The position numbers and the translations under genes were made by a program. 64,000 nucleotides of DNA from Prostheceraeus crozeri. Its lineage: Eukaryota; Platyhelminthes; Polycladida; Euryleptidae. The notes beneath the pieces were generated by a model. The model had not been told where the DNA came from. It ran no database searches and saw only the letters and a program-made list of their open reading frames with translations. Location of the stretch: assembly GCA_907163375.1 (NCBI GenBank), contig CAJQUW010015666.1:62001-126000 (forward strand). Reading direction: 5' to 3'. This document shows, piece by piece, positions 1-64,000 of this stretch; position 1 is the stretch's first letter, and every line of letters begins with the position of its first letter.

Positions 1-123
1 AACGCTGTCGGGCGAATGTCGACGCAACGCTGCTGGCCCGGCAACTTTTTTTCACAGGGCTGTCGTGGTTAACATGCGAATTGATTAAAATAATAAAACC
101 ATTTTGGGACGGACTACGCGAAT
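1..123. other. Unassigned sequence at window edge
   Basis: There is no coding or RNA feature. A TGGCCCGGCAAC tract and CAGGGCTGTCG at 56-66 resemble transposon termini, but no partner is visible. Confidence 0.3.
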
Positions 124-336
124 AATATTCAATTTCATGCAGTAGTTGTGATTATTGTTTTAGAGTATGCATAGAAATTGGAGTTAACATTCATTGAAAA
201 GAGAATTAAGCATGCATGACGTTTGTGTTCATAGATATCTGTAAAAAGTCAAAGTAGACGTAAATTGAACAATCCTTCCTTTTGTACACAAAGTGATGGG
301 TTTAAGAATTTTATACAAACACTTTCTAGAATACTC
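124..336 (-). mobile_element. Penelope-like element, 3' terminal fragment
   Basis: The reverse complement matches 3729-3945 almost base for base, i.e. the 3' end of the PLE copy on the plus strand. Homology stops abruptly at 336 (..CTAGAATA). The fragment begins exactly where the minus-strand fragment at 2788-3496 stops. It holds the last codons after the GIY-YIG domain and the 3' untranslated tail. The open frame at 293-571 crosses this junction and is not a gene. Confidence 0.75.
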
Positions 337-1120
337 TCATTTAATAAAGGACTCGGCAAAATCAGTAAAAAAAATGAGAAACGTTCTTGAGAGATGTGAT
401 ATGGCAAACGCGTGGTCTTTCACTCTTCATCGACGGTCATTTTCATATCTTTTAAAATGCAAACTCTCAAACAAATCACATGTAAAAATAATTTCAAATC
501 TGAAAATGATTGTCATGGCTGTTAGAATAACATGTAAGACCAACAAGCCTTCTTATGGAAAGATATTATAGTTACTTAAACGCAGCGTCAAAGTTGCCAT
601 TTTTATCCACTTGGAATATTTGCTACACACCTAATATTCATGGTGTCTGATAACCACAGTTACCAGTCATTTAAAAGACAATTCAAAGGCATGGACATCC
701 AATATTGTGCATCTTCAAGAACATAAGATTCATTACCTTTCAAATGATTGTAAAAATGTACCATCCAAAAGCAATGGAATGCCAAGTTAGCCTGTATTAG
801 TTTTATAACCAAAAATCCGATTAATTTCTGACCTCTTCACAAAGTCATCTTCATGGAACGTAAATTGGTGTCAAAAAAAATTAATACTAAGTTCCCCGAA
901 AATAGCTCTTTGAAGAAGTCAGAAAAAATTCTGTTGCAGACTTAGAATAATATAAGTTACATTTGTAATCCTTTTACTTTTGAACTATACCTTTTAAGTG
1001 GCATTTAATAAGTGATCATGGTAATATTAGTACATTTGGCGTCTTTGACAAATGTTCCAGTAAGCAATACCGTGTAACATTAATTTTCATGATAGTATCA
1101 AAAATCTAATCGCAAAAAGT

Positions 1121-1205
1121 CGAGATCTCGGCACTGTAATTTCGAGATCTCGAACGCCTAAAAATTGGTCGAGATCGTGTCGACATCTCGGTAATCGAGA
1201 TCTCC
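1121..1205. repeat. Cluster of CGAGATCTCG palindromes
   Basis: Perfect 10-bp palindromes CGAGATCTCG lie at 1121-1130 and 1143-1152, a longer imperfect one at 1170-1190, and a near copy at 1196-1205. Spacing is irregular, 13 to 18 bp between units. Confidence 0.7.
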
Positions 1206-1532
1206 AGATTGAATTTAATCATAGGAACAGCACCATACATTTTTGACATATTTTACTCGAGTGAGACATTCATGAAAGGCCTTGATGTATGCCAGTCCAG
1301 TTATAATTGTATAGAATCAGATGCTTACTATTTCTTTTTATTGCAACTGGTTCAAAGGAAGTGTTCATTGAAATGGGTAGGATGAAAATGAAACTCGATC
1401 ATCTAGCCATTATATTCTCCATTGTCTTTGGCGTTGAGAGAGAGGGCCAGCATTGATATTAGCACCAACGGCACCTTTCACCACGAAAAAATCTCCGGAA
1501 GAATTGCTTGCCACGACTGAATGCAGATATAG

Positions 1533-1534
1533 AT

Positions 1535-1570
<36 letters not shown>

Positions 1571-1665
1571 GAGGAGGAGTGAGAGTGAGAGAGATGAGAT
1601 CGAGAGTAGAGAGAGAGAGAAGAGATGGAGAGAGCTGAGAGGAGAGAGAGAGGTGAGAGGTAGAG
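1533..1665. repeat. GA-rich microsatellite
   Basis: About 130 bp of imperfect (GA)n with GGAG interruptions. The overlapping open frames in both directions (Arg/Glu-rich and Leu/Ser-rich) are by-products of the repeat. Confidence 0.9.
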
Positions 1666-2701
1666 AATGTGGTAAGTTAGCCATGGGTAAGTCCATTTTT
1701 ATTCAGGGCTTGCTAAAATCACAATATTTTGAAAAAATTAGTGTGAATATTAATTGTTTATCATTAGCCTATACATCCTGAAATTATTGTATGAAATTAG
1801 ACTTTGCTAAATTCCATCAAATTTTCCATGTATCGGTATGCGATTCTTTTGGATGACCATATGATTCCTAATTATAAATGCAGGTCTTCTCGAATATACT
1901 GCTTAAATTGTAAATGTTGTATGTAATTGTAAAATGTACATGTATTGCAATAATGCATATATTCAGATAATATGTATCATATTCATGTATTAGTTATAAA
2001 TTGTGCAAAAATGTGTAATTTTTGGAATATTAAAATTTGATCAAAATCTTCATCACTAACATATTTTGACATTGCGCGCGCTTATCTTAAATAACTATAA
2101 GTGATAAAAATACTTTAGCTTATCATCGATTTGGTGCGTCTGAGTGCGTCATTTTCTCGGCTCTAGGGCTGTCTTCAGAGAATTTGGAAGGGCGCTTGGA
2201 TGCATCAATAATAATAGCATATAGATATCTCGTCAGAAAACTGGTCTCATAAACTCGCCATTACTCGTCTCAAAAGTAATGCCTTGAGACGACTCGTTCA
2301 CGGACATTTTACATCAGCTGAGATGTCCTTTTTGTGACGAGCTGAGCTGTCTTCAATCGTGATAAGTCGTCGTCTCAATGCTGCAGTGGTACAGTCTGAC
2401 ATATTCTAGAAAAATAAGTACTTATGTATAAAAATGTATGAAGGGCCGATCTTTTATTCGTTTCTTAAACCTCTGCATTCTACAGAATGCAAATTCCATT
2501 TAAAAATATACACTACAGCTAAACTTTTCGGTATTAAAGTCAATCGCATGCATGAAAATGAAAGACTACAAGCACTAGAAAGAAGAGAAATTCTGTTAAT
2601 TAGTGTGTATATTTCCTTTCGTGATTCCTCACGACCATCATGCTACTAAAAATATTTGTAGAAGTAGTCAAAATATGGAATATCACGCCAGATAATTCAA
2701 C

Positions 2702-2728
2702 TGTCACTTAACTGATACTTAAGTGACA
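2702..2728. repeat. Perfect 10-bp-arm hairpin
   Basis: TGTCACTTAA and TTAAGTGACA are separated by a 7-nt loop (CTGATAC). A second near-palindrome, ATTTGGCTAGCAAAT, follows at 2728-2742. They sit about 60 bp inside the right end of the inserted segment and could be its terminal structure. Confidence 0.6.
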
Positions 2729-2787
2729 TTTGGCTAGCAAATGGTCAGACAAATGACTGTACATTAACTGACACCGGTCAACTAGTG

Positions 2788-3496
2788 GGTAATTCATAAT
2801 TGTGGAAGGACTTTTTCAAAATACTAAAATTAAATAAAGAAATTCGAGACTGAGCATACTGCTGGAAAACTTTATCTTTAGAAGGGCAAGAGAGTAAGTG
2901 TCTGGTTACAGAAGAATTAGGAGGTTTTTGTGATCTTGGCCTCTCGCCTCTTTGAGTCCATTTTGGGATGTGTTCTGACACTCGAGTCTGAAGGTGCCTC
3001 TCCGTTCTGTCGATGTACCCTGCTCCGCAGGGGCAATCAAATTTATAGATCAAAGAATGTCGATCGGCAGTTGGTATAGGGTCCTTGTGCGCGGATGGTG
3101 CCAGCTGTTTTGTTGAGAAAACTGGGTTTGGGTCCAGTTGCATATAATATTTCCGATTTCTTTGGAAATATTTCGTGCGATGATTTCACTTTCACTCCCA
3201 TAGTATGGGATTTTGAAGAAAATGGCTTCTTCTTAACCGTTGGGATCTTCGATTGTCATCTTTGTATTTAGAGGGTTTGCGAATAAACCATTCAGGGTAG
3301 CCATTTTTTATCAAAATTTCAGTTATTCGTTTCGACTCCTTGCCAAGAAAACAAGGAGAACAAAGTCTATGAGCCCGATATACCTTTGTTTTCACTAAGT
3401 TTACCTTATATTTTCTTGGACAATAAGCCCCATAATTTGTATATATTCCTGTAAATGTTTTCTTTCTGTACATCGATGTCAGTATTTCTCCATTAT
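2788..3496 (-). pseudogene. Penelope-like element: RT C-terminal/linker and GIY-YIG endonuclease, decayed
   Basis: Two minus-strand frames read as one PLE polyprotein segment with a frameshift near 3190. The upstream part (3496 to 3192) gives KTFTGIYTNYGAYCPRKYK and EILIKNGYPEWFI, the linker after the reverse transcriptase. A frame change restores AIFFKIPYYGSESEIIARNI. The downstream part gives YKFDCPCGAGYIDRTERHLQ then TRVSEHIPKW, the GIY-YIG endonuclease core, with the second Y-x-G seen as GYID. The RT palm is missing upstream, where the sequence flips into the inverted copy at 3497. It is non-functional. Confidence 0.85.
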
Positions 3497-3945
3497 GCGG
3501 AGCAGGGTACATCGACAGAACGGAGAGGCACCTTCAGACTCGAGTGTCAGAACACATCCCAAAATGGACTCAAAGAGGCGAGAGGCCAAGATCACAAAAA
3601 CCTTCTAAAACTTCTGTAACCAGACACTTACTCTCTTGCCCTTCTAAAGATAAAGTTTTCCAGCAGTATGCTCAGTCTCGAATTTCTTTATTTAATTTTA
3701 GTATTTTGAAAAAGTCCTTCCACAATTATGAATTACCTATTCTAGAAAGTGTTTGTATAAAATTCTTAAACCCATCACTTTGTGTACAAAAGGAAGGATT
3801 GTTCAATTTACGTCTACTTTGACTTTTTACAGATATCTATGAACACAAACGTCATGCATGCTTAATTCTCTTTTCAATGAATGTTAACTCCAATTTCTAT
3901 GCATACTCTAAAACAATAATCACAACTGCTGCATTAATAAATATC
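3497..3945 (+). pseudogene. Penelope-like element, inverted 3' fragment (GIY-YIG C-terminal half and 3' tail)
   Basis: The copy starts at the GIY-YIG core (GAGYIDRTERHLQTRV) head-to-head with the minus-strand copy and runs to the 3' tail near 3945. It is highly similar to 2788-3030 and to 124-336 read in reverse. The frame is open 3544-3822 (to ESVCIKFLNPSLCVQKEG). It is the uninterrupted reference showing that the two minus-strand fragments were once joined. Confidence 0.85.
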
Positions 3946-5157
3946 AGAAGCGCATATGAGCTTAGCTTTCATATGGACCCTGCAGATATATGTGAAATCT
4001 GCTATTCGGATAAATCCATGAAAAACAGCCTTAATTCAAAGTAAAGAACAAATCGAGTTGGAGATTGCACCATTGTCCAATCAAAAGCACATGACAAACA
4101 GAGTGGAATGGAATCGTTTTGAAACAAGTGGCTGCAACAAGCACGTAAAAATTGAACTGATCACATATTTTCGGATAGCCCATCTTAATCTTAATCTTTA
4201 GCCATTCTTAATTCTTCTAATGTTCCATATTCTTCCCATATCCTGGTTTATTTGTGCATGGTAATAGAATACACCTTTCAAAATTGCCACAAAATCCAAA
4301 CTCAGTGGGATACTCATCATGACTTTGTAAACTGGCTGGTAACCAGTGGTTGTTCAGAATCAGAAGTTGACGTGAAGTGGTAGCATTCTCTGACTGTTAC
4401 TCGCATTTAGAAAGATTCGTCATACTTATAAAAATAATGGTAATATGGAAACGCCTGAAATATTCCTGAAGAAGACAAATACCTGATTGTTGACACAACA
4501 CAATTCCCCAGTTGAGCATTTCCGCAGCTGAGACACAGGAGAACGAACATCAAACCATGTCAGACCCTGTCACCGATGTTTGAATTGCATTCTATAATCA
4601 TTCGTCGCATTGTTTCAGGTGCTCGATGTGTATAGTTTAATGCCAAGTGTGTACACAATCGAAGTTATCGATACAGTCCGTTTTGCAATATCTGAGTGGT
4701 CATTATTTCTCCAATTCATTTTCTAATTATCATTGAAAGAATATGGCCACTAGATTCGATCATTTGATCACTGAAATTCAGGTCAGCTTTGATCAAACAG
4801 TTGATTGCATTTATTTGAGTCTATGATTAAATTTTTGCATTTTTTCGCGACAGGATTAATTGATAGCACGTGTGGGGCAGTGCGAATACAGAATAAATTA
4901 TCACCTTAGCACTTTCACCATTTGAATTATTTTCATGAAATTTCAGTGCTATGCAGACAAATTGAAAAAATAATAGTAGAATGGAATTTCGCAGATAAAG
5001 TTGTGAAATTATTGCGTTGCAGACTTTAAAAATGACGAAATCTCTCATGATCCTCTTCAGAGTGGTAGCCAGCCGGACTTTTCGGCAGCTTCCCACGTTA
5101 CGCCCAGAACCGTGATATTCAATTTCAAGGTCCAGTCCGTGCTCCGTTTTGTTCAAA
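3946..5157. other. No gene recognised
   Basis: AT-rich sequence without a convincing ORF, splice-supported exon or repeat match within the window. The frame at 4827-5156 has no recognisable domain. Confidence 0.6.
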
Positions 5158-5480
5158 GTTTGTACAGGGATGAGAACGCTGTGTCACAAAAAATCCGGAG
5201 GATCGCTTCTATGGGGGGCCCATGCGCTACTTTTACTGGGGCCCATTTTCAGTTTTGATATAATTACAAGCAATTCAAGTATTAATTTTAAAAAGTTATA
5301 AATCTTTATGCGCCTATACACTATATACCCTATGCTGCGACTATAAAGTATTGTTAATGAAGCATGAAGGCCACAGTTAATAATTAATTAGATCTCAACC
5401 ATATTGAGGCAAAGTACTGTATACAAAACCTCAACCTTTTGGGAGTGTAACTCGAAGAATTTTGATTTTTTATGTTTACA

Positions 5481-5735
5481 AAGCGCCGCAGGCGAAACCT
5501 TCAGCCTTTTATGAGTGTAGCTAGTAGAACTTTGATGTTTATAAAGCGCCGCAGGCGAAACCTTCAACCTTTTATGAGTGCAACTAGTAGAACTTTGATG
5601 TTTACAAAGCGCCGCAGGCGAAACCCTCAGCCCCTTATTGAGGGCAACTAGTAGAATTTTGATGTTTATAAAGCGCCGCAGGCGAAACCTTCAGCCTTTA
5701 TGAGTGTAACTAGTAGAATTTTGATCCATTACATT
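5481..5735. repeat. 63-64 bp tandem repeat, block 1
   Basis: Four units are anchored on AAAGCGCCGCAGGCGAAACC at 5481, 5544, 5607 and 5671, each followed by CTTCAGCC...TAACTAGTAGAATTTTGATG. The block lies about 300 bp inside a CAGGGATGAGAACGC element end. Confidence 0.85.
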
Positions 5736-6149
5736 CCATTTCATTTGAATTGGAGGGGCAGTTTCAGAATTAGAGAATTTTTGAATGTACCGGTGTGTAG
5801 AATTTTTACAAGCAAGTTCTAATCAGAATGTAATTTTAAATAACCCCAGCAAGCCAGACATCATTCTCCTAGAATGTATATAAATCGATCGTCATGAGCT
5901 TTTTGCAACACAGTCTTTAATTGGTACGTAGACCTCTGTTATTCCGAAACTACCGTTCCAACTAAAAATACTTTTAAATGGAGAAAATAGTCGAGTAATT
6001 TGCTATGAAATTTTATTTCGATCGGCTATATAGTATGCACGGTATAGGAGAGGGGAACTAATAAGGAGCCAAAAAACGTAAAAAGGAAACATAAATCACG
6101 CAGCAGGTATAAAACATAAATAAGGCATAACCTAGTCAAAATCTCCAAC

Positions 6150-6540
6150 ATCTCCAAAAAGGCCCATGCATCGTCAGAGGGGCACATTGATCGTCACAGG
6201 GGCCCATGGGTCGACAGAGGGGCCCATGGTGGTTAGAGGGGTCCACTGATCGTCAAAGAAAGGCCCATGAGTGGCTATAGGGTATCTATGGATAATATCT
6301 ATTTTAATGACTTGTAATCAGTGGGGTCCTATGCAACGCATCATGAAGATGTTTTTGGTTTAAGACGGGATCATGCGTTACTTCATGAAGATGGCATTCC
6401 ATCCCAGGGGCCCACACACCCTGCCTTCCACTCCCTCCTATTTTTATTGCATTTTCTGGCGGAGAGATCCCATTGATCGTCAGAGGGGGCCAACAGCTAG
6501 TCAAAGGGGCCCCCTGATAGTCAGAGGAGACCTATGGATG
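6150..6540. repeat. Degenerate 20-25 bp repeat GATCGTCAGAGGGGCCCAT
   Basis: Irregular copies of a GGGGCCCATnGATCGTCAGA unit occur here, with an embedded 150-bp stretch (6287-6445) that recurs at 10742-10880 and 10947-11105 (TCATGAAGATG, GCGTTACTTCA, GGCATTCCAT). Confidence 0.7.
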
Positions 6541-7371
6541 ACATGTATCAGGGCTGCCACTCTTATCAAAAATAAAAACCGGAAAGTCAAATCGGAATGG
6601 GCCCCCTAGATTACGTAGTCGTGGGCCCCCTCAAAGTAAGAAACTTACGATTTTTCGATATCACACAACCCGGTAATAATTCAATAATCAGCTTCATCAA
6701 GGTGCACTAGAAGACATGACTAGAGTAGCTACTATTTTCAGGAGAACCGTTTTCGAAGGTTAGACGGAGTGTACTACAAAGACCCCTCTACCCTCTCCCT
6801 AATGCAAAATCAGCATGAAGCTATTGAACGATTGACGATTTCAGATCGATAAAAAGACTGCATATTATCGAATAATCTACATGTAGGCTACATCTATGGA
6901 TGATTTTACTTAACTGTTTCAAAGACAACTTTCTTCATTTCGATCAAAAATTTTACGTTCAAATTTATAACGCACTATTCTCGTGCAGCTTTGCCATTTT
7001 CTAATAAGTGCCATGACGTCACACGGTGCAAGATCCCGTCTTTATTGAGAAGAATTTTCATAATACCACTAGGAAATTGCTATTCAGCTGTTCTACGATT
7101 GGAAGACAGCTTCAGCAGAGCGGTCTGGTCACAGCAAATATCTTCATACAAAATCCATGGTCAGCGCGGTCTAAATGCATGGGCAAGCCATTTTCTTTGA
7201 GAGAATCATCATTCTTTCGAGAAATCGAGAATGTGTGGTAAAATCTTCGTATCTATACTGCATAAAATATGCCGAATGTCATGAAGGATGGAATATCTTC
7301 ATGCAGGATGGAATGCCAGCGCACTACTACAGACCCATCGTAAATTATTTAAACAGCAATTCTCCTAAATC

Positions 7372-7905
7372 CAGGGATGAGAACGCGGTGTCAGAAAAAA
7401 ATCCGGAAGATATCTTCTAGGGACCCAAACGTTACCTTTTCTGGGGCCCATTTTCAGTTTTGATATGATTACAAGTAATCCAAGATTCAATTTTAAATAG
7501 TTATGAATCTTTATGCGCCTACACATTATATATAATATGCTGCGACTAAATATACATTGAATATTAATGCATTAAGGCCATAGATAATAATAAATTGGAG
7601 CTCAACCATTTTGAGGCAAAGTATCGCAGACAAAACCTCCAGTCTTTTATGAGTGTAACTAGTAGAGCTTTGATGTTTTTAAAGCGCCGCAGGCGAAACC
7701 TGCACCCTTTTGGGAGTATAACTAATTCAATTTTGATGTCTTATCAAGAGCCGCAGGCAAAACCTAGAGCCTTTTGGGAATGCAACAAGAAGGGTTTTGT
7801 TGTTTTATAAAGCGCCGCAGGAGAAGTCTCCACCCTTTTTGGAGTGCAACTAGTAGAATTTTGATGTTTTATAAAGCGCCGCAGGCAAAACCTCCAGACT
7901 ATTGG
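7372..7905. repeat. Second copy of element left end with 63-64 bp tandem repeat, block 2
   Basis: The sequence is colinear with 5165-5735: the same CAGGGATGAGAACGC start, GGGGCCCATTTTCAG, TCTTTATGCGCCTA, then repeat units anchored at 7682, 7746, 7809 and 7874. No matching right end was found, so this may be a truncated copy nested in the 6549-10738 element. Confidence 0.7.
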
Positions 7906-8935
7906 GATAAATATCTGACTGTTTAATTCTCTAATATTTAGCTAGATGAATAATTTGAATGTTCAATATATCCTTCTTTTAGAATTTCTCAAAATTAGGG
8001 TACTTTGAAAAATTCCCACTATCAATAAGATAAAAAAACATTCCCGGTAAACTCTGGTTTATTTTGAACAACGAATGAAACGAATTATCAAAGAGTCTAT
8101 TAAGTATCAAATCAATTCACTGGTCTTCTTCACAGTCATAGCAAATGCAATGTACTTTTCAATTTGCTCCAGCGCAATCCTCGTGTACGCACGATCCACA
8201 TTGAGTGCATTGTATCTAGTCAACCTGAAGATCACATCTTAGGTCATCACTATGCTCCCCATCAAAGAACTGACAGAAGTTACTTGGGTCACTTGTTTAT
8301 GTTTGAGGCTGTGTATCCATTACAACAGGTTGAGTTGGATTGGAGATATTTCGAGATTTTGTTTTCTTCATAGCCCTATTTTCTTTACCTTTGTTTCTAG
8401 GAGTGGATTCTTTTTTCTTCTCTGACTGTTGAACTTCGGAAACATAGTTGGAAGTAGTCAAGACACCGGATATCTTTGGTCTCTCAGCTGCAATTCATCC
8501 TTGTCGCTCATACGATGAGGTTTATTAAGCTGGAGAGACACAGCGCCCTTAAGTGTCCCATATTACCCTCCATACGTCTTATTTCAAAAGCTATAAAAAT
8601 ATTTGATAAAATTATTAAATTAAAAAAGTGAAATATTGTAAGCATAGCACAAAACCCAAGCTTCCACATACCAATGCATTTAAATTCATGAGAAAACTTG
8701 ATTGATGATATAATAATAGCTTTACTGAAATTTCAGCCCTATTTTTGACCTACAAAGATTCGTATATCACTTGTGTTTTTATCACACAAGCGGAAGTATG
8801 CAGCCGATTTCGCTTAAATTTTGTGTTTGCAGCTAATGATCACATCAATAAGTAACCACATTTATTATTCCAAAATATTTTCAGGAAGTATTTTTTTCGA
8901 AGATATTCGTTAAATGTCCCATATTACCCGCACCT

Positions 8936-9400
8936 ACCCTAGTAGAATTTTTAGATATTTTCAAAGCTCTGCACGCGAAACCTCCAGCCTTTTGAGAGTA
9001 TAACTAGTAGAATTTTGATGTATTTAATACTCTGCAGGCGAAACCTCCTGGAATGTATAAAGCACTTTCTCGGCATTACATTATCAAACGGGAATTAGGC
9101 CTACAACTTTTCTCAGCTCCATGCTATTTCAAAATGTCATGATGAGGGAGGTTTTTGTGAATCAAAATTTCTTGGCGTTTATAATGAGCTTCACACTGTA
9201 TGAGTAATAACAAATACTCAGTAGAACAAATGGAATTGTTTTGCCACAGAATCGACTTGGCCAATCACCATGAAATTGTACATGGAGCCTACAAGTGAAT
9301 GTGTACTTTTTCCTTACAATCCATTTCATTTGAATTGGAGGGGTAGTTTCAGGTTTAGAGAGAATTTTTGAATGTACCGGTATGCAGAATTTCTACACGA
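8936..9400. repeat. Third dispersed copy of the 63-64 bp repeat and its right flank
   Basis: Two degenerate units lie near 8940-9045 (CTAGTAGAATTTTTAGATAT, GCACGCGAAACCTCCAGCC). A stretch at 9320-9400 is homologous to 5735-5800 (TTTGAATTGGAGGGG...GAATGTACCGGT). This suggests one larger repeat family of which 5165-5800 is the fullest copy. Confidence 0.6.
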
Positions 9401-9859
9401 AAACTACACGAAACGCAAAATCGACACGTAAAGAAATCCTTGTCACTTCTGTAGTTGTTCGCGAGATTTAAATCTTCGCTGGTGTCTTCGCCTAAATTTA
9501 GCCGCTTTTGCAACAAGTGATCGTGCAAAATATTCTTTCGTCACTCCCTTGTGTTCCCGAAACTTTTTATTAGATTTTTCTTTTAAATTTTTCTGGCACG
9601 CTTCTTAAAAGACACGTTTTGGAGAGCATCAAAGCGATCAGAACTCTATTCATAATAGACTCCATGATTACGTATTACAACTTTCTCGTCAAGCATTCCC
9701 ACCTAAATTTACGTCTTATTTCAAAACCTCAATTACTTGCGTTTCGTCTTGTTTCTTCAGGATTGACGAAAGGATCACTGACTTCCTTACAGAAGAATCT
9801 TCTGCTCAAGAGTCAAGCGGATTTTTAGAAAGCATCAGCTTTCAATTTGATCACCCTAA

Positions 9860-10640
9860 AATATTGCAGGGTCTTTAAGGTCCCCTAACAATCTGCATAG
9901 CCCAGTTCGTAATTTTAAAAAGCCCGCACATGCTCTTATCATTAACGGTGCCGGTCTCAATACTATAAGCCCCTTACCATCTCAAAAGGCCCCTCACGAT
10001 CTTTAACGGTCCTGTTCACTATCTCAAAAGGGCATCCTCACTAACTTAAAGGGACCCCTTCACAATCTCAAAAAGGCCCCCTCACCATCTTAAAGGGGCC
10101 CCTACGCAGTCTCAAAAGGGCATCCTCACGATCTTTGAGAGGCCTCTTCGCAGTCTCAAAAGAGCCCCTTCACGACCTCAAAGGGGTCCCCTCACCATCT
10201 TAGAAGGGCCCCTCACGATCATAAAGGGGCCCCTTCGCAGTCTCGAAAAGATCCCTTCACGATCTCAAAAGGGCCCCTCACAATCTTTAAGGGAATCCTC
10301 ACAATCTCAAAAGGGCCCCCTCACGGTCTTAAAGGGCCCCTTCGCAGTCTCAAAAGGGACCCTTCACGACCTCAAAAGGGCATCCTCACCATCTTAGAAG
10401 GGCACCTTCACCATCTCAAAAGGGCCCCTCACGATCATAAAAGGGCCCCTTCGCAGTCTCAAAAGGGTCCCTTCACGATCTCAAAAGGGCCCCTCACGAT
10501 CTTAGAAGGCCCTCTTCACAATCTCAAAAGGCCCCCCTCACGATCTTAAAGAGGCCCCTCACCATCTTAGAAGGGCCACTTCACAATCTCAAAAGGGCCG
10601 TTTCACAATCCTGAAGGGCCCCTTTCAAAATTTGAATTGT
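9860..10640. repeat. About 25 bp minisatellite, TCACGATCTCAAAAGGGCCCC
   Basis: Roughly 30 degenerate units run over 780 bp with alternating CTCAAAAGGGCCCCT and CTTAAAGGGGCCCCTTCGCAGT forms. It lies near the right end of the nested element. No ORF. Confidence 0.85.
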
Positions 10641-11484
10641 TCAAAATCCAAATTATTTGTGGCGGAACATTTTCTCACTACTTAGTTTATTCTAAAAAAA
10701 CCGGAAATCCGGTTAAAACCGGAAGAGTGGCAGCCCTGATGTATCAATTGTAATGACTAAAGATCAGAGGGGTCTTCTTATGCAACGCGTCATGAAGATG
10801 TTTTTTGTCTTAAGACGATAAGTTACTTCATGAAGATGGCATTCCATATTAGGGGCTCCATACCTTATCCCATTCCATTTTTATTGCATTTTCTGGCAGA
10901 GGGGGGCAAATGTTCGCCAAACGGGCCCAATGATCATCAGAGGGGCCCAATGGATAATATCAATTGGAATGACTGGTGATCAGAGGGGTCTTATGTAACC
11001 CATCATGAAGATGTTTTGTCTTAAAACAGGACACATGCGTTACTTCACGAAGATCATTCCATCTTAGGGCCCACATGCCTTTCCCCCTACCCCTTGCCCC
11101 TCCTGTTTTTTTCACATTTTCTGGCGAATTTCAGAAAAGACCCAGATGGTCGTCAAAAGATCCGGAATTCCGGATAAATCCGGAAGAATCTCTTCCCTGG
11201 TTTGTAGTCACTTGAATGCAATTCTTAAGTTATGCGTGAATCATAAAAGAAATTCAATGTTCTCTGAAGTTTCCTGTTCAGAATTAGGGAATGTGAGAAT
11301 TAACACGCTCATATACATGTAGGCCTACATAATTACACAGCCACCAACTTAATGCATTTCTTTAATGATTTTTGACGTACAGGCCTATATGATTCAGAAA
11401 ACGAAAAACCCGTTCTGGTACTTCCATTCTTTCCCGCCCCCACATTTTTCAATTTTTCCAAATTCATCAAATTCCGTCAAACTT

Positions 11485-11764
11485 GGGGTATTGCTGAGTT
11501 GAGGTTTAACTAAGCTGCAGCTGATCTACACCTCAGGTTTAGTAAGACCTGAGGTCTAAAATCGCTTGCTGAATAAAGTTTTAGCTGGAGATCATCTACA
11601 GGTTTTCTTGATCTGCAACGCACGCGCACAGTGTGTGACAGTTGTGACGTAGTGTGGTTGCTAAGGTAAGAGACCAATCACAGAAAGAAAGGAAATCCAT
11701 TGCCTCGCTGTCTTGTCGACACGATCATTTGGTATGCGTTAAACCTCAACTCAGCAATACCCCC
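11485..11764. mobile_element. 280-bp MITE with at least 24-bp perfect terminal inverted repeats
   Basis: GGGGTATTGCTGAGTTGAGG followed by TTTAAC at the left is matched perfectly in reverse at the right (GTTAAACCTC...ATACCCC). The interior holds another palindrome, ACCTCAGGT-TTAGTAAG-ACCTGAGGT. The G-run terminus and a TTA at the right flank fit PIF/Harbinger-type MITEs, but the left flank (CTT) does not give a clean TWA duplication. Confidence 0.8.
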
Positions 11765-13057
11765 TTAGTCACATTGGATTTAGAATAGACTTGATCTGTC
11801 ATTGAGTGATAGTACAACACCGCTGAGAAGTCTTACTTGAACCCTGGGATGAAGTATTGGTCCCTTGGATAGCCAGTCAAAATACAAGATACAATTGTGC
11901 TGTGATCATGAACTTGGTGCTATAGTTGTCTACAACTCTACACTACAGTGATCGAAAAAGCAAGTGCTGCAAATTTTCTACAAACCTGATGAATTTTACA
12001 CACTCAACGCTTTTGCGACGGCAGCAGACTGCACGTAGGAGCAATAGAAGATCGCTGACGATGCAACACTCGTGGGTGTCAATAACAAAAATGAGGGGGG
12101 GGAGAGAGTAGAAGTACCCCCTCTGTCATCTTTAAGTGCAGAATACTGTGGACTTTCATTGCGGATTCAGCACAGAACGCTCTAGTCTTCGAATGCCCTT
12201 ATCATGTTTAAGACTATATATGACTGCAAGCTGAAAAAAAGCCCGATTGTAGACCTAGTAGGTCTATAAACGAAACGTCAAGGTTAAGTGGATATAAAGG
12301 AAAGTTATCTTAAAATCATCGTCCCGGCCTTCAGCAGCCATCAAAGAGCCATTTTGGTTACTTAGGAGATATCTCTTATGGTGTATTACATACGTGCGTG
12401 TATGCATTAGCTAGCACTTAAATGCATTTCTTTTATCAGATATGAAGTCGATATTTCAACAAATAATGTAATAACGCTACATTGCATTGACCATTTGTGA
12501 AACCTTTTCAACCCAATTAATATGCTAATTAAATTCAGAGAATAAATAAGTCATGGAAATCTATTGCCGATCAGCGAACTGATGAAAACATAAAATTTCA
12601 GCGGTGACATAATTTCAGCAGCAAACTGAAAATGACGTTTTAACGATAGGTAAATATTCGTTCAATTGTACATTATCTTGCAGTTTCCTTCCTTGCTAGA
12701 ATTTCGTAATTGCATTGATCGCTTCAGGAACACATGCATGACAGATTAGCAGATGGGTTGTTTATGACCCTTCATCGATATTTATTGAGAGTTAATTACA
12801 ATGATAATGGCACAGAATCTATTTGTCAGTCAATACATTAAATATGTTTTGAATCAATAGTATTCAACAGTTTGGAATTTTGATTCAAATCCGTGCGGAG
12901 TTTGCTTGGATGGATATCCTCCGAAATACACTTTCAACTGTGATAAGCAAGCGATTGGTTAAATTTTGCGAGAGGCAGCAGTTCTGATTAAAGTATATCA
13001 GTTAAATATTATCAGCCGCACGGCAAACCCAGAATAAGGAAAAGTGGAGCAACCTCC
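11765..13057. other. No gene recognised
   Basis: AT-rich unique-looking sequence. The short frame at 11926-12111 shows no domain, and no repeat match was noticed. Confidence 0.6.
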
Positions 13058-13886
13058 CTCACGAAAATTTTTCATGAGAACTCATGAAGTTTAATGCGGA
13101 TTCATGAGATTTACATGAGAACTCATGAGGTTATGATGAGTCTCATGATATTCTCATAAGAAAAAAATTAACTCATAATGTCTTTGTCGGATTAGCCCGG
13201 ACGAACGCCCAGTGAGTCCCATAACTCATAATGTTTTGATGAGAATATAATGAGTGGTAATGAGAACATTCATGAAGATAATATCTCATGATACGTTCAT
13301 GGGAAAATCATAAGCATTCATGAGGTTTTTGTGAAAATAAGTTTGTAAGTAATAAGGTGTGCATGCTACATGTGAAAGGAAAGAGTCATAAGAAAGCTTA
13401 TTTAATCGATAAGAATTTCCAAGTTTATTCTATAAAGGATAGAAAGCAACAACATGGAATATTTCAGACCGATCTGCATCAGCCTTCTCGAAATTATGCA
13501 TGTATAATTTGACTTTACAACTAGATGTTGAATGTAAGATGTTGAAAATAGTGATACATAGGTATATGTGATCACAGTTCAATATCTTATCGTAATAACA
13601 ATAATGATTCATTATTGCGAACACTGATATACGAGTATTATTGTTGACATGACGGGCAAATGCTCAGGGGCGACATAGTGAGGCTAAGAAGCTTCAATAA
13701 CTAATTGCCAGAAAAATAAATGCAGAAGTACGAAGGGTCAACTGTTAATTTATTAATGAGTATTTTATGAGAAACTCATGAAATTTGATGAGATAATTTA
13801 TGCGAAGATGTTCCAAATCCGCATGAAATTTCATGAGACATATATGAGAAAAAATCTCATTAAAAATCATGAGGAATTTTTGTGAG
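13058..13886. mobile_element. Fold-back element rich in CTCATGA/TCATGAG motifs
   Basis: The ends CTCACGAAAATTTTTCATGA and, in reverse, CTCACAAAAATTCCTCATGA form about 20-bp imperfect inverted repeats. Flanking 13060-13330 and 13745-13886 hold dozens of TCATGAG/CTCATGA units in both orientations. A partial third end lies at 13318-13345. No clear target duplication. The centre (13430-13624) is non-coding. Confidence 0.5.
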
Positions 13887-14667
13887 CGCTCTTGCACAGT
13901 CCTCTGCTTGTTCAGAAATTATTATTTGCTAGCTTGGGTCATTCCTAGATGTACTGACGAACCTTTAAAATTCAGTGCTTTAATTTCTCAACTCATCTTT
14001 CGAAAGTCTCATGTGTGCCGAGAACATGTAACGGATTTAGTACTAATAGACCATTTTTTGTCAACAACTCAGAGAGAATTTGCTGGGTTTTATGTCATTG
14101 ATAGATTTCTTGGTGGGGTGCCAATTAAATTTAGAAATTTAAGTCCTTTTCTAAATGTCTTTTAGCTGTGCTCTGAAATCATTGCTCACATCGATATTCT
14201 TCATATCTCAATCGATCTACATTTAAAAGCCTTTGATGACTTGTAATAAATGATTTATTGCTCATTAATCTGAAGTTCATTGTGATATTCGATATCAACA
14301 TTCAGATATGATTTCATGACATTCTCAAGCATGCATAATTGCAAATGAGTTAGGTAACCAACACAGAATGGTTATTTCTGCTTAGGACATCCAGCGCTCC
14401 CTAAGAAAATTGATTAATCGGCATATTGCTATCGTCAAATGTGAAAGAGTTTATTATTCAAGTAGCATCAGCTCACACCAGAAAAAAGCCGCTTATTTGT
14501 AGATAAAAATTAACATAAGCTGTACAAATAAAATCAAAAAATAAATTTAAAGAAGGAACAATTCCTCCTCAAATATTATCCCATCTTGTTAACCATCAGG
14601 CATGCGCTGCTCTCATGCCATCGGTCGCAAACTTTGGCAGCTATAAAGACACAAATTATTCAAGACC
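13887..14667. other. No gene recognised
   Basis: An open frame at 13869-14165 has no recognisable domain or codon-level support. The rest is AT-rich. Confidence 0.5.
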
Positions 14668-15697
14668 ATAGAGTAGGTATATTAGGTAGAGTGGTAACTC
14701 CGCATTTATTAAATCCCCAATGTGCATTCACTTTTGATTTTATTAAATTAACTCAAAGAAGATACAGTTTGGAATTGTTTCCAAATGTGAGATATGGAAA
14801 TTTTTTGTAGTTTTGCAGAAATTGCAACGGAATTGAGTGATCATGATTGTAATGCAGAAGGAATGATGGCATTTTACAGATTCTCAGTGTCATGACAGCC
14901 TTTGCGATTTAATGCTTGTTAAATTAGCAATTCGAAGAGTTCCTATTACTTTCATGCTCAACCTCAAGAGTATTTTCTTAAGCGTGATTATATCACAGGC
15001 AACCTGCCCACTGGTTAGGAGCAAAATCACATTAATTGAAAGAATAATTAATTATCTTTGGAAGATGCAAATGGGTCCCACATCACCATTCAGATTCAAG
15101 GGATTGAAAGGAACGATTCATTAAAATCATGGACGGTTGAAAATTCATAAAAAAACTTGAAATTTCAGCCAAGGAAAGCACGAATATATTATCACGACTT
15201 TTTTCCTCAAGACTTCCATTATACATACAATTTCATGAAATTCTAACTTGATAAATCAGCTTGATTTCCGCCTAGTTTGGGATTGGCTTTTTAGCAAATA
15301 TTTCATTCCTTTTCAAATCCAACTTGTATTCATATCTACTTATATAGGAGTGGTCATCTCGGTAGTATATTTTAATTGGCAAAAATTTTGGTACTATTTT
15401 AAAACTGCTCAATATTCTTTTGGCCCACGGGATCGTAATCTCCCACAGAAAACTGAATCTTTTAATATAAAAATTTTCACTGTTATACAGATACTTTTTT
15501 GAGTGGTCGCCCAATCTGCCTATATATCCTACTCTAGATACTGATCAACTGTTCTAATGAAATGTGAATTTGATCAAAAATTCATCAATCGGTGCACATC
15601 GATATAAACCTTTGAAAAGGTTTATTAAATATTAGTGTGTCTATTTTGACGATAAAATTTTCTTAAAAATACGTTTGGCCATACCCGCTGTTTGGAA

Positions 15698-16146
15698 TAA
15701 TGGAGTTGATTTGTGCTAAATAGCCTTGCGGGTTAATAAAAATAAATTTACTCGTCTGTTGAGTAATTTTCGATTTAATCTGCGTCAGACTCTTCACATT
15801 TGATGAAGGCATGGAATAACAAGAGCTTTATAAGAAAGATTGGTCACTTCACAATTAGGAAGATTCTCTGATGCCCATCAATCCGGCAGGGTGTTCAAGT
15901 TACATCACCGCCTTGGATATTTTCACCGCCTCCTGGTGATGAGCGGTCAGGCAAAAACGCGGTGTGAGGGGCGAACGATTTTTGTTCCTTGTCTTTTGTC
16001 ACAGGTGGGTCGGTCTGTTGACAAAAATCTATAGCGTTGGCGGTTTCCCATGCAAGCCATTCATCAGGTTGCTTTCTTTGGCGTATGAAACATGCCTCTA
16101 ATTGGTAGGGCGGCGTACGATTGCCACTTTTTCTTTCCCTAGGATC
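15698..16146. repeat. PLE inverted terminal repeat, left copy
   Basis: It matches 19616-20034 in reverse, from ATAATGGAGTTGATTTGTGC inward to CTTTCCCTAGGATC, with scattered indels. The short frames in both copies (e.g. 15840-16034, 19668-19868) are shadows of the repeat. Confidence 0.9.
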
Positions 16147-16206
16147 ATCCATTTGATTGTGTGGTCGTTGTTTGTTGCCATGCTGCTGAAGATGCTGGTG
16201 GGACAT

Positions 16207-17335
16207 GCGATGAGGGGGGGGTTTTGTTTGTTGGTGTAGTGTAGTTGTGATTTGAAATTGAGTTTTTTTTTGGGTTGGTTGCTTTTTTTGGACGGCGTTT
16301 TTGGGGTAGATTAGAGATTTTATAAGGGTTAGTTTTTTTTTGGCTTTGGACTGTTGATTAGTTTGGGTTTATATGGCTATTTTGTGGTGGAAGTATTGTA
16401 AATATGAGGATCATATTAACGATTGTATATTGAGATGGTTGTGTTAAGTATGGTTGGCCATTTTTTTTGTTTGGATTGTGGTTGGTTGTTTTTGTGTTTA
16501 TTTGTGGTTTTTGTGGTTATTGTTTCCGGTTAATGATTGTTTTTTTTGGATGGTAGTGTGTTATGTGGTTGTTATATCTAGAGGGTTGTTTTATGTTTTT
16601 TATTTATTAGGTTTTTTGTGTGTATGTATATAATTGTATGGTGATGTTGTTAGATAGGACGCTCTGACCTTGTGTTTGATTGGGTTTTTTTTGTGGGTGG
16701 CTTTTTGGTTTGATTTTTTGGATTTGGTTTTGGGTTTTGGATTAGTGATTGTTTGTTTGGGCACGGTGCGTTGATTTTTGTTGTTGTTGTTTATAAGTGG
16801 GGAGAATGTTGTTATAGAGAGTAGGTAATTTTGCATTATAGGGGGTGTGGCAATAGTTATTTGGCTATGTGTTTTTTGATTTAGGAAGTCATTATATAGA
16901 AAGTTTCTTATAGAGGATTTTGTTGTAAAAGAAGATAATATGGGCAATTAAATTGGAAAAAATTTTAAGATGGTAAGAATTAAATGGTCAAAGTCAAAAA
17001 TTCAAAAAAATAAAAAATTAAATCTAGAAAAAAAAAAAAAATTATAATATATAATATAAAAGAAAAAGAAAAGAAAAGTGTTGAATTCAAATAATGAAAT
17101 TCGAAAAATATAAAAAAAAGTAATAAAAAGTTAATTCAAGAAAAAAAAATGATATTCAGAAAAGTCAAAAATTATTAAAAAAAGTAATTGAAATTCATAT
17201 TCATAGATTATGAGAAAATTCAAATTATAGAATAATAAAAAATAGAGAATAATAAATATAAAATTAAAAATAAATGAAATTAGATAATAATAAAATTATT
17301 TTGAATTTATAAGAATAAGTAAAGGAAATTCAACA
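16207..17335. other. Strand-biased low-complexity block inside the PLE
   Basis: From 16207 to about 16955 the plus strand is almost free of C and rich in G and T. From 16956 to 17335 it is A-rich with few C or G. The change at 16207 is abrupt, just inside the left inverted repeat. The long minus frame at 16600-16947 (Thr/Asn/Lys/Pro-rich) is a product of this composition. This may be genuine decay, strand-specific hypermutation or an assembly artefact. Confidence 0.8.
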
Positions 17336-19420
17336 TGTTCTACATATTCGGAGAACGGGCAGTTTTCTCTCCACTCTTGTCGAATGTAACACTGCTTTGC
17401 AAGTTGGGTGGGGAACACATGATTTTGTACACAATATGCTTAGTAAAGCACACTCCCTTTTGAAATAGATTGATGTCTCGCAGGCTAGGCATTGTTTGGG
17501 GCAATTTTTGCACATTCATTCTTTGGTCTCAAAACTTCTTCTGAACAGGGGAGGCTCTGGTAGTGGTAGATAATGCGGATGTCGTCGTGTTGTAATATAA
17601 ATCAGTCTCTCTGAAGTATTTTGCTCATTTGTTTTCTCTGCCCTCTCGTTAAAGTAAGGGAATTTTTAGGTAGGTAGTTCGGTGGGGCTTCTCTTTGATT
17701 CGCTTGCCGTTTCTAATTTTTGACTGAGTAGGGATGTTGTGGTCAATGAAGTTCTCAGGATAGCCGTTTCTCTGGAACGCGTCTTTCATCTCTGATAGTG
17801 CTTCTTCGGCATTCATGGGACTGGTTATTTGGAGGGTTGCGATGAGTCTCTGCTGTGACGAGGTTGCGCTTTCTGCTTGCGGGTACGGTAGCTCCATACG
17901 GTAGACATGCCTTCCACTGTGGGTTGGCTTTACGTATTTCTTGTAGGGTATCTTGACCATTTTCTATTCGTACCTTGGTATCGTGGAAGAAACGGTAATT
18001 CATTTTCTTCTGGTGCTTCGTAGGTGAAAGTGTATGTTGGGATCCACTACATTTGCGTAAATGAGTAGTTCTGTTTACGTCCAATACTGACGTTCCTATG
18101 AAGAAGACATCGTCTAGATACCGTCTCCAGAAGATAATGCTCGGGATAACGTCGCAGTATTTTCCCTCATCCAATTGGTCCATGAAGATCGTCGCCAGTG
18201 GTGGAGCGGCCACAGTTCCCCATGGCTATGCCTGTCTTTGGCTGTCTGAATTCACGCTCAACAGGTACCGATCTTCCGTAGAGACAAAGCCGCAGGAGTT
18301 CCTTCGAAGTGCTCTGGTTCCAAATCAGGGAATATAGAGTCCTGTCTACTTACGGCTTGAAAGTTTGTTCGCCACTGATATCAGTCCAGGAGTTGACTCT
18401 CACCGTCTTCTAATGGTATGCTCCGTATGAAGATTTGGAGACATCTAATGACCCAAAATGGACATTGTTTTGGAATTTCCAATTCTTTGATCGCGTTGAT
18501 GAAAGTCCATTGTTGAGGACAGTGATGTTCGGAATGTCCCCATACTTCTTGATCATTGTGCTGCAAGTGTTTTGGATAGAAGCTGTGCAGGGGCCCTGAC
18601 GATAGAGCTTTCACTTGCGATTGATTGGTCTTCCTTTCAGTGGTCCAGCCTTGTGATCTTTGGGCAGAGGTCGTGGGGTGTACTTGGAAGCGGCCTCCGA
18701 AGATTTGCACCGTTCGATTAAGGCTTTCGTTCTGCTGGTCGGATATTGAGCGGCTATCTTCGTTAAATTACCATTGTACTTGATTTGTCGTTGACGTTGG
18801 GAGAGAATTGTCTTGAAGCTTTGGTCAATCAGCATTGAGGGAATTTCGCACTAAAGTGGAGGAGTAGTCTTCCCGGGTTAAGGTCACACCAATTTCTTTG
18901 TTTTGTCGGATTGTGCATAAATCAGCCATATCCTTCTCTTTGATACCTAAAATTGTTTGCAGCTCCTTTGAACTTTTGGGGCATTGTTGAGATTGTACTT
19001 GACGTGATGCGGTCGGTGGCGCTGAGGAACTCTGTAAATTGTGCAGAGTCAGCGAGACGCGGATTTCGCCATCGCATTCTCTCGTAACAAGCTTGTAACA
19101 TCCGCCTTGTAGAGGTAAATTTCGGTTTTTCACTGGGGTCTTCGAAGGTTGCGGAACGTATGCGGGTCCTTTGGAGAGCAGCGTTTGTTCTTCAGCCGTG
19201 AGCCGTGAAGATAACTTCCGTTAAGTTCGTGAAAGCGGTCGAGTTTCTTTTTCTCCACTCGGTCTTCGTTTGCTACTCACCCAGGATGTTCGTTAACTTT
19301 CTTCTCTTCGTCTGCCTTAGTTGGTAAGCGTAATTCTTGAGGATCTTGTAGTCTGCTTCCGTCAAAGGAGTCGTGGTTCCCCTCTCCATAATCTTCGCGT
19401 TGTTTTATAGAGGCTGTTTA
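17336..19420 (-). pseudogene. Penelope-like reverse transcriptase (with remnant GIY-YIG region), frameshifted
   Basis: In minus-strand order: an N-terminal block near 19210-19140 (LTAEEQTLLSKGPAYVPQP, the usual PLE start), then KEIGVTLTREDYSS, the RT finger block PKDHKAGPLKGRPI near 18640, and ITVLNNG. Near 18235 GIAMG leads into AAPPLATIFMDQLDEG, and the catalytic box WRRYLDDVFFIG lies near 18130-18090. After the RT come EKMNYRFFHDTKV-like sequence and AFQRNGYPENFI. Around 17440, VYKIMC resembles the start of the GIY-YIG domain, which is then lost in the low-complexity block. At least five frameshifts make it non-functional. It is a different PLE family from that at 2.8-3.9 kb. Confidence 0.85.
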
Positions 19421-19615
19421 TCGCGCATTGCAATCATTGTCTCGAATGTTTTTTCACCAAGATTTCACTTTCATCTCTGCTTCCTTCGATTGTATGTATG
19501 ATCTTGTTTGCTGTAAGGAGTCCTCTCGGGATTATCGCTCGTCTTCTGCATTCTCTCAGGAAACTTAGATGACTGTTTATTTTCTCGAGTTCCTAGGGAA
19601 AGAAAAATTTCTCTC

Positions 19616-20034
19616 TGATCCTAGGGAAAGAAAAGTGCAATCGTACGCGCCTAGCATTAGAGGCATTTCATATCGCCAAAGAAAGCAACCTGATGAATGG
19701 CTGCATGGGAAACCGCACGCTAAGATTTTTGTCAACAGACCGACCCACCTGTGACAATAGACAGGAACAATCGTCGCCCCTCACCGCGTTTGCTGACCGC
19801 TCATCACAGGAGGCGGGGGAAAATATCCAACGGTGATGTAACTTGACACCCTGCCGGATTGATGGCATCAGAGAATCTTCCTAATTGTGAAGTGACAATC
19901 TTTCTTATAAAAGCTCTTGTTATTCATGCCTTCATCAAATGTGAGAGTCTGACGAAGATTAAATCGAAAATTTACTCAACAGAGTATTTTTATTTTATAC
20001 CCGCAAGGCTATTAGCACAAATCAACTCCATTAT
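19616..20034. repeat. PLE inverted terminal repeat, right copy
   Basis: Inverted partner of 15698-16146, on the 5' side of the coding region. CCTAGGGAAAGAAAA is duplicated just inside it (19592 and 19621). Confidence 0.9.
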
Positions 20035-20114
20035 GTCTATTTGACAATTAGCTAAGTTGAGAGATAAAAGACATAATGCCTTCGCCGGATAGGTTTTATC
20101 CTTACTCTATGGTC

Positions 20115-21328
20115 AAAACCAGTTATGACGAACGGCGATACTTTGCAGCACGATATTAAGTATGATTGTTTTCCTAGCACATTTTAATGAACAGTTAGGT
20201 GTTTCATGAGCAAAAGTATCAAGTTTCCATTAATCAATGTTGCAATAAAGAATTTAGGCCTAAGTAAGCTTAGTTATGCATGTTGCAATGATGACAATCT
20301 AGTGTCTATGCGTGCGGTGCTGCTACCCGCATGACACGGCGAATGCTGGCAAAAATGGAATGGATTTTCAATGACATCAGCTATTTTCGTGATAATTCAA
20401 TTAATCTGAAGTAGGCCTATAGTGTGAAAAGAGGTCATATTATTCTAAATGCTGAATCCGTTCGATGATGAATTCCATTTGAAAAAATAGTGAGCGAACT
20501 AGTACATTAAGTTAATGAGCAATTTCTTTACAGGAAAGACGAATGCTTAAACTATCTATGGGTAACACAATCGCCATCGTCTAAAACCTTCACACATGCA
20601 TGATCCGTAGTGTTCTCAAACATCTGTGTAACATTTATCGTGCTAATTAATGATTCAGAGTTAATCATGCGTCTCTTCAAGTAGTAGGTTTGTTGTAAGG
20701 GAAAGCTCCCGCTCCTCTCTGTTCAGTTTCTTAGCTTATAATTATCGAGCTGGTAATGTTCTGAATCTTTGATGTTTTGAAAGTGTCTTAGTTAGTAATT
20801 TAGCATATGAATGTTTCCGACTTCTCCAGAAAAGTACTATCTTCAGTTGAATTCAAAAATATCCGGTGCTGCTGATGTCATTCCCATGTTCTCGTCTGTA
20901 AACAGACCGTGTCTGGAGAAGGCAAAGGTTTGCGCAGAATATTTATCGTACCAGTACCTATTTGAACTATTTCTGCTTTTAACTCTACATAATATAATTT
21001 GCATGTTTTTCTTAAATTATAGCCACTACTAACCCACCTTCTTCTTCTTCTGTAACGGTTCATGTGCAGACGAAAATTTGGGAATACTTATTCAACATCA
21101 ACAGCATCAGCAATTTCCTAATTCAATGAAACTTAACATAATCTAAGCAGAATTTATCTGGTTTAAATGACTAACATGATAATATACATTATGCACCTCA
21201 ACGTTTTACTGAAACTTTTACAGCGAAATCTGCTTGCAGGATGTTCAAGAGATGATTGGTCTCCGATAATTGATGTCGTCGAGTCAAAATGGTCTTTTTA
21301 AAGCTGTCCGAGAGAAAACCGCAAAACA
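20115..21328. other. No gene recognised
   Basis: Downstream of copy A and beyond the RAPGEF-like polyadenylation site. The short frame 20811-21032 has no domain. Confidence 0.6.
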
Positions 21329-21536
21329 ATTTTTTAATGACAAACGTTTTCAGTAGCATCTAAAGCCTCGGTTTTCTGTTGATTTTAGCAAGAAAGTCAA
21401 TCAGCCGGTAGTCTCTGACAGTTCGTAGAAGTAGCTTGCCTATTTAAGCCTCAATCTGTGCCTATTGAGTTTTAGGCTAAAAATTTGACAGAAACCTAGG
21501 TTTTAGATGCTGCCGAAAACTTTCGTTATTAAATTT
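21329..21536. repeat. Fold-back (MITE-like) element of about 208 bp
   Basis: The arm GTTTTCAGTAGCATCTAAAG at 21346 is matched in reverse by the arm ending GATGCTGCCGAAAAC at 21520. Arms total about 50 bp and end in AATGACAAACG / CGTTATTAAA. Flanks are T/A-rich with no clear duplication. Confidence 0.65.
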
Positions 21537-22134
21537 CTTTTTAAATGACTAATTTTTTGACAATTTTGACCTGGAACACGATTGACTACAAAATATCGGT
21601 ACAGTGGTTGATATCAAGATGCGATCTCGCATTGCTTCGTTTTCCCATACATGATATAGTCAATATTAAGTCTACTTAACAAATGATAACAGTGTATAGG
21701 CCTGCTTGTGCCCAAACAGAATGAAGTCACGGACATATATTTGAAATCCGTATGCACATACAACATCATATAGGAGCTAGGCTAAATTGCATCCCACATC
21801 CAAGAAATCGGAAATGAAGATTATAATTCAGAACGATTGAGTAGTCTCTTGTCCAACAAAAATTTAACCTTGTGCACGAATTCTTTATAAAATGCAGGTT
21901 CAAGTCTTATATTCTGTGAAATATAAAAATCACAGTTCTAGAACTTCACAGAAACATGTTTCTTACATATTACAGAAAACATTGATTGCACAAGTTGCCA
22001 AAGTCAACTATACATTCAATTTCGCATAAAATCTCTGGTTTCTAAATAATCCAATAGTGTTCCCGAAATACCTGCCCTCACTACTTTCTACATTTCTGTT
22101 TGATAAAATAAAACAATGATACATTGTCGAGGAT

Positions 22135-22140
22135 TTTATT
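22135..22140 (-). terminator. Candidate polyadenylation signal AATAAA of the RAPGEF-like gene
   Basis: TTTATT on the plus strand reads AATAAA in the gene's sense, about 205 nt after the stop codon. The intervening 22141-22343 would be the 3' UTR. No other AATAAA was seen closer to the stop. Confidence 0.5.
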
Positions 22141-22343
22141 AAAATATAGACCTTAAATATCAAGATATACATTGTTTACAGATGATAAAAACTGATTCAA
22201 TTGTATCTCTACTATGCATGGAAAAGTGCAAGAATATGAGATAAACTGTATGTACAATGTGACAACTGAATCAGTCATTAAAATGCACCAATATGAATCT
22301 TAACAGTACATGATTTTCACTTGAAATGGATCCATTCGTCCAT

Positions 22344-22381
22344 TCATATCATCGTTATCTCGTCATCGCTGATGGCCGGAC
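22344..22381 (-). CDS. RAPGEF2/6-like: RAPGEF-like terminal exon 6: acidic tail and C-terminal PDZ ligand
   Basis: After the acceptor TTTTGTTTTCAG, two bases complete the split glycine codon and 11 codons follow to TGA (22344-22346): PAISDDEITMI. The T-M-I end fits a class I PDZ ligand (S/T-x-hydrophobic). Vertebrate RAPGEF2 ends in an acidic run followed by VSAV, also a class I ligand, so the acidic stretch plus PDZ ligand is conserved in kind. It lies 12.57 kb from exon 5 with no ORF of note between, and it agrees in phase. Confidence 0.7.
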
Positions 22382-25300
22382 CTGAAAACAAAACATATTT
22401 CAATTAGTATCATCAATCTGTTATGACAGAGGAGATAACAAATCTCTAACATTGAAAGTTATGTCAATGTTCACAGCAGTTGTAACCTTGCATAACCAAT
22501 CTATCAGTAGTTCTCAATGCATGATGAACTTCAGTTAGAAAATCTTATTTTCTCCGGCTGACTATGAAGCAACGGGAGCTAGAGAACTAATCTATAACAC
22601 GCATCTAGTTCATCCGTCCAGTACTACTCTGTCTTATATGAAACAGAAACAATGACGACCACAGATGGTTTCAACATAAAATGTTAAGATTCAAAACGGT
22701 ATAGAGTTGAATAAAAAGTGAACAGAAGTTGACTCTACGATATGGTGTGCTACAATACAGCAATCCCGATCAACGTGATCATTCGGTTGAGATCATACAA
22801 ATTTATTGCCTCTGTCGGAATCGATCAATAGAAAATCTCTGCTGCTTCGTCAGAGATAGAAATATCGTGAATTTCCATGCCAACTCGTGCTGATTTACTA
22901 TTGAATGTGGATGGAGACATGAACGATGACATCTTCAAGATATCCATAGTTGATAGCTTTTTAATTCCAGCATCAATTAATTGACTGCTCATGAAATTTA
23001 GTTTATTGGTCAGAAAATTGTTCGAAACAAGTATTGAAGCTGAATCAGATTGTTGATGTAGTTATATCATATGTGATCTCCGTGGCTCAGTGGTTTAGTG
23101 CTTGGTCTATCGATTTTCTGGTCCAGAGGTCGAGCCCCTATAGTGTTATTGGAAGTCTGCAGGAAGGCATCCTGACTAAACATACCACAACGGTCTAGAA
23201 AAGTCTGACTATGTTACCACCGTCCAAGCCCCCTGAATAGGGCAGTAGTGACGTTAAAGCTTCATTTCAATGTAGCTACATAAAAACGTATTTTTCAAAT
23301 ATTCTGCGCATGCGCATGTGGTGCTTAGAATGGTCTATAAAACCAATGGGGCGCCAATCCTCCTGTACGACTACTTATCGCCTGGTTTTTATAAGAAAGG
23401 CGACAATGAAACAACACGGCTCCCATGAGAAGGAGTGCACCTGGCTTATAGACGGATGTCAACGAGATATACGAGGACACCTTACACGCTAACGAGAAAG
23501 GAGCCAATGAGCTAATGGGGAGGCCTATGATAAATTGGACTGTCAATTAAGTACAATGGTGCCTATGAGGTAGGAAGATATCCTTGAAGTAGCAGTGCGC
23601 ACATGAAACATGCAACGGGGCGCCTACATGCGAGTACAAATAATCAACATGTTTCATTTGGGAATAATCTTCTTCCAATGAATTATTAAGATCCGGGTTG
23701 TTAATGTGGGCGCACGGTCGATGGTCACAGCCCACCCCATTAGATATTATTCTTTTTATTATTCCTTTTAACTTACTTTTAGATAAAATAGAAAGCTATG
23801 AAAATTGGAAAACAAGGCATGTCTATGAAAACAAGGAAAATAGCTGCACTCGTTTGATGAAGGTTCATTAGATTTCATACGAAATAGAAACAGGCAATAG
23901 TGTTCTATGTTGTAGCTAATGTCGTGCTGTATATCGTGCAAGCTTCTTCAGTCAATATCCGGTGTTCATCTTCAAAATAAATGATGTTAGGAGTTTATAA
24001 ATAGATCTCCACTTAGATTTTGCACCATTTTCGTGACTTTTGCGGAGAATAGATTTTATAGCATTAGTCGTGGATGCTCGCAAGGATGCACGGATGATAG
24101 TGACAATTCACTCTAGGTCATACAGAATTCCCGTAAGCAATGTACTTGGTATTTTTGCTTCTGATAACTTTTGGGTGAATCACTCTCGCAGTATATTTCA
24201 TAACATCACTAAAGTATTCGAATCAATTACAAGCATTTAGACGGATTAAATTTCCACTGTCAATTCAATTATTGATAAAAGAGTAATTCTTGATTCACTT
24301 TTTACAGCGATCATCCCCATCAAATGCAAGGAAACAAAATAAGAAATTAGGGTCAGACAACCTATACTCTCACACCATGCAAGAGCATCGACCTATAGTC
24401 ACGGACAAGTTAATACATAGCTCTGAATTCCAATTTTGATCTACATCGTTTAATTGGAGAAAGCATTCTTAAAAATGTCATCAATTGATCAACATTGTCA
24501 TGATACAGAAACAATGACGACCACAGATAGTTTTAGCACAAAATGTTAAGATTCAAACTGCTACAGGTTTGAATGAAAAGTGAACAGAAGTAGACTCTAC
24601 AATGTAGTGTCAGATAAATACAAACCAATCTCCATCAACACGATCATTCGGTTGAGATCATACGAATTTATTGCCTCTGACGGAATCGATCAATTGAAAA
24701 TCTCTGCTGTTTCGCCAGAGATAGAAATATCGTAAACTTTCATGCCAACTCGTGCTGATTTACTATTCAACGCCAACACAAGAGATGCATTAATTACTTG
24801 GCGATTCCAACCCACTCGTACAGCGCAGTTGATAAGTATTAGCCGCAATTACTGAATCGTGTTTACAATATCTCAACAAGATATATGTTGATCATTCAAT
24901 ATAGTTGATGACATCCAATTCCGAATAGAGGATCCCGGCTGTTCTTCAAGAGATGAATCATAGCGCACATGTGTGAGACATCCTTAGAATCAAAATGCCA
25001 TTTCTCAAAAATGTTATTTACCAAAGAAAACGTCTGAGCTTGTCTGACTTTATATCTTCACTTCCCTATTCAACTGTCAGTTGCTGTAACGATCGAGTTA
25101 AAACCCAGAACGCACTATAAACCGTCTCTTTCCGCTAACTGACCTGACAAATCAGAAATGTCACCCTCTTATCTACCACTCATATAAACAAGTTCGTAGC
25201 ACTGAAATGATAACGGCTGAAGTAAGTTAATGGACAAAATCTCTTCCATACAATTTCTTTTAACAAGACGAAAATACAGGAAATAAGGAATATCATAAGT

Positions 25301-28300
25301 GCTAGGAAGTTATTAAGCAACATAAATTATAAGGACTAGACCATCCATTTTCTGACTGTTTATATTTCTCGGGAGGTCTCCGTACACTCTCAATGTTGGT
25401 GTGTCAATCGAATGACATTTTTGATGAATCTCATGAATAATATTTGGACACAACACAACTTCATCTATGATCATAAGCCACTAACTTCAATCAGGCGATT
25501 TTGGGTCACTCCATAAAACAACGAAGGTTAGACGGAATAGCTTACAATTGGCTGTCGTATACTTTTGCTCATCCTTTCCATCATTCATTCTTGTGTTTTC
25601 CATCATTTTCGCCGATAATTATCATACTGCCATTTTAGCAGCAAAGAAAACTGCTGAAGTCGATTACAATTACTAGGTTCATAATAACAGCTCACCATCA
25701 ACCTACATATCTTCCATTACTCTGATAGTTCATCGATTTCAATAAAATGTGCAATGAACAGTAGTTTCACTATGATAAATTATCATCAATGAATGCAGAT
25801 ATCGGTAGCGTGGGTGTATGGATGATTCTCGTCTAAAGCTTCTAGAATTCGTTCATGGGCAGGGAGGACGGGACACCATCAGTAAAAGATCATTTGAAAA
25901 GGACAATTGGCAACAGACAGTACAACATCGCGAAATGCAAACGGACACGTGAAGAACTGAGTGAGTATTATTCAATAACATCGAGTACAAATCGCCAAGT
26001 GTAACAGATGAACAGCAAGTTATACATCAGAACGAAATCAAAGAGAAATTATTAGGCCGACCTAGTACACATGAAGAATAATTGCTATCTTAAACATTTC
26101 TGTAATAAAAATGTATTCTTTGCATACCGCCGTGAACACCAAAAGAAAAAAACCTGATGAAAATGTTTCAATTAAAGCATTGCAGGAACGACCTCTGACG
26201 GGTCTGGCTTTAAACCGACATCAGAGATGTATGCCTTATTGCAAAGAATCGGTCACTCAGATACAGATAAATCGTCATTATAACAGCAAGCATCTTAGAT
26301 GCCATGGCCAAAATTGCGCTGATTTATTATTAGTGCATACTAGAGGTGGACATGTGAGCCCCGCGCTCCGGAGCACGCCCACCTCTGGTGCATACATTAA
26401 TGAAATATCATTCCAAATCCTGCTATTAGACCTTTATATAAATCCGCCACTTCTTCAATTAGGTGCACTGTTGTAGAAAATCATATTACGACCTTTAAGC
26501 GAGAAAGCCACCCTCTTAAAATTCTGTGTAGTCCTAGAAAAGACATTGGCAACCTGTTGCCCGCGAGTGATCATTGAAGTTGAATCGCAATCTTTTCAAG
26601 GGACCATCGAAGCGATTTTTGTCTTTCACATTCGGAAGCTAATCTTAGTGAACAGAATCATACCCACAAAAGTCATAGAACGCTGGCTCCTGGCTCTCGA
26701 GATGCTGCTAAGACAATACTGAAATCCGAAATCCGTGCCATTTATTCAATAATTAAAGAATTTTTAGTGATGTACATGCTAAAAATGGTCGAACGCCTCC
26801 TATGTTAATATGCGCCTCACACAGCGATAATTGAAAACTTCTTCAGCAATCATTTAGTCATGCATTACATTACATCTTAAATATGTACAAGATCAAGTGT
26901 CCATTACAGCCTACACAATTTTGTGACTGGCAAAAATCACTGGAGCTGTCTTAAGACATCAAATGTTCTGTTTACTCTATACACAGTATGTGCCTACTAA
27001 AGACTAATGAATGCAAAGTGAGAACGCAGCAATTGTATTCTGCGTATCAAATATGGAAAATTGAGAACTAGATACTCATGCTCTTCCAACACTTCAAAAC
27101 AGGAAAGTCAAAACTTTTAAGGAAGTGAAGAATGTACTGTTGCGGTACCGAATTGCGACCAGCAGAAACATTAACATTAGCTCGCAGAGAGTTGAAGGGC
27201 CACCTAACTCGGTCTCCGGTTGTCAGTCTCATAAAAACACCAAAAGAAATCACAAAGTCAACCATTTTCCTATGCTTCTTGATCGCCTATCAGACCACCA
27301 ACATCCAAATCAAATCATCAATGTATTCGTGGGAGTAGGTTGTTGTGATCTTTCTTGATAAAGAAATACCGTACTTTTGTCTTGAATGAAGAACACTCAA
27401 TTTGCAACGTCGAAAACACGAGTCGCATTCATTGAGAGCATAGACAAAATCCTGCATACTTCCGTGTCCGACCGTTCAAGAGTTGAAAGTGGAGACCAAG
27501 ACTTCTATTTTGCACAACTCCGTAATTCATCAAAAAAACTATCAATGTACTACTAGGTCATGGGACCTTGAAAACGCCTTAATCTAATTAATCAGCAGTT
27601 GTCTCCCAATCCTCCAACTAGCAACAATGATAGACGCGAAGTACGTATAACCGGACTAAAACAATGAGACAGATAATGTAGACAAGAACAGTCCGAGTTG
27701 AAACCTGACCGATGCATTGAAAGCTGATTTTCTAATTATATTATTCTGTATTTCTAATTATGCACAAAGACAATACATCAGCTGAATTCGTTAAAGATGA
27801 TCATCAGTGATCCTTGTTCTGTATATTTTCATCCTATCCGCGATAACTGAGTGACAAATTGAGCTGTCTGTTCAATCATTTTCACATCAACTGTCGTCGC
27901 ATGTGTTACTTAAAAATAGTCAGCAAAAGAGTTGTGTAAAAAATAGAATGAAGTTCAACTCAGAATAATTGAGAAACTTTTCTGGGAAGGAATATTCGCT
28001 TATCTTCTTGAAGCAGAAGTCTCAAGAAAGGCTGAAAAGTAGAATCATTTGTCAGAATGGAAACAAAAGGCAGCCATAATGATGATCGAGGGTAACACTT
28101 CTAAGTGCCAGAAATTAATATTGATCAAATGTCTATTTAAAAATTCACATAAATCGCTGCTGTCAACTACTCATTCATTCTCACGAGCTAACAATCTAAA
28201 TAATCCTCTGAACGCGTTGAACTCAGCTCTGTCGGAGCTCCATGTTCACGGGATTAGGTCGGATAGCGTATACACACCGTCAAATGCCAAGTCTTCATCT

Positions 28301-31300
28301 CGGGATTGAAAGTTCTCCGTAAACAGAGGCAATCATTTCACAGATCGCTGTCTGACGCTTACCTTCTCAACCTTCACCACACGACGCCGCAAGTGTCATT
28401 CACAATCCAGACACGGTTGTAACGGACGACGATAAAAACGCACTAGCTGACTCATCTTACATGCCACTCGTTAACCTCAGATCTGAACCAGCCAAATATC
28501 AATGACAGCAAGTAAAGATGCCGTCAACCGTGTCAAGAAAGGATGAATACTCTAGCGAGAGTCGTTAAGGAATGGGCGAAGATGCGGCCGCCCTCCATTC
28601 GACATGAGCAGTAGAAATAGACAGGGAGGGTATTCTGCGGCTATTTCATTATTTCCTTTTTTAATCTGAACTTGGTTAGCAGGTGATTTCTTTAACTTAC
28701 TGCATTCTAGTTGCACTTCAGCTATTTAGATATTTAAAGACAAACTAGGAGGTAGACCTAGCTCACAAACAGCGAAGTATCAACTATAGGTCGCTGACGC
28801 ACTGTCAATCAACATAGAGACCTGCAGAACAAGGGAATGAAACGGTCTCTACCAAGTGATTGTTTGAATGTAAGAAATGTACGGAAGAAAACAACGAACA
28901 TAGCACAATCTTCATGATATACATGGAATTTTGCCAAGACCGCCATCCCTTCGACAAAATCCTGGCGACACCCCTGTCCAGACATCGCCGAAGTTGAAGC
29001 AAAGGGCATAATGAAATCAAAACTCTTGGTGAGAGAAGAAATGAATGAACTGCTTCTGTGTAGGCGAAACAAGTGTCGAGTACAGTGTTTTATCCACTCC
29101 AAGTGGTTCAAGGGGGGGATTTTCCTTCAGGGGAGTTCTGAAAGTTTATGTATCTCATCAGGCAATGAGAAATCCTTATGTGCAATATAAATGGGCCTCT
29201 ACATGACATGTCACTAATCTGATCTGTTCATGAATACTTCAAAAACATGCCTAAGTATGCCTATTTTAGGCCTATAATTTCGAGACGATGGAAATGCATT
29301 TAAATTGTAACTTTTAACTAATCATTTGTTGCAGATTAATGATTACTTTATTGTCTGAAAGGTATTTATTTGATGGCCAATATAATTCGCATCAATTAAT
29401 CATCATTATCATTACAATACATCATTAATTACTTTCACTTGTACATATGTACACTTTCCTTGAATATCTTAGTACTTTTACATAATGTAGAAAAGTCGCA
29501 GCAGCGGGAAATGGAAGGATTATAAATCTTGCTTTGTCTATGGATAGATGACTCCCGCTCACGAGTGAAGCCGCGGTCTGCAGCCAATGGAGCGTCACTA
29601 AAGCGATTTAAAAGCAAAAGGCGGTTTAAAAGGCGATATTAAAAATTAACAGCTACATCCTGCATCTAGTGTATAATTTTAGTTATGTCTTCCAACATGG
29701 GGGGGGGTTTCTGACATTTAAGGGGGAAAGTCCCCCCCCCAAAAAAAATAGGGCTGGATAAAGCACTGGTTGAGTATAACTTGTAACTTGTAGTTGCCGA
29801 TGACTTTGTGATCAGAAAAAGTAGCGAAGCCCTATTTCTTCTTCCAAAATACAATTAGTAACCGCTACCTCCAATGCCAGAAAATAATAAGAAAGATTTT
29901 GCAGTCGCTCTTAGCCTAATTTTTGTCATTTAAAAGGCGATATATCGAAACTGAAGTCTTTGAAAAACCGGACTGCTATTTGTAGCTAACAATGCAAATT
30001 TCATGCAACATAATATTGAGCTACTTTGAGTGAATTGCCTTCAATATTTTCTTCATGTATCAGTATTTGTCATTACATCGCAACTGTTTTCTATTCTCTA
30101 CCTTTTGATTTGAACAATTTGTCATATCAAAAGAAAACAGATGGCGATACAGTATGGCACACTGAAGCTTTTGAAATGTTGTAACAGTTATGTTGCTCAG
30201 CGCATGTGATTTATGAATTCCAACGATTTCGATTTTTGGTATCGATAGAAGAAACCCTTCTTTTCACATTACTTAAGTTTACTCGAACGGTCTATTGTCA
30301 GCGAAAGTCTAGAAATTCGTATAGTAGAAGCGTTGTTAATAAATGATAAAACTCCTAGATTGAATCAAACCCTAGGTCTTCTTGGTAAATCTCTTTTCCT
30401 AAAAGTATTCGAATAATTGTTTTTTGATACTTGTTATTGTTTTCCTTGAATCGTTGTTGTCTTTGTCACCGTCTGAGCTTATTATGTCTACTAATTGGTT
30501 GCAGCTGCGCGAAAGTAAAATTATGACTAATATAGTGAAAACACGAGTAGAGGAAGTGCTCTGACCTGTTGAATATTTCGCTTGCCTGCCAAGAATGGCT
30601 AAAACCATCAGGAGACAAATGCAATTTATTACATTTGAGATATGACTTCGAAATTGACAGCCGACTATCTATGATAACATTATCATTTCGATTCCAACGG
30701 GAAGTTAATGTAACAGTTGATTGATACATGACAGCACACTTGATGGATGACAGCTCAGCGTTGCATCTAGTTGATCCGTCATTCTCATCTTACACTTCAC
30801 AACAACGGCTGTGATGTAGATTTACGAACCATGCTCATCAGACGAACAATCGAAAGGAAATTCATCTGTGGTTGACATTGTAGTACAAGCACGGCTTGTG
30901 TTCAGATTCGTGAAAGATCAGTACTGATATTCGACAATCATCCATTAACAGAAACTGCAAGTCAGTGTAAATGAGCGTTGGTGACCAGTTCACTGAACTT
31001 GACTTGTTCAACACAGACACTTGAAGGCTAGCTTTCTTCCCTATTGGGTGGAACAGTGCAACTGCATGATTTTCACAACTGAATATCTGAGCAGTTGAAA
31101 GAGAAAAATGCAAACTGACTTTTTCATATACTGACTATATACAAAAAAATGACTATTTTTATTTCAGATGTGAAAATAAATGCGGATCTTTTAAAAAATA
31201 AATGATGAACTTTTTAATCCAAGCAACTTTTAAGATGTCCAACAAGCCGAATTAGTTAGCAGAATTTGCGGGTGAACTAAATGCTCACTCGTCACATGAA

Positions 31301-34300
31301 ATGCAAAGCCATTTCCAGTTGTAATGTCAGAGTAAAACGAAATATCTCCAATTGCACAATCAATAAAGTGCGCTACATTTTTGTATTTTAGATATCTATG
31401 GGTCATCATTTCTAAACGAAGAGAAACTCTCGATGCGCTGACTTATCACATCTTGAACGATTAATAGTAATAAACTGAGCCAAGTTTCCAGCATGACAAT
31501 CGTGTTCATGCAGAAAATACTGCCGCGTTGGGAGTTTGTCGTCGAATGTCTTCAAGACTTCTCTCAATTTGGCAATCTTAAGTTGTTCCCATGTCTTCGT
31601 GATCTTTCGGAATGAGATTTCTGTTTGGAGGTGCATTAAGTCAAGCAAGTTCGCAGACAAACTGACGCGGTCAATCAGTCAGTCGAAATTTATCTTTCAA
31701 TAAATATTCTAAAGGAAACACTGTAAGAATGAATGCGAAATTGCAAAGCTTTCACGAAAGTCTCGGAGTTTGAATTATGCAAGCGATTAAGAGAATAGCC
31801 GCTGCAATCTCATTGAATCAACCTTCTATAATTAATTTCCATAAGAATTCCCTCTACCTACATAAGCAAATTTAGCCCCTTCGAAATTCGCAGACATTTC
31901 CATTTCTGAGAAATAGCAACAACTAAAATACGAAATGCAATGAATTACTATTCACTTCACATAATCAGTTTGTGTCTTTAAGCTGCTCAGCTATTCAGGT
32001 CTGAAAAATATGCAACTTCTCTTCTCCACCCTATGTGACATCTATGCAACGTAACTGTCGAATGAATTAGCTCCCGACTTCCTAATTTGCTTTCACATTA
32101 AACAAAAAGAACTGTAATATGAAGGTAAATCGAGAATTGAGATACCAATGATGAAAATAATCTGAATACGTCCATTCAAGCGACATTTAACACATTACAT
32201 TTGTTATTTCACTGTGTTTTGACATGAGAACTGCTAAATATAGTACATGAATCAACTCATTGTCTTCCAATTTCATTTAGAAATAGGTCAACAATGCAAA
32301 CAAGTTATGTAAGGCGTCTGTAAGAACTGCCTTGATGTCACTGAGGGATTGTCCATGTAGAGAATGTTAAGAGGTCCTACATGTAAACATTTGAAGAATT
32401 TGAGATCAAGTGCATCTAGTGATCGAAACCTGCTCCTTGGCAGCGAAAGCAACGTGACCGCGCGAAGAGCCTCAGAAATCCTAACACCATGTTTGCCGAT
32501 TATCGACAGCACTCCTTCAGGAATGTCGGAAATACAGAAATGTGCTGCCGCGAAACGTCATCTTTCTAACCACCCATCACGGGCATGTGTGACACTTGTT
32601 TGGTTAATATCTGCCACCAACCATGCTTCATTAGATTACTTTCACAGCACCGAAGTAGCGCAATGAGTGAGAAACTCTCGTGAAAGTCCTCAACCACCAA
32701 ACAATTTGGAATTGACGATTTCACCTCTATTGGACAACATGGGTGACATTGCAAATGAAGCGATAGTCCATTATCTAATGTTCGAAGATACTGATCATAG
32801 AGTAGGTATATTAGGTAGAGTGGTAACTCCGCATTTATCAAATCCCCAATGTGTATGCACATTCCATTTTATTAGACGAACTCGAGGGGAATACACTTTG
32901 TAATTGTTGCCAAATTTTTGCATTTCTGAAGAAATTACAACGGAATTGAGTGATCATGATTGTAATGCAGAAGGAATGATGGCATTTTACAGATTCTCAG
33001 TGTCATGACAGCCTTTGCGATTTAATGCTTGTTAAATTAGCAATTCGAAGAGTTCCTATTACTTTCATGCTCAACCTCAAGAGTATTTTCTTAAGCGTGA
33101 TTATATCACAGGCAACCTGCCACTGGTAGAGCAAAATCACATAATGAAAGATAATTAATTATCTTTGGAAGATGCAAATGGGTCCACATCACCATTCAGA
33201 TTCAAGGAATGAAATGATCGAATCATAAAATCATGACGGTGAAAATTCAATAAAAAAACTTGAAATTTCAGCCAAGAAAGCACGAATAATATCACGACTT
33301 TTTTCATCAAGACTTCCATTATCATACAATTCATGAAATTCCCTTGATAATCAGCTTTATTTCCGCCTAGTTGGGATGCTTTTTAGCAAATATTCATTCC
33401 TTTTCATATCCAACTTGTTTCATACTACTTATATAGGAGAGTCATCTCGGTAGTATATTAATTGGCAAAATTTTGACTATTTTAAAACTGCTCAAATATT
33501 CTTTTGGACCACGGGAACGTAATCTCCGCAAAAAACTGAATCTTTTCATATAAAAATTTTCACTGTATACAGATACTTTTTTGAGTCGACAATCTGCCTA
33601 TATATCCCTACTCTATGATACTGATCAACTGTTCTAATGAAATGTGAATTTGATCAAAAATCATCAATCGGTGCACATCGATATAACCTTTTGAAAGATT
33701 TATTAAAATTAGTGTGTCTATTTGACAATTAGCTAAGTTGAGAGATAAAAGACATAATGCCCTCGCCGGACATTTGATAAAGGATGTAAATTTGGGAAAG
33801 CCAATTGTCTGTGGTAGGTCTGAAATAACTTGTTTTCAACATCACACGATGCATTTCAATCTTATGATCAAGGTTGTCTTCAGGTGACAAATTATTTAAG
33901 GTTCAGGAGACCAGAATTGAAAAGCGAAATCGTAAATTTGCTAACTTGCGTTTCATTCATTCTTCAGTCCGTTATTAAAGCGTTTTTCATTGACGTCGTT
34001 TGTTGCTTGACAGTCGATAGATTTAAAATGAGCATTGATACTGACGGTTTATTCCGACGTCTCCACAGGCAGATAAGGGAATACCGTACACAGGAACTCA
34101 TTTTGTTCATAATAGGAGCAATAGTAGAATCTTTTGAATGAAAAATCATGTTTTCCGAATTCAGAATTGAAGTACAGGAAAGATGGAGAACACGTTTTCA
34201 GTCCCGGGTGAGATTCTAGGGGCTATTTTCAACAATTCCGCACTTACAAACCTATTCCATATTTAGAGGCAATTATTTTGGCAAGACAATTTCATGGGAA

Positions 34301-37300
34301 GTAGAGATTCAAATTACCATCTATTGTCTAACTCATAATCCATGAATGAATGTGAATCCATCGTCATCATAAACAGATTGAGATATAAATCGTACTATAA
34401 TTGTCTTAAAAGCGCTTTGATAAAACATACGTGCTTATTTCCAAACGTGTCAATGTGCTACAACATCGTTCACCTGCGATCTAGAGTAGTATTTAATGAG
34501 CCTAATTCCAAGGTGGCTAAGCATTTCGCAAACAAAAACAAGTTTATGTAGGCCCACGAAGTCTCCACTATGATGCGAATCAAGAACGACCCGATTCGAG
34601 AATCGATTCGATTCTAAATTTGCCGTTTCGCAGGTCTGTATTACTCGTAGAAAAGCATTTGCTTTGTGAACACATGTGGCGACGAAGGTTACAAGCGCAT
34701 GACAAGACTTTTGCCTTCATTATTGCGGATATCCTGTCAGTTTATTATCCTCTTAGGAAAGAACCCAATGAATGCACTTCATATCCATTAGTATAGGCAA
34801 TGCAAGTGACGGAGGCTTAATGTTTTGACTTTATGAAAATGCATTTGAGGAGGTCGTAACGAAAGAGGATATTCGTCATTTCTACATAATCTGAAACGCT
34901 GTGAGATTTCAAAAAAATACTGAAGGTACTATCGTTCATAGACACTTACCCGATAACTGCTTTAAAGCATGAGATTTATCGTCTGCTCGGGATGAATGGG
35001 CACGAGCAGCCTTCTGCTTGATGTAGGGAACTGAAAACACAACGATAGAGGACGTGCAAAATACAAGACGACAATTTGGACACGAAAATTCTTAACATAA
35101 ACATGACTACAGCTGATTGTAATCCAAGCAGGACAAAATGCATACACCAAATAATTTCCATACGGGACTTCGACTGGTACAAAACGGTGACAATAATTGC
35201 AATCAATTCGTCTTGAACAAGAATGCATGCGCAACATTTCCGATTATGAGACATCCACACATTTCCGCACACTCAAAAAACTACACCATCCGCAAGTCTC
35301 AACCTGAAATCCTTATTTGACCGACAGAGTCGAAGCTAAGAACGAAGGTAGCGCTCATTATGAGCAAATCTTTCCGGCTAATTCATGTGAAGAACAATGT
35401 GCCAAATTCAAGCCGGTTATGACTCATTACTACATAAACAGAAGATGAGGTATCAAATGAATGACTCAAACAATTCTCTCGTGGTAGGTTAGAGGTTAAG
35501 TAAAGTATATAAAGAGTGGATCAACTTTAAACATATGTAATGTGACCATGCAAAACATATGTAATGTGACCATGCATTTAGAAAGACATTCAATGATCGA
35601 GCAAATGAATGTGAAGTACTAAAGAAGACAATAAAACGTGACAACTTTTTCAATGAAGGATGAAACCTTAACTTTCACTTTTTTATTGCTTTCATTTACA
35701 CTTACTCAGCACTCAGTAACCTCAGACCTAACGACGACAGAAGAGATAGTTATGGTCAAACTCAAAGCTAACTGTACAAGACAGTCACACAAAATGATTG
35801 ATGACAATCATGAAATAGTATTTTAACTACATTTTTAAATTGGTTGAAGTCTAGCAAAACACTGACAACATTCAGAATGAAATTTGTTCGAATTCTTGCA
35901 ATATCAGTCATGCAGAATAATATCACGTATAAGTAGGCGTCTACCTTACAATGCTCATGATTATTGCGATAAGCATGTATCGTGCATTTGTACAATCATG
36001 CTCAGGGTAGCTACATTTTTCAACCTTCAATACACTTGACACTGAGTCTAGAAACAGTAGCCCATACATCTCATGACATATTCGCATGGTTTCTGACCTC
36101 ATTTCTATTAGAGGTTCATGAACGATTAATCATGATTACTAAAACGAACCGTCAACATTGAAGCATCGATAAAAAACAGTCAAGTGACTGATAATATATA
36201 AACCTTTCTATATGAAAGAATATACTTAGACATAACCGGTATCATTCAACTACGAGGGGCTTGCGAAATTCCGTTGAAAACCATACAATCACATGCCTGA
36301 TAGTGATATCACGTGTCATAGATATTGGCCGCAAAATCTTTTAGGCTTTGTTTGAAGATAGGCGCATGTGGCCCTGGAATGTCTCGTCTTTGGACACAAT
36401 TCTACCAACTTTTGTTTGCTTTTTCGTGTTGGTGGTGGCCTAACTTGGAAAAACAGCTACAGTATTATGCTGCTATATTGGAACGATGAATTTCAGATCT
36501 AGATAGTTCTTATCTTCCTCTCATGAAATCAGCCTGTTATTCATCTTCTTTACTCGGCTACCCTAATATATACATTATACATAACGGTATTAGTTACACA
36601 CTTTAGAGAGGATAGTATTGAACTCTGCTCTTGCAGAATTTCAAAGTCTCTTTCAATTGGATTATACGATTAATTACATATTATAAAACAGTAATAGGAA
36701 CACTAGATTATAGGGATCTATCCGAAATTGTCTAGAATTTTACTATACCTTTTCCCGAAGCTGTTGTCACAATCTGCAAACTTGATGTCAAAGTCAGATC
36801 AGAGGTCTTAATCATCATCAACCGCGTACTTGTGACGCATGAATGTCATCAGCAGAAATTTTCTGCAGGGAATTCCGAGCAACTTTGTTGCTGTCACAAT
36901 CTGCACAGTTGATGTCATTGTATTGTTTTACCGCCGCCCTCGTCTCGACAAAAGCGCTAAGACAGCTAGCTAATTGTCATTTTCTGCCCACGTCTTAGTC
37001 AGGCCCGGATCAAGAATTTCGGAAGTTGACCGTGATCGTATCATAAATGCATACAGTGAAGGCCGAGACTACATAGAATTAGCTGAGAACTTGAACATCA
37101 ACTTGCGTTCTGCCTATCGCATAGTGAGGGAGTTTAGAACAACAAACAGACGCCATGATCTTGCAACAGGAGGCCATCCTCCTCGAAAGATGACATCAAA
37201 GGATTGATGAGTTGGTTAGTTTCATAGAAACGAAGCCTACAGCTACACTGGAGGAAATGAGATCGCTTCTAATGGAAAAGTACCCAGGACTCAGTATTTC

Positions 37301-40300
37301 AACGACAACTATCATGCGTCATTTAGATGGCGCACTGATTACTTTGAAACTGACAAGGGCAGTACCATTCCAGTGGAATTCGACTGAGGTGAAAGAGGAA
37401 CGCAGTGTAGTCGCACAATGGATGATGTCTACAGGAGTGTTATCAAAGTTAGTTTACACTGACGAATGCGGGTTCAGTGTGTGGACCGCACGCAATCAAG
37501 GACGATCAGCGAGAGGACAATGATGACAACAATGAATGGGCTGTGGTACATACATACATATAGCACGTACAAGATGATTTCCATGTACCGTATGAACAAC
37601 GCTCCCCACCTCTGAGGTTATTTATATTAATCGTTTTTCTTTCTTCGCCTAACATGTCAATGATTCTACAAGCCTTTGCACTAGCTTGTGAAAAAGCTAG
37701 CTTAAGAAAATTTATTTGGACTAAATATTCGATTGATTTCAATCTTTCATTTGATTAAATGTTTATGACAACAAGTATGCAGATAGGAACACCGGCCATG
37801 CAGATTAGAGTGTTCTATAATTAGAATGACAACAAGTGTGCAAATTTTGTCAAAAACTTTGCAGATTAAATCCTTCTATAAATAGATTGACAACAACTTT
37901 ACAGACTGTGACAACAGCTTCGAGAAAAGGTATAGTGCAGTGGAAAATGTTTAATCGATAACCCGATAAACGACAAGTCTCTTTTATCGGCAAGATCGTC
38001 CAACACCCTGTACAATAGGCTCAAATAATTCTTTAATCGACAAGAAATTCACTGTGAAAGTCTCTTTTATCGACAAGGTCTGTAATGTAGCAATCACGTG
38101 ACCTGTCACCTATACTCTCATTCTAGTGGCTCCTAGAATGGCAAAGATAATGAGGAGGAAGATGAAGTTTCAAGAATTGTGATCTCCCGTATTCAGGCCC
38201 TGCGACACATCGATGAGCTGAAAATATTTTTTGAAGAGCACGAGTTGAGCACAGCGACTCTCAATGAACAGCAAAATCTAGTGTTCGCTGCCGCATTTCG
38301 CAAGCAAGCAAAAATTACGTACTTTTACCGAAAGTGAGACATTTTTGTTTTGACAATTTTACAGAACCTAGAAGTTATACTCGTATGTAGGCTATGTGTT
38401 CAATTTACATGTGCATGTTTTAGCAAAGGGTTGGTTTTAAATCTCTTTATTTTTTTATCAGATGTTTGATATTTTTGTAGGCGGGGTGATAACTGCGGAT
38501 CAAACATGCTGTAAGGTTCGAAGTGTATGAAATAGAGAATGGTTTCTATAATCGACAAGTCTCCTTAATCGACAAGGTTTAACTGATTCCGAACCTTGTC
38601 GATTGACCATCTTCCACTGTATCAATATAACAGCTACTATGATCGGAATAGAGGGACATGAAAACTTAAAAGCGATGTAAGTGTCGAATCATCGATTGTA
38701 ATGCAAGGAGTGTGACTGCAGGTGAAGTTAAGAAGCATTTGTGAACGCAGGAAAGCGTTATCTTTGTCTCAATATGAAAATTATAGAAAACAAACCAACT
38801 GGCAGAAAGTGTCGTGTAATCCAAATTGTTTTCATTTCAAATCTTCACTAATCTTTCAATCATCCAAAACCAAATCCAAATTACTTGTCTATCCCAATGA
38901 CATTTTCTGCTACATCAACTACAGTGCACTCTAGCAACGCATTCTCTACAAAATCTTCCATTCATTATTTATCAACATTGCTCAGACATGGAGTTATCGC
39001 TTCATCATAGTCAAGATGAATTGAGGCTTTGTTCTTATACACTGTCCATGACGAAGCTCCAGACAATTCGTCAAAGTAGATTGAATCAGCTGAGCTAACT
39101 TGGCATCGATGCTCATTCCCTCTTTACGAAGTAAAACATAAATGAACTGATTAATTAAGTTAACACTATCGAATGTAGAGGATCTCTGAATGCGAGGATC
39201 GTCTGTGATATAGACGACATGGACTGCGTCCTTAACTAATTAACTACATCCATATTTAATAACAGTCTTCAAAGTCGTCAAAAAAAAAACTTCAGATTTA
39301 TAATTCAAGTGCAGATAATTCTAATTTGTCGAGTGTTAGGGTATTAAGAAACACAATAACATGAATCTAGTACATTGAGTGCTGGAACCAACAATCGGTA
39401 GCAACATTTTTTACGGTTCTTATTTAGCAAAATCCTCAATAGTTATGATCAATTTTATCCTCCGATCACTAATATTCGTATGTAAGCAGACTTTAGAAAT
39501 GCGTCATCACTCTTGAGAAACTCGTAGATCGTGCATTTTGTCCAATCTCATTGACATCAAAGTGCATCAAACTTTAGATTATACTGATCAATTTCGAAAA
39601 TTTTCACATACTTCAATTGAACATCTACTGTTTTACCCAAATACCAGATGCCATCAAAATGATGGAAAATATCGATCACAGGTTTCAGCGTCATGCAACA
39701 TAGCTTTTCTGTCACAAATACAAGCAAAGTTGGAACAGATCGTAATGGCATCGCAAAAAATGATTGGCAAATAAGTAGAATCAATCTGGAACACCAGTAT
39801 TTCTTCCACAAACACTGATGCAAGAAGCACTGACTGAAATCAATGCTTTCTCAATGTTTTCATCTTGCGGCGGTCGCTAAAATTCAATGACCATTAAATT
39901 GCTTCATGATACTCTTCTTATAGGTTGTTTCAACTGTATTATAGACAGATATTTTGTTTCAAAGCATTGGATGTGACCAAACACATCTAGCGGTGACCAA
40001 AATTGTGTGTATTATTGAAGCAGCTATGTTAGCTACATGTTATTTCATTGTCATATACAAAAAGCTGAGTTATCACTAAGTTAATTTATCTAAGCAATAT
40101 AGTAGTGTCAAAGCTGGACAATCCGCATCAAAGTGAATCTATTTGAGAAATTTCTTACGTAGCACATTTCTGCGACAACTAGTCGAGTCTTTTTCAAGAG
40201 AGGATTCCAATATTTCGTCATTTCAGAGAGGAAAGAATGTGGTATTACATCATCGAATTTTAGGGCAGAAATTTCAGACATAGACGAGGCTGCGCTAACA

Positions 40301-43300
40301 GTCCTAGTAGGAAGCTTCAGTGGTTTCCGTGGCACAGTGGTTTAGTGCTTGGCCTATCGATCTTTTAGAACAGAAGTCGAAACTCGAAAATGTCATTGGA
40401 AGGCGGCAGGGAGGGCATCCGGACTAAGGGTACCACAACGATCCAGAGAAGTCTGACTAAGTCAGCGCTGTTCAAGCCCCCAGCATGGGGAAATAGTGAC
40501 GTTAAAGCTTCAATAGTAGCCTATTACCAAACTTCCGTGTGTTGTAGGTATCATAATTGTATATAACAATAGTATGTAATTTATATAAATCTTAAATAAT
40601 ACAAACATTTCAAATAAATACATTATTACATATAATAATAACAATAATTCAACAATTGTAATAATAAAGCATGATTATCATGATGTCATACAAATTGAAT
40701 CGTATGTATAAAAGGGTCAATTTTAAATTATTTTACTGGATGCTGGCATGTATATTTATCTGAAATCCGACACTGAAAATTGATACTCGTATGTTCATCT
40801 TCAATACGATGTCTATAACTGCCGCAATGAAATTTTTATTCCACATGCGATGATTTCGTAATTACATGATAAATATGTATCGAAACATTTTCAAGGGAAT
40901 ATCAAATTCGCTGCTGACAACATGGGAGAGGATTGATATAAAATTGCATTTTTGAAAGCAATCTGTGCTTGGTCAATGCTTTATGGAAGATTTTTAAATA
41001 ATTAGATGAATATTAGATTAGTTTACCGGAAGTCAGAGGACATTTCAGTTTAAACCAGGGTTTAAACATGATGAAACCTGGCTAAACCTTTAACCAGGTC
41101 AGATAGGACTGCTACCTTGACTGCATATAGGATACGATATATTTACGTGCATTCATTATATGCGTTGTTATCATATACATGCAGTATTATATACTTTGTA
41201 CAGGGATGCTCGCATGTTCGTAAGAATTATCAGTCATATGAAAAAATATCGTAGTCATATACCATGCTGACACGCCTTAGGGTTAGCGATAACGCCAATC
41301 ATAGTCGGTGAAGCTACAAACACATCATGTGGTAATGTATCCATGTACTGAATATTTTAGTCCACAGGTGGTCACTTACACTGTTTGTTATTAATAGAAA
41401 GGTATAGAGACTCCGCTCAAATAATCTGTCACTTCAAGCTACATGTAGCAAGACGTGCTTGAAGACATGTTCTCTGAAGCAATTATCAGCGCTTCATCGA
41501 AAGCAGCATTTTTCTATTGATGAATTTGCATTCAAGTCAATCAGGAACCGAGTCAAGTTAAGAGACACACAGTAGTCCATGCATCCCTCTCAGACAACTC
41601 CCAGTGCTCCCTAGAATGATGCAAAAAAATAGGAATCTCATTTCATCTTAAGCATTATCCCCGAAAATAAGCGACATCGGTGGATTATCTCCGCTAGTCG
41701 CGATCCACCAAATCTGGGGCGTATTGGTCATCGTTAAATTAGTGCATTATGACAATGAGCATCATTGTCATACCTGAGATAGGTACGTCTCGACATAAAA
41801 CACAAACAAGCTTAAACAGGGTGGCGGCCAGATTTCAAGATTCAAATTCCCGGGCGTTTCCCGGACTGCTTCATAATTTTCAAGCTATCTTATATATTGA
41901 CAAGATAGGGTGACCAGATATGTTATTCCAATTACACCGATCATCAATCATCCGGACACTTCTTTAAACTGTTTTCATCATTAAATTTGAGACATTTCCT
42001 GTTTGAATTTTGCCCCCAAATGTATGTGTAGATAATGAACGGTATTTGACTCTACCGCACTAATTTTTCAAAATATGTGAATTCTGTGAGCGGTGGTTCT
42101 TAAGCTTATAAACATATGCCTTCAGTGTTCGTAGTCCGTCAGCTCAGAATTTTCGGGCCGCTAAAGTTTTTTTCGGGCCACGGTTTTGGATATGCTTTAA
42201 TGAACGTATACACAAACCTATGTACTTTCGCAGATGTGTGTTTATGCTTGTCATTCATTACAGCAAATAACGATTCTCACTTTACGAGTAAGATGCATGT
42301 GAGTGAGGAAGAATGAGACAAAGTAATTATTTTAATATTTTATCAAAAACAAATCTTTGATACGTGTAACTATAAAACAATAACCAGAGAGTCTTTAAAC
42401 ATGTTCATGGATTTATCATATTTGGGCGAAAATACACGTGCCTGATGATCACCAATGGAGGACTATTTTATCTTATAATCCTCTTTAAGCATCATAATTC
42501 GATAGTTTTCAAACAGGATAGAAATTAAGCCAAATAGCAATTCAAGACAAGCTGCTGATATTTTCAAATTATGAGAAAAAAAGTTTGCATTTGGATTATA
42601 ATTTCGATCTTGATAGAGAACAATTTCATTACGGGTTCACAATGGTGCAGGAGATACTTTTTCTGGCGCCTTTCTCGAACGATGCTTTGAACAGAGGAAA
42701 TTCCAGAGCTTTTCTTTTGATCACAGCCCTTTTGTTGCTCGTTGCTCATTCAACTTAACTTGCTGCTTCTTGAAATTATTCAGCTCCTCTTTAACTTGTT
42801 GCAGCTCTGCCATAAGTTTTATGCGTGCATCACGCTCCCTTTCATTTGCTTCAATATATTTTTCTTTTTGTTTCAGTTTCTCCTCAAATTATATAAAATT
42901 TTGATTGGTATTTCTCTGTTGCCACTTGTTAAAATAATTCCCATTCTAATTCATTTCTGCTGCAATGGTGTTTTATTTCTTCTTGTAATTTTCTTTTATA
43001 GCTGGGATGCGCTTGAAGACACAAATCCTTCAAATTCTTAAATTTTTGCCTAAAATTCTATAACCACTGATAGCTTGCTTAAATAGGCCCAATGTTTCAT
43101 GAAATAGGCATGTCTTCTAACTCAGAGGCGATCATTGATGCTCTTAACTTTTGAAAGCTAAATTTTAAGCTTTTTGTCACTAAGAATGTTCCTGTCTTTG
43201 CGATGACCACTTTAGCTTGACAACCATTGTATGAGTAGAGAAGTCTATGAACGATGAAATCTCTTAGATCTAAGTGCAACTTCTTGGAGAGCAAGAAATA

Positions 43301-46300
43301 GACATTCTGGTAGAAATAAATAAGAATCCCCTATCTTCAAAGTAAATATGTTATTATCGGTATACCTAAGTCTTCCTCTTAACAATGGATCTATCAATGC
43401 TTAATAAACGGATAAAATTATTCCAGCTATGAACACTATCCCTCAGACTCCATAAATACCGACGAAAAAAACTACACACTTCCCCTGATTCTATCACTGA
43501 AAGCCACTGAATAGTGCTATACGCAGTGATCCACCGAACGGCTCACAACGTACGCACAAACCATTTTAATAGTAGTAACATACAAGGAAAAAAGCTAAGA
43601 ATGAAAATCGTCTGTTATGGGGATTTTTCGATTTTCCACCACTCAAGTAACTAACTAACATATTAACTAAGTAAATCTGTGCAAATTCATTGACGAATCT
43701 TTTAGGAATATCCTGCCTCTCCGAAAGAGAATGAATTACTATGTGAAAAATCATCTTCGTGATTTTCTGTAAGGCAACATCGTAAGGTTGCATTGAAATA
43801 GGAGCTGTCAGAAAATAACTGTATAAAATTTTCGGGCCGTGACGACCGGAATTTTCGGATCGAGTCAATTTTTCGGGCATTCGGGCCATTTTCGAACTAC
43901 GAACACTGTATGCCTTTCCTCAATGACTTGCAGCCAGTGAACTACTGATGGTATCTAAATCATTTCATATCGATAGAAAAGATAATTTCGTGAACTTTCC
44001 AACGATCAAATAATACTTCATTATCATCATCTGATTTATGAAAGTTTAGAAAATTATGTTTAGCCGATTTATCAGACTGAAATTTTCAAGCAACAGGAAG
44101 TTGAAGAAACAGACATGATATCAAAATGCACATGTTAATGCAATAGCACGATGACACCAAGTTATCAAGAAACATCAACAAGAAAAACCAGAAAAACTCC
44201 CACTAGACGAGGACCGTGAAGGTCAAAGGAATTCCTTCTGATCACCATTTTTTATCTGCTTGCATAGAGACAAAGGACGCATGGTAACCGTCATTTATAA
44301 AGTTTGTGTCTAATGTTTACAGCAATGTAAGGTATAATACTCCAGAATCAATGTCTCGATCTTTCTTGATTCAAAGGATATCAATGACAGTGCAGCGCAG
44401 TAATGCCACCTCCGTATTGAAGACATTACCATCGGATTAAACCATGGCAGTTTTGATTTGCCTCAACGTGACTTCGCATTCCTTGTCACCAAATTATTCA
44501 ACTTGCTTCTTCACATTGTATGATTAATTCCATCAGATTCTTCTAGTTGGTGTTTATTGAAGTGTATTCAAAACTGTGCCGATACCAAATTTTAAAAATG
44601 CTTGCTAATTAAGAATGCAGTTTTTGAATATCATGTCTCAAAAGGCAATTAGCTACTTCAGACTTGCATGTTTGAAAGTTGAAGTCTGAAAAATTGACTA
44701 AAAGCAAAACTTACATGGAAAAAGATACAAAATTACATGAATCAGTTGATGAAAATTGAATATCATGCATATTTCGTGATCATAAGAAAGTACGAGAAAT
44801 GAACCCATCGTTGGAAAATCACTCGGATCTCATGAATAGTTCACGGGCTACAAACCACTAAATAAAGGTCTACCCGTACGGAAATGTTGGGTATGTATCA
44901 TAATATGAAACGTATCTATGATTGACAGTATGTTCACTACGCATGATTCATAGTAAAATCCATACGGATGTATCGTCACGCCATGCGTTGACATACTATG
45001 ATTTTTACGTATGTTTCATACTATGATTCATACGCTTTCATAGTATTAACAACAATGAAATTAGATAAACGATAGATCACATAGTATGAAATATAGTATG
45101 CATTTGAGGTCATATGTATGAAGCTTGGTAATCGACATGGTATGAAACAGACCTGTCCTCTTATCATCTGAATGGGCAGACTGTTAAATAGGATCTTTTC
45201 AATATATAAGTGATAAACATAATTTTGAACAGAACGACTTACTCGCCAATTCATTACACATGAGGAGAGGAGAAGCGTTGTTTGTCCTTCTAGTAAGCAT
45301 TTTTTAATTTTTTTTGACATTTTAGGATATAAAAATTTTCTTTTAAATCATATTTTGTACCTATTGAAAATTAACTAGTCATTAGCTTGTTTTGTTTCTT
45401 TTTTTATTCTTTTTTTTTTATTTTGCTACCTTGACGCACTTTGCTACATTGAATACCTATGAATTTCATCGAAAATCTAGGTATGATTCATAGTATGTTT
45501 TATTATGAATCTTTCTCTGAATCGCAGAATAAGATGAAATATTAAGTACGCAGCACAAGTAGTAATGATAATAATATTAAATTGAAGCTATGCAAAATTA
45601 TCCTGAGAAAAACGTTGATGGATAACAGCGAACAAAATTCATTCATGTCATCATGAAGTATAAACGTGCTATGTGAGAGAAAAGGAATGTCACATCAGCA
45701 TCGATCGGAAACTGCTATGTGTTATTTGTACAAAAAACATTACCTTATTATTCGTTATAAGCGATTGAATAATTCTGAATGAACGTCGTTTAATGGCACT
45801 GAAAAATACCAGATGCGCTATATTCTCTGATATCATATGTAAGAAAGATATCAAAGGTGACCAGGATTTTGGAAACGGCTCAGTTAGACGAACTGTTGAA
45901 GTAATAGCTGCTGAAATAAGTATTAAGTAAATGGACGAAGTAACAAATTTAATCACTTTTGCGACACCCGGAGAAGATATGATAGTATCAACTGATTGCT
46001 ATGTCTCAAAAACACAAATGAAGTATCACAAGAATAATTGCAGTCTATCGAGTTCATAGTTCTAATTAATATGTATTTCATAGATAGCATCGCCGAAAAG
46101 TGCACAATTGTATTTTAAGATTGTTGCCTGTAAGTGGTGTTGAATAAGTACAGAATGATAAGTATGAATCATGCTATGATGGTTCAGCTAAAGCACACAT
46201 ATGAAATGTGCACACGATGACATATGTATGAATTACACTATTTCAGCTGAAGCATGCGTATGAAATGTACATACAATGACACGTATAAATCATACGATGG

Positions 46301-49300
46301 TATTTCAGCTGAAACATACGTATGAAATGTGCATACTATATTTAATATGTATGATTTCACATATGAAATGATATTATCATACGCATGCAATTTTCATATA
46401 CCGTCATACTATAATTTATACCCTTTCCATTTCTGTACGGGTGATCATCTGTGCTCGCTGAAAAAAGGGTAACCGGCTAAATGCGTGATTGAATTTGTAT
46501 CGTTAGTCTAATTAAGTTTATTCTTTTAATAGATTTTAATATATTTGGAAACGCTAGTCGATACATAAGTGCCATTGGTTTGGATGACCTTCCTGTCATG
46601 ATTTACTGTGAGGCTTTCGAACTCATCACTTAGCTTTGCCTTTGACTTTCATTCCACTGATGCCCTTTTCTCTCAGTGGTAGTGTTGTTAGAATTTTGTT
46701 GGCATGATTTTGGAATGATATCATCCTCAACTTGGTGTGGATGAAGGTGTATAAGCAACCTTCTGAATTAAATTGTGATATTCTTAATTAGATTATTTAT
46801 TGCTCAAAAAGTTGTGTTTTTGTAAAAACTTTTTTTAAAAAATAATAGCCACAAATTGCTTCTATAGAATGTGACGATTACCTATTTGGAAAACTTTTAG
46901 CGATTTCACTATCAGCGACCAGTCAACGACATAACCATCGCATTACAGATATTTTTTAAACAAATTTATGAAGTCTTGAACATTCCGTCCAGATGTTGTG
47001 CTTATTTACTTGACTATATCAATCAGCATTCGAAGACACTCAGTAGAAATAATGGGCTTAATAATAGTCACATTACTAGTGGCTGAAATCAAAAAATTAT
47101 GCTCATTGAACTTAGAGATAAAGTTCACGAAATGACAATTCCCGGGCTATTTAAGGGCTAATTGACTATTTCGCTAAAATTTAAGGGCGATTCTCGGGCC
47201 CCAACAAAATTCCCGGGCTCGGCCGCCACCCTGCTTAAAGCTAGACTTAGAAAAAAGTAATCAAAAGAAGTTTCCAGTGTCAAACAATAGATGGTAGCAG
47301 CAGAACATGCAGCGAGCTCTTTTTTTTGTATAAGACCGATTATGGTTCAAGCGCAGTGGATCCAGAGATAAGAAATTTTCTTTCTAGAAAGTCGCAGGTA
47401 AGAAATATCTAGAATATCTAGAAACATAATCATGCTTGAGCAAATAGAAATGGCGAGACGAAACTGATAGACAGAATATCGACGTGACGATCAAAGACAG
47501 CAAGCACGTGATTAGAAAAGCGCGTATAAACTGCCACGAATAGTTGGCAATCATACAAAAAAATTTTTCAAGATTTTGCGGATGCAATCTTAAGATTTAG
47601 ATCTTTTCGAATGCAGTGCAGAGATCAGATCAAGATGATGTGGATGTCCAGCTTTGGATAATATGTACCTGAATTTCAGTCGAATGAATCTGGAATAAAA
47701 CATGCGAAACAATCGTTATGCGTCGAAATTCAGTTTGAATATTTTTGTCGAACTTTCTAGAAACGATAAAAAGTTGTACAACTGCAAAAAAACTTAGTAA
47801 CAATAAGAAGACCGAACTAATATTTCAAGAAACCGAAGGGAACATTAGAATTCTATTTCCTGAAGTTTAAATATCGGATATCTGAAAGGTCATGCTGTAC
47901 GGCAAAGTTCAAAATATAGTAGAGCGAGCGTCCGCAATCTCCAAACGATTTTTTTAATATTCATACAAAACGTTTTGATTATTTGACTATGAAATTCAGA
48001 TTCTTGTAAATATATTTTCATTCAAACAACCTGCTGAAAGGAGTTGACACACAGGTACAATTATATACATTGTTCTATGACAAATAGACTAACCGACATC
48101 TTTGAATTGAATACATCTGTCGATATCCTTTGTTATGAAACTTCAATGTCGTTTTTCAACATTTATACCCCTGGTCAACTATCTCAACAAAGGTGTATTA
48201 TGTAAAAAACAATGTACATCGAACATGCACGATTGCTATGCATTAGAGAGTTGTCCTCGGACGTGAAAAATTTAAACACAAAATTCTTTCGGAGCTATAG
48301 ACGCAGCACCCCCAAGACTACCAAGGAAGAGTGCTTAAATTGTTCAAATCCAGAGAAAGTCTTCATATCCTATACCCAATTAGAGAGCTGACACTCCGCA
48401 AGTTTCGGCTACATATGCATATTTTGATCAACTTTTCACCATCGAATAAGTTGTCTCCATTTAAGGAAATCGTTGGAATGATAGCAATTTCACATGGTAG
48501 AAATATCAATTTGGTCTTCTCATATCAAAATAAAGTTTATCATAATTTACAAATATATCATTACCGGATTCGATGCGCCAAAAGGGTGTAATGGATGAAC
48601 AGCATGCGAAGGACAAGCGAATCACTTTGAAGTGATATAAATTACGAGCTTCCGGCCATGAAGTCTGACTTTACGACACGCACATGTAAACAGCATTCGA
48701 GAACATCATCAATGACTCACACCAAGCAAATACAAAGGAATTGTCATGCAATACATCCACGCAACAGCCATTAAGATACATCAACTTACGGGATTTCTGA
48801 TTGTTTTGCCGAGATTGCTCCTTTTGTCGTTCGATCGCCACATTGTAGGGTGGAGGCTTTCGCGCGTCAGTGACGCTGCTGCCCCCGCTGCTGCTCGCAC
48901 TGCTGATTGTGCTCCCGGGGCTGGTCGTGGCGCCCTTTTGTGCCGCGGCTGATTCCACACTGGCGGGCAGACTGGGAGTGCGTGAATGAGCGTTCAAGCG
49001 CTTAACTTCGCGTGGCTGTTCGGGGAGGAACATGTGTCGAGACTCCTTCACGTTGCTCGACAGGCTCAGCAATTTCCGTGCGTCGTCCGGGTTCTGAGCA
49101 CCCAATTTCCGACCAGCGTTCAAGTCGACCACATCAGCTGCACCAGAGGAGCCACCAGGATTCGACTTCTTCGCAGACTGTCGTAGAGACTCAATATCTT
49201 GATCACTCTTTAACTGTAAACGATTGAAATATGTCTCGATGCGTTTCCCAATAAGCCACTTCTGATATAAGGCGTTGGCCTGGCGTGTAGCTTGACTCCG

Positions 49301-52300
49301 AGAGCGGCTGGCGCCAGCGCCATACTTGATAGCGCCACTGGACTCGCCATTGTTGGCACCGAGGGGTAGGACGGATGATTCGTCAGTGGATGAGCGTCGC
49401 ATTGACTCAACGTCATAGTTAATTTCACACATGCGTCGATAAGAAAGTACAGCTTCCGCATACCGGCGAAGAAACTGAAAGTTCACCAACGTTGGTTGTT
49501 CCTTACTGTGCAAGTCGTTACTATCGTGGATGCTAAACAAGTCTTTCTGGAGAACACTGACAATGGGGATAGTGGGAGGAGGGTCATTTAACAGTTCACG
49601 ATAATGCTTAAAATTGCGATCTGGCATTATCGTTTTTTGCATCACTTCGAACGACTTACGCAATTTGCCCGATAATTTGTCCATGAATTTGAGGCACGGC
49701 AGTCTCGAACTATTAACGGCGGTGAGAATGGCGAACATGGAATTGAAATTGCGAAATTTACGACACCATTTGGCCACATGAATGAAGAATTTTGCAACTT
49801 CAGGACGGGAGCTGGCATCTGCAGAGGCAATCTCAGATAACACCCAGCGATGCTGATGTTCCTGAGTGTTACAAAAATTCGTATAATTAGCGTACAAATG
49901 CGGCGATTTCTCACGGAAGTATCGACATACATACTCACTAGCGTTCACACGCTTAAACTTTTCAAAGTCATCTAATGTCAATTTGATGGCTAATTCTCGA
50001 GGATCAATCCGTTCACAGCCATCCGATTTTTTGATGGATACTCGAGAATCACGCCAAATCTCCACGGCAACTTCGTCAGAGATAACCGGTCCGGTGGAAG
50101 TCATACTTTTCAAGTAATATCTATCATTCAAATTAATGCTGTTCATTAGATTCGTCGCATGTTCACGAAGAACACTGACACACACGGTACGTCCACTATT
50201 CACAGAGACTTTAGAGAGACGATAGAATTCCTTCGGAGACAAATTGAACTCCTTCACAGCCAATTGACAGACCATATCCGAAGTCGCTTCCTCGTAAATC
50301 GGAATGAACTTGTCGATGTGGTTAGTGCCTCCACCAGGATTATACCACACACGAACCACTTGGTCCAATTGATGCCATTCTGGGAAGATTTTGTCAGAAC
50401 AGCCGCCTAATCTGCAATGTGAGAAATCGTTGATGATGAATGGGGGAGAAGCAAAGCGTATAAAAAATGATCAAGTTGAACAACAATTGAATTATATCGC
50501 TTTTATCATTTACATAATGGGGAACGCGGCCGCAACTGTTGCAATCAAGTGAAAATTAATGAATGTAAGAATCATAAGTTTTGGCGCCGTACAAACAAAC
50601 ACAAACAGGGAATTGCTATTTCTGGTGCACGTGCACTCATCGATATACGCGCAAGGCATTATTTATCGTGGGAGCAAATCGTGAGAATGCAATCCCAACC
50701 CTCTGATGTAATGTTGTCCCATCAACTACTACTAAACTTTCTGTATCGCAGATTTTCCTTTCCAACAGAACTGACAAAACACTTTGCTACTGCTGGTGGA
50801 CGTTCATTTTTTCTCCCTCCTAACTTACCTCCAACAATGAAGGCAGCTGGGATATCCCATAAATGCGACGTGCTATCCGCCGACCACATGGTAAATATTA
50901 CAAGATGTTCACATCATCGTTAAAAGAACATCGCAATCTTATATCTTCATATCATGAAGACTTTGTTCCGTTAATCCAAAGTTCCACTGGTCTGACATTT
51001 CGGACACATTTAGAAATCGAATTATAATTTTACAATCCTATATATTCACAACAGTACCATCAAAAAGCCAATCGTCAGGCAACTTTCGTCAAATCAATCA
51101 AACATCTGTAGACAAACATGATGTCTGATTGATCAGACAAAACGTGCACAAGCGAAAATTGATCTTGCCGCATTTTCGGTGCTGATGTTCGAAACGGCAT
51201 TATTACGCAAAATTATACGACATAATTATTACGGCAACAAGAATTACCCAATATGACTAAATAGGCTGGCTGTTGCGAATCCTATTTAAAAACAAGTTTT
51301 CATGAAAACCGAACATGCTCCGGTTTTAGAGCTCCAAACGCTGTCGCAGCCTTGCCAAACAGATGATTGTGTCTAGATGAAACCATCATCGCTAATAACC
51401 AGCATCCGACAGAAGAATCAGGAACAACGTCTCCGCAGTAACGAATCAGTATAACAGTCTTCACAGACTGTGAAAAAAACACACGATTGCAAATAAAGCA
51501 GCACACTTTGGCCACATTCTGATCTCTAACTACGCTTCCATGTGACAATACCACAAAGCCATTTAGCTCACTTAATCCGATGTTCCGCAAATCCACGTTC
51601 CATATGAATAAGCGTATAGTACATCTCAGATGCGGGACTGACGCGCGGAAGCCTAGAAAAGCGAAATTATCCCATGAAATCCTGGACAATCGGCAGGATG
51701 CCACAGAAACTTCTCGTGCATTATTCTAAACGCAATTGTTCTAATTACAATTCTTTCAACATCGTCATTCTATTTACTAGACAACAAGATAATAGTGTGC
51801 CATGTGTGAATGAGCGGTTCACTGACATGACGGCTGTCTTCACGACCTCTGTTGATCTAGTTTCGTCATTATGACTGTGTGACCATGAATCTGCAATCTG
51901 CCATTAAAATAGCTTACAGGATCACTCAGATGTTGTAAAAACAAGTTCAGCGCACCTCAATCCTCTTACACATCTTCAAATCATCGTCATTACAAAATCA
52001 ATGGAATTTCTTTTACATACCCGAAAGACTGATTATCAGTATGGTCACTGCCATTAATGCTTCGCTGCTGCTGATGGACAGGTCCCTGGCTTTCGTTTTG
52101 GTGGTCCTTCAACGCCTTATCATAGCCTCGCAAGTCGTTTTTCACTAACAAGGCGATTTCGTTCTTGGCAATCAACCGTTTTCGCGCTACCTCGCGGGTA
52201 ACACACGTGACTGAAACATCATTGACCTTCAGAATACAATCACCAACTCTCAAACCCTTCACACGCGCCTTGCGTTCCACCTTCGACACGAAATGCTGCG

Positions 52301-55300
52301 ATCTACCATGATTAATATTGGTAATGAAGCAGAAAAGTGGCTCACTGTCCGAGCCCCTCTCTAAAGAGACTAAACGTTCACTAGCGTTGGAACTGCAAGC
52401 CAAATATAGCAATTCCAAGGTCTGATCCCAGCGGGCGTGATCCTGTACATGCTCCTTCATGGAACGAATCTTTCGGATGAAATTCTCAAGGAAATCTTGC
52501 AACTTCATGTCCTCTTCGAAGTCATTGAAGCAAAGATTCACCCACTTGGGAATCACACGAATCAAATTGCGTAATGCATTCGGATTATCCAAAGCGCGTG
52601 TGAAGAATTGAACAACAGGTTGTGGTGTGTCCAAGAAAGTCCGATACATAAGAAAGAAAATGTCTTCGTAATTGGCATTGACTGCAGATTGAGGACAGCA
52701 TAATTGTTCGATCAGTCTTTGGACTGTGGCCTGAAAAGGAAAAAAGGGATTATCAACTCAAGCTTTAAAAGAGAAGATGAATGACAAGTAGACATCAGAA
52801 GGCGCCAACTGCATTAAAGTTGATGAAGACTCGCCTTATCAATATCGCTATCACTATAAAGAGACTGACTACTTAATACAAGAACTAGAAGTTAGATATT
52901 AACAGAAAACATCAACGTCGACAACAGCATGAATTTCATATTTTCGAAGTAAAATTATTATTTCTGATATATCAAGACATGGAAATCATTAGAGGAAATT
53001 GAAATGTGTACAACGCGGGAGTCAGTAATCGAACGAAATACAAATGCCAGGAATACGGTAATAGAGGGAAATTATGGAGAATAACACGTTTCAAATATTT
53101 CAATTAGAAGGAGGCGATCTAAAACCAAGTACTATTATTTTCATGCTGTAATTATGGGCGCTATTGGGTGAGGAGTCACTGATCAAAAGCCACTCTATCG
53201 ATAAGTATCCCTCTACCTGACGATGAGACGCCGTGAGTCCTCTTTTTTATTTGGAGGGACGACATACTGAGGAGACGAACTTAAAAAACGGGGTCGTGCT
53301 AACAACTCATCATTCATATTAGTGCGAATGTGCTGCCAATTTCGTCTGATTAATCAGCAGGTCTACGGCACATTAAACGCAAATTTAGCTCAGCAATGTA
53401 TGATTTTGGCAGATTAGTCTTTCAGTCATCTTTTCCCGATATGCATCGACCTCAGTACACCATATCTGCTTCACAAAAAAACACTGAACAGTGGATTGTA
53501 ACATTACAATCCGCCATATACTATTATTGCATTGTTTAAATTTAGTACATATGAAAGTCATTTTAGGAATTAATCATTAGGTCATGGTAGAAATAGAAGT
53601 CCTAGTTGTTGAAATTGAAACAATCATTGCTTTGTGATGTACTAGTAGTTAAACACTGATTACAGCAGTTTCGTCGTAATTCTGCAATATTACTATTCAT
53701 CTTCTACCAATTGATTCACTTATTCACCATACGTGAAGTGCCCTTTCTTCTATTACAGTTATCGAAACTGATGTACTAATGCATTATGCCATACCATTCA
53801 TGCCATGAACAAGAATTTCGATTGACATCGTTTTTAGAAAATTTATCAATACCCTTTGCATTCCAGTTCTCATGATATTTCAATTACCGCTTATGTTTAC
53901 CAACAGAAGTCTCATATGCGATCTCAATATGACAAATTACATGAAGTGGAAGTATTGACATTTCGTTTAGTCTATTTATTCTTTACACGGTAACTACAAA
54001 AACAAATTTAACAACGCCTGGTATAAATTTATAAAGCAAACTTAACCAGCATAACAAGAGACTAAACAGAAAATCAACACACATCCTACTTCGTAGTCTG
54101 CAAATTATTTACTTGCATTCCTCATATAACGTCCAGATATGCTACATTCCTCCCTCCTTATCGGAACTCGTATTTGGTCGTAGGAACTGGTACTGTGGCT
54201 TGTGCTGTGTGTGATGCCACGATTTATTGGGACCATCCTCCAAATGATCATTTTTATACCATTTAAGATTTATTTCCCCAACAGAATAATATTCATATTT
54301 CATCAATCACTTTCATAGACGAAATAATCTATACGTGCACATACCACGAAAAATGAGTCATTTGCTAGGTATACAGGGTTGGTGAAACACGTTTTTAAGG
54401 AATGGAACAAGCATATTTTTCATGTATTTTCAGTTGCGAAAAACGTCGAAAACTTGTCTGATTCTGAAATCATAGAAATTATAGGTTAAATGCTTCATTT
54501 TCGTCTTTTGACGTCGAAAAACTAGAAAAGCATACTACATCAACACATCTACCAAAAAAGACGACGATTTGTTTGAAGACTTGTTGTATAGATGTGCATG
54601 TATCAGGTGAGCTCATCTTAGCCTAGACTTTAGTCGCCCCATGCCTTTTTATTATCTAGAAAGTTTAAAGCAAACTATGTAGGTTAATATTGAAATTATC
54701 AAAATTCAGATTTAACTGAAATGCAATAACTTGCATTAATTTATATCAAAAGACAATTAACAATAACGGTTTGATGAGGATCACTGCCATCTCAACTGCT
54801 CTTTTTCACGTAGGTATCAGTCAATAATCAGCAAATCATAATTATGCTCATGTATGAAGGCCTAAGTATCTCAGAATTTCGTATTTAGGCCTACCTCATT
54901 GATGCCAGTGAACCATACATTTGTGTATGGACATGCACTTCACCAATGACTTCACAACAGTCGTGAAAGAGCAATCGGTAGTAGGTTATAGCAGCATGAA
55001 AGGTGGAGGCGCTAACAATTTTTTCATAAGAAGGGCATGAACGCAATGATGAAATTTGATGCAGGGGCTGTCAACTTTTTTAGGCCAAAATCGAGACGCC
55101 GGTGATCAAAAATCGGGACATTCCGGGAAGCCGGACATTATTGGACATCATAAATGGCGACCTTTATCACAATCGTCGTGATAACGTCATACTGAGCTCT
55201 GCCTCATTTTTCAATTGTCGATAAATTTCTCTGTTGTTCAAGAACACATTTAAATACTTGCAATTAAATATTATGTAATTTTCGCCTTCCCTTGAATTTA

Positions 55301-58300
55301 CACAATGATCATGTTGGTTTGCGTTTTCCCTACATTTCTTATGACTTGAAATCATTTTTGCATGCAACATGTTCACTCATTGGATTACATTATGTAGGGC
55401 ACCAAACGACTGATTCTAATGCATGTTGTTTTTTGTATCATTTCAAGAGTAAGTCAGAGTCATTTACATCATATTCTCCCAAATCACACAGGAGTGGTTT
55501 ATAAGTTAAATGTTCCAATCTTTTAAATATGCCAACCCAATATTCCGGTAAGTTAAGTTGAAAACAACCTAACTTGATTTATTCATTTACTTTATTATTT
55601 ATTCATTCTCATAAAGATCGACATTAGATTAAATAAAAAACGAATCTTGTGGATGTTTATGAAAGTTAAAAATATAATTGTGCCATTACATAATCACCTC
55701 GTCTTATAAATGACAGCAAAAAATGATTAAAACCTCTTATGGTCACAAAGAACGATTTACTTCAGATGCACTTGCGAGAAGGCATATATATCATGCATTC
55801 TAAAAATGTGCGGAAGCAAATAGTCTTCCCATCTTTTGATGATTCTGGAGATGGAGTAATTTCTGAACATTCAAAAGCCTACTGCGTGTAGATTTTGCTC
55901 TCCTTTGTGAAAAGAGCTGAAAGTTACAACATGCTAGTCAAGCAATGAAAATTATGTAGAATTATAAATATCTGGGTGACATGTGGAATCAAGACAGATC
56001 TTAATTGTATTAGAACTTGGCAGAAATTTACAGATATCCATAGCTGCATGCTTGCAGCGCTCCAAAGCTTCCATGTCGAAAGGGGGGAAGCTTCCCACTT
56101 TCAGGGTCAGCAAGAATATAGCAGGACGATCATGCGCGGTACGCGTTCCTTTTATTAATGAAAAAATCTTCTCAACATCGGCATTGCTGTCAAGGACAGC
56201 GAGTATCCCAAGCATGCACGATGCGAGAGAGTTGTAGGATTGATTCCTTTTGATGGAATCTTTTAATTGCTCCAATATGCTCAGCTTCACATCTGCTCTC
56301 AATTGGAATACATGCAACTCTTTTGGAAAAGGACTACTTTGATATCTGAGTTTTTTTTCAATCCAATATTTGTATAGCCCATACTGCACAACATATTTCA
56401 AATTTTCGAAATTGACAATGTGCCTGATTGAAATATCCGCAACTCCCACAATCATAATGAGGCTTTCGCACTTTGATGTCTGCTTGAACAGCTCTGACAG
56501 TTCTTGGTTTTCCAATTTCGGCAAAGCTTTGCTGACTCTGCCGCTAAATTGAATTTTATCATTTTCAATCTGAATCCTGAAAAAAAGAAGCCAGTCGTTG
56601 TGAAGATGTGCTTGGTACGTACAGTACTTTATATGGTAGGTTCTATCATGCGGAGAAATCTATTTTGTTGGTGGAATAAACTTTCGTCATAACTATAAGT
56701 TTCCTACTGCCGTAAAACTTACAGCCGAAGGACAACACAAACATTTGCCGGAAAATACAAGATAATCCCAAACGGACTGGGTTGGGAAATAATCTGAATT
56801 ATGTTGATGAGTCTGATTCAATGCCAGAATATATCGAAACCAGTAATACAGGTCAGGTAGACGCAGAGATCATCAGTCTCATTGTTTAAAAAGCAACAAA
56901 ACATTACCAATGAAATGCTAAATTCATTCGATCTATTCTGTGTTGAAATAGACTCTAGAATCGAGACGTAGATCTGCTAAATGCTGCCTTCTAACATTTC
57001 CAACGACACTGAGTTCACAAAATACCAGCATGCACTTGTTTATATCAATATATTCATCTTTCTCTTGACTGTAGACCTAAGGGACTCTAGGATGACTATT
57101 AAATCATGACATGACTTCTTCAGCAGACTGCATCTTCGCATGACAGAACTTCTACAGCAGGCTGTGTATTCGCATGACATTTCTTCACCAGGCTGTGTAT
57201 TCGCATGACATTTCTTCACCAGGCTGTGTATTCGCATGACATGACTTCTTCACCCGGCTGTATATTCCCATGACATGACTTCTTCACCAGGCTGTATATT
57301 CGCATGACATGACTTCTTCACCAGGCTGTGTATTCGCATGACATGACTTCTTCAGCAGGCTGTGTATTCGCATGACATGACATTTCTTCAGCAGGCTGTG
57401 TATTCGCATGACATGACTTCTTCACCAGGCTGTATATTCCCATGACATGACTTCTTCACCAGGCTGGATATTCGCATGACATGACTTCTTCACCAGGCTG
57501 TATATTCGCATGACATGACTTCTTCAGCAGGCTGTATATTCGCATGACATGACTTCTTCACCAGGCTGTGTATTCGCATGACATGACTTCTTCAGCAGGC
57601 TGGATATTCGCATGACATGACATTTCTTCACCAGGCTGTATATTCGCATGACATGACATTTCTTCAGCAGGCTGTGTATTCGCATGACATGACTTCTTCA
57701 GCAGGCTGGATATTCGCATGACATTTCTTCACCAGGCTGTGTATTCGCATGACATGACTTCTTCACCAAGTTGTATATTCGCATGACATGACTTATTCAG
57801 CAGGCTGTATATTCGCATGACATGACTTCTTCAGCAGGTTGTATATTCGCATGACATGACTTCTTCAGCAGGCTGGATATTCGCATGACATGACTTCTTC
57901 ACCAGGCTGTGTATTCGCATGACATGACTTCTTCAGCAGGCTGTATATTTCCATGACATGACTTCTTCACCAGGCTGTATATTCACATGACATGACTTCT
58001 TCACCAGGCTGTATATTCGCATGACATGACTTCTTCAGCAGGCTGTATATTCGCATGACATGACTTCTTCACCAGGCTGTATATTCACATGACATGACTT
58101 CTTCACCAGGCTGTGTATTCGCATGACATGACTTCTTCACCAGGCTGTATATTCGCATGACATGACTTCTTCACCAGGCTGTGTATTCGCATGACATGAC
58201 TTCTTCACCAGGCTGTATATTCCCATGACATGACTTCTTCACCAGGCTGTATATTCGCATGACATGACTTCTTCAGCAGGCTGGATATTCGCATGACATG

Positions 58301-61300
58301 ACTTCTTCAGCAGGCTGTATATTCGCATGACATGACTTCTTCACCAGGCTGTGTATTCGCATGACATGACTTCTTCACCAGGCTGTGTATTCGCATGACA
58401 TGACTTCTTCAGCAGGCTGTGTATTCGCATGACATGACTTCTTCACCAGGCTGTATATTCGCATGACATGACTTCTTCAGCAGGCTGTATATTCGCATGA
58501 CATGACATTTCTTCACCAGGATGTATATTCACATGACATGACTTCTTCACCAGGTTGTATATTCTCGTGACATGACTTCTTCAGCAGGCTGTATATTCGC
58601 ATGACATGACATTTCTTCAGCAGGCTGTATATTCGCATGACATGACTTCTTCAGCAGGCTGGATATTCGCATGACATGACATTTCTTCACCAGGCTGTAT
58701 ATTCGCATGACATGACATTTCTTCAGCAGGCTGTGTATTCGCATGACATGACTTCTTCACCCGGCTGTATATTCCCATGACATGACTTCTTCACCAGGCT
58801 GTATATTCGCATGACATGACTTCTTCACCAAGTTGTATATTCGCATGACATGACTTATTCAGCAGGCTGTATATTCGCATGACATGACTTCTTCAGCAGG
58901 TTGTATATTCGCATGACATGACTTCTTCAGCAGGCTGGATATTCGCATGACATGACTTCTTCACCAGGCTGTATATTTCCATGACATGACTTCTTCACCA
59001 GGCTGTATATTTCCATGACATGACTTCTTCACCAGGCTGTATATTCACATGACATGACTTCTTCACCAGGCTGTATATTCGCATGACATGACTTCTTCAG
59101 CAGGCTGTATATTCGCATGACATGACTTCTTCACCAGGCTGTATATTCGCATGACATGACTTCTTCACCAGGCTGTGTATTCGCATGACATGACTTCTTC
59201 ACCAGGCTGTATATTCGCATGACATGACTTCTTCACCAGGCTGTGTATTCGCATGACATGACTTCTTCAGCAGGCTGTATATTCCCATGACATGACTTCT
59301 TCACCAGGCTGTATATTCGCATGACATGACTTCTTCAGCAGGCTGGATATTCGCATGACATGACTTCTTCAGCAGGCTGTATATTCGCATGACATGACTT
59401 CTTCACCAGGCTGTGTATTCGCATGACATGACTTCTTCACCAGGCTGTGTATTCGCATGACATGACTTCTTCAGCAGGCTGTGTATTCGCATGACATGAC
59501 TTCTTCACCAGGCTGTATATTCGCATGACATGACTTCTTCAGCAGGCTGTATATTCGCATGACATGACATTTCTTCACCAGGATGTATATTCACATGACA
59601 TGACTTCTTCACCAGGTTGTATATTCTCGTGACATGACTTCTTCAGCAGGCTGTATATTCGCATGACATGACATTTCTTCAGCAGGCTGTATATTCGCAT
59701 GACATGACTTCTTCACCAGGCTGTATATTCGCATGACATTTCTTCACCCGGCTATGTATTTGCACATATGTCAGCACATTCCGAAAAATTCCGGTTCGTT
59801 TATAACGAGCACATATGTTGTGTATTATGACAGTTGTAACATGAAGCAATGTCATAAAAACATTTTCTGTCTGTTCTGTGAATATCATCGCCTCTTTTTC
59901 TACGCCCACTTAGTAAAATACAAACGCAGCAGTTGCTGCTGATGAGCTACCATCATGACCCATTCGCACTCCTATATCGAAGTACCGCATTACACGAGCC
60001 AGTTATCAAATGTTGCAACATATTTATGGCAGTATACGCAAGCAAATGGTAAAGTTTTGTATGGCCTTACATTGCTGATTAGGGATTAATATTCAAAATG
60101 AAGAATTGTCTTTCCCGATAGCCATAGGTCTATCCTGCGTTCCTCTCTCTCCGAGACCATGGACTCCTAGATATAAGAGCTCTGAACGAGAAGCGTCTAC
60201 CTTTGAAGGTCTCTTAGAGAACTATCCCTACATGTGCGAAATATGACGACTGGCTAAGGCACAGACTAAGACATAGTGTATTGATATCCTATTTAATTAG
60301 ATTTCTGTAGCTCGTGGCGCTCCCATACGTCGAGCATGCTAACGTGTATCTCTGGGCGACCTCTGGAAGTTGAAGTTTCTTGTCCAGAGCTATAATACTT
60401 ATATAGGAGTCAATGCATAGCATACTCAAATTTTGTACGATGCGACTTTATCAATGAGATCTAGACGAGAGATCTATACCAAGACCGAAGTGGTTGAAAT
60501 ATGCAAATTCCCTCCTGTCTTTCCTTGGTATACATAGATTTGGGTCTATATAACTTAGACGGATATCTATAAACGTACACATTCAAGGCTTCTTTCATAC
60601 CCAATCAATTGCTCAAAACTTATAAATTAGAAATCCAGGATGAATTAGGGAGTTTTGGCTTGAATGGATATTTTCAAAAAAACTCAAAAAGCATAGTACG
60701 CTGATTTGGTTTCAGTAAGATAATTGCATCAAGCCATACAGAGCATTTAATTAAATTTTTGCACATGCAAATGAAAATATAAACCATTCATTTCAGTAGG
60801 ATATGCAGTAGACCTATAAATTTTGATGGATACATAGTATGAACTCCTCTTCATGACTAGAAAAATTATTTTCGCGCAAATGCACTCTGCACGCTGAATT
60901 TAAGCACTTGCTAGAATTTTTTAAAATTAAGTTTAAGTTTTAAGTAACTGAGAATTGCATGTCATAATGGTTCTAGTCATGAAAAGTTTACTTACAATGT
61001 AAATCAATCAATCCTATCAGTGATAGACTAAAACAAAGGCTTTCAAATGAAATGAGCTAAGATGACTGCAAATGGTATAGACCTCCTGATATACCAGCAT
61101 TCACGATAGTACACATAATCGCAGATATAAATTTCATTAGAAGTAGAAATGCCAGTATCTCTAATATACTGAGCGATATCAACATGATACATACAGGTAT
61201 TAACCTTGAAGAATTATTTGTCGTTGAAATTCAAAAGATGCGTGTGAATTGGCATTTGCATTCAAAGACGCTGGTGCTTTATTGCATTAAAAAGGCCGCA

Positions 61301-63397
61301 CAGATAAAAAAAAGTTGACCGATTGTTGTACGGAAAATATACTTGAAAAGATAACGAATCCAAATCATCTGTGGGAGTGGGAGCGGTGTTTTGAAGGTTG
61401 CTTGATAATCCAAGATGCTTCTAAAAATTGCTGCAAGACTCCTTCATAAGTCCATGTAAAGTGTCTTTCAAAAGCTACCACGTGGTCACTCAAAGTGAGC
61501 ATTAAAAGACAATGCTAGGTGCTGAGCTTGATACTGAATTGGTCTACCAGCTCGTCACGCATTATTGTTGCTGTTAATCAGAGCTACAGTTGAATGCTAA
61601 ATTGAGAAGTTGATCCAGAATTTGTAAAGCAAAAAATCATGATGCAAATTTTTGCCTGTGAGAGACATCCGATCCTCACAAACAAAAAAATCAGGGTGTC
61701 CGCAGAAAATCGGAACACTAGGCAGCCCTGTTGAGCTTTATCTCTCAGCATCTAAAAACAATATAGGCTACTTATAACGTTAATTGTTAAATTTTTGTAT
61801 AACTACTTATATTCCTTTATCATACCCTCTTTTCTTCTTTCAATATAATCCTTCTTTGTCATTGATATTATGTTGAGGGATACATTCAGTGTAATGGCCC
61901 GTCCTCCTCCCTCAAGCTTTGATTTAAAAACAATTCACATTCACATCAGTAATCGGGTACAACCACCAAGTTATTGAATAGGCAAGGCTATATTGGTTAA
62001 CGATTTCTTGCAGTTTTATTTCAATTTTAGCAGCTTCTAAGAATATTTGGAAAAAAATTGCATTAACTGACCAACTACTTGTCATGCAAATGCGTGACAA
62101 AATGTGAATTTTTTCTAAATATTTATATGAACAGCTTAATTCATCAGTGCGCTACAGTGAAAGCTCAAAATTTGATAATCATTCACATAAAGCACTCTTT
62201 AATTGATCATCACAAATAAAGGATGAAAAAGGAGTAATTATGAGCGAAAACCAGTTATTCTGAGTCGAGTATAACAATTCAGACTAGCAACTGGTTTTCG
62301 TGAATAATTACTCCTCCAAACACGATTGCGGTGAACAATCAAAGAGTGCTTTATGTGAATAATTATCAGATTCTGAGCTTTCACTGTAGCGTACCGCTGA
62401 ATTCTCAATAGATATGTACGACCTAGAATACAGTTCACTCAAACTGCTCATAATCACTCCATATGAAGTTACCTTTTTAATTTGGCGGCCTTTACTTCCG
62501 TCTCCTTCATTAATGAATTCGACAATAGCCACGATCCTCCCAGCGTCATCCATTTCAGCATTACGATAGTCTTCATCATGCTTCATCAGACGAACGTAGT
62601 CCTCTTGCTTCACCACAAGGAAGTGACAGGCGGGAGTGAGAGTTCTCATGACGCCACGATGAAACTGCTTCTCGTCAACAGCTTTGACACCAAAACTCTG
62701 ACCTTGCTTCATTCGAGTCTTCTGACCTTGCTCGTCAATCACTTCCACCTCACCATCATAGAGAACGGACCAGGAGTCCAAGAGCTCTCCGTTACTCAAG
62801 ATGGTCTTCCCTGCTTCACGAACCGATGCCAAGAGGGCCACACGAGCGATTTCGTCCAAAGTAGCACTTGCCAGATGTTCGTATGCTTGCATTTGACCTA
62901 TCGTGTTGACGATGTTAGCCAAGTCATCCATTTGCCGATCCTTGGGTTCCTTAATGATACTCTCCGAGAAGAAATCTCGATACGATTGTGTCTACAAAGA
63001 ATATCACCACTTCTATCAGTATTATAAAGACAAAAGATATGAACACGATTTCAAGATGATACATTACTAATGGATTTGTTGGTAAATATCATGCTAGCCC
63101 GGTAAGCTGGAATAATGTGAACAATTCTGGAAGAACATTTCAAATGAAGTAAAGACCAGAAATAAATGTTAGGTATGAATACCATGCTTTAAGCTATTAT
63201 CAAACCCATTAGAGCATCATTGAAGCACAATACATGTGAACTTGAATTCTTAAAGGATGGATTTTCGGTTTATATATAATACGAGACATATACCACTCTA
63301 TTCAGTCATTCATCACAGGCCAGAAGCATCTATAGATGTCGTTTTGTGTATATAGTCAAGATGAGATATCTACCTGAAACCAATCTCTCTCTTCAAT
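22344..63397 (-). CDS. RAPGEF2/6-like: RAPGEF2/6-type (PDZ-GEF) Rap guanine-nucleotide exchange factor, whole visible gene
   Basis: Six exons were assembled by GT-AG sites and phase: 63374-63397, 62473-62991, 52021-52730, 48790-50411, 34950-35030 and 22344-22381. They total 2994 nt, i.e. 997 codons plus stop. Domain order by approximate residue: cyclic-nucleotide-binding-like 30-150, REM (RasGEF N-terminal) 182-300, PDZ-like 305-385, RA 434-525, RasGEF 555-790, PPxY near 938, and a C-terminus ending in ITMI. In this family the RasGEF domain loads GTP on Rap1/Rap2 at the membrane and controls adhesion and junctions. The PDZ-RA-RasGEF order with an acidic C-terminus ending in a PDZ ligand is typical of PDZ-GEF and separates it from Epac. 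Mammalian orthologues are about 1500 residues, so the low-complexity C-terminal part is much shorter here, or some exons were missed. Introns are about 0.38, 9.74, 1.61, 13.76 and 12.57 kb. The 5' end is incomplete. Confidence 0.9.
22643..22912. repeat. 270-bp dispersed repeat, copy 1
   Basis: It shares about 80-85% identity by eye with 24505-24767 in the same orientation, from ACAGAAACAATGACGACCAC to CGTGCTGATTTACTATT. It lies in the last intron of the RAPGEF-like gene. No TIR or tail was seen. Confidence 0.8.
23079..23264 (+). mobile_element. tRNA-derived SINE, copy 1
   Basis: The head has an A-box-like TGGCTCAGTGGTTTAGTGC and a B-box-like GAGGTCGAGCCCC about 35 nt later, the layout of an internal Pol III promoter. 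A shared body follows (GGCATCC..GACTAA, TACCACAACG, GTCTGACTA, GTGACGTTAAAGCTTCA). The second copy at 40326-40512 has the same boundaries. It is not a working tRNA: no acceptor stem pairs and the anticodon arm is degraded. Confidence 0.8.
24505..24767. repeat. 270-bp dispersed repeat, copy 2
   Basis: Direct copy of 22643-22912, 1.86 kb away. Shared blocks include ATCATTCGGTTGAGATCATA and TTTATTGCCTCTG. Confidence 0.8.
26111..26476 (+). pseudogene. Possible zinc-finger transposase remnant (weak)
   Basis: A 121-residue open frame is opposite to the host gene within its last intron. Residues MPYCKESVTQIQINRHYNSK recall the C-x2-C...H-x4-H finger of GTF2IRD2-like hAT transposases (CK.SV...N..RHY..KH), but only one cysteine pair candidate is visible and the rest has no match. 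It may be a chance ORF. Confidence 0.25.
26500..32780. other. Intronic sequence without recognised genes
   Basis: This is part of the 12.57 kb last intron of the RAPGEF-like gene. Many frames of 60-100 codons exist on both strands, but none shows a domain. At 28955-28976 a plus-strand end, CCTGGCGACACCCCTG, looks like a solo hAT-type terminus. At 29699-29749 there are G and C homopolymer runs. Confidence 0.6.
32796..33617. mobile_element. TIR repeat copy B, 8-bp target duplication ATACTGAT
   Basis: The left end CATAGAGTAGG and right end CCTACTCTATG are inverted, flanked on both sides by ATACTGAT (32788-32795 and 33618-33625). Length is 822 bp, non-coding. It is colinear with copy A at 14668-15530. 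Homology with A goes on past the right end to about 33768. An 8-bp duplication fits hAT or Merlin, among others. Confidence 0.7.
33618..33768. repeat. Shared right flank of copies A and B, with the PLE empty site
   Basis: This segment matches 15531-15650 joined to 20035-20090. GTCTATTTGAC at 33716-33726 is present once, where copy A has it twice around the Penelope-like element. Confidence 0.85.
33769..34949. other. Intronic sequence without recognised genes
   Basis: The frame at 33830-34141 (103 codons) has no domain. A CGATTCGAGAATCGATTCG palindrome cluster lies near 34590-34615. Confidence 0.5.
34950..35030 (-). CDS. RAPGEF2/6-like: RAPGEF-like exon 5 (81 nt)
   Basis: Acceptor TTGTGTTTTCAG and donor GTAAGT flank 81 nt. 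Its first two bases complete the split codon of exon 4, after which 26 codons stay open (PYIKQKAARAHSSRADDKSH, then ALKQLS) and one base is left over. The peptide is basic and low in conservation. It was found by splice signals and phase, not by homology. A 13.76 kb intron separates it from exon 4. The phase match on both sides and to the terminal exon makes chance unlikely, but cDNA would be needed to exclude further small exons. Confidence 0.65.
35530..35577. repeat. Short tandem duplication (24 bp, two copies)
   Basis: ACATATGTAATGTGACCATG occurs twice in direct tandem. Confidence 0.8.
36748..37930 (+). mobile_element. Tc1/mariner (IS630-type) transposon, 1183 bp
   Basis: TA duplications flank terminal inverted repeats of about 43 bp, CCTTTTCCCGAAGCTGTTGT at the left and CCTTTTCTCGAAGCTGTTGT in reverse at the right. 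Further copies of the GTTGTCACAATCTGCA motif lie inside both ends (near 36889 on the left, several TGACAACAA..TGCAGATT on the right), so the ends carry multiple probable transposase sites. It contains a broken transposase on the plus strand. Confidence 0.85.
36974..37523 (+). pseudogene. Tc1/mariner IS630-type transposase, frameshifted and truncated
   Basis: Frame 1 (36974-37207) has the helix-turn-helix region (DRIINAYSEGRDYIELAENL, SAYRIVREF) and GGHPPRK. A frameshift leads to frame 2 (37212-37523) with the second HTH (LEEMRSLLMEKYPGLSISTT, TIMRHL), EVKEERSVVAQWM, and the second catalytic Asp block LVYTDECGFSVWTARNQGRS. The sequence then goes out of frame, so the third catalytic residue region is lost. 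Inactive. Confidence 0.85.
37938..38619 (+). mobile_element. Pogo/Tigger-like relic, 682 bp
   Basis: It starts CAGTGGAAAATG and ends, in reverse, CAGTGGAAGATGG, next to TA on the right and TG (mutated TA) on the left. Subterminal motifs TCGACAAGTCTC/TCGACAAGG recur at both ends. CAGT..AA termini with TA duplication fit the pogo/Tigger group. It begins 7 bp after the end of the mariner element. Confidence 0.65.
38137..38337 (+). pseudogene. C-terminal remnant of a Tigger/jerky-like transposase
   Basis: The open frame ends at TGA 38335-38337. VISRIQALRHIDELKIFFEE and FRKQAKITYFYRK resemble the acidic helix and Lys-Ile-Thr-x-(Phe/Tyr)-Phe end seen at the C-terminus of Tigger/jerky proteins. The DDE core is absent, as expected for an internally deleted copy. 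Confidence 0.5.
38620..40325. other. Intronic sequence without recognised genes
   Basis: Several short frames (e.g. 38722-38934, 39538-39823) show no domain. No repeat match was noticed. Confidence 0.6.
40326..40512 (+). mobile_element. tRNA-derived SINE, copy 2
   Basis: Same length and ends as 23079-23264 (TCCGTGGC...AAAGCTTCA), with TGGCACAGTGGTTTAGTGC at the A box and a mutated B box (GAAGTCGAAACTC). Same orientation, opposite to the host gene. Confidence 0.8.
42123..43908. mobile_element. hAT element with perfect 8-bp target duplication TATGCCTT
   Basis: The ends CAGTGTTCGTAGT and ACTACGAACACTG are inverted. TATGCCTT abuts both (42115-42122 and 43909-43916). Subterminal repeats contain TTTTCGGGCC on both sides. 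Length 1786 bp. A CAG...CTG terminus plus an 8-bp duplication is diagnostic of hAT. It carries no recognisable transposase, only a broken minus-strand frame with a coiled coil. Confidence 0.9.
42705..43040 (-). pseudogene. Broken ORF with coiled-coil C-terminus inside the hAT element
   Basis: Minus-strand translation shows ANERERDARIKLMAELQQVK, then EELNNFKKQQVKLNEQRATK and a stop near 42705, a charged heptad-like helix. Upstream codons (HPSYKRKLQEEIKHHCSRNE) are separated by stops and frame changes. No family was recognised. It could be an accessory protein of the parental transposon or a captured gene piece. The plus-strand frame at 42742-43041 is its antisense shadow. Confidence 0.4.
44872..46442. 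mobile_element. TIR element of 1571 bp rich in GTATGAAA/TTTCATAC motifs
   Basis: The ends ACCCGTACGGAAATG and, in reverse, ACCCGTACAGAAATG match at 14 of 15 bases. Internal 44890-45130 and 46140-46430 hold many GTATGAATCATAC-like units in both orientations, some regular (CATACGTATGAAATGTGCA). No clear target duplication and no coding gene. It lies within the 41817-47233 element. Confidence 0.6.
47234..48789. other. Intronic sequence without recognised genes
   Basis: The part of intron 4 next to exon 4. No domain-bearing frame. Confidence 0.6.
48790..50411 (-). CDS. RAPGEF2/6-like: RAPGEF-like exon 4: RA and RasGEF catalytic domains, PPxY motif
   Basis: This 1622-nt exon has acceptor CATTGCAG and donor GTAAGT. 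The first base completes the glycine codon of exon 3. It encodes an RA (ubiquitin-like) domain beginning LDQVVRVWYN, as in human PDQVLRVF, then the complete RasGEF domain. Family signatures include DPRELAIKLTLDDFEKFK, HRWVLSEIASA and FRNFNSMFAI, the last being the most conserved RasGEF block. The tail is rich in Ser and Gly and holds KPPPYNVAIERQ, the counterpart of KPPDYNVALQR in vertebrate RAPGEF2. An open frame continues past the donor to 48671, but the donor is strong and the extra codons have no family match. Confidence 0.95.
48845..48856 (-). other. PPPY (PPxY) motif codons in exon 4
   Basis: Codons for Pro-Pro-Pro-Tyr lie inside KPPPYNVAIER. PPxY motifs bind WW domains, and mammalian RAPGEF2 (CNrasGEF) is known to be bound and ubiquitinated by Nedd4 through PY motifs. 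The conserved context suggests the same control here; this is inferred, not shown. Confidence 0.7.
50412..52020. other. Intron 3 of the RAPGEF-like gene
   Basis: 1609 bp bounded by GTATGT and CATTGCAG in the gene's sense. The open frames at 50549-50923 (+) and 51300-51704 (-) have no recognisable domain and break no known exon. Confidence 0.8.
52021..52730 (-). CDS. RAPGEF2/6-like: RAPGEF-like exon 3: REM and PDZ-like domains
   Basis: The 710-nt exon has acceptor CTTTTCAG and donor GTATGT, starts in phase 0 and ends with two bases of a glycine codon. Its first about 120 residues form the REM/RasGEF-N domain (ATVQRLIEQL, then EDIFFLMYRTFLDTP, matching the family IEDFLLTYRTFL), which braces the catalytic domain. 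Next comes a PDZ-like segment of about 80 residues (SKVERKARVKGLRVGDCILK, then VNDVSVT). The second half of the PDZ fold is clear, but the GLGF-type carboxylate-binding loop is not recognisable. The end is a Q/S/N-rich linker. Confidence 0.92.
52731..55061. other. Intron 2 sequence, unassigned
   Basis: AT-rich, with no ORF of note and no repeat match seen. Confidence 0.6.
55952..56576 (-). pseudogene. hAT-family transposase, C-terminal part with dimerisation domain
   Basis: An open frame of about 208 codons begins after a T-rich acceptor (TTCTTTTTTTCAG, exon from 56576) and runs to a stop at 55952. ILAVLDSNADVEKIFSLIKG, followed by TRTAHDRPAIFLLTLKV, matches the hAT C-terminal dimerisation pattern (SNA-x-VER-x-FS...K...R). 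The DDE core should lie upstream, where the 34-bp minisatellite begins within 0.55 kb, so it is missing or displaced. Its minus orientation is the same as the host gene. Confidence 0.7.
57105..59760. repeat. 34-bp minisatellite, about 78 units, with 1062-bp higher-order duplication
   Basis: The unit is TTCTTCACCAGGCTGTATAT followed by TCGCATGACATGAC, with few variable sites (CACC/CAGC, GTATATT/GTGTATT/GGATATT, TCGC/TCCC/TCAC). Some units have 29 or 39 bp by loss or gain of 5 bp (GACATTTCTTC). Rare variants recur at a fixed distance: ACTTATTC at 57791 and 58853, CAGGATG at 58517 and 59579, both 1062 bp apart. Open frames (57040-57237, 58547-58744) are by-products. Confidence 0.95.
59761..62138. 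other. Intron 2 sequence, unassigned
   Basis: No coding feature. It includes the candidate right hAT terminus at 61721-61730. Confidence 0.6.
62139..62407. repeat. Long inverted repeat (hairpin) 65 bp from a splice donor
   Basis: Arms 62139-62257 and 62289-62407 are inverted copies of about 85-90% identity by eye (GCTACAGTGAAAGCTCA, CACATAAAGCACTCTTT, GGAGTAATTA, GAAAACCAG), with a loop of about 30 nt. It is intronic, just downstream of exon 2 in the transcript. It could be a MITE or a local inverted duplication. Confidence 0.85.
62473..62991 (-). CDS. RAPGEF2/6-like: RAPGEF-like exon 2: cyclic-nucleotide-binding-like domain
   Basis: The 519-nt exon has acceptor TTTGTAG and donor GTAACT and is phase 0 at both ends. 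It encodes 173 residues. The stretches IVNTIGQMQAYEHLA, LDSWSVLYDGEVEV and QGQSFGVKAV align with the divergent N-terminal cNMP-binding fold of PDZ-GEFs (human LDSWSVILNGSVEV and GNSFGV). The phosphate-binding cassette of true cAMP sensors (G-E-L-A plus a conserved arginine) is absent, as in mammalian PDZ-GEFs, so cAMP binding is not expected. The end, SKGRQIKK, meets the next exon (ATVQRLIEQL) exactly where vertebrate RAPGEF2 passes from the cNMP-like domain to REM. Confidence 0.9.
63374..63397 (-). CDS. RAPGEF2/6-like: RAPGEF-like exon 1 of those visible (24-nt microexon)
   Basis: On the minus strand a T-rich tract ending in CAG is followed by 24 nt and then a GTAGAT donor. The exon is phase 0 at both ends and encodes IEERDWFQ. 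It joins in frame to the next exon, which starts TQSYRDFF. It is too short for a protein-level search, so support rests on the splice sites, the phase and its position 0.38 kb upstream of the next exon. The start codon must be further upstream. I saw no convincing initiator exon between 63398 and 64000. Confidence 0.55.
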
Positions 63398-64000
63398 CTG
63401 AAAAAAATAGTTTCTGGTTTGGTGCACAGCATCACATCAGGTGTGATAACTAAATTCCTAAATCATGATTATTTTGATAATAAATTCGACGCGTCACCCT
63501 GAATCTTTACAGTACATTATCAATACTTCATATGCCATATTATAATTGAATACCGGCATCTCACATCGCTCATGTGCAACGGGATTTGGAAGAGGAATAA
63601 GCAACAATCAAGTACAGCTTCAACTGACAGTCAATTGGATGATGCTAAACCCTCATTACAGAATTCATGAAATCACAACAGTCCGCCATAGCTGTCATGT
63701 GCATATCTGAGGGAGGGTATCCCGGTCAAGAACAATATAATTCCCCGAACGAGAGAGCACGTAGTATACAAAGCTGCTCTGTAAAACCGTATTATTACTG
63801 ATCATTTGTCGGGTGGGTATGCAGTAGATTAGCTTTGGCATGGGCATCTATCATTGTAAAAAATCAATCTTCAATGTGGTACCGTCACCAAAAGGGCAGC
63901 AAGGTGAAAGGGGATTACTTCTAGTTTGAGTAGCGACTCTTCCATGCTTTCAACACTGTTTCAACTCTTGAATATGTTAACTTGAGCGTACCAAACGAAG

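What the first reader, a model, noticed from the sequence alone, without database searches (positions are those of the whole stretch)
15651..20034. Penelope-like element with inverted terminal repeats, one-sided tail, target duplication and an in-window empty site
The repeat at 33.7 kb keeps GTCTATTTGAC once, while copy A has it on both sides of a 4.38 kb PLE. This fixes the element borders to the base, with a 46-bp tail on one side only. Such paired filled and empty sites are rare for PLEs with inverted repeats and directly show how they integrate.
Basis: partly seen in the sequence, partly recalled or inferred. Interest (0 to 1): 0.7.

Follow-up and report, generated by a model that had tools for sequence, protein, structure and literature searches.

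The report
Two-ended retrotransposon copies, one tail
The window holds a copy of a common kind of animal jumping gene (a Penelope-like element), and its sister copies suggest that it inserts by copying its RNA from both cut ends of the DNA, which would explain the odd mirror-image shape.

Summary
In detail: 15651-20034 is a Penelope-like element (PLE) inside a repeat whose empty copy lies near 32796-33770, with a 12-bp target duplication. Three details change. The "inverted terminal repeats" are the outward 3' ends of two head-to-head, independently 5'-truncated copies of one 2.74-kb unit. The "tail" is the start of the ORF after the pLTR. The 4.38-kb length is probably inflated: about 14970-19590 is rich in inserted bases and holds a 1.1-kb low-complexity stretch not seen in sister copies.

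In 24 complete insertions exactly one end has a tail, and 22 have a duplication of 12 bp or slightly more (a palindromic assembly, L055, was dropped). Both ends show short homology to the target, and either half may be the longer. This favours two-sided target-primed reverse transcription from two start sites 28-40 nt apart, one per end. Arms mostly share a source, which fold-back would also give, so that rival is not excluded. Inverted pLTRs, tails, duplications and an empty site are already published for PLEs; the one-tail rule and the test against self-priming are what is added.

The parts
14668..15650 (+). left part of the host repeat (target), ending in the left copy of the 12-bp duplication (15638-15650, with one extra T)
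   Evidence: alignment to 32797-33723; duplication read
15651..15696 (-). tail: start of the PLE ORF as it follows the pLTR, read on the - strand (contains ATGGCC..)
15697..16218 (-). outer pLTR of the tailed half (unit positions 2242-2742), insertion-rich sequence
16219..17326 (.). 1.1-kb low-complexity stretch (GT-rich, then A-rich) between unit positions 2242 and 2241, inside the endonuclease codons; not seen in sister copies; probable assembly or read fault, possibly a real insert
17327..19591 (-). coding body of the tailed half, unit positions 85-2241 (N-terminal region, RT, start of GIY-YIG-like domain), broken by many inserted bases
19592..19615 (.). head-to-head junction with 24 nt of filler, part of a 28-nt direct repeat with the pLTR sequence beside it
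19616..20034 (+). tailless half: 5'-truncated pLTR only (unit positions 2311-2741), ending at the pLTR 3' end without tail
20034..20045 (+). right copy of the 12-bp target duplication TGTCTATTTGAC, at the start of the right part of the host repeat (20034-20089)
32796..33770 (+). empty paralogous copy of the host repeat; uninterrupted target site at 33715-33726

Best explanation
This is one copy of a young PLE family that inserts by two-sided target-primed reverse transcription. The element's endonuclease makes a break with a 12-nt stagger. Both released 3' ends anneal by a few bases to sense element RNA and prime reverse transcription, one at the pLTR end (site A, unit 2734-2742) and the other 28-40 nt downstream in the start of the ORF (site B, unit 2770-2782). 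The two cDNAs grow toward each other, stop independently, and are joined head-to-head by end joining. Shown here: anatomy, one tail per complete insertion, duplication length, homology at both ends, unequal truncation in either direction, arm allele content. Inferred: the enzymology, the overhangs, use of two RNA molecules, and the reason the two ends use different sites (for example two protein subunits in unlike states).
For: One tail per complete insertion in 24 of 24 (23, L064; L055 dropped, see Tried and rejected). Shared flank string of 12-17 nt in 20 of 23 plus L064 (14 nt), and 12 with one inserted T in the window; exactly 12 in 14 of 23. At these 14, homology between target and unit averages 1.5 nt at the tailless end (9 of 5000 permutations as high) and 2.0 nt at the tailed end (0 of 5000). 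Tailed half longer in 8, tailless longer in 10 (one of them, L060, by 21 nt only), within 20 nt in 4, tandem in 2. In L056 the arms differ at a 12-bp indel and at unit 2628, both of which vary among other loci. Junctions of 22 insertions by BLAST boundaries: 4 overlap by 1-2 nt, 2 blunt, 16 with 1-34 nt of filler. The anole PLE protein cleaves and extends both strands in vitro and starts at two sites that bound the tail (PMC11167929, main text).
Against: Arms of one insertion mostly share a source: they are closer to each other than to other insertions in 18 of 21 rated, and both arms share at least one non-majority base in 12 of 22 (L055 included). Self-priming would give this too; two RNAs from one locus must be assumed. 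Four insertions have near-equal breakpoints (L031, L035, L037, L059), as fold-back would give. The two-template case is thin: in L056 the tailed arm begins at the edge of the indel (unit 2593), the 2628 allele recurs only in L055, and gene conversion is possible; L048 differs at one shared site only. L048 and L060 show no target duplication. L043, L049 and L050 show only one half. The anole work saw no difference in start site between strands.
Confidence: 0.6

Rival explanations
1. Self-priming (fold-back): one cDNA, or an antisense transcript, folds back on itself and primes its own copying, giving a head-to-head inverted repeat that is then inserted. This is the reading preferred for Adineta vaga Penelope elements.
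For: Arms usually share a source (18 of 21 rated; 12 of 22; the window's arms share a 12-bp absence). Four of 24 insertions have breakpoints within 20 nt of each other. The authors report palindromes at inverted junctions (PMC3846280, Discussion).
Against: Fold-back of the tailed cDNA requires the tailed half to be the longer, but the tailless half is longer in 10 of 24. It does not predict exactly one tail in 24 of 24, nor target homology at the tailless end. L056 arms appear to carry different alleles.
Confidence: 0.22
2. One-sided target-primed reverse transcription from the tailed end, followed by a template jump or end joining to a second, separately made cDNA or to an existing copy that supplies the inverted tailless half.
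For: Filler and short overlaps at the head-to-head junctions resemble end joining. L049, by eye in the flanks printed, looks like a one-half insertion with about 25 nt of filler before a 12-nt repeat of the target; the automatic test of that call looked too short a distance to find it.
Against: At 14 insertions the tailless outer end falls in a 9-nt zone of the unit (2734-2742) and shows homology to the target, which a captured fragment would not be expected to do.
Confidence: 0.13
3. Fixed inverted terminal repeats that a recombinase or transposase recognises (DIRS-like or DNA-transposon-like element).
For: Inverted arms at both outer ends and a target duplication.
Against: Arm length varies between insertions from about 60 nt to whole units. 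The only Pfam family found in the intact 839-aa ORF is a reverse transcriptase, E 4.3e-9.
Confidence: 0.02

Closest known systems
Endonuclease-containing Penelope elements of Adineta vaga (PMC3846280; 12 passages and the Discussion read)
   Same: Inverted pLTRs, head-to-head arrangement, optional tail (31 bp in Pen2a) on one of the inverted pLTRs, 8-10 bp target duplications in some copies, pLTR overlapping the ORF, one documented empty site.
   Different: Here 22 of 24 complete insertions have a duplication of 12 bp or slightly more, 24 of 24 have one tail, and the truncation pattern argues against the self-priming preferred there.
Poseidon PLE of Anolis carolinensis (PMC11167929; abstract and main text read)
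   Same: The tail lies in the ORF start and is bounded by two internal reverse-transcription start sites; both target strands are cut and extended in vitro; AT-rich targets.
   Different: A hammerhead ribozyme is reported there and none was found here. No strand difference in start site was seen there, while here each complete insertion uses the two sites once each.
L1 twin priming (recalled; titles and abstract openings seen)
   Same: Both target strands prime reverse transcription and the halves are inverted.
   Different: In L1 the second primer lands at variable internal sites (recalled); here it starts at a fixed site near the first, so the halves overlap and form inverted repeats.

Membership tests
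Penelope-like element | Single ORF with reverse transcriptase | tested here: met
   Intact 839-aa ORF in sister copy L033; RVT_1 E 4.3e-9, 36.8 bits against a cut-off of 29.6. The window's own broken piece reaches only E 0.13.
Penelope-like element | PLE-type branch of reverse transcriptases in a phylogeny | not tested
   No PLE reference proteins turned up in the searches made; placement rests on anatomy and motifs recalled.
Penelope-like element | C-terminal GIY-YIG endonuclease | tested here: inconclusive
   VYKIMC..YIGQSERTARSRILEH read by eye in the L033 ORF (motif recalled); no GIY-YIG match in Pfam at E up to 1.
Penelope-like element | Tandem or partial-tandem units forming pLTRs, frequent 5' truncation, inverted pLTRs | tested here: met
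   tandem units in L032, L033, L038, L039; head-to-head halves, mostly truncated, in 17 of the 20 regions L031-L050.
Penelope-like element | Tail of about 30-40 bp that belongs to the ORF start | tested here: met
   Tail 28-40 nt at 14 insertions; the same sequence runs on into the ORF in full units.
Penelope-like element | Hammerhead ribozyme (frequent in PLEs, not defining) | tested here: not met
   No hammerhead match in Rfam at E up to 5 in window 14000-20600 or L033 1500-5000.
DIRS-like element | Tyrosine recombinase and no target duplication (features recalled) | tested here: not met
   Only RVT_1 found in the ORF by Pfam; duplications of about 12 bp are present.

The most novel reading that the evidence does not exclude
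PLE integration is asymmetric and two-sided as a rule: a dimeric complex with two RNAs, usually from one source locus, primes from both ends of a 12-nt staggered break, and the two subunits use two different start sites on the RNA, once each. The tail, the inverted pLTRs and the head-to-head dimers of PLEs would then all be products of one reaction, unlike LINE or LTR integration.
Probability: 0.38. Interest if true: 0.7.

Novelty: new member of a known kind. Interest (0 to 1): 0.42.

Why it matters
How PLEs insert is an open question. One published reading favours self-priming on an antisense template; an in vitro study shows cutting and extension of both strands with two start sites. This young family offers many near-identical insertions with target duplications, so the two readings can be told apart from sequence. 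The one-tail-per-insertion pattern gives the tail a meaning (a record of which of two start sites was used) and yields a direct prediction for the purified enzyme.

Tried and rejected
Rejected: (1) Tail as host sequence: full units show it is the ORF start. (2) Fixed inverted terminal repeats: arm lengths vary. (3) The 1.1-kb low-complexity stretch as part of the family: in the other 29 loci printed (some are two ends of one insertion) the pLTR runs straight into the body. Its first 746 bases (16200-16945) have no match reported elsewhere, and its A-rich part matches other A-rich DNA, nearly always at 65-80%; that search scored 40 of 173 candidates and skips simple repeats, so this does not prove it unique. 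(4) L055 as an insertion without any tail: its two flanks are reverse complements of each other, so I took it for a palindromic assembly or duplication and dropped it; counted, the rule would be 24 of 25. (5) Hammerhead ribozyme: none found.

Led nowhere: protein relatives in genome contigs and viral contigs, solved structures. Passages of PMC8969392 and PMC12910113 held no account of the mechanism; the comparative PLE paper of 2021 is not held. A count of empty host-repeat copies across the genome was not obtained.

Left out of the 24 complete insertions: L038 (probable allele of L032), L039 and L045 (probable alleles, outer ends not mapped), L029 (same flank as L031, tailless half only), L018, L025, L042, L044, L057, L063 (an end outside the stretch), L043, L049, L050 (one half only), L023 and L062 (tailless half lacks its 3' end), L055. 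Sampling: L031-L050 were chosen from the 42 matches, whose query contained the tail and which scored 40 of 213 candidates. L051-L056 were chosen because both ends lay close together. L057-L064 (8 loci) are single entries of the listing picked without knowing the layout, not in strict order: 7 of 8 are head-to-head, the eighth (L063) was not fully seen; 5 of the 8 have both 3' ends, each with one tail. The listing showed 100 of 205 matches.

Full report
CHECK. Copy A of a host repeat (14668-15650 and 20034-20089) is split by the element, while copy B (32796-33770) is intact. The pre-insertion site reads TGTCTATTTGAC once in copy B (33715-33726) and twice around the element (15638-15650 with one extra T; 20034-20045). 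Inverted arms are confirmed. Coding sequence lies on the - strand from 19591 to 17327 and reads, in broken frames, RYLDDVFFIG (an RT motif by recall) and LSFLRECRRRAIIPRGL. The tail, read on the - strand, contains ATGGCCAAACG, which suggested that it is the start of an ORF.

GENOME. The window lies in a 2.05-Gb assembly. A query of tail and pLTR gave 42 matches with 40 of 213 candidates scored; a 27-base pattern at the pLTR 3' end occurs 205 times with up to 2 mismatches, against 0 for the reversed control. In copies that continue (L006, L015, L027), the pLTR runs into CAAACTCGGGT ATG GCC AAC GTA TTT AGA AAT TTA TTG ATC and on into the ORF, apart from single-base variants, so the tail is the first codons of the PLE protein. 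L033 holds an intact 839-aa ORF whose last 289 nt (stop included) lie in the pLTR. Pfam finds RVT_1 at E 4.3e-9. A GIY-YIG-like motif is seen by eye but Pfam does not report it.

ANATOMY. One unit is a 2242-nt body plus a 500-nt pLTR. Mapping it on the 20 regions L031-L050 and the window shows two units or truncated units head-to-head, 3' ends outward, in 17 of 20; L043, L049 and L050 show one half only. The six regions L051-L056, chosen for close ends, are head-to-head too, as are 7 of the 8 regions L057-L064. Truncation points differ between the halves. In the window the tailed half is nearly full length (unit 85 to tail), while the tailless half is only unit 2311-2741. So the inverted terminal repeats of the finding are what the shorter half leaves.

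RULES ACROSS INSERTIONS. For 24 complete insertions (23, L064), one end carries the tail and the other stops at the pLTR end, in 24 of 24; L055, without a tail at either end but with mirrored flanks, was dropped. Flanks share at least 12 nt in 21 of 24, and 12 with one extra T in the window; L048 and L060 show no duplication. Fourteen of the 23 share exactly 12, six share 13-17, where chance matches to the element ends can extend the string. None of 506 mismatched flank pairs reaches 12. At the 14 exact cases the tailless end falls at unit 2734-2742 and the tailed end at 2770-2782 (tail 28-40 nt), and the target shares 1.5 and 2.0 nt on average with the unit at the two ends, against 0.79 and 0.65 in permutations (9 and 0 of 5000 as high). 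Head-to-head junctions of 22 insertions, by BLAST boundaries: 4 overlap by 1-2 nt, 2 blunt, 16 with 1-34 nt of filler.

ARMS. The two arms of an insertion are closer to each other than to other insertions in 18 of 21 rated; L053, L054 and L056 are the exceptions. Differences between arms are nearly all private, and both arms share at least one non-majority base in 12 of 22, so the arms usually have one source. L055 looked the strongest case (11 shared), but its flanks mirror each other. In the window both arms lack the same 12 bp of the pLTR, a state seen in L051, L057 and one arm of L056. In L056 the arms differ at that indel and at unit position 2628, whose minority allele recurs only in L055; its tailed arm begins at unit 2593, at the edge of the indel. 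In L048 the arms differ at 2380, a common polymorphism. This hints at two templates in some insertions; gene conversion and recurrent mutation are alternatives.

MECHANISM. The published proposal for head-to-head Penelope copies is self-priming on an antisense template, with a sense template not excluded (PMC3846280, Discussion). Fold-back of the tailed cDNA would make the tailed half the longer; here it is longer in 8, shorter in 10 (L060 by 21 nt only), within 20 nt in 4 and tandem in 2. The in vitro anole study shows both strands cut and extended and two start sites bounding the tail, with no difference between strands (PMC11167929). Priming from both ends, once at each site, fits the genome data best. 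The rule of one site per end is not stated in the text of these two papers that I read (passages and Discussion of the first, main text of the second), and nothing in the listings of searches pointed to it; most subscription papers are not held.

ASSEMBLY QUALITY. Against the unit, window 17327-19591 has 115 inserted bases, 7 deleted and 45 substituted; 15652-16218 has 45 inserted, 15 deleted and 10 substituted; 19616-20034 has 0 inserted, 1 substituted and 12 deleted, the last being the shared 12-bp absence. The host repeat shows 40 inserted bases from about 14970 on, none in 14818-14967 and 16 in the first 150 bases. The 1.1-kb stretch 16219-17326 (C 4%, GC skew up to 0.79 on the + strand) lies inside this patch and is not seen in the other 29 loci. 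It is most likely a fault of reads or assembly (inference); a real low-complexity insert is not excluded, since A. vaga Penelope elements have asparagine-rich inserts (PMC3846280).

VERDICT. A genuine, well-bounded PLE insertion; a new member of a known kind. Its worth lies in the family, which allows a sequence-level test of how PLEs integrate.

Noticed in passing
window 2778-3560, - strand: A second, different PLE remnant: an ORF reading SLIYKFDCPCGAGYIDRTERHLQTRVSEH (GIY-YIG-like by eye) with an upstream piece that matches this element's linker weakly (E 0.006). Pfam gives no match.
   Followed up: partly
window 32788-33625: The left part of the host repeat looks like a small DNA transposon: ends CATAGAGTAGG / CCTACTCTATG flanked by ATACTGAT on both sides (8-bp duplication, hAT-like by recall; read). 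Copy A keeps the right flank but not the left, and a further TACTCTATG lies at 20103.
   Followed up: partly
window 16219-17326: C-poor, GT-rich then A-rich stretch with strong strand skew in an insertion-rich patch of assembly; no match reported elsewhere for the GT-rich part (simple repeats skipped).
   Followed up: partly
L055: Head-to-head element whose two flanks are reverse complements of each other: a palindromic duplication or a fold-back assembly fault.
   Followed up: no
L043:5100-5500: An element copy interrupted by an inverted, tRNA-gene-like sequence (GGTTCGATTCCTAGG motif by eye), perhaps a short interspersed element.
   Followed up: no
window 48671-62991, - strand: Pieces of what looks like one RapGEF-like gene: RasGEF, RasGEF_N, PDZ and cyclic-nucleotide-binding domains.
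   Followed up: no
window 10139-10549: Open frame made of short amino-acid repeats (GPFTISKGPLTILEGPLHN-like), probably a minisatellite.
   Followed up: no
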